From assembly GCF_018873765.1 (NCBI RefSeq), contig NC_057922.1:12041563-12105562 (forward strand): a DNA stretch of 64,000 nucleotides, written 5' to 3'. The stretch comes from Telopea speciosissima. Its lineage: Eukaryota; Streptophyta; Magnoliopsida; Proteales; Proteaceae. Of the stretch, positions 1 through 64,000 are shown in pieces; the first letter of the stretch is position 1, and the number at the start of each line of letters is the position of its first letter. Made by a program: the position numbers and the translations under genes. Under the pieces are notes generated by a model that ran no database searches, was not told the origin of the DNA, and worked only from the letters and a program-made list of their open reading frames with translations.

Positions 1-353
1 CATTTTCCCTTGTTAAGTTTCCTGCACCCAACAAAGACACACAATGACTCTCTCAAGACATTGTAAGAGCAGAAAGGGTATAGAAACCAAGAAGATAGAA
101 TAGAGACATTGCCATAAATAGAAAGAGATAAAACAAGTTACATATATACAATACAGGAAAAGACAGAAATTACTTGACCAAGAGTAACAAAAATATTTAT
201 ATGTTCAACAGATTATATGAACATACACATAAAACAACTCCATCATTTTCAACCATTATAAATTCATGTTCCTTTAGTATTCAACATAAATGTTTATATT
301 TATATATATATATTTTCCCATTTCTTCTTTGCCATGGAAACCTTCTTTCATAA
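1..353. other. 3' flank of 4CL copy A
   Basis: AT-rich sequence downstream of the copy A stop codon. It should contain the 3' UTR; an AT run at 296-313 gives AATATAAA-like signals on the minus strand. No further gene is visible before the window edge. Confidence 0.5.
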
Positions 354-3300
354 CTAGCTGGGAACACCGTTCACCAGCATTGCTCTTAAATCCTTCCTTA
401 GAATCTTGCCAGATGGAGCTTTCGGGATTGCATCCATGAAAAATACCCGTTTGATCCTCTTGTAAAACACCACCTGCACCAGTAGCAAACCTACATTTTA
501 GATTACCTTTGCCTTTGACCATACCTCTATATGTACATATTGAGCCAGTCTGGGCTGGGCTGGGCTGGGTGGGCCAAGATGGAACTAACTCAACTATGAC
601 ACTTTTAGATCTTGGACTGGTTTTGGGCTGTGAAACCCCATTGTCAGGTTGGACATGGACTGAGGTCCTTGGTCGTCAACCCCATCCAATTTAACCACAC
701 CCAAGCCCATTAATTTATGGGCCGGTTCGAAATTAGGCCCATTAAAATATAGGATTTGCAAGTTTTCAATGAGCATCTTATAATTTATGGGAGAAAACGC
801 TTATATTGACATCTTATATACCAAGCCTATAGTGAGATAGTAAGACGATATATTTAATGAGGGGAGAACGAGAGGAGGAGGCGTGTAATTCCTCTTTCAA
901 TAGGTTTGTTGTCAAGGTGGGTCGAGGTCAGCCCATTGGAGCTACTTTGAGGGCTAGGAGAATTGGGTCTCGGCCATAAAGGTTGTGGGCTTTTTATTCT
1001 AATTAGGTTGGGCTTGGGCTCTTGTGCCTCTATTGAACCCAGCCCAACTGAGATGCATACCTATTGATATCCATGCATGTTTTTGAATATTCATACCTGT
1101 TTGGAGATATAGTCCTTGATCTCATCTTCGGTGACATTATAACCGTTGGATCTCACGACAAATGCAACTGGAACCTCGCCGGTAGCTTCGTCTAACATAC
1201 TGGAACATGGTGAAGAAAACCGATCCATTGGAATCCAATTAATTCAATGATTTGGATCAGAACCAGTAAATATTTATAGTAACTACTAATTAACAATATT
1301 GTTAGGTGTGACTTACGGTACAACTGCAGCATCAGAGATTTTGGGATGGGTGATGAGAATAGCTTCGAGCTCAGCGGGGGCCACCTGGAACCCTTTGTAT
1401 TTGATCAATTCTTTCAACCGGTCCACGATGAAGATCTCACCATCATTGTTGATGTAGCCGATGTCACCTGTATGTAGCCAGCCTTCTTTGTCGATGGTTT
1501 TCTTTGTACCCTCGGGGTCGTTGAGATAACCTGAGCAAAAGAAAAGGGCACATATGTTATTTTATTTTATCTAAAAATTTCTAAGAAAAAGAATAAGGAG
1601 TGCATCCATCATTTTACGTGCGGCTGTGTCCGGAATAGGTACACGCCACGCTACAGTATCGGTTAGTGTTCTTTTCCCTTTTAAAAAAATAGTACTCTGG
1701 ATGATAAAGCTTGACCTTGGTCGCAATTAGGGTTGTAACAGGGTTAGGTTGGGTTGGGCCTTTTAAAACTCCAACGCAACCTTGAGTCCACTTAGCTAGG
1801 CCCAGGCCCGACCTGGCTCTGACTCAATGCCAGAAAACTCCAACCCTGATCCGCCCTTAGGATCGGGCCTGGCTGACCCTGATTGACCTTGACCATGGAG
1901 GAGAAGGGAGATGCATGATTGCAGGGCTGGCTACGTTGGGAAGAAGAAGAACAAAAAAATAGAAGAAGACAAGGTTGGGTTGGGTTAGGCTGGGGCAAAC
2001 TCAACCCGAGGCCTCTCAACCCTGATCCGATAAAGAAATTCTCAATCCTGATCCAGCCTTAGGGCCAAGGTATCTCAACCCAGGCTCTGTTCGAGCTTAG
2101 GATGGACCAAAGCAAGCTCGGCTCATCAGAGCCAAACTTGCATCCCTTAGTCGCAATTACCGCTAGATCTTTGACTTTTCAACTAATTACTTTAATTTGA
2201 AGATGTGTGAGACAAAATAAGAAGGGTCCAACAATTTCTCCTGTCTGCTTTTGCTTATGACGCATGAGTCTTCTCCAGTGATATGGTGGTGAACCGGGAA
2301 TTTCTTGGTGACCGTTAAACTACTAATTTAATTCAAATGGGAACCATATAATATACGTCAGCATGTCATGATAGTATCGTAATGGAGCACTATCTGATAA
2401 CTGAGCTATCAAGCGTAGAGTGGACCCTTCTACCAAAAAAAAAAGGTGTACAGAGCCCCAATCCCATGAGTGGGGAATATAGGCTAAGAAGAAGTGTAGC
2501 CACTTGATTAGAAGACTTCACATATTTCCCCATTTTCAACTCACAATACAACATAAATATCAAAATGGTTAAGATTTGAGTTAATATAAAGTGTAAATAA
2601 CTATTTTTATTTGAGAATGCAAAATAAACCTAGAAATCTAGAATGTTTTCAAAGAATGTATATCAAACTCACCCTAAAGTTGCAGAAAATTATTCAAAGT
2701 AATTGCACAATTACATGGTTCATATAGTTCTGTTATGTAGTGAGATAATGTTGTAATTCTAAGGATTGGATAGATAGGGCAAGATGAGAAATGCCCACGT
2801 GTTAAACTCTTGACTCAAATTTAATCATAAATCTTCCCATGTATGTCCATGCGATGTTCCATGCATTTTCTTTGTAACCTTGAATTTTTTTCAATGCTTC
2901 ACTTTGTCACTTGACAAACTCGATTTGTTTGGCCTAGTACTTCACATATGAATACACAATTACCTTGGTGACTATCTATTCACAAAATTTTGGACTAATC
3001 CAACGTATCACGTAGCTATAAATGAAATAGATCATATTGATAAGATTTTCTTTGTGGGTGGAAAATATTATAATATTACAAAAATTCCAATAAATTTTCT
3101 TAAAGTGGAATGGATTTTTTTATATAGAGAGATGTGTTCTCTATCCAGAATTGTGGCTCCTATGCCTACACAAGATTCAATCAACGCCCCTTTTTTGGTT
3201 CAATATATGGGGACAGAAGGGTTATTTTATAGGGATGAAGAGACATAAACAAATGGAACAGGAAAGTTCCTTCCATTATATATAATATTAGGGAAGGTTC

Positions 3301-6300
3301 GTTGAGCTGTTGCAAAGGGTATGCTGACATAGTGCATGACACCCTATGAACAAGTGCGTAACGCACTTGGTAGCTTGTGGTGCTTAAAAGCTCATTGCTA
3401 TCAACAGGTCTTGGGTTCAAGCTTCCTGGTTCACATCTTTCCTCCCCTCCTCCTCCTCCTCCTCCTCCTCCTCCTCCTTAACTATTCAAAAAAGAAAAAA
3501 TAAAGACACCCTCTCTGGATGTTTTCTTCTTACATGAAATAATTTCTCTGCCCTCATGATTATGAAGTTCTTCCTCCTAATTAGTGTGTTCCCCAATACC
3601 ACTTGCTCATAGAATCCTCTCACATAAGTTTATTAAACTTTAGGGGAAAGTTTTCATACACGGCTTACACGACCGTGTATGAAAACTTTTCCCAACTTTA
3701 AATTCTAGTTTAAATTCTTAATCTTCCTATTGGCACCTGAATGACCAAGACAGATGCAAGGTCATGTATCACATACACCAGTTTGTCAATTTAAATCTGC
3801 CACGTGAAAATTATCTGTATTAACCAAACTTAATTAAGCATTTCTTATCATTTCCCAAAAACTAATTAATAATAGTGGTGGCCGGAAGATATAATAATAT
3901 AATTGAGTGCAAAGGGTCAAAGATAGAGAAGTGATTTAGTGGGACTTGTTAAAAGCTATTGGGTTGAAAGTGGAGTCTCCATGCAAGAAAGAAAAAAAGA
4001 TGACGACCACATGAGGAGGAGAAAGCATCATTGTCTTCGGTCTACCAACCCCACCCAAATTATACAAAACGACAAATCCAATTAAAAACTAATCGGGAGA
4101 AATTAATTAAAGAGCTTAATTAGTTTTTTCTTTCCTTGTACGTGATGGATTCGTTGGTTGGTAATCAGTCATAAAAACCTAGAATATATATACACCCTAA
4201 AACTAAGTTGGAGTAGTTATAGCTTATGAGATAATTATGAGTTATCTTAGGAAGTGTTTAGTGGTATAAGTTGAAAACATTCAATTTTCGGGTCCATAAG
4301 CGTAAGGATTTCCAACCAACCAAAGACTTGTTATATATCTATATATATATATATATGAGTGTTGAGTTGATTAGATTGATTAGCATATCTATAATTATTG
4401 TTCTTTCTAATTAGTATTGCCATTTGCCAGCCTTAAAAGATGGTATATCCCATATTAAACTGTTAGTTGTTAGTTGATAATTACGTTCTCCCTGCTTTAG
4501 GTGGCTAGTCCCCCTCTTTTTAATCTTTCCACCTAATAGTGTTTCTCATGCATGTTAGCGGTTTATCTGGATTTATTGATGATTTTAATTTAATCAAAAT
4601 TTGTATGACCTCCAACCCCATTGTTATCACAGCTGGGCTTGTCAGATTATTAATTACAAGACAAATTAGTACATTTTATTTATGTCCAATTAGTGGTTCA
4701 ATTCAAGCAATGGACTAATCAATAGCTAACTTTAACCTCCCACACGATTAAAGTTTAATGACCGACTTGGATCTTATTCTCCAACTTCATATAGAAAGGC
4801 AAGAGTACGCCGCCCGCTCTAGGTACACTGAGTGGCCTAGACCAATGGGCGGATGATACACTTTAAGGGGGGGCCCAAGGGTGAGAAAGAGAGAGAGAGA
4901 GATAGACTTGGCAAAAGTATGCTAGTGGTATACCATAAGCTAGCACCCTATGTGTCTAGAACTCTTTTCCTCCTTTTAAGGGGTAAGAGAGTCATTTCAA
5001 AGGGTGAAAAGAAAGATAGATACATAGGGTGCATATGCTAGCAGCTTACGGTATACTGCTAGCATGCGCATCGCTCTCCCTTTTTTTTAAAAGGAAAGAG
5101 TTTTCTCTCTGAAAAAAAGAAACATCAACCGAGATGGGATTTCCGTCTTTCATAAGGGCAGGGAGATCATTTCGCCCCCATCTTGTATTTGAGCGCAAGA
5201 AACACGTTCCTTGACAAAATCCTTTTGCCCTTTTTTTTAAAGGCTCCCCCCCCCCCCCCAAGAAAACATCTGGTCTTTTTTTAATATCCCTTTTTAGACT
5301 TCCTAAAGTGGATAAATAGGTATTAAAACTTAAAAGAGTCATAGGGAGAAGCTAAATTACATACCTTTCATAATCTGGGTCCCTCTAACGCAAATCTCTC
5401 CCGACTGATTTCGGGGCAGCGAGTCACCAGTCTCCGGATCAACGATCTTCAACTCAGCGTTTCTAACCACAGACCCACATGACCCTGATGTTACATCAAA
5501 TGGTTCCTTCGCGAACGCCAAGCTCATCGTAACTGGCCCAGCCTCTGTCATCCCATATCCCTGTACGTAACATTCAAATTTTTTTCTTCCAAATTAAATA
5601 TTCTCTAACAATATAAATTTTTATTTTTTTTGAAAACTTCCCAAAATTTTATGGTTATATAAAAAAATAATTAAAAAGGTTACCTGGGCAAGCTTGGCAT
5701 TTGGAAGCTTAGCTCTAAAGGCATCTTCAAGTTCCTTCCCTATGGGTGCAGCACCAGAGATAACCATCCTAATCGACGATAAATCATAATTATCGACCTC
5801 ATTAGATTTACTAATAGCCAAGACGACCGGCGGAACCATCGGAGCCACCGTAACCTTATATTTCTCCACCAGCTCCATCAATAGCACAAGATCAAATTTC
5901 TGCATGATAAGAATCGTTGAGCCAACTCGGATCCCACCGAGTAACACCACAGTGAGAGCATAGATATGGAAGAAAGGTAACAAACCAAGTAACACATCTT
6001 CACTATGGAAATACAAGTTAGGATTTTCTCCATCCACATGTTGAGCAATACTTGTAATCAAATTCTTGTGACTCAACATCACACCTTTAGGTAACCCAGT
6101 AGTTCCAGATGAGAATGGTAAAGCAACGATATCATTGATTGGATCAAAATCCAAACTCGGCATGTCATTCTCGTCAGACTGAGTCAACTCGGAGAAATGC
6201 AAACAACCCTCTGGAGGAACCGATGAGTCGATACACATAACCTTAATGTCATTCTCTTGTGCTAATTCCTTCACTTTCTCAAAATAACAAGCTTGAGTGA

Positions 6301-6685
6301 TAATCAGTTTAGCATCAGAAGCTTTTGCTTGTTTTGCTATCTCGGCTGGTTTGAAGAAGGGATTAGCTGTGGTGGTTATGGCACCACGAAAGGAAGCGCC
6401 GAGGAAAGAGAATGCGAACTCGGGTGAGTTGGGAAGTAAAAGCATGATCACCTCACCTTTTTGAATTCCCAATTTGTTGAGACCAGTTGCTACTTTGCGA
6501 GAGATGAGCTCGACATCGGCGTAAGTGTAGGTTTTGCCTGTTGCACTGTCGATGAGACATGGGCGTGATCTGAATTTTGGTAAGTTTTGGAAACAATAGG
6601 AATGTAGAGGGAGATGATCTGAAATGTAAAGATCTGGGAGTTTTGATCTGTAAATGAACTCTTGTTCATCTTTTGCAGGCGCCAT
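354..6685 (-). CDS. 4CL: 4-coumarate:CoA ligase, copy A (five exons, complete, 544 aa)
   Basis: Activates 4-coumarate and related hydroxycinnamates to CoA thioesters through an acyl-AMP intermediate; a cytosolic enzyme of general phenylpropanoid metabolism. Exons on the minus strand are 6685-5684, 5560-5365, 1530-1317, 1199-1097 and 473-354, all with GT-AG borders, joining in frame to 544 codons plus TAG. The start is the ATG at 6685 ([10 protein letters not shown]), because upstream in-frame sequence has no ATG before the CT-rich leader. Visible motifs: AMP-binding box [10 protein letters not shown] at residues 192-201, GYGMTEAGP at 335-343, GEICVRG (box II, usually GEICIRG), and the C-terminal catalytic lysine in PSGKILRK. 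Oddities are in the acyl pocket: HIYALT instead of HIYALN (Thr245), Pro282 and Ile309 at the positions of Arabidopsis 4CL2 Met293 and Lys320, and GPVTMSL, one residue shorter than GPVLSMSL in copy B. KLAQ replaces the usual KLGQ at the exon 1/2 junction. Intron 2 (1531-5364) is 3.8 kb. No stop or frameshift; probably functional. Confidence 0.95.
1728..2149. mobile_element. hAT-type MITE in intron 2 of 4CL copy A
   Basis: The element starts TAGGGTTGTAA and ends TTGCATCCCTTA, so its ends are imperfect inverted repeats. It is flanked by a perfect 8-bp target duplication GTCGCAAT (1720-1727 and 2150-2157). It has no coding capacity. The ends resemble the TAGGGATGTAAA elements found near gene C, suggesting a divergent member of the same superfamily. 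Confidence 0.75.
3335..3478 (+). repeat. possible tRNA-derived SINE remnant with (CTC)n tail
   Basis: The stretch around 3360-3425 has a B-box-like GGGTTCAAGCTTCC preceded by an A-box-like GGTAGCTTGTGGTGC, the layout of a pol III promoter. It does not fold as a tRNA. It is followed by a clean CTC trinucleotide repeat (about 3445-3478). It lies in intron 2 of 4CL copy A. A SINE origin is inferred only from these two boxes. Confidence 0.35.
4918..5068. repeat. foldback MITE in intron 2 of 4CL copy A
   Basis: About 40-bp imperfect inverted arms: the left arm has GCTAGTGGTATACCATAAGC and ACCCTATGTGTCT, the right arm AGATACATAGGGT and TATACTGCTAGCATGC. No protein is encoded. A pre-mRNA of 4CL copy A would carry the hairpin. 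Confidence 0.6.
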
Positions 6686-6793
6686 TAGAAGAAGCAGAAA
6701 AGAAGACAAGACAGAGAGAGACAGAGAGAGAGAGAGAGAAAAAAAGAGAGGAATTGTTGGTGTTTAATGAGAGAGGGAGAGTGAATGGAAAGA

Positions 6794-6803
6794 TTTATAT
6801 ATA
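6794..6803 (-). promoter_or_regulatory. TATA box of 4CL copy A
   Basis: The minus strand reads TATATATAAA about 110 bases upstream of the copy A start codon. Between it and the ATG lies a CT-rich leader (GA repeat on the plus strand, 6711-6750), a common plant 5' UTR feature. No canonical AC element (ACCTACC / ACCAACC) was seen close by. Confidence 0.55.
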
Positions 6804-7115
6804 GATATGGACATGGTTAGTGGGTAAGGAGTTTGTGATTTTAGATAGAAGTTTGGTAAAGATTTTTTTTATAAAAATAATTAAAGGTATATAAGGATTA
6901 ACTTAGATCTCATTTTCCCTAGTAGAGAGACAAATTTTAGTGGTTTGGAACTTGGAAGAAAGTGTAGAGTCTACGACTCTTAAGACTCTAAAGACTAATT
7001 AAGGGCTTCAAGACGTGCGCGAGTGGGATTTCAAATTTAACGTTTGTGGATTCTCTGGAACATCCTCTGCTATACGGACTTGGATCTTGTGCAGTTAAAA
7101 AAACCACCCCAAATA

Positions 7116-7188
7116 CAGGGGAGGGGGGGGGGGAGGTGGTCATTTCACATATGGGGCCCAGGTGGGACCCAGCTGTGAAATGACCACC
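7116..7188. repeat. foldback repeat with perfect 15-bp core
   Basis: GGTGGTCATTTCACA (7135-7149) is perfectly inverted at 7174-7188. The similarity of the arms extends outward into ACAGGGG, interrupted by a G-run. The region to about 7255 also resembles 41100-41235, so this belongs to a dispersed family. Confidence 0.6.
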
Positions 7189-8655
7189 TTACCCCTGTTT
7201 TTGCTGTCGTTTAACAGTGCTGCACAGGTGCAGCTCTCGCCACAGCTGCATAAGATCCTTTTCCCTGCTGTCCCTGCTATGCATGCCACGTTCATGGTAG
7301 AGAAAAAGCACCCGGGCTTTATTAGGTTTTATCATCATTTACAAAAATAACCTCTAGTGCTTTTTCTTCTCTTGTGATGAAAATGTAGGTAAGGATGCAA
7401 ACTGATAGTTGAAAATCCAAATTCGATTTGTATTTGTTTTTTGTATTAGGGTATTGGTCAAAGGATATCTGAATTCAAATAATCTAGAATAATAAAATCC
7501 ATCAGATTCGAATAAATATCAATTAATAATAAAAAATTAAATATATAATGATCGTGAGGGTTCTTGAAGATTCAACAGGTTCTAGAGAATGAGAAAAATA
7601 ATAGTCGAAAATCTAAATTTGATTCGTATTTGTATTTGATCAGAAGATATTTAGATCATACCTGAATTCGATCTATTTACATCTCTAGGTCCTAAGGTTT
7701 CAATAAGCTTGTCAATCGGTTCGGTTCAATCTAAGAAAGTGCTAGTGTGAATCAAAACCAAACCAAATGAAGATTCGATTCTAAACTTTGATACTCAAAT
7801 CGAACTAGTTTGTTTTGATTTGGTTTTAATCCGCATTTGGTTCTATTTGATCCTATTCAGTTAGAGTGAACGGTTCTTAAATCAGAACCGTATTTTTTTA
7901 TTTTCGTTTCCTATATTCCATAACCAAATTTGGACCAAATTTATTTGATTCATTTCGACTAATTTGATTTGATTTGATTTTTATTTTTTGTTCCAATTCC
8001 AATTTGACATCTTTAGTGTCAAAGGATCTAAACTCACGTATGATTTGCCAGGTCTCACACGTTTAGAGAACAAGCCTGATACCTAAAAAGTCCAACATCA
8101 AAGTATTACATAATGGGATGATTTTTCATTTGATGATTTATGGGTATTATTGTTCTTTGGAGCATTAATTTGAAATTCTAATAAATTTCTTATATAGATG
8201 GGACTAAAAAATTTCAATCAATATCTTATTATAATTTCGACTATCATGTTATAAGACATTTTTCATATTTCACAAGAACTGATAATTTGACAGTTTGACA
8301 ATTATAAAGGCTTTTTTCATTGGGTCATCCAAGAACATGGTGGAAATCTTGATCTTATTTCCATTGACTTTTCAAACATTTTTAAAAACCTAGAGATTTA
8401 GATTATTCATGATGCATGGATACATAAATAATGTTTGCCAAAATTTGAAATCAACTAAAATATCCATTAAAAGATAAGGACAACTAAGGGATGATGAATC
8501 ATGGAACAGGTTCTACGTAAGGGTTGAGAGACTATATCCACAACTCGCTAGACAAATGTTGGAAACTTGAAACTATACTAACTTCTCGACTTAAGAAGAT
8601 AATTAAAAATAAAAAGGAAAAAAGAAATATGTACGGCAGTGTGACCTATGCCCAT

Positions 8656-9026
8656 GGATCAAGAACTTGATTAAAACTTATCGAAACCATCTAGATATCT
8701 CAGTTTCACAGGTTTTTCGAGATGAGTTGGAGGTGAATTTTTAAAAGTGCAGGGTTTTGATCATGTATCGGTGGTTTCGACCATGTTTTGGTTGAAACAT
8801 GGTTGAACCACCTTGAAGCAGGCTTATATAATATATCATCTCAACCGAGAAAGACATATCTCAACTTGGTTTCGATAGAAACCCCTCCAACTCGGTAGTT
8901 TTGATAGAAACCTCTCCAACCAAGGTTTCCCCATGTATAAAAGAAAGTACCAAGTTTCGACCTTATTTTGGTTGGTTTCAACCAAAACCTCGGTTTCAAC
9001 CAGGTCCAAACCCAAGTTCTTGATCC
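8656..9026. mobile_element. 371-bp element with 14-bp terminal inverted repeats
   Basis: The unit starts GGATCAAGAACTTG (8656-8669) and ends with its exact inverse (9013-9026). The interior is rich in repeated TTTCGACC / GTTTCAACC motifs. No clear target duplication was found, and there is no coding capacity. The superfamily is unresolved. Confidence 0.6.
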
Positions 9027-9890
9027 TTACCTACGTCAGCACTCTCATGAGTCTATATCTCTCCCATATACATCTACCATTTTGTTTTGAGGAGGAAAGA
9101 GATAGACATATGGGAGCTGGTGTCGGCCACACTCCCACACACAAAACTACCAACAAATAAAAATATAGAATTCATAATGGGAGGAAGAAAAAGAAATTCT
9201 GAATAAGAACTTGGAATTCCAAAAATCCCACATCCGAAGTAGGTGATTGTTTTTGTCTTACAAGTTTGAAATGTCTTTTTATTTATTTATTGTGTGAAGG
9301 GCCAGTGATGCGCTTCCACGAATTGGATGTCAAAGCTGTCGGCTAAAGATTGCCAATCCCTCCAAAATGTATGGTTCTAATCAATACTTCACCTAACACT
9401 AGGACAGGTACCTCTGTGGTTGGTAAGATGGCGATTCCTCTCCTTTGATAGCGTGTGTCAGATAACATCCTTGGTTTTACGAGCCCCCTTATAATAGAGT
9501 ATATATTAAGAAAGAGAATGTTATCAGTGCCGCCGCGCAGGCGGTGTCTAGGCCCGCACATGGGCAGTCTGTGTAGGGGGCAAGATGGTTATTGCACCCA
9601 CTCCCATGTGTCTGGGCGCAACCTGTGCTGTGGCCCAGAGAACAATATCCTATATTAAGATAAGGGTCAATCTTCTTTGTGGAGGATTGTGGCCCATGTG
9701 TGAGTACGGGGCCAATGAGAGGGCATATTTGCATGATCATGGGAGTGAGATTTCATGAGGTGGGACGACCATTTCACCGTCCCCTATGTGTGGATATGAG
9801 CAATAAACTTTCCCACAAAGAACTTTCTTCATTAAGATAATTAAAACAGGATTAGATCTGGTTTAACATTATTAAGTTGTAATTGTTCAT

Positions 9891-10309
9891 TAAGGGTGTC
9901 ACAAATGAGACTAGATTAATTGAACGGATTGATTGAAATCGATTGGATCTAATCGAAACTGATTGATCAACCTCCTTATTGGTTTGATCTTGAATTTGAT
10001 TTTGAAACTAATAAAACTAACCATCTGTCCGGTCTGAAATTTAGAAAAAAAAATCTATAAAACTAATAAAATTAAAAAAAAACTTTTTCCTTTTTAAACA
10101 TATAAAAAATCAAAATGAGTTGACCGATCAGGGACCGTTACAAGAAACCATAACGGGATCAAAACTTACCAAAACAATAGCTATCGGTCTTGATTTTATT
10201 TTTGTAAGTTGAACTCCTCTTCTGTTTAAAATTGGACCAAATAGATATATAATAATGGGGGTTAAAAACTCAACCCGAATCGGACCGAGTTGACTATTTA
10301 AGATCCTTA
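9891..10309. mobile_element. hAT-like MITE, degenerate
   Basis: The unit starts TAAGGGTGTC and ends GATCCTTA. Flanking octamers TTGTTCAT (9883-9890) and GTCTTCAT (10310-10317) match at six of eight positions, consistent with an old 8-bp target duplication. The interior is AT-rich and noncoding. Confidence 0.4.
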
Positions 10310-10872
10310 GTCTTCATGAAGGAATTGATGTCAGGAAGGATACTACTCTTATCCCAATTTGGATCTTCTATTGCCGAGCTGTCTGGCAGGATCGTGCTGC
10401 GCAAACACAGCAAGATAAAAAATGATCCCCTTATCCCAGCCCGAACGCCTTGCGCGAGTGTTAATGACTATATGAGGACCATTTTACTTGTATGTGTTAT
10501 GGGTTGAGCAGTATTACAAATTATGTTAAGACCATTTTGCTTTTGTGTGACTTATTATGTTTGGACCATTAATTTGCTTGTCTGTGGACTGTGTGTTACT
10601 GATCATGTTAGGAACATAGTGTGTGTGGTTGTCTGTTTATGTTAGGACCATTGTACCAATTAAATAATACTCTCCCATTGTTCCCTATTACGTGGTATGA
10701 GACTCTCGCATTTGACTTTGGGTGAAGGAAAACTCGATCCAATGTAGTACAAGGCCCCGTTTATTTAGAGGGGAAGGTGGAGTGGGATTGTTGGGAAGAT
10801 GAGATCCATATGTTGATGGGATTTTATTAAGGTGAAAATGTTAAGGGAATCTTTATATGCTAGACTTGGAAA

Positions 10873-11040
10873 ATTATCTCCTCCAGTTCCCTGTCCGGCT
10901 CAGATCCCCAGTTCCTCTAATAGGGGGTGGTGGACCCCACCCGCATAGAGTGTTCGGGCATGGATAGGATGGTCATTCCAGCCCCCCCCTTGTAAGAGGA
11001 ACTGGGGAACTGCGTCGGGCAGGGAATTAGAGGAGATAAA
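10873..11040. repeat. foldback MITE with about 47-bp arms
   Basis: TTATCTCCTCCAGTTCCCTG (left arm, to 10919) is mirrored by CAGGGAATTAGAGGAGATAA (right arm, from 10994). The inner parts of the arms, CCCAGTTCCTCT and AGAGGAACTGGG, also pair. Noncoding. Confidence 0.65.
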
Positions 11041-14000
11041 GATTTGCTAAACTTACTTTTCCGGTTTGTTAAATTGGCATGCGCTGAATATATTAGCCAA
11101 ACTTTTCTACTTCACTCCATTTTTCTTATTCATTAGTTATATCCTAAACTTTTGTATGTACATCGCTGCTTGGTCACGTGGTCTCTACGCCAGTATTTGA
11201 GCCAATAGAGGAGCACACCTGGATATCCACCTAGGAGGCAGAGCCGTCATTTCCCGATGTCCGATGAGAAGGCATAGGGGGGTGAGACCAAGCAGAGATC
11301 TTTTTCCCATAAATCAATAATGCTTTTTATGTCTGTGAAGGGGTGTCAAAATAGAGGTCGAATCAATAAAACCGATCAAATAGAACCAAAACCGATCAGA
11401 CTAGACTCTTTTCGATTTCATATTGGCTTTAAAAGAACCAGTGAAAAATCAACAGTGACCGAACCAATGAAAAATCAAAAGACATATCCAGTGCACGAGG
11501 ATCCTGCCACTACGGGATTTGGGGAGGATCATAATGTACACAACCTTACCCCCGCTTCGTAAAAGGCTGCTCCCAAACTAGATCCTCCAGCTTCCGCCAC
11601 AGCTGGAAGAGAGCCAAATTAGAGAAATTAACTCCGAAACTTTGGACCAAATCCATATCCTCAATGTCTAGTCCGTCTGCATTGATGGATACTAATATGG
11701 GACTTCCACCGTTATTAGAGTGCTACTTTTCTCTTATATGAGATTTTTTATTATTTTCTCTCCTACTCTAACCATATGAGTCCCAGGTATCATATTTCCA
11801 TGCAGATTCCTCCCACACTAGTATTATCCGGAATATAGCTGAAAATCAGATTTTCGCTAGGATGAATCGTCCGAGTCGAATCAAAGTTTTTGTAAAACAT
11901 GATCATGATGTATGTAAACTCGACCAGAATAAAAACAAGAAGACCCAACTAAATTTTACCAATCCGTTATTGTCCCATTTGCCCCTCAAAGGAAAAAAAA
12001 AAAAAAAAAAAAAACTCCACTAAAGCACCTTTGACCTTTCACCAGTCACCCCCCACCACTGCCACTTCGCCAACCTAATAGAGGGATTTTTGGCTCTTAA
12101 ATCCTACTAGAATTAAGATATTTTTCTCTCTCACCTGGTCGTTGATCTAATAAGTGAATATCATCATTATGATGAAAATGTGAATCCCAGAAGGAATTCA
12201 CTTGGCAGATTGCATTCTTCACCAATAACATATGTTTGGATAAGACAGTGGAGGATGGGATTAAAGTGGATAATGAAGGACGCACGACAAAGAAGAAGAA
12301 TTGTTGTAAACTTTGAGATTGAACGGTTTAGATGAAGATACCTTTTAAGATGGAGGACTATAATATGTTTGTGATATGGGTACATGTTACAATGTCACAT
12401 GGTATTGTGACACTAATCACAACCCTCAATGTATTTTACCAAAATTACCAAAAAAAATAAAAATGTATTTTACCAACAATAAAATAAATGTGACTCACTC
12501 TGACGTGATTGTTTTGAAAACGAAAAGTTAAAAAACCTGATTTTCTAACTATGGTGGGAAACTCTCCCAAATATGTGCACACGGTCATGCATGAAAATTA
12601 TGCCTAATGTATAACTTTTGAGCTGCCATTATGGATAATTTTTCCCGTAACTTTTTTTATGGGGAAACCGTTCACTGCATAAGAGCACAATGGCTGCCGC
12701 ATGCATTGGTGGTAGAAATTCCACCATTCATGGGGGCAAGGCAGTCATCCCCCTCCAACCCTCCAACCCTCCAACCCCAACAATGTGTCTAGGTGGAGGC
12801 CATTGAACTATTCTCCCCTTCTTTTTTTTTATACAAAAAGAAAACCTTTGTAAGGTGAGGTCATCAAAATATTGGTGACCAATTTTGGGTTATGTGAGTT
12901 TGAAAAATGATCACTTGTTTGACTCAGTTTCCAAATAATTTTTTTTTTAATTAGAAAAGTAATTCATTAAAAGAAAGAAAAAGATTACAAAGATTCAACA
13001 TCCAACAACCATGGAAAAAAAACGTCAAATCAAGAGAAGAAATCTCTCCAACTAAAAAGCAAAAAATCAATAAAAAAGAGAAAATTTTCTACATGAAAAA
13101 TATCAAATTAAGAGAAGAATTATTTTCTACTAAAAGCTAAAAAGATCAACAAAACAAAAAAAGGAATGGACCAAGTTTTTCTTTTAAGTCATAGAAGCTC
13201 CACGGGGATTCATAGAGCGAGGGCTTTAGATGCGCACTACAGGATATTTTGAAAAATATACTAAAACCCTATAAGAATTTTGTGAATTCCAGGATGGTGT
13301 GGTGAACTTTTTCAACATGGTGAAAGAAAATTGCTTCCAATAAAAGGAGAAAGTTTCTCACTAGTGTTCTTAACATCCATCAAGACTACTGATCACCATG
13401 GTGAAGGAGGAAGAAAATTTGGCTAAAAAAAAAAAAACCTGAATTTATATTTAAATACTTTAGTTTCAGCAGATAAAACTGAGTAAACCAAAGGATCAAA
13501 AGAGTTTTCTTGTATAAATAATTGTAAAAAAAATATTTCCACATGGCCATCTAAGAAATAATCTCCTAAACGGGCATATCTAATTTTGCCACATGAAAGA
13601 ATGATGCAACAAATCTGATAATCGGATTTCTAGGAAATGGTTTGTTTAAGCTACACGTCAAATTTCAATTTCAAACTCTATCTTTAGCCTCCCATCTAAT
13701 GCATTATCATGTATCTACAAGAAAACCTGTTGGTATCCTAACCACAACTAGATCTCTCATAATCTTCAAAGCTTTATTTTGCTAATTGGCAACATTCTAT
13801 TTGGGATATTGAAACTTGATATTAGAGCAGGAGTCAGGAGACCTTTGGATATACCTGTCCACAAAATTTTTACCCAATCTGACCAACCATATGTCAAACC
13901 TAGGAGTCCATTAAGGAGATTTCTAACTTAATGTCCCTATAACAAAATCGGATGTTGTATAATTAGCTAAACGAAAACAGAAAACTAGTCAGTTGTGCAA

Positions 14001-15570
14001 TGCATGCCACCCCTGCGCCTATACACAAGGGCACACAAAATAACCGCCGCACCCCTGATCATTTCCACCTTTTCAGGGGGTGCGCCCATTCCTTGGATAA
14101 GAGAGAGAGAGAGATTACATTTGATTATTCTAATTAAATCATATATAGTGTATGCTTTTAACAAATCACATCTGCTCCAGAACTTGTGACAGATGATCTC
14201 CATTCAACATGTAGATGAATGGCTCCTTATAGAGCATGTTATGGTGATTAAAAACAAAAAACAAAAAAAAAAAAGAAATCTTATAATCACCGACACCCAT
14301 AACGATTCCATATGTCAAAGCAAAATCTAGTCAAAATGGATCAATAACATATAAAATAGCTAGACATAAGATCTGTGTGATCTTATAATTTAAATTTAAA
14401 AAAAAAATAAAATCTATGCCATTAAATAACCCATAGTGAAATGCCCAAGAATCATAAACAAGGAAAATGTGAAATCATCACTAATTAATTGCAAAACAAA
14501 ACCATGCATGAATGATAATTATAGAGATATAACTATTTCTTTTTTAGGCTTTTGTGAATGAAACATTTGATCTACCAGAAGAACCCACCCCAATCACCCC
14601 CAGCCGGCCCCAAAAACAAACAAAAAACCGAACCAATCAACCACAGCTTAATGGCCTCTACATTTGCTGCTGGCAATCACATGTCATAGAGAGAATAAGT
14701 CATTCATGTTGTTGGGACTAGAGATGTGTCAAACAGCAGACGGTTTTGAAGAAATTTATTCGAAACAACACATTGTTAGCATGCAATAGGAATCTACCGA
14801 TGACTGAAAACCTTCATCTTTTTCTTTGGTAAAAAACGAATCCATTGCGCAGCACGTGAGTCGTATGTGGATGAAGAAATACAAGATACCATTAACTACA
14901 GAGTGGATAATGGCTATTTTGTTGTACATTGCATTGATAGGACTTTTCTGGCTAGAGAATCAGTTAATCCATTAGCTTCTCTAGAAATATACGAGAAAAA
15001 AAATTATTGACAAAATGGGAGAGGTGAACTACATCAGCAATACCGATGACTGAAAATCTTCATCCAATGTCAACATTTTTGCGTTGGATTTCAACAATTG
15101 TTCATCAAACATCGGCTTAAATCGGGTCAAATCTGGATGACTTGGTCAAACCGAGTTAACTATTTTTTCTTTTTTTTTCTTTTTATCTTAAAATCTTTAA
15201 AAATCTTAAATTTTGAATTATAAGTCTTAAAATTTGTTTATTCAAAATTCATTTTAAGGCTTATTCCGAATATTATCTAATCGTATGAAAATTAGAGAGT
15301 AGTTTTGTACAAAATAATTGAAAATGCGTCACACAAAGTAAAATAGAATCTTTTATAAAATAGTAGACAAATGAACTTGTTTTCAAATCATTTTTTAATA
15401 AAATGATTATAATCATGAAATAAATTCAATCACAAAATTTGGAAAGATTTTAAGGTCTTTTACCACCTTTTGACCAAGTTCAACTAATTACAAATAATAA
15501 TTTTATAATATATAAACAAATCAAGGCTTTGAGGGGAGTTTGGCAAAAAAGAGATTCCTTCACATCATAA

Positions 15571-18500
15571 CTAGTTGGGAACACCAGCTGCCAACTTTGT
15601 TCTTAAATCCTTCCGCAAAATCTTGCCAGATGAAGACTTCGGAATGGCATCGATGAAGAAAACCCTGTTGATCCTCTTGTAAAACACCACCTGCAAGCCA
15701 CCATAAACGGTAAAAAAATTCTGGTTTTAACAATGGGCAGAGGTTTGCTACGATGCTAAGGTGGGAAACTGCACCAATGAAAGGGCGGATGACCCACCAT
15801 TTATCTAAGAAGAGAGAGAATGTCTGTGTGGACCTCACGTCACATTATATGAAAAGGTGTGGGAAGAAATTCGCTTGACAAGTTACCACTTCTACCACTT
15901 ACACCTCCAGTTACAATTTGGGCCGGGCTTGGGCTGTGGAAGCCCATAGTTTGTTGCAATCCTGATTGAGATTGTTCTCAGTATGGGCTTGAGCTAGCCC
16001 TATAGGTGAGTCCACTTAACTGAATTGTTTCCATCTTAGTGATTATTGTATTGGGGAAATTAAATTCACCTGTTTTGAGATGTATTGCTTGATTTCATCC
16101 TCAGTGACAGTGACATCGTAACCGTTGGATTTCACAACAAATGCAACTGGAACCTCACCAGCAGCTTCATCTTTCATGCTGGAACCATGCAAAGGTAAGG
16201 TAATCAGAATCAAAGAATTAATCAAAATTGAGATCAGAACAGATAAAAACTTGAATCCATGGTTGAGCTAAATACGGGACTACAGCGGCATCGGAGATCT
16301 TGGGATGCGTGAGAAGCATCGATTCGAGTTCAGCAGGGGCTACCTGGAATCCTTTGTACTTGATTATTTCTTTCAATCTATCCACAATGAAGATCTCATC
16401 ATCCTCATCAACGTAGCCAATATCCCCTGTATGTAACCAACCCTCTTTGTCAATGGTTCTCTCTGTGGCCTCTGGATCATTCAGATAGCCTGAAGAAAAT
16501 GGCAAAAGGGGTAGATACGTCATTTCGTTTCCTTCCCTTTTTAATTTCTAGGATCATTTCTCATGGGTCGGGTCGGGTCGGGTCGGGTCAAATATGTGAT
16601 GGAGCTTTTGTATAACTGACATATTACTTGCGTCATAGGCTCATAGCCCACAAAGAATGTAAGGAACCTCAGAAAAATTATTATTCTGTATTATCCCTTT
16701 TTTGGGTTTGGTGAGGTAGTGGTGGACCTGGACCAACAGTTCTTTAACCTTTTGGCTTTTAGGATCCCCCAATAAATAGCCCATCAGGGCGTGGGCCCAT
16801 ATCCCGAATGTTGGTGGGTCATAGAACAATCTTGTCCGTTCAATTTATGCTTCATCATCAATCATAAAGACTTATGATTTTAAAGCTGAAAACAATGATA
16901 TCTGATGGGGACTACCACAAAGTTGGAGGAGGGTCCTTATTCTAAACCTATTAAACCTAGAAAAGTTGCCAATTGCTCAAAAGTTCATACTTTGATCCCT
17001 TCCCTTTTTCATCACTTTTGGAATATAAAAATTTTCTATGGTTGGTAAGCTCTCCATGTTTAGGTGACCTGCCTTTTATAAAATAAGTTCCACTTGGGTC
17101 ATCTTAAGGGACTTCATGAAAACATTTTCACTGTTTTCTGGTCCGCCCCATCTATGCTTGACCAAAAGCAAGACTTTAGTTATACTGTTAAGTGTTTAGG
17201 ATAGTGGATAGAGCCATGGTGAAGGAGGAATTCATTCATCGAAAGCCATCATTGTACGGGTGTCAAAATCAAATCAAAATTGTTTATTGAAATTGAATCG
17301 AGCTATTTATATTATGGTACAAGATTTTGAAGAAAAATTCGATTTCGTAAAATCTTGAGACGAGACAGTAGACGATACAGGATTTGTTCAAGATCTCGGT
17401 CAAGATCTCGTGGTATATCTCGATCTCGATTCAACTTGATCGAAAATCAAGCTATAAAAAGGCACTCAGCGAAACTTCGAGTTGATTTCGATCTCAACTC
17501 GAAATCTCGCCTCTCTCACTCTGCTATGAAGGAAAAACACTTGGAGGTGAGGGTTTTGGTGCTTACTTTTGGTAAATTTCACCTCAAATGAAGAGTAAAG
17601 CTTGAAAATTCAAGATTGAAGCTTCAATATCAAGAGAGGATTTTGGTGTTTATTTTTCATAGATTTATAATCAATACTTATTTGTTGACTATGTAGTTTT
17701 TATCTGTGATACAATGTCCACCGACACTCATTTTAGTACTAGCTTCTCAAATGGTAGGACTTGTTACACACTTACACTTGTATTTGTTTAATTTATGTCT
17801 CTTTTCAAGTTTTTAATAATTATTAACAAATCGCCAGACCATCACCATGTATGATTATGAATATGATGCCTAATGCTTAAATGATTTATGGTTTGATGTT
17901 TTTAATTCTTAATACTTAATTAAGTTGTTTTACATCTTTACTTTAATTATATGTGTTCTAAATATTGTGGGGAATAGCCTAGGGTAGAACTCACCTACGT
18001 CATAGACTACCAACTTAGGGTCTAAAGTCAAAATACCATTTTGGGTTTGAATTTATAAAAACTAATGTTTTCATTGTGTTTAGAAGGCCTAAAATAAGGT
18101 GGGTGTCAAGTTTTAGGACCTATCTCGGCCATATGGTCACTGAAACAGTGGTGAGTTTCAGTGACTATATGGCCAAGATAGGTCCTAAAACTCACCACTG
18201 AATTAAGACGGAAAAAAATACACTAACTCGCCGAGATCTCACCAGAACTCGGTTTCGTGGTCTAGCGAAACCAAGAGTGAAACCGAGATGTAAAACCTTG
18301 GTTTACATCAAAACTGTGAAACAATTAAAAAGTGGTTTATTTTTTTAGGAAAAAATATCTCTACTTGGAGGTGTTTCCTACGCCCTCTCACAAGGTACCG
18401 TGAGATGACGCCTCTGCCCCTTGGGTAAATACTCAAGAATGCTCACCCAATGGCCCAAACACTTGTCCAGAGACCATGCGACCAAGTAGAGATCTCTTGC

Positions 18501-21352
18501 CCATTTTTTTTTATTTTAAAAGTGAGACTATTTAGTTGAATGGTTTAAATCGAACCGAACCAATTAAAAACCATTTAAACCGAAACAAATATTAATAATA
18601 TGTAATGACAACAATTAACTATTAATGGTAACAATAAATAATAGTAAATATATAATGGTACAAATAAATGATTCTGTATTAATGGAAAAAAATGATTATT
18701 TAAAGAAAACATATAAGAATTCAATTCATACTTCCATTTCAATTAAAAAATAAAATAAAAGACATGTAATGGAAAGTAGCGGTTTGAATAAAAAATAATT
18801 AAAAAACCTTACAAAACCATTTAAATCGAAACCGTTTATTAAACGGTCCAATTTTTGTTTTACCTAAAAAACTTGCACCCAACAAAATCGAAACATTTAA
18901 CACCCTTATAATTAGATGGCCGGGTGTTTGAAACAATGAAGAGCATTTTTCACCTTCAACATATGCCCAAGCCCAACGGATTCGGACCCTCTCCTACGAG
19001 CCCAACACCCAAGGAGTATTCGATGAGTCATCCAACAGCATTGGACTGCTGGGTGTGCGGGGATGTGTGCCTGCATAGGATCCAATGCACATCCCGGCGC
19101 AGCCCATTGCCATTGGATGCCTCATCGGACACTCCCTAGGCTATGGGCTCGGAAGAGAGGAGCCTGATCCCCAACATATAGGGAAGAGTAATCAGTAATG
19201 AGAATTTTACCCAAAAAAATCAGTAATGAGAATATATACTCCTATTGAATCTTTCACCCATAGTGAAGGGGGGTAACTTTCGCCTATTACTTAAGCTTGA
19301 ACATGTCCTCCAAAAAATGGTTCTCCAAGCCGTTAGTAGGGTATGTTAGCTAGTCTACGTCTCTATGTCTATCTTTCTTCTCCTCACATAAGATGACTTT
19401 GCTGCACTGCTATGTGAGTTAATGTTTTATCACACCTCATTGATGTGTCCCTCTATGCCGCTTGCTCAAAGAGCTCTCACCCCTTGCCTTTTTTATCCTT
19501 AGTTAATGAGTTATCAAAAATGTAAAATTTAACCAGAATGAATCAAGTAATCAAATAGAAAAATGTCTAAATTCTATCAAATTTGATTTAAGATCTAGAT
19601 TATCCTAAATCAGGATCGGGATTTGTCTCGACTGATACTGATCCAGATTATCCTAAATCAGGTCGAATTGGACGGATTTACTTTTGTTTTTAAAAAAAAA
19701 TAATAAAATAGACTTTTGTAAACCTTTTTTACCCTTGGTTTGTATCGATCCACTGATACGGGATCACCCCAGAATTGATATCACTGTCTACCGATTCCAA
19801 TATGATTGGACGATCCAATACCGATTCCTCAAAGCATGATAAGATAGAAGGAACAAAGGATCATGATCTTCTACGGCGCATTGCCCGTAGCTGCCTGTGC
19901 GGCCCAGACAGAGCGCCGCACACAATGTCTACCTTACCCCTGCCCGAGCGGGGGTAAGGTAGACATTGCGCACGACGCTCTGTCTGAGCTGCACAGGCCG
20001 CTATGAACAGCACGCCATGGAAGATCTGTATACAGGAACAAATCAGAACATATATATACATACCTTTCATGATTTGGGCCCCTCTGATGCAAATCTCTCC
20101 AGCCTGATTAGTGGGTAGCGAAGCTCCAGTCTCTGGGTTGATAACCTTCAACTCAGCATTCCTAGCAACAGTTCCACATGCTCCAGGCTTTATATCAAAT
20201 GCTTCCTTTGCAAATGCTAGGCTCATCGATAGAACGGGCCCAGCCTCTGTCATCCCATATCCCTAATCATGGTATTTATATATAATCTTAACTCATTATA
20301 ATCTTAATTATCAAAATTAAATACAATTAATTCAATAAAAATTATGAAATTAAGAAATGTACCACCTGTCCAAGCTTGGCATTGGGAATCTTAGCTCTAA
20401 AAGCATCTTCAAGCTCCTTCCCCATAGATGCAGCCCCAGACTTCACTAATCGAATCGACGATAAATTGTAATTATCGATGACCGTACAGTTGGTTATCGC
20501 TAAGATGATTGGCGGCACCAATGATGCCACGGTAACCTTATATTTTTGTACAAATTCCATTAGTGTACAAATTTCAAATTTAGGCATAATCAGAATCGCC
20601 GCGCCGACTCGTAACCCACAAAGCAGAACCGAGTTGAGTGCATAGATGTGGAACAAAGGCAACACACATAGCAACACATCTTCACAATGGAAATTCAAGT
20701 TAGGGTTTTCCCCATCCACCTGCTGAGCCACACTAGTGATACAGCTCTTGTGAGTCAACATAACCCCTTTCGGCAACCCGGTTGTCCCGGACGAGAACGG
20801 TAGCGCCACGACATCTTCCGGGTTGATATTTACAGTCGGCAACTCATTCTCATCCAACTGAGTCAACTCGGTGTAATTTAAACAATCCTCCGGGGCCGAG
20901 TCAGTGCACACAATCTTAATATCATTCTCTTGAGAGAAATTCCTCACCTTCTCAACATAACAAGCCTGTGTAACAATGAGCTTAGCATTGGTGGCTTTTG
21001 CTTGCTTTGCTATCTCTGCCGACGTATAGAAGGGATTTGCGGTGGTTGTGATAGCACCACGATATGAAAGGCCAAGGAACGTGAACACAAACTCGGGCGA
21101 GTTGGGTAGCAAAATCATGATCACTTGACCTTGTTGGATTCCGAGTTTGCTGAGTCCGGTGGCAACTTTACGGGAGATGAGCTCCACGTCAGCGTAAGTG
21201 TAAACTTGACCGGTTGGACCATTGATCAGACATGGGCGAGAGCTGTATTCGGATATGTTTTGGAAACAATAGGAATGGAGAGGGAGATGGTTTGGGATGT
21301 AAATATCTGGAAGCTTTGATCGGTAAATAAACTCTTCTTTCTTCTTCTCCAT
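15571..21352 (-). CDS. 4CL: 4-coumarate:CoA ligase, copy B (five exons, complete, 542 aa)
   Basis: Same reaction and pathway as copy A. Exons on the minus strand: 21352-20366, 20262-20064, 16489-16276, 16178-16070 and 15690-15571, joining in frame to 542 codons plus TAG. The start is the ATG at 21352 ([10 protein letters not shown]). [10 protein letters not shown] spans residues 187-196; [22 protein letters not shown] and the final SSSGKILRK lysine motif are present (SSSGK where copies A and C have APSGK). Pocket positions equivalent to Arabidopsis 4CL2 Asn256, Met293 and Lys320 are Asn240, Ser277 and Lys304, so Asn and Lys keep the family state and Met is replaced by Ser. Exon 4 is 109 bases against 103 in A and C, because DVTVTEDE carries two extra codons from a 6-bp duplication. 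The exon 3 donor is GTATTT, weaker than GTAAGT in A and C. Intron 2 (16490-20063) is 3.6 kb. No disruption; probably functional. Confidence 0.95.
16562..16590. repeat. GGGTC microsatellite in intron 2 of copy B
   Basis: Five-base unit GGGTC repeated about five times, 70 bases into the intron side of exon 3. Confidence 0.7.
18111..18200. repeat. compact foldback with 36-bp arms in intron 2 of copy B
   Basis: Arms 18111-18146 and 18155-18190 are inverse copies matching at 34 of 36 positions around an 8-base loop. The loop region reads CAGTGGTGAG, and its exact inverse CTCACCACTG follows directly after the second arm (18191-18200), giving a competing second hairpin. Confidence 0.75.
19871..20020. 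repeat. GC-rich long hairpin beside exon 2 of copy B
   Basis: Near-symmetric inverted arms of about 70 bases around a 10-base loop at 19941-19950. The inner 20 bases pair almost perfectly (for example ACCTTACCCC with GGGGTAAGGT) and the outer parts are 60-90% paired. It starts about 45 bases inside intron 2, next to the exon 2 donor at 20063. Reading through it in the exon 2 frame meets no stop for about 60 codons. Confidence 0.7.
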
Positions 21353-21416
21353 TAGATTGAGTTGCAGAGAGAGAGAGAAGCAAGATCTCAGTGTAAATGA
21401 AATCGTTGGCAGTCAT

Positions 21417-21424
21417 TATATAGA
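21417..21424 (-). promoter_or_regulatory. TATA box of 4CL copy B
   Basis: The minus strand reads CTATATAA about 65 bases upstream of the start codon. Further upstream (21491-21500) the minus strand reads CTTACCAACT, close to but not identical with the MYB-bound AC element ACCAACC of phenylpropanoid promoters. Confidence 0.5.
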
Positions 21425-23241
21425 ATTTGAGAGCTGATACTTTGCCGCCACTTTAGCTTCTGGGCTGTGCATGTTACAATGAACAGTGGGAGTTGGTAAG
21501 ATTGTAGATTAACCGTTGGATCAGTATCTAAGGGATTTTTTTAGCTGTCGATGGGATGTTCATAAATCATAAAATCTTCATACCAAGGGAAGGGACATGA
21601 TATATTTGGAAAGAAAGAGAAAAACATCCAATATAAACCTTTGCATTTATATGATGCTTATCTATTAGAAGGGAGAGGTTTATCTGAACAAGCGGCATAG
21701 AGAGCACATCAATGAGGTGCGATAAAACAGCATTGTACATTGGACTTGGATGGCAATGAGGTCTTGAAGGAGATGATACCATGGTTCTAAGTATCGGTAT
21801 TGTATCGCCTGCATTGTACAATACGTACCAATTTTGCTAGTCATCGATACCGATATCGTATTGATAGCATGGTACGGACAAGGGGTAAAATGATCGAAAA
21901 ACTCATTTTTTCAAGGAGATTCAAGGGTAATTTTGTCTGATACAACTGATCCAAGCCGTACATAAGAAAAAGATAACACCAGCTTGGTCTCGTGGTTTAT
22001 ACCTATCTTGTTGAAGAACTGTCAATTAAGTTTCTCGGAACCACATCTTATTTTTAGCCTCGAATGTGGCAGTTACGATACCACCACCACCACCACCACC
22101 ACCTACAGCTACCAGTGCCAAGAACGATGGTGGCCAATAGGGTGCCTTTTCCGTTTCACAATTTCCATGTGGTCACCCCATCAACCAGCTATGGCGTTAA
22201 GTGCTCATAACTCTGTTGGAGCGGTGTATTTACACAGTGTCCATCAAACCATGCATGCAGCCAGCGGTTACTTCTCTAAAGAATCCCCAACTCCTCTATC
22301 TTGTCGAAGAATTATCAGTTAAGTTTCTCCAAACCATCTTATTTTCAGCCTCGAATGTGGCTGTTACACACCGCCACCACCACCACCTACAGCTACTAGT
22401 GCCAAGAATGATGGTGGCCAATAGGGTGCCTTTTCCATTTCACAATTTTCACGTGGTCATCCCTTCAACCAGCTATGGCGTTATGTGCTCGCGTAACTCA
22501 TTGGAAGCGGTTACATAGTGCCCATCAAACCATACATGCAGCTAGTGGTTATTTCTCTAAAGAATCCCCTACTCCTTTGTTATGTGTCTAATGGGGCTTG
22601 GTCTAGTGTATAGGCGTTAGATTGGGCCATCCAGTATTAGATAGGTTAAAGGGCTTGAATTTCCTAGGATTGAAACAATTTCACTCCATCAGTAAATACC
22701 AATCCATGTGGCAATGATCCTCTCAAACAGTCATGAGTCCTCGATCACTCTCTCAATAACCACGATGCTTTAATTGTCCATTATTACTCAGCTAGTTTCT
22801 AATGGTTTATCTACCATTACAACCCCAACTATACCTCTCCAAGCAGATAACAACTCTGCTCTCCCTTCTTCCCACTTATAGCAGGAATGTTCCTGCTACA
22901 ACGCTGGCAGCCAAGGAAATGAAATCTTAAAGGATATTTTAGAAGATACTAAAACCAAGGAGGGTATTTATGAACCCAAAGAGTAAATGAGTTATTTACC
23001 AAAAAAGAAAAAAGCTTAGATTAGATAGAAAACTCAAATCATCACCTTAAAAATAGAAAGTTTTGAAGGAATAGAGAAGTAATCCTTGACAAATGAATAA
23101 TTTGATTGAAGGGCCGCAAAGAATCACCATATTAAAATAGGGAGATCAAATTTTTTTTTTTCCCCAAGGGCAGTGGAAACATAAAGTAAATTACAGAATT
23201 TGCCCTTTTGTAGCACAGAATATATTGTAGTATGGCAAGAA
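21425..23241. other. spacer between 4CL copies B and C
   Basis: Upstream region of copy B and 3' flank of copy C. It holds a fragment with ATCGGTATTGTATCG motifs (21784-21880), related to the interior of the Mutator-like element at 55903-57152, and a tandem duplication (22005-22585). No gene is recognised; the histidine- and threonine-rich frames here come from CAC/CCA repeats. Confidence 0.6.
22005..22585. repeat. tandem duplication, 293-bp period, upstream of copy B
   Basis: Two adjacent copies begin with ATCTTGTTGAAG (22005) and ATCTTGTCGAAG (22298). They share the CAC/CCA run, the GATGGTGGCCAATAGGGTGC segment and the AACCAGCTATGGCGTTA segment in the same order, with scattered substitutions. 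Noncoding; about 0.65-1.2 kb upstream of the copy B start codon. Confidence 0.8.
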
Positions 23242-26200
23242 CTACTTGGGAAAACCAGCTGCAAGCTTTGCTCTTAATTCTTTCCGTAAGATCTTGCCAG
23301 ATGGCGCTTTCGGGATGGCATCGGTGAAGAACACCCGGTTGATCCTCTTGTAGAACACCACCTTTTCCATTGAAAAAAGAAAATCTGTAAGAAAATTTTT
23401 CCCCAAACTACTGATTTGCCACTGAGACATCTAGGGTTATACTTGGGCTGGGCTTGCTCAGAACCGGGCTGATCCAATTGGCAAGCCCATTTGGCCTGGT
23501 TCATGCCGGCAACTAAAATAGGCTTGGGCTTGATGGATCCTATGGTCTTCTTTATTGCAGATATGTTTGGTACTCACCTGCTTTGAGATATATTGCTTGA
23601 TGTCATCCTCCGTTATCTCGTAACCATTGGATTTCACAACAAATGCAACTGGAACCTCACCGGCAACTTCATCTTTCATTCTGAAACATTAAGTAACACG
23701 AAGATCAGAATCCGGCTTTCTCAGAACTGACAAAATGTTAGAGTAAAGAGGACTTACGGGACTACAGCCGCATCGGATATTTGAGGATGAGCAATGAGCA
23801 TGCCTTCAAGCTCGGCGGGAGCTACTTGGAACCCTTTGTACTTAATTATTTCCTTCAATCTGTCCACAATGAACATCTCATCATCATCATCGATGAAGCC
23901 GACATCGCCGGTGTGTAACCAACCTTCTTTGTCAATGGTACTCTCCGTGGCTTCAGGATCATTAAGGTAACCTGAACAAATTCAAAAGGTCAGATGTATC
24001 ATTTTCACAGCCAATTCTTAAGTACCTCGATTGGCCTATCAACTAAATCCATGTATTAGATTATGGGCCAAGAAATGCCCTACTTCATTCATGCATGGTC
24101 TTTCAGCCAGGCCCATTAAGCCCATACGACTTTAGCAGTGGACCGGGCTAAAGGGGGAAAAAAGCCATTCCTGAATCTTGATTGTGGGTAGGTACAAAAG
24201 AAATTGGGTATTTTCTATCGGACGGCCTAGAAATAGCCACTTGGAGATGATTGTAAGCACTCATTAGTTAGGCCTTGTGGAAGCATTAAGGGTCCTTGCC
24301 CCATGTTGTCAAAGTCAATACTTTGATATTTTCCCCTTTCAAGACTTTTGCAATACAAATTGTTGGCTGTTACGCTATTCTTGATACTGGTGGGTAGGTG
24401 AGGAATGTGGTCAACAATCGCACTTGTTAAGAAGAGCTCACCAACCATGCAAGGTGGAGGTTGAGTATATGAGATTTCTTTTATTTATTTATTTATTTAT
24501 TTATTTATTGTTGGACATATTTATCCATAATTAAGCATAATATCTTTTTACAAATGTTAATAAAATAATAATGACATTAATGATTAATTTATGTGTTTTT
24601 CTTAATTTTTATTGATTTATTTTTCCTTTTCTTACTTTCCAAACATAGATTTAGTTCAATATAATTTGTTTATTGACTTTAGGATCAAGTTTCCCTTCAA
24701 GCCACGATGAAGAGAAAATCACTTAAGCCACGACATCCAAGCCTTGGATGGAAATGAGAAAGAGCACTTTCGACCACATACAATAAACAGGTGTGAATTT
24801 AATGATGAAACCGACCCTCCGAAATCCAATCATGGGTAAGTATACTTTTAAGAAAAGGAAAAACATCCTACTTGGTGGCAAGAAACTTTTTATTAAATTT
24901 TAGGCAAAAGGTTAGGTTCCGTACACGTTCCTATTCTCTCTCGCACATGAGGTTGTTGAAATGACAAATCCTCATAACTGATATGGAATTGAAATCCTTT
25001 ATTATGCCTGTGGAATTGTGTACTCATAGCTTTAATATTTTTGACGACGTCTAACCCAAAAACTTGAGGTTCAAGATGGGGAGACATTTTCCTTAAGGTC
25101 ACAAGCCTAACAACTATATACTACTCGACTGATATGCGGCTAAAATCTCCCATCTTTATCATTCAAATCTAACCTCATGTTTTCATGAGAAGTGTTTAGG
25201 GGGTATTTTTTGGTTAAAAAGTGTTTAGGGGGGTTATGGGTAAGATAAGTAATATTTGTTAAAAAAAATTTGTGAAGGCATGGAAACCTTACGCCTAAAA
25301 AAATGAATGGAATGAAATTAAAAAGGTGATTTTACCTTTCATGATCTGGGCCCCTCTAATGCAAATTTCTCCAGGCTGATTTCGGGGTAGAGTGACACCT
25401 GTCTCAGGATCAAGGATCTTCAAATCGGCATTCCTGACAACGGTCCCACATGATCCTAATTTTATATCGAACGGCTCCTTTGCAAAAGCGGAGCACATTG
25501 ACAACACTGGTCCCGCCTCTGTCATCCCATAACCCTGTTGTGTACCATTCAAAGTATTAACACATTGATAATTGGGTTTTCTTAATCTTACCAAAGCAAC
25601 CTCATATAGTGTTTACACAAAAAAAAAAAATCAACCTCACAAGTCATAAGTACTTCATTTAGACTAACCCCTTGCCCCTCCCCAAAAAAAAAAAAAAAAA
25701 AAAATAGTATACCATTGTTTTGGTATCAGAAATCAAGCAACTAAAGAGCGAGTTAGCTTATCATAGATCTAGAAGTAATGTTTGAGCTAGCTCATTTACG
25801 ATCACTCTTTCCTGATGGTCGAGTTGATCTACAACCATCCTTGTGCGTTAGTATGCTTTGACACAATAGCATGTTTATAGGTTTTGTACGTCTGACTCAA
25901 ATAGGGGCGGAAAGACTCTTCTTAACCACAATTTAGGTTCAACTTGATAAGGTTGAATTTGAATGGGATCAAATCAATATCAAACCATGGTCTTGAAAAT
26001 AGAATCTAGTGTACGATAAATCAAATTAGTATGTAATGACCATTGAAGAGGTCAAGCAAAAGAAATGGGAGAGTACGGATGAGGCTCCTCTATAGTGCGG
26101 TAGGATGTGTAGCGCACATCCAACGGCCAGTAGTGCTCAGGCACGTAGCCCAATACACAGGCCATTGGATGTGCATTACACGCCCTATCACAATACAAAA

Positions 26201-29132
26201 GATTCAAATCTGAAAGAATACAGACCGATGTTGAGGTTTAGAGCCTAATGGAGGACTATGGACTCCTCTCTTGTTTCTCTCATTGGAGTTCTCTAAGTCA
26301 TAAGAGAAGAGGCACTACCTATTTACAATTCATAATGGAGGGTTCCCATACACCCAAATTAGTTTTCGAGCATCATGGGAAACCTCCTTCCAAATTTTAA
26401 ATAAAAGCATATAATTTGTTGGCACTACTTCGAACACTATTTGACGATATCAAAATTTTAGGTTCACATTTCTCTTAACCCATGGTGAAGAGAGAATCTC
26501 TTCATCTATGGATTCTAGATCAATTCCCCACCAAATATGAACTCATCAGATCTGTAGTTGACTTTTCCCAAAACTACCCCACCAAATGCTAGACAATTAT
26601 AGAGAAGATGTCTTTGATCCAAGGAGATAAGCCTCCCTATTAGAAACTATGAGGAATAAATCAAAAAATAATAGATACAAATTAAGGTAATGATATAAAA
26701 ATATCATTAGTATGTGGTGATATGAAGAAAAAAATTTAGTCAGGTGCTGAAGAGAGAGAGAAAGGCTACAAGCCAAAAGTATATCACCTCGGAAAGCCTC
26801 AGCCTCTATGGGAAAGGCAAATTTTAATTCCTTGCTACCAACCAGTGTTTAGAAAATAGTTTTTGAGTGAGGGATGAATGGGCCGCTTGTCACGTGTTTG
26901 TGTAGTTATGAATATCTCAACCACCAAAACAAAAAAAAAGAAAGAAAGGAAAATAAAGACCAACCGTTAGGTATCACAAGCTTCCCCAATTCCCTATTAT
27001 GGTAGCCAACCACAAGAAGAGATTGCTATGTAAACTTCTACCAACCTACTTATATTACAAGACTCACGAGTCACGGCCAGACTTTCTTTAAAATCTATTT
27101 CTTTAAATAAAATTTGGGGAAGATATTCGTCAAGATTCTCATATCCACTCTTTCAAATAAGAGGAATAGGGGTATTTATGTCATTTTAGATGAATATTTA
27201 TATTAATTTAATTAATTTTAATATTGACCGTGCACATACACAGCTGTACATGAAAACTTTTATTATGTAGTAAAAAAAAAATTATTGCAAATAAGATTTT
27301 CTCAGGGACCACATTTATATGAAAAAGCAAAGAATTTTTTCTTTTTCTCTCATTCCTATTGCTAGCCCATAAGTAAGTAGGATATATAGCAACTAGGGAT
27401 GTAAACGGATCGGATTCGGATCGGATGTGATCGGAGCCGGATATTCCCTGGTCGAATACGGATACCTCTAAACGGATTCGGATGCGGATCGGATTCGGAT
27501 TTTCACCATCCGTTTACATCTCTGCCTTGTGTAACTGGACCTTCCTCCCCTAGCGGATACAATTCACTCTCAATCCATATCTCTTAGATCATGATTCTCT
27601 TTTCATCATATTCTAGAACTTATTTAATCTTCAAAACCTTGAAATCATTATTTACTTAATTTTTTATTATTAAGTATTCGGATTTTTTTCGGACGGATTT
27701 TAATCGAGTATTCGGATTATTTTCCGGATATCTCTAAACGAATACGGATGCGAATTCGGATTCGGATTTCGGTTATCCATTTACATCCCTAATAGCAACC
27801 CAAAAGGGTGAGTAAGGGTAGTGTCTAAGCTCCTAGAGGAAAGGGCGTCCAAAGAGAAAATTGCGGGAGGGGGACAAAGAGGAACACATCTTGCCGGAAA
27901 GAGAGTCAAACATGCAATCTCTCTCTAGGACTTAAGCCAATGCTCTATTTACGATGGGTAGCCATCACCACACAAAGTATGAAGAAGCCCTATATGCTTA
28001 TATAGCATAATATAGGCTTGGGGATTATTGAAACAAATATCAATGTTAAACATAGTAGCAGTAGTAGTAGTATTAGACATACCTGGCCAAACTTTGCATT
28101 GGGAAGCAAATCTCTAAGGGCATCTTCAAGCTCCTTTCCCATGGGTGCCGCCCCAGACATGACTTTCGTGATCGATGATAGATCGTACTTTGCCGCAACC
28201 GAGCTCTTGGTGATTGATAAAACTATCGGTGGAACCAACGGTGCAAATGTCACCTTATACTTTTGCACCAATTCCATCAAAGACACAATCTCAAACTTCT
28301 GCATGAGCAGAATCGTTGCTCCTACTCGTAACGCACACAATAACACAGTGTTGAGAGAGTAAATATGAAACAGTGGTAACACACATAGCAATACATCGTC
28401 AGTCGTTAGATACAAGTTAGGGTTTTCTCCATCAACCTGTTGAGCCACACTCGTTACCAATCCCTTGTGACTCAGCATCACACCCTTAGGTAAACCGGTG
28501 GTTCCCGATGAGAAAGGAAGAGCCACGATATCATCCGATGAGATCTCAACACTTGGCATCTCGTTCTCATCCGATTGAGTCAACTCGGAGAAATGAATAC
28601 ACCCATCTCGAGCCGAGTCAATACACACAATCTTAATATCATTCTCTTGTGCTAACTCCTTCACCTTGTCCACATAACAAGCTTGTGTCACTATCAATCT
28701 GACATTGGATTTCTTAGCTTGCTTTGCAATCTCGGCCGGCATATAAAATGGGTTCGCCGTCGTGGTCATGGCGCCGCGATATGAAGCCCCAAGGAATGCA
28801 AAGACAAATTCCGGCGAATTAGGTAGTAAATTCATGATGACTTGGCCTTGTTGAATGCCTAGCTTGTTAAGCCCGGCGGCAACTCTTCGAGAGATGAGCT
28901 CAACCTCTGCGTATGTGTGTATCTCGCCGGTGGAGCCGTTTATGAGACATGGACTTGAGCTGAATTGAGATATGTTTTCAAAGCAATAAGTGTGTAGTGG
29001 GAGATGGCTTGGGATGTAAATGTCTGGGAGTTTCGATCGGAAAATGAACTCTTCTTGCTTCGGCTTCATCGCTGGGGTTTCCGTCACCGGAACTGAGATC
29101 GGCACCTCCACCGCCACCGCCACTGGCTCCAT
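23242..29132 (-). CDS. 4CL: 4-coumarate:CoA ligase, copy C (five exons, complete, 561 aa)
   Basis: Same reaction and pathway as copies A and B. Exons on the minus strand: 29132-28083, 25534-25336, 23971-23758, 23680-23578 and 23361-23242, joining in frame to 561 codons plus TAG. I chose the ATG at 29132 ([10 protein letters not shown]); a second in-frame ATG at 29069 (MKPKQEEF) would give 540 residues and aligns with the starts of A and B. The frame stays open far upstream, but that part overlaps the TATA box and is probably untranslated. [10 protein letters not shown] lies at 208-217; [20 protein letters not shown] and PSGKILRK are present. Pocket equivalents of Arabidopsis 4CL2 Asn256, Met293 and Lys320 are Asn261, Pro298 and Met325. 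HIYSLN, with Ser, resembles class II (4CL3-like) enzymes, but class is not settled without a tree. Intron 1 is 2.5 kb (25535-28082), far longer than in A and B (about 0.1 kb). No disruption. Confidence 0.95.
24478..24510. repeat. (TTTA)n microsatellite in intron 2 of copy C
   Basis: Seven or more TTTA units in a row. Confidence 0.8.
26091..26195. repeat. foldback repeat in intron 1 of copy C
   Basis: Arms of about 36 bases: the left arm includes GCGCACATCCAACGGCC, the right arm GGCCATTGGATGTGC, with further pairing outward. Noncoding. Confidence 0.6.
27394..27791. mobile_element. hAT-type MITE in intron 1 of 4CL copy C
   Basis: Ends are perfect inverted repeats TAGGGATGTAAA / TTTACATCCCTA, flanked by a perfect 8-bp target duplication ATAGCAAC (27386-27393 and 27792-27799). 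The interior repeats GGATTCGGAT motifs. A second internal end-like motif (CCGTTTACATCTCT near 27510) suggests a nested or duplicated end. 398 bp, noncoding. Confidence 0.85.
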
Positions 29133-29255
29133 CGAAAGAAGTTGTAAAGAGAGGAGGGTTAGGGTGTTAGGGAGAGAATTGAAGTTTGGTTTGTGTTTTT
29201 GTAGAGTCTGAGAAGTTGAGAGACTCTGAGGTTTGTTTGTGGAGGAAGAGAAGGT

Positions 29256-29264
29256 AAATATAGG
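29256..29264 (-). promoter_or_regulatory. TATA-like box of 4CL copy C
   Basis: The minus strand reads CTATATTTA about 125 bases upstream of the start codon. Just upstream (29281-29300) the minus strand reads TCTACCTTTCCCCACCAACT, which holds two AC-element-like cores (CTACCT, ACCAACT). Copy B has the same ACCAACT. Their role is inferred. Confidence 0.45.
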
Positions 29265-29654
29265 AGACTTAGGACTTAGGAGTTGGTGGGGAAAGGTAGA
29301 CGAACGCAAGGGTAGTGGGGGGATTATAGATGGGATTTTGGAATTTGATAGAATGAAACTGGGTAGAGAGATTTCTTTCTTCTTCTTTCCTTTCTTCTGT
29401 CTCTTGTCTCTTGTGTCTTGGTTTAGGGAAGAGTAGAGGGGGAAGGGGGTTGGTGAAGACTGAAGAGCGGGGGGGGGGGCGTGTTTTGGACATTTGGTGG
29501 ACGAAGGTGATGATGGTAGTGATGGTTGAAGGTGCATATCACGTTGACCAAATGACCTGCCCACTTGCCACGTAGGATTTCACCTAACACTGTTTGACTG
29601 TTTACCGGACAAACCAGTTGCCTCTTGAGCCGAATTATATATGTTACCTACCAG

Positions 29655-29931
29655 TAGGGATGTAATTGGATCGAAATCGGCCCCGATAATGGTATATCCG
29701 CGTTGCATCTGATTAGCTTTTGGACAGATTCGGATAGTGTTAAATGGATACGAACACGGATACGGATCGAATATTTTATTTATTTACATGTAAATATAGC
29801 TTTTCAAATAGCTATAGTCTATCTGGATTCGTATCCTTTTAATTTTCGGAAGAATTCAAATAGTACTAAATGGATAGACACGGACAGACACGGACACGGT
29901 AACGGATTTCAGCTATTTGTTTACATCCCTA
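29655..29931. mobile_element. hAT-type MITE upstream of 4CL copy C
   Basis: 277 bp, starts TAGGGATGTAA and ends TTTACATCCCTA. Flanked by CCTACCAG (29647-29654) and CCTACCAC (29932-29939), seven of eight matching. Same family as the copies at 27394 and 36447. It sits about 0.5-0.8 kb upstream of the copy C start codon. Confidence 0.8.
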
Positions 29932-32900
29932 CCTACCACCTTATCTATTGGTCGGTTGGCTTTGATGACTTGATCTTTATACTTGGCTCAGCTATTTAAG
30001 CTCGAAAAAAATATGGCTTGGAGTTGAATTGAAACTCTCTCGTGGAAAGGAAATGGAAAGGAAATGTTAGTGAATGCACAGAATTGTCTCCCTATCTTTG
30101 GGAATCTTAGTTGATGACTGATGATGTATTGTTATAGTTGAAATGATGAACCAGCCGTTGGATCGGTCACCAACCGGCCGAAGATGAAATCTCAATCGAT
30201 CATGTGTACAAATCATCGGACGGTCAGGATCTTATCTAGAAATATAGCAACACTGTTAAGTGGAGGCTTTAGATTTGATTTGATGTCCCATTAAGTACGT
30301 TGAAAATGAGCAGCTATATGCGTGCGTTGCTCATGACTTAAAAAACATGTCCATATAAAAAGAGGGTAGAAGTTGGGCTTCATTTGGAACTATATATCAA
30401 GCTGGGCCTCGTGCTCAAACCTTTTTCGAAGTTACTAGTTGCTCAAGCCAGGCTCTCCCGAGTTCCACCTCTAATAACTAATATAATTCCATGTGAAGAT
30501 TAGACATTTTTAGGGAAAATAATGGTCACAATGTAAAAGTGTCATGACTCTTCCCTGACACATGACTCTCTTCCCTGACACATGACTCTCACTTATATGA
30601 ATTATATGATATCTTCTTCACTGCTCCCATTGTCTTGACGTGAGAGATTTCATCCCACATTGGCAATGTGTATCTTACCCCCCTTTTTTTTATCAAGATT
30701 TTTTGGTTCATACTTGTTTTTCTAAATTTTGGTCCAAATGGTTGATTGTGGTTGGTCCAATCAATATCATTTTTTACACCCCACCATTATATATATGTTG
30801 GTTATGAAAAGTGAAAGTTAATACTTACTTAAATTGGGTTTGGTTTTACCTAACTACCTACCCAATGTTTTTTTTTTAATGCAGAGAAAATTTTATTAAA
30901 AACTATACAAAAAAAAGAGAGTAAAGATTGTCAACAAACCTCTCCTGAGCTTACCTATTCTAGCTTTCACAGCCAGATGATGTGCTATTGACACTATCAA
31001 TCTATCCTTTTTAAGTAATATTACAAACCTAATAAACTTAATTAAATCAGTCACATCATAAATAATGAAAATAACTCTCATGGACATCCAGATTACGGTC
31101 CTTTACGGAGCCAATTAGCTAGCTCTACTCAATTTGTCCATGCCACTAAATCTTTCCATCCCAATTCCTTTTTTTTTTGGGTAAATTTTCCATTCCAATT
31201 CCAATGCACACTGCAGTCCTTGTTGCAATCCTTGACTTATGCATCCTATAATGCCATAATCCACAAAAGCCATAAAAAACTGTTGGTTGAACAAAAAAAA
31301 CTAACTATAGTCTATAGTCTATCCCACCTCGCCTTAAGAGGGATTGAAATCACTAAAGATAATAGGATAATTCCAAAAGAACATAAGCTCTCATAATCTT
31401 TTAGATAAAGTAATTTGGGGTGGAAAATCTCATATAAAAAAAGACCATAGGTTGAAAAATATGCAGTTTAGAAATCCACCTAGAAATATTGTGCATATGA
31501 GAAGATTATGGATTAGGTTGTTTATTCTAAAAAATACAGTAATTCCTATGTAACCAAATAAAATAGAAGGTAACATCGACCACAAATAAGATTACTACTT
31601 TATCGTGCTTAGAGGAAAAAAAATAGATGTATTTTTCTCTCGATCAACTATCATAATTTATATTTTCAAGAAAAAGGGAGAGGAATTTCTAAGCAAACGG
31701 TATAGAGGAGCACACCAACGAGCTGTGTCTAAACAGTATCGTGAATGAGAGGGCAACAAGGTCATTTTATGTTTGAAAGAGAAAGATAGAGATGGGGATG
31801 CTAATGTATCCTGACACATCAGCTTAAAGAACATGTTCCTAAAAAGAAAATGGGAAAAAGAACCTTGTCCGGGAGTGTGGCCTACACCAACACTCCCATG
31901 TGAAAAGATACATCTACCCCTTATTTTGATGAGGAGAGAGATAGGCATGTGGGAGTATTAGCGTAGACAGAAAACTATTAAAGATTGCATAGTGAAGAGA
32001 GATAGACACATGGGAATGCTGGCGTAGATAGAAAACTACTTCATATTATCAAAGATTGCGTAGTCTCTCTCTCTCATGAATTTTTTGTTTTTTGTTTTTG
32101 TTTTTGTTTTTGTTTTTGTTTTTGTTTGTTGTTAAGAACACAGACATTGAAATCCAATACTATAGTCTCACCCACCACAGGCGCGACCCTATTACGAATG
32201 AATACCAACTTTTAACGCATGTTGATCCATTAAAAATGTAGTCATCAATGGAGTATATAATAGTGGGCCATCCATTAATTTGGAACCATTTGTCACAGGT
32301 GCGTCATGCATGCATAAGCACGCAAATTAATCTTTTCATCATCTTGTTTTATTGATTACGCATCAAGGTCTACCCGGCTTATACTCTTAGAAAACAAATT
32401 TAGGTTACCTGTAAGGGAGTATATGCATTTCTGAGTGAGATTTTCTTGATTAAAACCTTTAAGTTGTCAAATAATTATTATTATTTTTTAATATAACATA
32501 TTTTCTCTTTAAATAACACTAAAATCTTATCATTCCAAAAATTTATTCGGAAAACATAGAAAATTATGATAACTCTCGAAAATAATATGATAGCAACTTT
32601 GAAATAATTTTTGAAAGTCATGTTTTATCATTTATTGAGAATAAGACAAACGGCAATGAAAGAAGGTTAAATGTTCTAAATACACCTATAGAAGTGTCAT
32701 TCAAACCTCCCTTCAAGAATTTGTTCACTAAATAAATTAAGGGGAGAGATTTCCCATCATGGCCCATGCAACTATATATCTTACAACATGCATGGCAGCT
32801 CAATTGGCAATGAATCTTTTAGCATATATGATAATATATGTGATAAACCACAATATATTTTAATACATGATCCTTTAATTTATTTATTTTTTTCTGGTAG

Positions 32901-35301
32901 GTTTCAACCCTAGAGCATAATACTAACTATCTAGGGAGGAAATTTCTTATTTCATGGCTAATAACGTAAGAGAAAATATTCATAAAAAAAAAAAAATGCA
33001 TTTCGTTACATGATAGGGAATTAGATTAAAATTTCAAAAAAAAATTTTACGTACAACAAGTCCAGAAAGTATGCATGTATTCATGCTGAGAATGATCTTA
33101 TAAACCTTCATGTAGTTGATAAGACCATGCCTATGAATAATATTTCTTTTCATTTTTCAAGGAAAATCCACGAAGAAAATAACAAAATTATGCTGTCATC
33201 CCCATGTCCATCATTCATCATCATTCATGACATTTTACATAAAAAATGTTAGTACAAGTATCTTGATTGAAAATAAAACTTTAACAGAACTGGTCAATAA
33301 CAAATGGATAGCTAAAAATATAAAAGAAAATGTCAATACATGGGAAATATGGTTGAATCTAACACTAAAATTTGACATGTGACCGATTCAAACCGACCTG
33401 TCAATCCAACAAAAGAAATGCCACATTACCTTCCATGTAGCACAATTTGTGGACCACAAAGGAAACCTTTTGTTAGCTGTGCAAAGAGCCTTTTGCAATT
33501 ATCTATTAAGAACTTAATATCACCATTGAGGGAAGCCAATAAAACTAATAGAGAAATTTCTTTGAAAAACATCTGTACTTAATGTCCTTCTCTTTAGCTA
33601 GTATATTTGAAAAGCTATATAACATAAAGTGCCCTAGAAGGTTATTTTACCTTATATTATTGTGCTATATTCCATGCACCCTTCTATTTTTCAGCCTTTC
33701 ATTTATTGGCATGCACCTTCCATCATCATGGAGTAATTCAAGGATTTATCTTTCCATGAGGTCAACTCCTGGGTTGAAACTTCACAAATGCTCAAGCAAG
33801 AAATATCTCCATTTTTTGAAACATATCTCTCTTGACAAGCTGTGCAAGAAATCCCTCCATTTTTCAGAGTAGACACCTCATTTTGTTACCCAGAGACTAT
33901 GGACACTAATGAGACTAGGAAACTATAGTGTGAGCCAATGGGCTAAATATAATTTTAAGAGGACCTCCATAGTATCTGACCAGCTTTCCAAAGCGAGAAA
34001 ACATAGAGCTTGAGCCCAACATTCACAAAATTACCAAAAATTCCACTAATATCAATATCTTAAAAAAAAAAATACTAGAAAATATATTATTTGGTACATT
34101 TTAACCGCTAGTTGTGTTTAGCAACATGAATCTTTGGAAGTTGTTTTCTTCCCTTACATGTGAGACACTTACTATTGCATCTATGTGTTGTGCTCTGTGG
34201 TGTATCAATGGTTGTTGCTTTTTTATTGGATACACCAAAAAAAAATTTTATTGGTGTTCGTGTCTGAGCCCCCCTGAAATAAAAAAACCACATCTATGTT
34301 GATGCAGGTGCTACACGACTAGACTACGATCTCTTGCCCTAAAATAAAAAAGAGTGATAAAGTGATTGAATGCAACTTGTCTTCTTTTATAGTTTTATTA
34401 TATGAATTGTATGCTTCATCTATATTTTGCTGTTAATTTTGAATATTTGCTAGTAGTCCATGAGGTGTTCAAAGAAATGCCAAAACATTCTGAAATAAAG
34501 AATGCATTTTAACCAAACCTATATGCAAATAGTTTCTTATTCTCAGTTAAGAATACATTTTGTGGTTTGAAAATAGAATTGTGTATTCTTAAAATAAGAA
34601 TATATACCAAACATAGCCTAAGAATAGTTGTGAGGAAGGATATCCATAGCTTCAGACTAGTAACAAAAGTGACTTTAAATATTGAATGGAGAAAAAAATC
34701 CATATATTTGGGATAAGAGTGAGATGAGTTGAGTCGAAAGGCCGCTGACAACCTTTTCTTTTCTTTTCTTTTTTTATTTTTTTTTTTAAATAAAAATAGA
34801 GCCGTTTCATGCTCCTTTGAAAATGGTTCTGGAAGATTTTTATGTCCTTAGTTAGCTTGGACAGTTTCCTTTTGATTCAGTGGCCCATACATCTGATTTA
34901 CTCATCTTGCTGGGCCTAATTTTCCGATGGGCTCCGCTGGGCTTTACATGAAAAAAGAATTTGAGCTGTTAATGCAGTATTTATGTGCAATGATAAGATT
35001 TATTCTTATTGACAAAAAAAAATGTGTTAATACTGAAATTTTACAATCAAGCCAGTTAATTTTTATTTTTTTTTAATATTAAAAACATGAAATAAATCAC
35101 TAATTAAGAGAAATTCAACATAGAAAACAAGTAAACAATGTCATTTGAGGTTTTATGAAATGATGCACCCTGAAATGAAACACTTTCGCCCCATTGATGC
35201 CCTTTCACATACTTTCATTGGCCCCCGCACTTGTACAGAAACCATGCAATTTGGCATGAGATAAAAAGATACGTACAGCATAATATGAAAAAATTAATTT
35301 A
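29932..35301. other. gene-poor region between 4CL copy C and the tRNA gene
   Basis: No supported gene. It contains a short tandem repeat with the unit CTTCCCTGACACATGACTCT (about 30548-30590), a (GTTTTT)n microsatellite (32080-32130), a dispersed repeat at 31690-31770 that is also found at 21675-21770 and inverted at 19425-19480, and long AT-rich stretches. The open frames at 33379-33872 resemble nothing I recognise. Confidence 0.55.
35288..35293 (-). terminator. pol III terminator of the initiator tRNA
   Basis: Run of six T on the minus strand, eight bases after the mature 3' end. Confidence 0.85.
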
Positions 35302-35373
35302 TATCAGAGCCAGGTTTCGATCCTGGGACCTGTGGGTTATGGGCCCACCACGCTTCCGCTGCGCCACTCTGAT
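35302..35373 (-). tRNA. trnM-CAU (nuclear initiator): initiator tRNA-Met (CAU)
   Basis: The minus strand folds as a 72-base cloverleaf starting ATCAGAGTGGCGCAGCGGAA with a seven-pair acceptor stem ATCAGAG/CTCTGAT and discriminator A. The anticodon loop is CCCATAA in a stem with three consecutive G-C pairs. The A1-U72 pair and a T-loop without TΨC (ATCGAAA) are hallmarks of eukaryotic initiator tRNA. A and B boxes are internal, there is no intron and no encoded CCA. Six T residues on the minus strand (35293-35288) are the pol III terminator. It supplies Met-tRNAi for translation start. Confidence 0.97.
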
Positions 35374-36446
35374 TTTATTAATAAAAATACGTTTTTACTT
35401 ATCAGACTTAAACATGGTACCTAAACGGAATATATAATTCACCCTAAAAGCATCTTTAGTAGGATTTTGTTTTTGTTTGTTTTTTGTCTCCTTAAAAAAC
35501 AATAGAAAAAATTCGGCTGCAAGCCTACAACCATGATCCTGCTTCCCCCAATCATAGGCACAAATTTGGAATAATTCTTCATTTCTAACTACTATGTCCA
35601 ATATTTGAATTCGATGCAATATGGAGAGGATATTTCATTTAAGAATTTAAATTTCAATCAATAAGGGTTTTGGATTTATGAAGTCAAATCCAATAAGATC
35701 TAACTAGTTTTTTTGTAGAACTCTTTTTTCGGCCTACTTTGATTTTATTGTACCACGTGGAATGATGATGTAGAAATTTTGATTGCTTGATAGATAGTCA
35801 TGCTCCATAGATAAGCTAAGTGGTAAATATGAAAGCCGAATTCAATCAAGAGGGACCGTTCTTTGTGGGCCAATGAGAAAAGTGAAGATCTTGGAGGGCA
35901 GGATTTTCCATCTTTCATAGGGGGTGGGGTGGTCATTCCACCCCCCCCCCCCCGCCGTGCCCTCAAATGTGTTTGGGCATGGGTGATACATTCCCCCACA
36001 GAAAATTTTTCTCCTTCAATCAGATACCCCAATTGTTTAACTTGTGTTCCTATGTATATTCACGTTGTCATGCACACATGTGACATTCCTACTTCTAGCA
36101 GAATTCTGAATTTTCAGAGCTCTATTTTGGTGTCCACTAACTTACTGCATGCAGGTCATGTCCCTATCCCTCTCTCATGGATTTAGTGCACCTCTCAGAT
36201 AAAAATCACGGGATTAGGGGAAGGACGTGTGGATCAACAAATTGCTCGTTGTTGATTCTTAATCCATTCCTTGGATTTAAATATAATCTTTTTATTGAGA
36301 GAAAGAACATTAACCGATTGTGTGGTTTATATGTGACCAAATATAAGAGCACACGAAAAGACCAATCAACTCTTAATGAAATTGAAAATCTCATCCAAAT
36401 CAATGCTTTTGTGTGTATCCTCATGGCATATATATTGGTGTGGGAA

Positions 36447-36716
36447 TAGGGATGTAAACGGATCGGATTCGGCTCGGATAGTGCTATATCTGCATTCGCA
36501 TCCGATTAGCTTTCGGACAGATTCGGATAGTGCTAAACGGATACGAACACGGATTCAGATCGGATATTTTATCCATTTACATGTAAATATAACTTTTCGA
36601 ATAGCTATAGCCTATCTATATCCGTATCCATTGAACTTTCGGACAAATTTGGATGGTACTAAATGGATACAAACACGAATACAAAAACGGATTTCAACCA
36701 TTCATTTACATCCCTA
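36447..36716. mobile_element. hAT-type MITE (TAGGGATGTAAA family)
   Basis: 270 bp, starts TAGGGATGTAAACGGATCGG and ends CATTTACATCCCTA. Flanking TGTGGGAA (36439-36446) and TGTGGGAG (36717-36724) match at seven of eight positions. Its interior closely follows that of the copy at 29655. Confidence 0.82.
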
Positions 36717-37842
36717 TGTGGGAGCTGTTACAAAGCAGCGGCTTCAAGCCTCCTCTATGCACAGGAACCGCACATGATAGAAATACATATTGACTTCTAC
36801 CTCTAAAAAGAGAAAAAAGAAATACATGTCGACTCGTTAAGTGACTTCTTTTTTCAAAGACAGATTCTTATGGACAGCACGTGTCTCCAACTCTTCGGTA
36901 AGCAACCGCGTAAAGATTGTCAAGGCAAGAAACCAACTCACCCACATTCTGTTTATGAGGTCACACACCCTACTGTGAGTGAGAATACCACCAAAATGAT
37001 GCTAAAGGGACCTTTCGGAATCTCACACTGACACTATCATTCATAATGAGCTTTCAAAAAGTTTCTTCTCACTCCCACATTCATTATTCCCTATATTCAC
37101 ATTTAACAAAATTCAAGGACTATTGGACGAGGAGGGTAATTTGGATATTTACAAAAATACTGAGTTTTCTTTTGATCACTAAAAGGCTTTAGATGCATTT
37201 GAAAGGGTATTTTAGAGCATATATTAAAATTATAGAAGGTTCCATTTGTTTGGAGGGGACTTAGAGTGGAAGAATTAAGATGAGAAAATACTAATGTGGT
37301 ACTTCAAAATCTCATTCCAATCTTGTTTGGTTATCTTGGGATAGTAGATTTACAAAGTTTAAGGAACATCATTAAATGTATTGTGTACTAATATGGTATT
37401 TCAAAATCCATTTATATTCTGTCCAAAATCCAATCAAATTAATAGGATTTTGGTTACCATTAATGGGAAAAATAACTTTAACCTCAACATTTTTATCCTA
37501 ATAAAATCCCACCAATATGTGGATCCCATCTTTCAACAATCCCATTTCACTTTCCACTCTAAACAAATGAAACCTAAGAATTTATGAATCATAGGATAAT
37601 ATGGTAAACTTTCTCGACATCTTCTTCGTATAAAGAGGGAAAAAAATTTTAGTTTCCCAGTTATGGGATTCCTTTCCTTTACGGGAGAATAATATTCTCG
37701 TCAAAAAGTTCCAGGAAAAAAGGAAAAATAAAAAATTACTTTGTAATTTTACAGGTATCCGTTTAGTGGTAGTTTTTTATTTTTTTGTGTAGAGGTTTAG
37801 TGCTAGTTTATCACCACAATAGTAACAAATTACATGAAAAAA

Positions 37843-39536
37843 GGAAAAATAAAAAATTACACCCCCTCCCCAATACTTTGCTCTAATTACATAGAAGTCT
37901 TGTATTTTCAACAATTACATACACCTTCCCTACAGATTAAAGTGGTGACGTCAGTAAAGGCTAATTCGTTTCAATGCAACATGCACTTTTTTCTTCATTC
38001 TTCTTCCTCCTCCTGCAACTCCGCCCTCACCTCTGCTGCCGGGGCAATCCATCTCCCCACCCCAACCCCTGCTGCCGGCACAACCCATCTCCCCGTCCCA
38101 CCACCACTCATGTTCTCTCCTCGACAGACAGACTAACTCCTGATATCTTGGGTAATTAACAGTAGTACAGTACGGATGTTCGCAACCAAAACGGTAAGTT
38201 CCTTCTCCATTTGAAGCTCCTCTCTTTCAGTGAAATATAATGAAGTGTCTGTATTGGTAGTGGAGGCCTGTCAATTGCGAAATCGTCTCTTCTACTTATT
38301 ATATATAATGGAATTTGTTTTAAACAAGACTGAGTGTTACAATTTGTGATTAACAGAACTGAATATGCCTCGCTTGCAGGCTGGTCAGCATCCACCACTG
38401 AATGTATTCCAGTGGAGATTGGGCCACTGAAACCTACCTAATTGTTGGTCAAAATAAGAGTTAATGCGATGGGCATCACCAAACTTGAGCCAATTTGTAG
38501 AGGTTTTGGTGTCTTGATTTCTGATGATGGACTGCTGTGTTTTAAGGACTATATGGGTATTTCGGTAAATTTCTTTTATAGGGTTTCTTTATAAATCTGT
38601 ATCGACAGTTCTTTTTGTATTGCAAATCTGAGAGAGGTGTGAGGAAGAGCGACTGTAATCCTATTCTCTATTGATAGTGAAACAGATCTCATCTCACCGT
38701 AGGCGTAGGCAATCTTGTGGAACTACGTAAATCTTTGTGTGCATTTTGTAATTGTGTTTGCAATTTTCATTATTCTCTGCATCGTGTGTTAGGTTTAACA
38801 CCAATTTTCAACCTAGGAAGGTCAAGTTTGTGGCTGGAACTTGGTTTTGAAACCTGTCTCTGTTGTATCAACACTTACAAACAGAACCTCCTTTTATACT
38901 CTACTGAGAATTCTTTGGTTTCTCATTTCTACATAATTACCACCGAGGAGGATACACAATCTCTCTTCCAAATAGTTTGGCTACTCACTTTTATATGATT
39001 TTACTTGTAAACAGAAACTCGTTTGGTGTTTCTCAAAACAGATTTCTCAGTTTTATATCAGTCTCTGTTTTCCACTCACCTACAAGTGAGAAATGGCTAA
39101 CAAAACAAGCAATCAAAGCACCCATCAAACCTCTATGTCAGATTCATGTATAACTTCTGTAATGGGAAGGTTGATAATGGATCTTATTGTGATTGTTTTG
39201 TAGCTGTTCTTCTTTCACAATTGTTATTTGTTTTAACAACCTCCTCAAACCCCACAAAGAGGACAGAGCTGCCAAGAGAGAAAGAGCATTAGTGAGGTCG
39301 GGGAGACGGGGTTGCACTGACAGCAGGGGTGGGGCTGGAGTTGCAGGGAAAGGGTCGAAGAGGGTGATTGAGGAAGATAATGTAGGGGAAGTGTTAAGGG
39401 TAAAATAGTCTTTTTCCAACTATAACTAACATCAGGGTAACACCGTCGGCCAAAGGGGGTACGAGTGTAATTATTGAAAACATAGAGGAAGAGTGTAATT
39501 AGGGCAAAGTACAAGGGAGGGGTGTGTAATTTTCCC
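37843..39536. mobile_element. non-autonomous DNA element with long terminal inverted repeats
   Basis: The left end (GG.AAAATTACACCCC, from 37843) and the right end (inverse GGGAAAATTACACACCCCTC, to 39536) are inverted and stay similar for about 280 bases, including TTTGCTCTAATTACA / TTTGCCCTAATTACA and TGCAACTCC...CATCTCCCC-type segments. Long TIRs are typical of Mutator-like elements. Flanks TGAAAAAA and TAAAAAAA may be the target duplication, but they are low complexity. No transposase is visible; the interior contains an LTR-like segment (about 38540-38760). Confidence 0.6.
38540..38790 (+). mobile_element. LTR-like fragment inside the long-TIR element
   Basis: The text around 38680-38740 (GATCTCATCTCACCGTAGGC, then GAACTACGTAAATCTTTGTG) has the form of the 3' part of plant copia LTRs, where a promoter/leader segment ends in a CGTAGGCAA...ACCACGTAAATC motif. 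No coding part or second LTR is visible. Confidence 0.4.
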
Positions 39537-39714
39537 TAAAAAAATTGAATCGGGGATCCGAATTGACCAAAATTGATCGGAATCAGTCAGAATTGAATGG
39601 TAAACAAGATAGAATTAGTGAGAATCGGCCGGTTTCGATTGGATCAATCATGGCCGATTCCAATGAAAATTGACTGATTCACCAATTTGATTCCCAATTT
39701 TTAAAGCCCTCATA

Positions 39715-40150
39715 ATGTTATTGATGAAGCATGATCTCATTCCAGAAAGTGTTGTGGCGATTCTTCAACGGGCCGTTTCACCTTCGAAACATGCCAGAAG
39801 GGCCTCTAGACCTAGTCAAGACCTTCAAATCGATATGTATTTCAACATATGTTGGGTTCTAGTCCGAACGAGATCGGGTGGGTTTTTGGGTCTGCAAGGG
39901 TAGTTATGTACTTTTCTAGGTTAGGGTTTTCTTATAAAGTTTAATTATCTCTTTGAGAGTGCGTGAAATCTAAGGATTTATAATTTTGCTTCACAGAAGT
40001 AGTGAAATAGTTCTATGCTCGCTGTGGATGTAGCCTACCTACTTGGGGGTGAACCACATAAAATCTAGTGGTGTGTTTTGTCTTCTCTTTATCTTCGTTT
40101 TCTTCTGCAAAAATCCCCATTTCTGGGCATTGTTTTTCTAACACTTAATA
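39715..40150 (+). mobile_element. second LTR-like fragment
   Basis: The segment contains GGGTTTTCTTATAAAGTTTA, then GCTGTGGATGTAGCCTACC and TGAACCACATAAAATCTAG, the same order of motifs as the fragment at 38540. Probably a degenerate solo LTR. Noncoding. Confidence 0.4.
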
Positions 40151-41677
40151 CCACGAAACTTGACTCGCAAGAAATTGCTGACTCCTTTAAGTGAATTCAA
40201 GTTAGATTTAGGATATATTGTCAAAGCTTAAATGTATTAGTGAATTCATAGTTCTAGGGCTTTACCCAAAAATAAAAAATTCATAGATTTAGCACTCTAC
40301 ACCACCTGGCTAATCAACCGAGTACGGTTCAATGGGAGTGTGAAAGTCCATGACATCCTGAGATCGCGAACCTACTGTACTGGCAAGGGTACCAGCCAAG
40401 CAAGCAGTGCTCTTCAAGAAAACTAATGTGGTCAAGACAAATCCTCTACGATGAGGGCATCACCCAATGAGCATCCAATAGTTGCGATGTTTGGGCTCCT
40501 TTGGCAAACTTAGGTTGTGTTTGATATGCATTCTTGAAATGCATTTCAGGTCGATTTTGCATAATTGTTTTTATCCTCTAAGAATGCGAAATCGACCTGG
40601 AATGCATACCAAATTGAGCCTTAGTCAAGAACACAAAAAAAAAAAAAAAGAACAAAGCAAGAAACAATCAATTGTGGGGTGGAGTAGCAATGCAAGGGGT
40701 GAGGGAGAGGGGGTGTGCCTAGAAGAAGAAGAGGAGGCGAATGAAAGGGATTTTCATCCTCTCAAGTGAGGTGCACTAAGCAATGCACATTTAGGCTGTA
40801 TTAGGATGTCTATTTTTATCATCCAAGAATGCAAAATCAACTTGTAATGTATTCTAAGAATGCATACCAAACACATCTTAAAGTGCATCCGATGGTGGCC
40901 ATTGCATTTGAGAAGATTAATTAAAATCCATAAATATGTTCTTGGCCACCGTTGGATGCACTTTAAAGGTGCATCGCACTTGAGAGGATAAAAAATCGAA
41001 AAAAGATGTGAGTTTTTACTTAAAATTTGATTTATATTTTACCCACCAAAGGATAAAATAAAAATAAAAAATAATTAACGGTGAGAGATTTTCAATGGAC
41101 CTGGCTCCTGTCCAGCCGTCCAGTCCCGCTAAACGACAGCAAAAAAACTCACCTGTGAAATGATCACTTTACCCCTATTTTTACTGCTGTTTAACAGGAC
41201 TGGACGCTCTAGCTCCCGCCACGGCTAGACAGAATCCTGATATATTTTCAACACGGTTTCTACATGACAATGCCAAGGGGTAGAGGCTACTTCGCTGCTC
41301 CTGAGTAGCAGCTATATTTTAACCATTCTCCGACATCATTCAAGATTCTAAGACTTAATCACTAAGTCTTTAAACAAGACTAAACTCACAGCGAATTATT
41401 TGAAAAAGTTACCAAACGGTCAGTTACATAAACCTTTAAAAGACACTAGTCTAGTCTATTTTAACCCAAAAAAAAAAACTAGTCTAGTCTACATAAGCTC
41501 CACATGCAGCTGTTTGTCTTGTTCATCACGCCACTCCTCTTCAGCTCCCAAGCAACTTTAGAGAAACCAATTAAGTTAGTTTTTTTAGCTTCTCTCAGAA
41601 TTTTCTTTCTTTCTTTTTCTTCGTCATCTGTAAAACCCAGAGACCACTCTCTGTTGCGTCGCTTCAATTCTCAAGAC

Positions 41678-42064
41678 ATGGGCTTAGACGACTGGTTACC
41701 ACTGAACCGCTTAAAGAGAGCTGTGAAGAAGGTGAGGTTTGTACTCAACTTTGATCTCAATCGATGGCGTTTTGCTTCTAATATCCGCAGATCGAAACAA
41801 AAGCGATTGAGCTTCAACGATCGGCCTGGATTGCAGGCGATAAACGACGATACCGACACAGAAGAAGTCATCGGCGGTGTTTCGCCGAGGAGGGCACTTC
41901 AAAGGACAATGAGCTCTCCAATGTCTTCTGATGAAGATATTGATAAGAGGGCAGAGATGTTTATTACGAATTTCTATAAGCAACTTCGAATGGAAAGACA
42001 GGTCTCACTGAATCTTCAGTACTGCAGAGTAGATAGCTTGAAGAGCACTCGATCGGATTCATGA
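41678..42064 (+). CDS. DUF761-family small protein, 128 aa, intronless
   Basis: The protein starts MGLDDWLPLNRLKRAVKKVR, is basic near the N terminus, has the segment SFNDRPGL in the middle, and ends in the DUF761 signature around DEDIDKRAEMFITNFYKQLR followed by MERQVSLNLQY. DUF761 (cotton-fibre-expressed type) is plant-specific and its biochemical role is unknown. The frame is open from an ATG at 41504, but the 58 extra residues are hydrophobic and unlike the family, so I prefer 41678. No nearby partner gene; plus strand, alone between repeats. Confidence 0.85.
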   Translation: MGLDDWLPLNRLKRAVKKVRFVLNFDLNRWRFASNIRRSKQKRLSFNDRPGLQAINDDTDTEEVIGGVSPRRALQRTMSSPMSSDEDIDKRAEMFITNFYKQLRMERQVSLNLQYCRVDSLKSTRSDS

Positions 42065-43480
42065 AGATGGGTTTTGAATGTTCTCGTTGAAAGGTAAAGG
42101 TTTGTGTTTCAGAAGGGGATCTCCTTGGCAACAAGGATCATTCTTTAATTCTTTCCCCTTTTCTTTCTGTTTTTTTTTTTCCGGGTAATTTGCATTTGTG
42201 GTGATTTTTTTTTTTTCTGAGATCTCACCTGAAGATTTTCAATTTTCCGGCGGACTAAAATGTGTGTTAGCCGCCATTGATGTAGTTATTGTTTACAGAA
42301 AACCAAAAAAATATATATATATTTTTGTAAATTGAAATTGGTACGGAGATTGTGTAAATATTAGCCGATTCTGTGAGATGATCTTTACACTTTACCTGCA
42401 ATGGAATTCATTCCCAAACTCAATTGGGTCAGGTTGGAACAGGGGATCTTCTAGCTGGGAGAGACGACGACAATTAATGTACAGAGTTGTACACAAACAG
42501 AACACTAAATAGGCCACATTTGTCAATCCATGCTACCTCGGAGTCAGTCTGGACTGTAACTGAGAATATTTAAATGGTAAAAAAACAGATTGGGAGTGGG
42601 CGCCCTGCGCACAGACACTTGGGGAGTGAAATGACCGCCCGCCTGTCATGAAATGTGTAAATGACTTCCCACTTGATGTCTTGCACGCTGCACGCTGCAC
42701 GCAGGAGCCACCCTTCGAGATAGAAAACATTTTGGCCATTAAGAAATAGGTCAGACTTTGCTAGTTCCAAGATAGCCTAGCTGGTCTTTGGAAAATTATG
42801 GTGCAAAGGGCTGTTTGGTTTAGAAAAGTGAGTTAAAATGGCTAAAAGTGAAGCAAAAGCAACGGACTTTTTCAATAGAGCGCTTAGGGTGTGTATGGTA
42901 ACGTGGAACAATTTAGTATTTCCTAGTTAGAAATACTTTTTTATGTTTTGTGTTTATTTGGAATACTTTTGTACAAGAAAATGTTGTATAGTAAAATTAG
43001 GAAAAAAAATATTTCTGTAATAGTAACATGTATGAAATGCATATTAATTTTTTTTTTCGGTAAAGATACGAAATGCATATTAATAGAAGCATATCTTTTG
43101 GTGGCGGTGGTGGAAGTAATTATTGCGATGGTAGAGTTGAGAGTTGTTATTAATTATTATGTTGGGTCTTCTTTGTTTATGTTCTAAAAAGGCATTTTCA
43201 ATTTGCTTCTCAAAAGATCAAGAAATGTGTTTTTTTTTAATTTTTAAATCCAATTCATTTTAAAAGGTAAAAAACATATCAAACATCACATACATGTTCT
43301 GTTCCAAATGTGTTCCAAAAAAGCACAAAAACACCATAATTTTAACATTGCCATACACACACCCTTAGTGGCTAGTAGGGGTATCAAAAGTTGGTCCGCA
43401 TCAATAAGCTCGATTAATTATTTAATGTGCTGGTATCAATCACCGACCGATTAATAATCAAGTATTCCCAATGCAAGGTG
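42065..43480. other. 3' flank of DUF761 gene and repeats
   Basis: Contains the likely 3' UTR (T-rich, 42120-42240) and AT-rich repeat-like DNA. No gene recognised. Confidence 0.5.
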
Positions 43481-43484
43481 CCTA

Positions 43485-43600
43485 ATGGTCACCTAACCTT
43501 TGCATTTTCATCAAAGTCACATAAGCCTTCAAGTGGATTCTAGGGTCACCGATCTCATTGAATTTTCCAGACTGCCATTTGAATTCTTCTGAGTTTCTAA
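43485..43600 (-). pseudogene. gypsy-type gag remnant
   Basis: The minus strand reads EEFKWQSGKF then NEIGDPRIHLKAYVTLM, which has the shape of the conserved N-terminal block of plant Ty3/gypsy gag (…FDGTGDPxxHL…). No polymerase part was found next to it, and flanking frames contain stops. Confidence 0.45.
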
Positions 43601-44090
43601 CATCAAGGAAAAAACACAACCATCTGTATCTATCATTTGGTCCTCTATATCCTTGATGTTTTTGAAGACATGCTCTAACTTTTCAAACTTCTCTCTCATT
43701 TTCTTTTCCCTATCAGTCTCAAAGGGTTCCCAAGGAGTATTTATTACGACGTCATCCTCCCCTTCTTCCAGGATTATCTATCTTGTGAGAACCTCAAGAT
43801 GTGGCTAAGGGCACCCCCGATGTAGAGGGTCCAGCGTGCTTACGATCACCTAGTGACACTGTCGCATTAGGCTTGGCTTGTTGTCTAGGAAAACTAAAGG
43901 AGTTGGGTCATTGCCTTCTTCATTTCGGCTGGCAAACCGATCTAGTCGAGGGGATTGGGGCATCACGATACTCAATTCCTATCAGGTACATGTCAACGAC
44001 AACAAGAAAATGTTCTTTGGGGCTATGTTTTGTGGGATTTGGCCAAGGGAAATTAAAAGATGATGAATAAGGATGATTCTGATGCTTTCT

Positions 44091-44184
44091 AAGTAGTAGA
44101 CAACACGTGGAGTCTATAAGAGCTGGCAATCTTATGTTATCACAAATGGTGGGCATCCCATGGAAGAGACACAGAGAGAATACT
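44091..44184 (+). repeat. left copy of a 94-bp inverted repeat pair
   Basis: Starts AAGTAGTAGACAACACGTGG and ends AGAGAGAATACT. The inverse copy at 47395-47487 has the same ends and is about 88% identical. The pair encloses 3.2 kb, including the poly-C tract. Confidence 0.8.
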
Positions 44185-44200
44185 AAGCCCAACACCCATT

Positions 44201-44490
<290 letters not shown>

Positions 44491-44509
44491 TAAATATAGG
44501 AGATATTGG

Positions 44510-44815
44510 AATCAAGGGGCATAGCAAGGATCAGAAATCATACCATCCGGAAGAGTGAGAACCCATTTATCGCGTCTTGTGTGAATTTGATTTTCATAGC
44601 CAATTTTCCATCTCAACTCCATTTTGAGAACCTTCTTACCCTCCATAATGTTTCTCCACGGTCACAACGGATTTGAACCCAGCTTAGCCTCGAGGAACTC
44701 GCATTTCAGAAAATAAATCGATTCCAAGAAATCTTAGCAAGAAGGGCTTTATTGTGCATTGTTGGATCTTTAAAACCGAAGCCTCCATTATATTTCTCCA
44801 CGCACACGACGGGTG
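44510..44815 (-). pseudogene. L1-type LINE ORF2 fragment
   Basis: The minus strand reads EKYNGGFGFKDPTMHNKALL then AKISWN, the block that follows the reverse transcriptase in plant L1 ORF2 (GGLGFKD...NxALLAKxxW). A stop follows soon after, and no other domain is attached. Confidence 0.55.
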
Positions 44816-45037
44816 AACAAACAAGTGGCATCAAGTCCAATGCCGCACTTTGAGAGGTCACTAAAAAATCCAAACATTAAATATCCCTCCAATTTCGTCA
44901 TTTCGAAGATTCCCTCGTGGAATCAATTCCAATTCCGCTCCACTTTGAAGGGTCAATGTATTTGCAAAAACCTCCACCAATTAATTCAAGCACTCCCTAC
45001 TCTCTAGGTTACAAATTTACAATGTTATATGGTCGCA

Positions 45038-45413
45038 ATGAAGGGTAAAACAGTCATAATCAAACACCGAATACGTAGCGCTCGACTTCAACTCCTCAAC
45101 GGACGCTCATCTCCTCCGACATTCTCCGGTGAGCTGGTTCCAACATTGTTTCTCTCTCTCTTTCGGCATTTAATTATCTGAAACCCTGTGGACACGGTCC
45201 TCGGTTTCTCTGATTTTATTCCAAATGAAGCATAAAGACATGGTTTTGGTTCTCTTTTTTCATAACCATTAACTGATCATGATTGGTGTTTTTGCAGGTA
45301 ATATATCATTGCCCAAGGAATACAATCTCTGCAATTTTGGGCAGAAAAATAGGTATCACTATGGGTTGTCTTCACGTCATTTTGAAGATAAACAGCTCCT
45401 GCAGGAGTTATGA
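45038..45413 (+). CDS. possible two-exon small protein, 68 aa, unidentified
   Basis: The ATG at 45038 opens a basic N terminus (MKGKTVIIKHRIRSARL) that runs to a GTGAGC donor at 45129. A TTTTTGCAG acceptor at 45297 restores the frame (exon 45298-45413, …NISLPKEYNLCNFGQKNR…) up to TGA. The basic, Arg-rich start would suit a mitochondrial presequence. I do not recognise the protein, and it may be the 5' end of a decayed gene. The splice is inferred from consensus sites only. Confidence 0.3.
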
Positions 45414-48400
45414 TTTTGCAATTAGTGATTTTATCAATTCTTTTGTTCTATATGATGGAACGCGTGGGTATACGACGACTTTGTTACATTTTTCCGTTTC
45501 TCTCATTTTAGGTTGCCCGTGATTGTTCTAGTTGTCTAACATGGGTCTGGGATTGGACTGGAGGGAATGAGTGGGCTGGAGGGATTGTTCTAGTTACAAA
45601 TTTTTATTTTTATTTTTATTTTTGATTTCTTAGCTATTTCTAACAAATAAATCCCAAAATCTCCTTTATTAGTTTCAGCTTAGAACTCTTAAAGAAGAAA
45701 CCACACTAATCTGTTTCATTTGGATTAATTCATACTTCTCTTTGTGGCGCATTAACTTATTCTTTTTAACAAAATAAATTTATTTGGTAGTCTATATTAA
45801 TATCTCAGAGGTTCAAGTAGTAATTATGATTGTCTAGCCTGCTGCAGTTAGTTGTTTATTTTCTAAAGAATTTGGTGGACGTTTGCAACCTGCTGAACAC
45901 TTGTCTCCCTGCCTTTCCATTAATTCTGTGCCATACTTTATGGCTCTTTACCTGTCTTGAAATGTTTTTTTTTTCCCCCCAACAAAAAGCCATAGGTGAA
46001 GGATGTAATCAGGAGAACAAAAGTTAAAGGAATAAATACGATTTTTAGCCTAGCTCTTTACTTACCCTTAAAGTGCATTGTTACATTAGGCAGTAGCTCT
46101 AACTGCTTTCTATTAACTTTTCTTGCTGGACCGACTCACCTGAGCAAAGTAATGTAGTCCTAGATAGACAAGGGATCTACTAGGAGCCAAGTAACCAGGA
46201 CCTTCCAAGCTGCTGTATCGATAGGGCAAGATTTGAGGCTTTAAGTCAAAACTAGGGTTAGGTTTAGGATAATGGGGGTGAGTCTTATATGGTAAAGCTA
46301 GGCAGGTTTATAGGATTCTAATGAGATAGGTTTAGTGAAGTTTGAATAAGAAATTCAAAAACAGAAAATTAGGGTTTCGGGTTTTGGGTTTTGGGAGAGA
46401 GGAGGGTGATGGAATTTAGGGTTTAGAGGCGGAGATAGGGCTAGGGCTTTAGGTCTAGTCCTCTAGGGGTTAAGAAGGTCACTCGGCCAAGGTTTGGTGA
46501 GTTTTTAATGGTTAAATATGGCAGAACTGTAAGTTAGGGTTTTAAGGATTAATGAAGCTTGAGGGGGATTAGAGTTTTGAGGTAGGAATGGGCCTAGGGT
46601 TAGGATCGAGTGGAGGGGATGAAGAGAGGCTACTATGGTTAGAGTTTGAATGAAATTGGATGGTGGAATTGGCCTGGACAGAATGTAGATGACCTAGGTT
46701 TGAGTGGATAGATTGGATTTAATGGGGGGAGATGATAATGGGGATCGATGGGGCTTAGTTTAGAGGATTAGGAAAAGAAGGGTGATTGCTAAACTGTAAA
46801 CTACTTAATTGGTATGGCAGATCTTCATTGGCAGCAGCTTGAAGATCAGAATTAGGTCCTCCCGATCTACAAGATACAAGGAGTCGATTGGAGGTCCACC
46901 AATCCCTTCACCTTGATAGGATCCACAAGGCACACTCACGATGGAGCAAGGCAGCAGCAGCAAAGGCAGCAAAGCAGAAAACTGAGTTTGAAAATCTGAA
47001 TTGTCGGGGAGCCTCCCACGACTTGTCTATTTTTAATTTGAAGGCCAATGGCCTAAATCCTATTCAGCCTAGGAATTTGAATCCTTGGCTGAATTCCTAT
47101 TACAAAAACAACTCACACCCTCTTTAGAAATTGTGGAGGGGTGGGACTACTTAATTAAAAGCTAAACAACTTAAAAGATTCCTAACAACCAATAGAAATA
47201 AATCACTTAAATTGAACCTTGGTCTGAACCGGTTCAATTTAAGTTTACAATTAAACTGAAAAATAAACTAAGTATGGGAAAATAAACTAAGGCTCCTAAC
47301 AGGTGGCTCTAATCTTAGGGCTGCCTCGTCTTCTTGTGGATGCTTGGACCTGCACCACAAAGAGATGAAACTAGTTAAGGAAATGGAAAACCACAGTATT
47401 CTCTCTGCGTCTCTCCCATGGGTTGCCACCATTTATGATAACATTAGGTTGCTAGCTCTTACAGACTCCACGTGTTGTCTACTACTTGGCATGTAAACAC
47501 CCTGTTCGTCCCATCTCAACTCTTGGTGCCTCAAGGCGTGGTAATTTGCAATCCCACTAGTATAATTGCTATTTCCAATGGACGGTATGGCCTTTAAAAG
47601 AGACAGATAGAACTTAGCGGAACTAGTGGATATCCGATGATGTCTCAATAAACAAGCTGCAGCCTAGTAACATGGAGAATTGCTCGAAATGACCTCAAAA
47701 TCATTCAGATATTTGCTGTAAAAGTAATGGGCCTAAAGTTATAGTAGAATAGTTCTAATAGGAGAATAGAAAACAGAGTGACAGAATTAGGCAAAACATA
47801 ACAAAAGCAGAAAAATTTCAGCAAATATGGTTAAACAGTTCAGAATGAATTAAAACTCCAGTCACAGGATCTGTACTAGAACATGCAAACAGTAGCAAAT
47901 CTTGAGAAATAGTAGAGAACAGCACAATCACATGATATAAAGTTGTAAAGATCTGATCTGAATCTCTGACAGCAGGATAAATAGAAAAGTACATTGAAGA
48001 ATGGAAGATAACAGGCTAGAATCCACCTAAACCTCTCCCAGAATCCACCAGCTTTGCTACTGAATCCTCAGCAGCGTGTTTTAGAAAACTGAACTCTGTA
48101 TAATGCTTAAAATCGATTGGGGGGGGGGGGGGTTTAGTGGCCTTACATGAATTTATTATTTGTGATAAGACTCAATCAGGATTGATTAAGGAGAAGTCAT
48201 CAACCAGATTGGACAATGAATGAAGAAAACAAAACAGACTAAACTACTCCAATTGATAGCTAATTGGAGTGTCCTAATCTGACTCAAGCAACTTTAATAA
48301 TAAAGAAAATACAACCAAAAAGGACTGGAATTAAATAATCCTAACCCATCCTAGCTAATGATAATAATAGCGAAGTAAAACATAAGAATAAAAAAGAAAA

Positions 48401-49559
48401 ATAAGACTGCTAAAAAGCCCACACGATTTGGAATCAGAAATTGGACATAACTGGAAACCGCAGGCTGTCATGATGGTCGAGTTCTGTCAGATTCTGCTGT
48501 TAGAGTTGACTGTCATGCTGTTAGGTCTGCTGGCAGATTTGCTTCCTTCTCCTCTGGCACTGCTGCTGGTACCTTGCTTCTGCATCAGAAAGTGCCTGAG
48601 AGAACAATAGCAATGAGGAGTTTGATTGCAGTAGTATCCTCTTCCATATCTTGATTTATTTCCCCAATTTCCCCCCTGTTTTCCATTTCACTGTTGGATC
48701 TGGGAATGAGCTGGAAGTAATAGTTATCAAATCTGATTTTGACTTCGGATTCCATATTGTAAGTTTCTATTTTCCATTCAAGTTTGGCTTGTTTGATCAG
48801 ATCTAATTTGACTTTGGATTTCATATTATAGTCTGGATTTGTGCAATTGAGTTATACATATTGCTGAGCATTCAAATATCTGTTGAATTTGAGTTTTTGA
48901 TTACAATTCAATTCCGTTTTATTGTCCAGAATTGCATTTTGGTACGTTTGTGGTTTTCTGAAATATGAATTACATATATTCAAGCTATTGTTTAGCATTT
49001 GAAACTCCTTTGCGAATGAATTTACTTCCTAGGTAGGCTATTTGCAAATGGATTAAAGAATTTTACTACTTTGCCTATTAAACAGTTGGGTCAACCGTTC
49101 TTGAAAATCTGCACTTTTCCAAATCCAGAAAGCAGACAGAATTCTAGCATTCCCATTTCTAAGGAAAATATAGCCAAATCAGATGGCGATCAAAAGAGTA
49201 AAGTCACATCTATTGGCCTGGCGAGCATTATCCATTAATAATTTGGCTTTGTATTATGGACTGTACTTGGCTACTCTTGGGTGTAACATTTATTTAACGT
49301 TCAATAGGATTAACCTGAATGCCCAACTCATTGTAATTCATAAAGTTAAACCTACCTTGGGTTCACTCTTCTTTGGATACATAGCACTTGTCATGCAAAT
49401 ATTATAGTACATAGGAAATAAATTCACATATTATTGGCATATGTTGCAACGTTTGAAAAATGTGTTCCAAATTTGTTTCAAACTACTGAAAAAATTAGCA
49501 TATTTTATACCTAGATTTTGTTATTTGTGAAAATTTTCCATAGCCTCAGGAACAGGCAT
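45414..49559. other. gene-poor region upstream of DHODH
   Basis: No recognised gene. 46240-46850 is a G-rich, T-poor stretch full of TTAGGGTTT-like text, resembling a transposon leader. The inverted repeat copy lies at 47395-47487. A G-run of about 12 lies at 48120-48132. The leucine-rich frame at 48428-48610 has no family resemblance I can name. Confidence 0.5.
47395..47487 (-). repeat. right copy of the 94-bp inverted repeat pair
   Basis: Inverse of 44091-44184. Both copies could read ESVRAGNLMLS / ESVRASNLMLS, so they may derive from a transposon coding or leader region; I do not recognise it. Confidence 0.8.
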
Positions 49560-49737
49560 ATTTTGTCCTATTGGGGCTTTGATGTAGGCCTTTTGCGGCC
49601 TCCCTCCTTTGCGTAGGCTGGGTGGTCGTCCTTTCCCCTTCCCCCCTTCTTTCCCCGCTTTCCTTTCTTGTATATGGTTCTCTTTCCCTGCCCCCCTTGG
49701 GGTTCGGTAATATATTCATTTACCAAAAAAAAAACTT
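49560..49737 (+). mobile_element. LINE 3' end with poly(A) tail
   Basis: The segment ends in TTCGGTAATATATTCATTTACC followed by ten A, the typical 3' terminus of plant L1-type LINEs; the minus-strand L1 ending at 55000 has the related tail CGTAATATATTTTTTTACTC. Severely 5'-truncated and noncoding. It lies about 350 bases upstream of the DHODH start codon. Confidence 0.55.
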
Positions 49738-49739
49738 TT

Positions 49740-50090
49740 GCTATAGCTGTAACCCAACTGCCATCCCGATCCAATCCGAAGTAGCTAAGAAAGGAATCTC
49801 TTTGTTCCTTAAAAGAGGCCCATCTAGGCGTAAGTTTGTCTGGTTCTCTGTTCCCTTTACTTGGGTGGCCATGTCCGAGTTCCCATCCTACCCTTTTACC
49901 AGCTTTATAACTACAAGTGAGAAACAAGTGAAACCCGCTCCAAGTCTATCTGTCTCTGTTCGTTGCTCCCAAAACAGAGAACATAAAACATCTCGTCTTC
50001 TCTCATTCAGAACAGAAAATCTCACCCTTATCTTTCTTTGGCTCTCAGATAAGTGAATATTGAAGAAAGTTGATAAAGAGAAGGCGCTTC
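49740..50090 (+). promoter_or_regulatory. promoter and leader region of DHODH
   Basis: The 350 bases between the LINE tail and the DHODH ATG must include the promoter and 5' UTR. No clear TATA box is seen. A T/C-rich leader with TCTCTCATTC text precedes the ATG. Confidence 0.35.
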
Positions 50091-53000
50091 ATGGCTGCGA
50101 GGGCTTCCAGGAATTTTATCAGGGAGACTTTGTACAGGAAAGTGAATTTCAAAGCTCTTGGTGGATCCAGAAGTTTGAGTTTGGCACCTGGAACTACTCC
50201 AAAGATCCCTCAATCTTCTAAGAAAGTAAAAGTTCCACTTAACTTTTTCCTTCCTCTGCCTTCCCTATCTTTGAATTCTGCTTATTTGTTTCCTCTAAGA
50301 AAGTATGTGCTTTGTCTGATTATGAATATTCAGTAATATGTTCCGAAAAGAGGAAAAATATTTCATATGGAATGCTATGGGATGCTATATTGCAGCTTGT
50401 GCCAGTTATTCAATTTTGTTTGTTTGCTGGATTAAAACTGCAAGGTTTGGTTTTATTCCACTTTATCCACCAGCTAAATGAGATGTTTATATATGGAAAA
50501 GAAACATTTTGACACATGCAATATATTATGTTATGGTATTTTTTTTTATAAAAAATTTCTTATTAATCTTCTTTATAGAACAATTTGCCTTAGTGTTGAA
50601 TAGGCAGACATCTCGGGCTCGGCTGGCTTCTCAATATTGGCACTAGAGCAATATAAGGAGCTTTTTGTCGGTATTTCCTTTGGAGTTCCCACTACTTTGA
50701 CTAGAGGCTTTAACCATTATATTACTTTGTTCTTGATAGCCTCTTTTGGATGCTTATCTTTGCTCTGCTTGTGCTCACTCCCTGCAGCATTTATATGGCA
50801 TTTACTACAAAGTTTCTGGTTGCACCTGCCAACTTGGCTAGAATTTCTGTCCCCCCTGGAAAAACAGAAAGAATTGAGCTTCATGAACATTTATTTGAAT
50901 GCATTAGCTTTGAGTTTTATGCTGGATGATTTTTCGTGTCGTTGTACTTACATTCCTGTTTCTAAGATGGAGATGAATCTTCTCTCTGTCAATGCATTTG
51001 AGGTTGGATACTTTCAGTTCTAAATTTGCTACTTCCAATAATGTTTTGACTTGTAGGGGAGGTTATTGACTGGGGCCACGATAGGCCTATTAATAGCTGG
51101 GGGAGCTTATGTCAGTACTGCAGATGAGGCAACTTTCTGGTACCATCATATAGGATGCTTGAGTAATTATATGGTTATTTCCATGAAACACTTATTTGTT
51201 GATTTTTTTTTGTTTTGACACTGCCAGAATGTCTGATCATGAATTTAAGTCTTTGGGTGTAGCATCATCATCTTTCAGCTTTAATTTAATCAGATTACAA
51301 TGAAACTGTTTATGGTTTCTTAAGCTTGTTGGTGGTTAACAAAATATTTGACACTTTTGCTGCCAGATATTAGGAGATTGTTTGTGTTGTTCTTTCTTGC
51401 TTCAATGACATATTTTTTTGATAGATCTACTCATAGAATTCTTTACTGTTGTTATTGCTTCAATTTAACATTGAAGGAATCACATGGAATCTTAATAACC
51501 TTGAGCAACGTCTTAGAGTCCACCCTTTTTTCCCTCCATTTATTGATTAAGGAACTTAGGTTGTCTTTGTATTCTTAGGGAAATATTGTGAATGTGATTT
51601 GCTGGTGGTACATATTCAAACAAATTAAACAATAGTAATAACGAGAAACAATTTCAACTCTGTAACTGACTAGTTCTGTATCGGATTAGTTGTTAGGGTT
51701 ATAGTACAAATCCTTTGTTCCCCATTAAGGCTTTCTTATGCTGTGTTTGGTGCCACTGATTCATGGAAAAGCACTTTTCATACCTTTCTTTCTCAACTCA
51801 ACTCAACTCAGACTTATCCCAACTAAATGAGGTTGTCTACATGGATTCTCTATTCCTCTTTCACCAATCATGATGCAGTTACGTCCAGTAGGGGCAAGTA
51901 GGATTAAGTTTGTTGGGTTATTTTGTAAGTTGACAATTATTAATATTATTAGGAAAACTTTTCTATTAATATAATTTTCTTAATATTTTAATTATGTTTA
52001 GCAACCTTGCAGTTGAGTTAGTTTCAAACTCTTCCTCCAAAATAGAGTACGAATAGGACTTAGTTTTCTTTTCCTTATATATGTAAGGGAATTTCTTATT
52101 GACACCCTAATAGGGCTAGACTCACCCAAACAGCAGGTGACTTAAACCAACCCACAAGTAGGACTGTAGGATATAAATTCGAGCAACAAAAGGGAACCGA
52201 TGGCTAAGGAACCAAGGCTTAGATCAAGCCCAAGTTCTGGTCAACTGCGGCGAATAGGTAGAAGAACAATACTTCCAAGTTTGATAGGAATCCGAGGGTT
52301 AGATTAATTGTTACATTAGGAAGAGCAGAAATAGAAAGTAAAGGGACATATTTGGTAACAACTAACAATCAATAACTAATAAACTACTGGTCGGATCAAC
52401 ACCAAAGTTGGATTGAATGTAGGGCCTGGTCAATGGAGATGGTCCTCCAAATATCTCCATAAGTTGATGGTTAGATCAAGAGATGGAGGCAGGACTGAAA
52501 TTAGAAAGTTGTTAAAAAAATTATTAACTTTTACTCTACCTACAGATCTGACTTGTAGATGGAGCTCAAACCTTGGTCGATGTAAGGCCTCTAATGGCTA
52601 ACTGAACTCCCATATTCTTACAGCATCATTAGCCAGCCAAGTGTTCAATGCAGAGGCTTATGTCAGCCTTTTGGTATCATCTGTGATGTACCCCGAAAAA
52701 TGATTGCCATGAATAGTAAGCAAACAGGCCCTGGACCAAGTGAGGTAATTGGTCCCGTTTAATTTGTGTAGGACCTGAATTGAGAGTTGAGAGATGGGTT
52801 ATGGCCATGAGTCCCAACACACCTCACCTCACGACCCTCAACTCCCCCTACATAGGTGCCTCTACTGGTACTGTCTGCTATAGAGCTGTCAAATCAATCA
52901 GCCGCTAGTGTCAAACAAAGAAATCACACCACAAAATCACAGGGACTGATCCTGTTGCATAAAAAAACTCACAGGTGGAGTGGGCGGAAAGCTAGAAATG

Positions 53001-56000
53001 ATAGGGTCTTCAACAACCATGCTCTGCTCATTTTTCAAAGGAGAAAAAGGGGGTGGGGGTAGACAATGCTGCTCCAATCGGTTGTGGTAGTTAACAGGAT
53101 TAGACAATCTTTTTTGGTGGGCTTCTTTAACTTATGAGATCAGATGATACTTTGATATTAGGAGCCAATAGAACACTCTTTTCGAGTAGGGGATGGGCAT
53201 GCATGCATGTGTGTGGAAACTTCGCTCAGTGCTGTTGCCTCAATTAGTTAATGATATTTTGTAATTCGTCAATTAAATTGATAGGAAAAAGTTCTAAGTT
53301 TTGAAATACTTATGGACTGGTCCATTCCCTCTTTGTTATATTTGTGCCTATGCAAGCTTGCGTTCTTTATTCTACTAATATTTAGCATATTTTTCCTGTT
53401 AATGGATTTGTCTTTCATTTACGTTCTGCAGTGGTTGGCTATTTTCAGCTACAAAACTTGTGAACCCATTCTTTGCCTATCTGGACCCAGAAGTTGCTCA
53501 TCGGCTAGCAGTCTCTGCAGCAGCTCGTGGTTTGGTTCCGAAGGAGAAAAGGCCAGACCCATCAATATTGGGGCTGGAAGTATGGGGACGGAAATTTTCA
53601 AGTCCAATTGGTCTTGCGGCTGGTTTTGATAAGAACGCTGAGGCTGTTGAAGGATTATTGGGGTTAGGCTTTGGGTTTGTAGAGGTGGGCTCAGTAACTC
53701 CTGTTCCACAGGAGGGTAATCCAAAGCCTCGTATGTTCAGATTGCCGCAGGAGGGGTAAGCATGTATATTGCATCTTATCAACTTGTTCTATGCAATAAA
53801 TATTGTAAGTTGAAATCATTCATTCTTGTGGAGTCCTAGTTTCACTAGCATTTAGAAGAGTTGGTAATTATTTTGTCCTTGTTCATATTCCCATTTCTTG
53901 TGAAGATCTGTGAAGTGCTTTGTTTTATTGGCAGTGCTGTCATAAACCGGTATGGCTTTAATAGTGAAGGAATCGTGGTTGTTGCAAAACGGTTGGGTGC
54001 CCAGCATGGCAAGAGAAAGTTGGCTGAAATATCAAGCACTTCGATCTCCTCCCATGATGAGGTCCAACATGGAGGAGGAAAAGCTGGCCCTGGTATTCTT
54101 GGGGTTAATCTTGGCAAGAATAAGACAAGTGAAGATGCTGTGGCTGACTATGTTCAAGGGGTTCATACTTTATCCCAGTATGCTGATTATTTGGTATGTT
54201 CTTTCTGTTTCTTTCTTGACGTGATTTTATCTATCTAACTTGGACACTGGACTCTCATTGTTATCTTGGAGATAATTTAATGCCTTACATGCAAGATAAA
54301 AGCTTACTAATGCTTCATGAATCTCGAAGAAAAAGACTCGTGTCAAGAGTGTTTAAAAACAAGTCCAGTTCAATCAAGGCACTGAACTTTTGAAATATGC
54401 TGATGATACACTCTTTGTTGAGAATTCGTTAAACTTAGACCATACAAGCATTGCTGTGCAGGTTATAAATGTTTCATCACCAAACACACCTGGATTGCGT
54501 AAACTTCAGGGGAGGAAACAGCTAAAGGATCTTATTAAGAAGGTTTGGATCTTCAATTCTTTGTGAACATATTTAGTTATTTCCCCTTGCCATCAACTAA
54601 AAGATCAATTGCTTGCTCCTTGTGTCATGAAGGTACAAGCTGCTCGAGATGAAATGCAATGGGGTGAAGAGGGCCCACCACCATTGCTTGTGAAAATTGC
54701 TCCAGACTTGTCTAAAGAGGACCTTGAAGATATTGCAGCAGTATGCAGAATTTTAACTTTATTGATTTATTTTATTTACTATTTGTTTGTTCATTTCTAT
54801 TTAAAGTTTCTTTTGGTTGTTATAGGTTGCTCTTACTCTTCGCTTGGATGGATTGGTAATTTTTTCTTGATCACAAATGCAACTCATTATCCCCTTTAGC
54901 TTTGAGTTAGATGATGTCTGTAGTATTTCCTTTACTTCTTTCTGATTATGTATCATTGAGTTGGCTGTATTTTGTTTATAACCTGTTAGATTTTGCTACT
55001 TTTTTTTTTGCGATGAGTAAAAAAATATATTACGAAGAAAAAAGAGAGGATTATACAAGCCCGAGGGCAAAGAAAGCCCCCACCCCCCCCACCCCCAAAA
55101 AAAAAAAAGGCCTAATGTGGATCAGGCTGCAAGAGGGAGATAGGAAGACCCCAGTATACAACAATGAGCTTGTTCCTTGGGGAATCCTTTACAGGAGCAT
55201 GGGGGAGCAAACCAAGTTTGGAGGATACATCAAAGAAGATGGCATTCCAAATCTTATCTAAGGAGCGAAAGTTGGTAGTCCATCTTCTAAGGTTACGTTC
55301 CATCCAAATATGGGAGATAGAGGCGCAAAAGGTAAGCTTGCCGACTAAGTCAGATATAGTCTTCCCTCCAAAAGTCATGTTGATCCAAAACCACTCTCTT
55401 TGACGGGGTAGGTGTCTTCTTCTGCCCAACCAGCAAGAACTCAAAACTCTTTTCCAGATGGAGGAAGCAAAGGGACAGTAGAAGAACAGGTGGTCTGCGT
55501 CTTCTTGCCCATTCCAGCTAAGGCAGCTAAGGGGGGAGACCTGGATGTGGCGGTGGATGAGGAAAGCCTGCATCGGGAGGCAGTTGGAGAGGGCACGTCA
55601 AGAGGTAAAGCTATGGTGGGGGATGTATCCTTTGAACTAGACAACTTTGTACCAAGGGGAGAGTGAGCCTCTGTGTCTAACCATATCCCAAGTTGAATGG
55701 GAGCTAAACCTGCCTGAAGGGGAGGGGAGCTAGATAATCGTATCACCTCTGCCGCGGTGGCCTGGGGGATGGGCGGGGGAGGGAGCTCTAGAGGTCCTTA
55801 AGAGGGGGGAGTGGGGGGGGGCAAGCACCTTTGTAGATGATGGAGGCCACCAAGGAGAGCCTGTCAAGCCCAGAGGAATAGATATCCCGGGGTCTCACAA
55901 CTAAGGTTTAAAGTATTGGTATCGGGTATCATATTGGTCAGGCGATTTTACGAGACGTATCGTACCGTATCGTATTGGAGATACATATCGATCGGTGCGA

Positions 56001-59000
56001 AAACGCATGAAAATGATCAAAATCCACATGGGAATATACTATGGGACACAAAAAACAATATAAACAATCAATTTATGTCATATGTCATGCATATACACTA
56101 CGAATTGTGAATAATCAATAACCAGACAAATGCGGCACTTTGAAATTGTTATAAAAGATTAAAAGATGAGATTTCTTACATGTAGAGTCACTTTATTGTC
56201 ATGAAGAATGTCGGGGTGGATCAAAGTCATGTCTGTAAGGGTCTTCAAGAATAGGAGCGACTAGGATGATGTTGTGTACTGACCAAACATAAGCACAATA
56301 CTGAGCCCAGTCGAAATCATAGTACTAAATCTCGTTTCGTTTCGGTGTTTCGGTCTGACTGAAATTTCCAAAATGAGATGAGCGAAATTTCCGAAACGAG
56401 ATGACCGAAATTTCACCGAAATATTCGAAATATTGCATTTTTCAATTCGATGTTGCGATTCGTTCCGACTCGACCGAGATACTCGAAATTCTCAAAATCT
56501 CGACCAAGACGAAACAAGTTTTAGTACTATGGTCGAAATACTGATGGTAGTGACTCTCCCACTATAGTAGAATCGTGTGTACTGCTCTGGAGTGGCTAAT
56601 GTTGTGAAAGAACACCTTTTGATTTCGAATCTGGGTTGTTGGATGCAACAAAGGCTGTGATTCCACCTCCTTTAGAATCATTTTTTACCAAGGAACTGAA
56701 GCCCTAAAAAAATCAGGTCAAAAAAATGGGTTTGAACCTTGATTTTGGGGTTTTTCCCTTGGCCGGACAAGGCTTTTTTGCGCCAAGAGGCTATCTCTTC
56801 TGGTGGAAAAAATGAAAAAAACCCATGTGCTGCTTAAGTGTGTCGAGACGTATCGATATGTATCGGTACGTACTGATATGTATCAGTCGAAACATATCGA
56901 TACGTACCGATACGTTAAAAAATAATAAAAAATGAAAAAAGACGTCTTGGCTGTATCGATACGTATCGACCGTATCATATCGTATCGATATGTATCGGTC
57001 GATACATATCGATACTATCGAGATACTATCGAGACATTTTATTTTTAAAAAAAATAGTGACGTATCGGTATGTATTGTATCGACACCAACTAATACCGAG
57101 ACGTATCGGCCAATACGATACGATACGATATGGACCGATACTTTAAACATTACTCACAATTGAAGAACACTTGAGGGGTGTCATTTGTCAAGCCAAAGGG
57201 AAGTGATAAGACCATCATCGATCCTGTAAGAAATGTCATCGATGGCAGTGTGTCTAACTTGCAAAATTCTGCGCCAGACCAACGAAGCGTCAGTTGAGGG
57301 GCTGACCGACCAAACGGAGTCCTTACAAAGGGGACCAGCATAAACCCAAGATGTCCAGATGCTGTCTTTCTTGGTGAGGAGCTTCCAAATAAGATTGAGA
57401 GAGCCAGCAAGATTGACATCTTTAATTCTTCTTAGGCCAAGACCCCCTTGGGATTTGTGGAGGCAAAGGGAAGACCAACTCTTGGGATGGAGAAATCTGG
57501 CTAATTCCACTCCTTTCCAGAGGAAAGCACACATAATAGACTTTGCTACCTTAATGATAGCCTTTGGGAGCCCGAAGACCCCACACCAATAGATGTGAAA
57601 TGATTGGAGCATTGATTTTATGAGCTCCAGACGACCTGCATATGAGAGAAGTCTAGCTTTCCAAAGCTGCAGCCTTTTGCGAAGGAAGTCTAAAATGGGG
57701 GAGTAGTGGTGAGCAGTCAGCCTAGCAAGGATGAAAGGGAGGCCAAGGTATCTAATAGGCAAGGAGCCAATGTTGAACCCAATGAGGTAGTAAGAAGGGC
57801 TTTAATGGTGTCGGGAACCCCAACAAAGAAAAAGTGGGACTTGAGGAGGTTAATGCGGAGGCCAGAGAGGTTTTGAAAGAGGGAGGACATGATGGACTCA
57901 ATTGAGAGGGTGTTAGCCTCAAAGAATATCATGAGATCATCAACGAAGGCAAGGTGAGTCTGGTTGGAAGGTTTGCATTTAGAGATGCGGGATATAAGGT
58001 GGAGGTCAGTTTTGGACTGAAAGCTATGTGAGAGAACCTCGAGGGATAGGCAAATGAGGAAGGGGGAAAGGGGACAGCCTTGACGGATACTAGCGGAGGA
58101 GGAAAAGTATCTAGTCGGGCTGACATTAACAAAGACCGAGAAGCGGGGAGAGGAAATAAGGAATGGATCCAATTGAAAAAAATGGGGGGGGGGGGGAAGG
58201 ACATTTTTACTTTTTTAGGACATGAGAGATGAAGTTCCATATGATGGAGTCGAAGGCTTTGTGGATGTCAAATTTCAAGAGGGTGGAGGAAGAGTGGGAC
58301 TTATGGTCAAAGCCTCTAACAATTTCCTATGGAGATCCTTCTTGCGAACTCGAAATCTTTTCATAAGCCTCTTGAGTTAGAAAATAGCTTCTGTCATGGA
58401 TCTACCTGACATAAAACCAAATTGGTTCTTTGAGATAGTAGTTTCTCTTCTCAGGTGGGCTTCAATAACCTTCGCCCATAATTTCATAGTATGACTCGTT
58501 AGTTTTATGCCTCTATAGTTATTGCAGCTTTGAATGTCACCTTTATTTTTGTAGATTGGAACCACAATGCTTCTCCTCCATTCATCTGACATTTTCCTTG
58601 TGCTTATAATCTTGTTAAATAGTTTGGTTAACCAAGATAAACCATATAATCCTAAGCTCTTCCACACTTCTATTGGGACACCATCTGGGCTTGGAGCCTT
58701 GCCTACTTTCATTTTTCTTAAGGCTTCTTTAACTTCAGGCACCCTAACCTTTCAGATATACCTATGGCGTGTGGTGTCTTGATGAGTAATGCAGTCTTCC
58801 GAGCTATAATTACTCAAAATGTTTCCATTTAGTAGGCTGTAAAAATTATCTTCCCATCTCTTCATAATGTCTTCATCCCTTACTAGCACTCTACCTTCAT
58901 CAATTTAATACATCTAACATGGTTGAAATTTCTACTCTCCATTTTCCTCATTTTAGCTTTCTTATAGATAGCTTTTTCTCCTTCCTTTGTGTTCAGGTGG

Positions 59001-62000
59001 TATAGAGATCTTCATATTTTTTGCCCTTGCTTTCCCCACAATCATCCTAGCTTCATTTCTGGAAGACTTATACCTTTTTGGATTCTCTACATCCTTGGTC
59101 CTTTGCCAAATCTTAAAGCTCTATTTCTTAGTTTTAATGGCTGCTTGAACCTCAGCATCCCACCACCAAAACTCTCCAGTGGGATGAGGTTTTCCTTTCG
59201 ATTCCCCTAGTACATCTTTAGCAACCTTCTTAATACAAGTCGTCATAGTTAGAAACCAGGTATGTATTGATTCAACCAAGGAATTAGGAGTAAAAGCTGA
59301 GAAGAGAGGAGGAGAAGAGAAGAGAAGAGAGAAGGAAGAAGGAGAAGATTTGAGACTTGAGAGAGAGAGAATTGTATTCTCTCCCCTATATTGTCCATTA
59401 AACATTCCTTGAAATTACGTGTGCCTCCCTAGGGAGGTAAAAGATAAAAAAAGGAAGGTGGGACCTTGAGGGAGACACTAACACAATGTGGAATGAGATG
59501 ACTATTAGAGGCATATATCTATGACCAGCAATCTATGTTGGGTGGATATGCTCTCCCCTGTATCACCTTACAGTCCTTGCATAGTGATCTATCAGACCTT
59601 CTGGTCAGGAAGAAATCTATTTGGCTACTATAATGCCCACTTTTATAGGTAACTATATGCTCCTCTCTCTTTTCAAAATAAGTGTTTACAATGGATAAAT
59701 CATAAGTGACAGCAAAGTCTAAAACTGAGATCTCCTCTTCATTACTCTCGCCAAAACCATAACCTCCATGTACACCTTCATAATCTCTATAGTCTCTCCC
59801 AACATGTCCATTCAGATCACCCCCTATAAGAATCTTTTCTTCTTGACCAAAACCTTGCGCTAATCCATCCATGTGTTCCCAAAAATGTAGCTTACTACTT
59901 TCATCCAATCCTACTTGGGGTGCATATGCACTAATAATATTGACAACCTCTTTCTCCAGCACAAGCTTAATGGATATAATCCTATCTGCAAATATTTGAA
60001 CATCCACCACATCATACTTTAAGTCTTTATCCACTACCATTCTCAGTCCTTCTTACTTTTATCCCCCGTATACCAAAGTTTAAATTTGTCCAACTCCTTA
60101 GCTTTGTTACCCTTCCATCTAGTCTCTTGAATATATGCTATATTAATCCTTCTCCTCATGAGATCTATTAATTTTAGACTCCTACCCATTAAAGATCTAA
60201 TGTTCCAAGATGCTGATCTAATCCTACGCTTTTGCTTTTGGACTAGTTTCTTTACCCGCACTCCTCCCCCGTGTGAGAATCCTTGCCTACTTTTCACCGC
60301 ATCCGGGCGCTGATACGGCGTGTCGCTTACAGGGTACGCCCTAGCATAAGGTCGATAAGCCATAGCTTGTGAACAAAAATAAAACACTCATAATATAGGA
60401 TCCATGCAAAACATGATTGGCTGAAAATACTACAGTGCCAGCGGCCTACCTGACGCACCAAAAATATATAAATATATAGTTATACCATAAGAAGTGATAA
60501 AAAGACCAAATAAAAGGGCAAAGCTCTACGACATTAAACAGTCACCTCAACACTTCCGAAATATAAAGCCTAACATGAGAACAACTTACCACATTAGAGT
60601 AAGAAAACCAACAGTTATGAAATCCATAAGCATGAGACAATACAAGCAGAAGACGAGATACTATCAAAACAGAAGTAAAAGAAACCTACAATGTAATAGA
60701 GACCAAGTTCAGACACAATCAAAGAAAAGAAATAAACACCCTACTAGATCTGGTCATACAACATTAACAACAAAAGAATAGCACAGGGAGAGTACTGCAG
60801 GGAGAGAGCAAGCTACTGAGGCCATTGACAGAGAAACAGAACAAAGCAATAAAACAAGACAAGAACTGGCAAATAAAAGATAGATTAGATATATCACTTA
60901 CAGAGTGGAGATCACCGATCCCCAATCAAAGCCTCCAAGAATCCTAATCACAGACCAACAAAGTCTCCCACCGATGACTGAAAGAATTCTGGCCACAGAC
61001 CAATGTTCTCTTCTTTCTGTAGTTGTAATTTTTGGCATTCGGTTTCTCAGATTTCTGATGAAAACTAATCGAACACCCAAAGGCCTTTGCCCTACTAGCA
61101 ATTGCAGAACCGATCCTTACCAGCGTCAAAATTCTGAAAAACAAGAGAAAAGAGAAAGGGGTTTTTGAATGAAACTCAAGAATTCCACACAGCAGATATT
61201 GCTGTTACTGAAAGGGAGGGTAATAATCACGGGGAAATATTTCTGCATAGGGAAGGGGCTTCGAAAAACCTTGAAACAAATGGAGAATGGGGGAGGAAAA
61301 CAGGGTTTCACTCAAGGAAACCAAAACCAAGCAGTGTTAAAAACTCCACAAATGTCAATAATCACCAACAGGAGTAACTGTGATGGCAAACAGAGGAAGA
61401 AGTCGTCAGAGAGAAGAGAGGCCAGAGGAGTTCTTGAAGTGCAGAGATCACCAGAGAAAAAGGAAAACCACAGAAAAATATTCCACTGCCTATGAAGTTT
61501 GAAATGTTTGTTCGCGACGAGAACACCGGAGAAGAAGAAAAAACACCGTAAAAATATTCCACGGCCTTTGAAGAGGCGGAAACTCAGAAATCTTTCACGC
61601 CAACAAACCCAGCGCGTGTCCGTCTGAGAAGAAATTGGCAGATCTGAGGATGATGAGGGCCAACCAGGAGAGGTCTGGAGTTTCAACGCTGCAAATCATC
61701 AAGAGATTCTTGAAGAAATGAGCGAATCGATGAATAATCTGTATTCTATTCCCAGAGTTCCTAACAAGAAGTGAAATAGCATTGACAAGCAAGAGAATCT
61801 TTGACATGTGTATCAGAAGTTTATCCCAATCGATCCTCTAAATGAATCTCTGACACCAGGATAATCCACGATTTCCAACTCAAAATGCTCAATTCCATTA
61901 TCATCAGAAAGAAAATTACAAACCACACCAAATTGACAGGAGCAGATGAAGTTTTTGAAAAACCCAGCTCTGCAATTCTAAGCGATGAATCAGATTATAG

Positions 62001-63555
62001 ATCAAAAAAGGGGAAAAGAAGGAAAATTACAAATTGAACAACAAATCTGATCGATGTTTCTTCAATTAGAAGTAGAAAGGAAAGTGAGAATCGAGCGACT
62101 AATCCGGCAATCAACCTTGCTTGAAAGAACATCTCTCTTGTAAAGATCATACACTCTAGAGAAGTCCTTATCTTGAAAAACTTTCCTTGAGATCATCCCA
62201 AACTTCTTTAGTTCTAGTATGAGACATGACATTTGCAGCAACTGTTGGATCCATACTATTCCATAACCGAACTATATGGTAGTTAGAGTTATTTATTAAG
62301 GGTACTTTGGGAACTAGTTTAGTTACTTGTTGTCTTACATTGTATTTATCCTTTTTTACCTTTTATCTCCCTAGGGAGTTGTATGTAATTCGTTATATTA
62401 TGTTAGTGAAATAATATAGGTGTGGTAGAAATAATTTCTCTAACACACAACATTCCACCATCATCTCTCTTCTTCTTCTTTAACCTTCTACTTTCATATC
62501 TCTCCTTGTTCTCTTACATTCCTTAACTTCCAACTTGGTATCAGAGCACACTTTGTTGGTTTGAGAGTCGAGTTACCTTCTTGTTCCTTTTTTTTTCTCT
62601 CTTTGGAACCCTAGGTTACAAAGGGGTTCCAAGGAAGGGATTATTATGTGAAATGTTTGAAGAATGGGTATTTCCAGAGTCAAGCTGACAACACCTTGTT
62701 TACTAGGCGAGGTAATGACACCATTACAGCCCTGATTGTCTATGTTGATGACATTGTAGGATTGGAGATAACAGGGCTGAGATAGCTAGGTTGAAGACCT
62801 ATCTGGCCCAACAGTTTGAAATCAAAGATCTAGGACCCTTGAAGTATTTCTTGGGAATTGAAGTGTCAAGGTCCAAGAAGGGCATCAATATATGTCAAAG
62901 GATGTTTGTTCTGGATTTGTCGAAATAAACAGAGATGTTGGGTTCAAACCAGCAAGTTCTCCTATTGAGCAAAACCACAAGCTAGGAGAAGACTGTGACC
63001 CCTCTCTTGTTGATGCAGGAAAATACTAGCGACTGGTAGGGAAGCTGATCTATCTCTCTTTGACTCGCCCAGATATCAATAGTTTGAAATCTTCTGAAAT
63101 GATATATTGCTTCAATTGTGAAGAAATTGAGAACATGCTTTCCCAATTCTTGTACCTTTGGTAACTGCATTTATAGGTCTTTTCAAGTTTTTTCTTCTAT
63201 AAAATCCTCAATTTCTTGGAAGAAAGGCTTAACTGTATTTCACGCATGAACTAAAATTTCTTTGCATAAACAACTTTCACAGAGATAATAATTTCTTTTT
63301 TTTTGGTTTTCTGAACTGTATGCTTTTCTTTTTTCCCTGTTACTTCCGGTTTATTTCTTTGTTAAAATTTTTTAATTTAACAATTTATCATTGGCTGCTC
63401 ATAATGATCTGCCTCAGATAATATCAAATACAACCATTTCAAGACCTGATCCTGTAAGCAAGAACCCTGTGGCTGAAGAGTCTGGTGGCTTAAGCGGGAA
63501 GCCTCTTTTTAATCTATCAACCAACATCTTGAAGGAGATGTACCTTTTGACGCGG
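50091..63555 (+). CDS. PYRD: dihydroorotate dehydrogenase (quinone), mitochondrial; 3' end beyond window
   Basis: Oxidises dihydroorotate to orotate in de novo pyrimidine synthesis, passing electrons through FMN to ubiquinone at the inner mitochondrial membrane (class 2 DHODH). Exons: 50091-50225, 51057-51139, 53432-53755, 53935-54193, 54462-54542, 54633-54740, 54826-54855 and 63418-63555, all in frame, 386 codons. Residues 1-45 are a basic, Ser/Arg-rich transit peptide and about 48-64 a membrane segment ([17 protein letters not shown]). Family blocks follow: AAGFDKN (135-141), [28 protein letters not shown], and [11 protein letters not shown] around 270-280 with the class 2 catalytic Ser. 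The last exon seen ends ...[18 protein letters not shown] through LLTR. The final 70 or so residues (FMN phosphate-binding part) must lie to the right, because nothing matching appears in 63556-64000. Intron 7 (54856-63417) is 8.6 kb and full of transposons. Confidence 0.93.
55903..57152. mobile_element. Mutator-like non-autonomous element inserted in the L1
   Basis: Imperfect terminal repeats GTTTAAAGTATTGGTATCGG (left) and the inverse GTTTAAAGTATCGG (right). Flanked by CTCACAACT (55894-55902) and CTCACAATT (57153-57161), a 9-bp duplication with one mismatch, as expected for Mutator-like elements. The right half is made of many TATCGATACGTATCG-type palindromes. The LINE protein continues across it, confirming the borders. 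Noncoding. Confidence 0.8.
56318..56531. mobile_element. hAT-type MITE nested in the Mutator-like element
   Basis: Perfect 12-bp terminal inverted repeats CATAGTACTAAA / TTTAGTACTATG and a perfect 8-bp target duplication GTCGAAAT (56310-56317 and 56532-56539). 214 bp. The interior repeats CGAAATTTC and CTCGAAAT motifs. Its intact flanks suggest the youngest insertion in this nest. Confidence 0.85.
58323..60390 (-). mobile_element. RTE-type LINE, 5' part only, degenerate
   Basis: On the minus strand: a basic N terminus, endonuclease blocks [45 protein letters not shown] and [13 protein letters not shown] (60387-59519); a linker with [15 protein letters not shown] (59150); then reverse transcriptase fingers ([34 protein letters not shown]) ending with [14 protein letters not shown] near 58330, just before motif A. 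The rest of the RT is missing and replaced by L1 sequence. Several frameshifts; inactive. Confidence 0.8.
59285..59520 (-). mobile_element. LTR-like insertion in the RTE LINE
   Basis: It interrupts the linker between endonuclease and RT. On the minus strand it contains TTTTTATCTTTTACCTCCCT and AGGGAGGCACACGTAATT, paralleling TTTTATCTCCCTAGGGAG and GTATGTAATT of the copia LTR at 62277. Probably a diverged solo LTR. Confidence 0.4.
60391..62090. other. unassigned repeat DNA in DHODH intron 7
   Basis: Upstream side of the RTE LINE; it could include that element's 5' leader. A 75-bp imperfect tandem duplication lies at about 61444-61585 (CACAGAAAAATATTCCACTG / CACCGTAAAAATATTCCACG). No gene recognised. 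Confidence 0.4.
62095..62276 (-). pseudogene. copia-type gag remnant
   Basis: The minus strand reads [20 protein letters not shown] then [14 protein letters not shown], the conserved UBN2-like gag block of plant copia elements, followed by a stop. Its orientation is opposite to the LTR that begins at 62277. Confidence 0.6.
62277..62532 (+). mobile_element. copia 5' LTR
   Basis: Begins TGGTAGTTA and ends TAACTTCCA (short inverted ends), 256 bp. It is followed two bases later by a primer-binding site and then by a copia RT remnant in the same orientation. No 3' LTR is visible. Confidence 0.65.
62536..62547 (+). other. retrotransposon primer-binding site for initiator tRNA-Met
   Basis: TGGTATCAGAGC is complementary to the 3' end (with CCA) of initiator tRNA-Met, as in most plant copia elements, and matches the tRNA gene at 35302-35373 of this window. 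Confidence 0.85.
62590..63085 (+). pseudogene. copia reverse transcriptase remnant
   Basis: Reads [24 protein letters not shown], then [20 protein letters not shown] and [10 protein letters not shown], the RVT_2 core with catalytic YVDD. A frameshift follows YVDDIVG, several stops follow, and the text breaks off at …SLTRPDIN. Almost everything between the primer-binding site and RT is deleted. Confidence 0.8.
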
Positions 63556-64000
63556 GTATTTTTTTTTCTTCTTCTTCTTCTCTCTTTGGCACAGTTGTCA
63601 CAGAAAAGTAGGTTACAACAAATGTTTAACCACATTTATTTGCTTTTTGCCCTGCAGTTGTGGCCTTTTTTAAGTTGGGGAGAACCTGTGATTTTACATT
63701 GACTTCATGGACCACTGAAATTTTTGCAATTTCCCTCCACAATCTTAGACCAGAAGCAAATATGTACTTTAACAAGAGGATGGAGGGGGTTATTCCTGAA
63801 ACTTCAACCATTCTCCCCTCCTATGTTGATCAAAAGACCATCCCCAACCATCTAGAACCATCTTCGGTGAGGGAGAGATTGGAGAAGAAAGCCGAGATTT
63901 GCAGATTGGAGGGTGGGTAGTTGAGGGGGAAGGGAAGGGAGAGAGGAAGGTCTCTGGTGGGGGAGGGGTTTCGAGGGGGATGGTGTTCACTTGTGATGAA
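63556..64000 (+). other. start of DHODH intron 8
   Basis: Begins with a GTATTTTTTTTT donor region. The remaining DHODH residues are not encoded here. The open frame at 63660-63920 resembles no family I know. Confidence 0.5.

What the first reader, a model, noticed from the sequence alone, without database searches (positions are those of the whole stretch)
5365..5560. 4CL copy A lacks one residue in the segment that controls sinapate use
Exon 2 of copy A encodes [14 protein letters not shown], whereas copies B and C encode GPVLSM; exon 2 is accordingly 196 bases against 199. By position (35 residues after the Lys320 equivalent) the missing residue is at Arabidopsis 4CL2 Val355/Leu356. Known work on Arabidopsis 4CL2 and soybean 4CL1 showed that loss of a single residue there lets the enzyme accept sinapate, which most 4CLs reject. 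The natural 3-bp deletion in an otherwise intact gene suggests copy A is a sinapate- or bulky-substrate-specialised paralogue. The sequence difference is direct; the function is inferred.
Basis: partly seen in the sequence, partly recalled or inferred. Interest (0 to 1): 0.82.

Follow-up and report, generated by a model that had tools for sequence, protein, structure and literature searches.

The report
Plant 4CL trio with shortened pocket
A plant lignin- and flavonoid-pathway enzyme gene really has lost one amino acid in its substrate pocket, and two sister genes just outside the window share the loss, so a small gene family may accept bulkier substrates such as sinapic acid, a known kind of change that still needs an enzyme assay.

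Summary
Copy A (window 354-6685, minus strand, five exons, 544 aa) has exon 2 at exactly 5365-5560, 196 bases against 199 in B and C. It lacks one residue of the V-L pair at At4CL2 355/356; the shortened tobacco 4CL2 chain 5bsw aligns there without a gap, the full-length chain 5bsm with a one-residue gap. Two things were missed. Copy A is not alone: two more genes (D, E), about 12-29 kb beyond the window edge, carry the same deletion. A, D, E are one clade (100/99), dN/dS 0.17-0.18, A-D dS 0.74: shared, old, constrained. And all three have Thr for the Asn256-equivalent, which is Asn in the eight other natural sequences compared; copy A has Ile, not Lys, at 320. Best reading: a class I-type 4CL subfamily with a wider, less polar pocket, predicted to accept sinapate or similar bulky cinnamates. 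The mechanism is known from Arabidopsis and soybean (recalled). No activity was tested. New member of a known kind.

The parts
5684..6685 (-). copy A exon 1 (334 aa), AMP-binding core, FHIYALT (Thr245) and VISGAAP (Ile309)
   Evidence: donor GCCCAG|gtaacc
5365..5560 (-). copy A exon 2, [14 protein letters not shown], one codon short
1317..1530 (-). copy A exon 3
1097..1199 (-). copy A exon 4
354..473 (-). copy A exon 5 with stop; PKAPSGK motif
15571..21352 (-). copy B, undeleted 4CL (GPVLSMSL), exons 20366-21352, 20064-20262, 16276-16489, 16070-16178, 15571-15690
23242..29132 (-). copy C, undeleted 4CL (GPVLSMCS), exons 28083-29132, 25336-25534, 23758-23971, 23578-23680, 23242-23361; the start at 29132 is my choice, the frame stays open with an ATG further upstream

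Best explanation
Copy A is an intact class I-type 4-coumarate:CoA ligase and one of three neighbouring paralogues (A, D, E) that inherited the loss of one residue from the V-L segment of the hydroxycinnamate pocket, together with Asn256->Thr. Shown: the deletion, its place, open frames with proper splice sites, common descent, purifying selection. Inferred: the shorter segment makes room for the second methoxy group, so the enzymes activate sinapate (and probably ferulate and other bulky or less polar cinnamates) by the usual adenylation and thioester formation. Inferred and less sure: that sinapate is the substrate in the plant.
For: No gap against the shortened Nt4CL2 chain 5bsw at the segment; it scores 906.5 bits against 902.8 for the otherwise identical full-length 5bsm, a difference that is only the gap cost. 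Box I, the [13 protein letters not shown] and PKAPSGK motifs are in A, D and E (their catalytic roles recalled). Same deletion and same Thr in A, D, E and in none of the 8 other natural sequences compared. Clade A+D+E 100/99 in the protein tree, 100/100 in the CDS tree; two trees that part A from D and E are rejected, p-AU 7e-5 and 1.3e-5. dN/dS A-D 0.176, A-E 0.165, D-E 0.180. Literature: titles of Lindermayr 2003 (one-residue deletion of soybean 4CLs gives new specificities) and Hamberger & Hahlbrock 2004 (one sinapate-activating Arabidopsis isoenzyme) seen in reference lists, contents recalled. Arabidopsis 4CL5 gives sinapoyl conjugates in yeast (passages of PMC5117604); that 4CL5 is At4CL4 and has this deletion is recalled.
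Against: No assay, expression data or structure of these proteins. Copy A differs from the shortened mutant at other pocket places (Thr245, Ile309) and next to the gap (Thr345), so the effect may not carry over. Shared changes are not clearly enriched in the pocket once the deletion that prompted the search is left out (p 0.026 with it, 0.19 without). Other 4CLs of unseen sequence are reported sinapate-active (Isatis 4CL2; Robinia, title only). Box II is GEICVRG in A and GEICIKG in D and E rather than GEICIRG. dN/dS is somewhat higher than in the B-F and G-H pairs (0.132, 0.097).
Confidence: 0.62

Rival explanations
1. The three-gene clade is tuned to less polar acids (cinnamate, fully O-methylated cinnamates or benzoates) rather than sinapate: the deletion widens the pocket and Thr at 256 plus Ile/Met at 320 make it less polar.
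For: Asn->Thr at 256 is in A, D, E while Asn is invariant in the 8 others; 320 is Ile, Ile, Met. That a more hydrophobic pocket favours cinnamate is recalled from Schneider 2003 (not held). Arabidopsis 4CL5 is called active on hydroxycinnamates and benzoates (PMC5117604 abstract).
Against: Met or Leu at 320 is also in undeleted C, G, H and Nt4CL2; no activity data.
Confidence: 0.25
2. The deletion is tolerated and hardly alters specificity: A, D, E are redundant 4CLs with the ordinary preference for 4-coumarate, caffeate and ferulate.
For: Main motifs kept; the selection test says only that the proteins are constrained, not for what.
Against: The lost residue lies where the other 8 sequences are invariant, and it has stayed lost over an A-D dS of 0.74 with a second shared pocket change.
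Confidence: 0.2
3. Copy A is a decaying or mis-assembled gene.
For: None found.
Against: Open frame, AG/GT at all four introns, stop codon, dN/dS well below 1, same deletion in two other intact copies.
Confidence: 0.02

Closest known systems
Arabidopsis At4CL4 (At3g21230 in the table of PMC5083928), sinapate-activating isoenzyme
   Same: A natural 4CL reported to activate sinapate (title seen); a natural shortening of the same segment is recalled
   Different: One gene in Arabidopsis; here three, with Thr at 256. Its sequence could not be compared here
Soybean Gm4CL1 and one-residue deletion mutants of other soybean 4CLs (Lindermayr 2003)
   Same: Loss of one residue of the same pair linked to sinapate use (title seen, content recalled)
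   Different: Legume lineage; activity was measured there, not here
Tobacco Nt4CL2, shortened chain 5bsw (541 aa) and full-length 5bsm (542 aa)
   Same: Copy A aligns to 5bsw with no gap at the segment; 73% identity overall
   Different: 5bsw is an engineered form (recalled); it keeps Leu and Asn where A keeps Val and has Thr
Poplar Pt4CL1 (3a9u) and Arabidopsis At4CL1 (3tsy)
   Same: Same family and motifs; 72% and 68% identity to A
   Different: Both residues of the pair, Asn at 256, Lys at 320

Membership tests
bona fide plant 4CL (class I type) | Box [12 protein letters not shown] | tested here: met
   A, D, E all [11 protein letters not shown]
bona fide plant 4CL (class I type) | Box II GEICIRG | tested here: inconclusive
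   A GEICVRG, D and E GEICIKG: conservative variants, not the exact motif
bona fide plant 4CL (class I type) | groups with class I 4CLs | tested here: met
   A-F with Nt4CL2, Pt4CL1 and At4CL1 on one side of a 100/100 branch, G and H on the other (midpoint root). That G and H are class II is my reading; no named class II or 4CL-like protein was in the tree
bona fide plant 4CL (class I type) | catalytic motifs (His of FHIY, Lys and Gln of ELIKYKGFQ, Lys of PKAPSGK) | tested here: met
   present in A, D, E; roles recalled
bona fide plant 4CL (class I type) | ligates CoA to 4-coumarate | not testable with these tools
   needs recombinant enzyme
sinapate-activating 4CL with shortened V-L segment | one residue missing at At4CL2 355/356 | tested here: met
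sinapate-activating 4CL with shortened V-L segment | forms sinapoyl-CoA | not testable with these tools
   no assay
sinapate-activating 4CL with shortened V-L segment | common descent with At4CL4 or Gm4CL1 | not tested
   those sequences were not among what I could fetch; A-F group at only 82/88, and a tree with A, D, E outside the other class I rows is not rejected, p-AU 0.099

The most novel reading that the evidence does not exclude
An old three-gene 4CL subfamily in this lineage combined the segment shortening with Asn256->Thr to make a ligase for bulky, less polar cinnamates (for example 3,4-dimethoxy- or 3,4,5-trimethoxycinnamate) that ordinary 4CLs and the known sinapate forms handle poorly, feeding a lineage-specific phenolic pathway.
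Probability: 0.2. Interest if true: 0.55.

Novelty: new member of a known kind. Interest (0 to 1): 0.4.

Why it matters
Whether plants make syringyl units partly through sinapate has long been argued (recalled), and few natural shortened 4CLs are described. A three-gene clade in a plant outside the legumes and crucifers (a Proteaceae, if the size match holds) would be an independent or a very old case. Shortened and unshortened paralogues sit side by side in one 58-kb cluster, so the effect of the segment and of Thr at 256 on substrate choice can be tested directly.

Tried and rejected
Single-copy specialisation: rejected, the deletion is in three genes. Pseudogene or assembly error: rejected. 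Deletion as a splice-boundary shift: rejected, exon 2 begins and ends at the same codons in all eight genes. Separate losses in A and in D/E: disfavoured, two trees that part them are rejected (the test is strict only for groups named beforehand). Biosynthetic cluster: 8 ORFs of the region were scanned with Pfam; 3 matched (a PPR protein between E and A, a dihydroorotate dehydrogenase piece, a DUF761 ORF) and 5 did not; many more ORFs were not scanned, so a cluster is unsupported rather than excluded. AC-element-like sites within 1.5 kb upstream: A 8, C 9, E, F, G, H 4 each, B and D 1, against 1.5-1.9 in single-base shuffles; those of A are mostly repeated ACCAAAT/ATTTGGT, so I drew nothing from them. 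Pocket enrichment of shared changes: weak. NCBIfam on copy A: 108 families, the 25 shown are general or bacterial acyl-CoA ligases, all below their cut-offs. Structure prediction was not used: the gene is spliced, and the tool takes proteins that the DNA gives letter for letter, so I sent no joined protein.

Key papers not held: Schneider 2003, Hamberger 2004, Li & Nair 2015, Lindermayr 2003 (under a DOI that I recalled wrongly, under the right one). Their contents are recalled.

Full report
What was checked. Copy A was rebuilt as a five-exon gene on the minus strand (window 6685 to 354) with GT/AG at all four introns, coding for 544 residues. Exon 2 is 5365-5560, exactly as reported, 196 bases against 199 in B and C. 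At codon level A reads GGG CCA GTT --- ACG ATG where B reads GGG CCC GTT CTA TCG ATG.

Where the gap lies. Among solved structures the best chain is tobacco 4CL2 5bsw, 541 residues, which reads GPLAM at the place and aligns to copy A without a gap in the segment. The otherwise identical 542-residue chain 5bsm (GPVLAM), poplar 3a9u and Arabidopsis 4CL1 3tsy need a one-residue gap exactly there. That 5bsw is the published delta-V341 mutant made to accept sinapate is recalled (Li & Nair 2015; not held); the numbering fits (V334 of a stretch that starts at residue 8). Whether V or L was lost cannot be decided.

The genome. The window is C7:12041563-12105562 of an assembly of 822,943,500 bases in 1287 contigs. 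The size agrees with Telopea speciosissima, 823 Mb in a table of PMC13080361 (passages); the species is an inference from size alone. A six-frame search with exon 2 of copy A gave 18 matches; nine, at 63-100% identity, are 4CL-type. Eight are complete genes: A, B, C in the window; D (C7:12012725-12017858, minus) and E (C7:12023833-12030031, plus) beside it; F on C4, G on C11, H on C6. The ninth (C4, near 36982537) is a degenerate fragment and was left out of the gene counts. D and E carry the same deletion, GPV-TMC and GPV-TIC. So 3 of 8 genes have it, all within one 58-kb stretch in the order D, E, A, B, C.

Descent. A, D and E form one clade: 100/99 in the protein tree of 11 rows, 100/100 in the CDS tree of 8. 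Trees with A paired with B, or with D, E, B, C, F together without A, are rejected (p-AU 7e-5 and 1.3e-5). Whether the clade is nested among this genome's other class I copies is unsure: 82/88, and the tree with A, D, E outside all other class I rows is not rejected (p-AU 0.099). An old origin shared with other plants' shortened 4CLs is thus open. By Nei-Gojobori counts A-D dS is 0.74 and A-E 0.82, more than for B-F (0.64) and G-H (0.59), pairs on different chromosomes that may be genome-duplication pairs (my inference). dN/dS is 0.165-0.180 within the clade against 0.132 for B-F and 0.097 for G-H: constrained, a little less than the others.

The pocket. At the twelve At4CL2 pocket positions (list recalled from Schneider 2003; M293 and K320 also named for At4CL2 in a passage of PMC11223281), A, D, E share two departures from residues invariant in the eight other natural sequences: the lost residue, and Thr for Asn256. 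In all, seven columns are alike in A, D, E and differ from an otherwise invariant residue; two of the seven are pocket positions (p 0.026, and 0.19 without the deletion that prompted the search). The second pocket change is suggestive only.

Mechanism. Shown: position, shared descent, kept motifs, constraint. From known work (titles seen, contents recalled): removing one residue of this pair in soybean 4CLs and At4CL2 gives sinapate use, and At4CL4 is the natural sinapate-activating isoenzyme of Arabidopsis. Lack of sinapate use is reported for mulberry Ma4CL3, Peucedanum Pp4CL1 and both Selaginella 4CLs (passages); sinapate use is reported for Isatis 4CL2 (passages) and Robinia (title only). 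Inferred: A, D and E activate sinapate or acids of like size. The role in the plant is open.

Print. Ten paper searches listed no title or abstract start about 4CL genes with this deletion in Telopea or other Proteaceae. The library holds open-licence papers only, some lists were cut (one search showed 6 of 10), several Macadamia papers that name 4-coumarate were not opened, and of the papers opened I read passages, not whole texts.

Verdict. It is broader than reported (a three-gene clade with a second pocket change), and as a phenomenon it is known.

Noticed in passing
C7:12012725-12030031 (L020, L021), outside the window: Two more intact 4CL genes D and E, head to head with about 6 kb between their starts, 93% identical, with the same deletion.
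   Followed up: yes
L025:8497-8692 (C4:36982497-36982692): Degenerate 4CL exon-2 piece with a frame break, about 46 kb from the intact copy F; no other 4CL exon was found in the 20 kb around it.
   Followed up: partly
L027 (C11, copy G): Copy G seems to have an extra intron inside exon 3 with a GC rather than GT donor.
   Followed up: partly
window 19865-20026: Near-perfect hairpin-like inverted repeat (two 79-nt arms, 80% complementary, 4 nt apart) in intron 2 of copy B; looks like a small mobile element.
   Followed up: partly
window 7128-7195: Inverted repeat (two 33-nt arms, 85% complementary, 2 nt apart) about 450 bases upstream of copy A's start.
   Followed up: partly
window 53403-53756 (+): Dihydroorotate dehydrogenase piece (Pfam DHO_dh).
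   Followed up: no
window 41483-42061 (+): ORF with a DUF761 'cotton fibre expressed protein' match.
   Followed up: no
L022:5595-7199 (C7:12037157-12038761, minus): PPR-repeat protein gene between E and A.
   Followed up: no
window 43923-44555: Long G/C tract that gives poly-Gly and poly-Pro frames.
   Followed up: no
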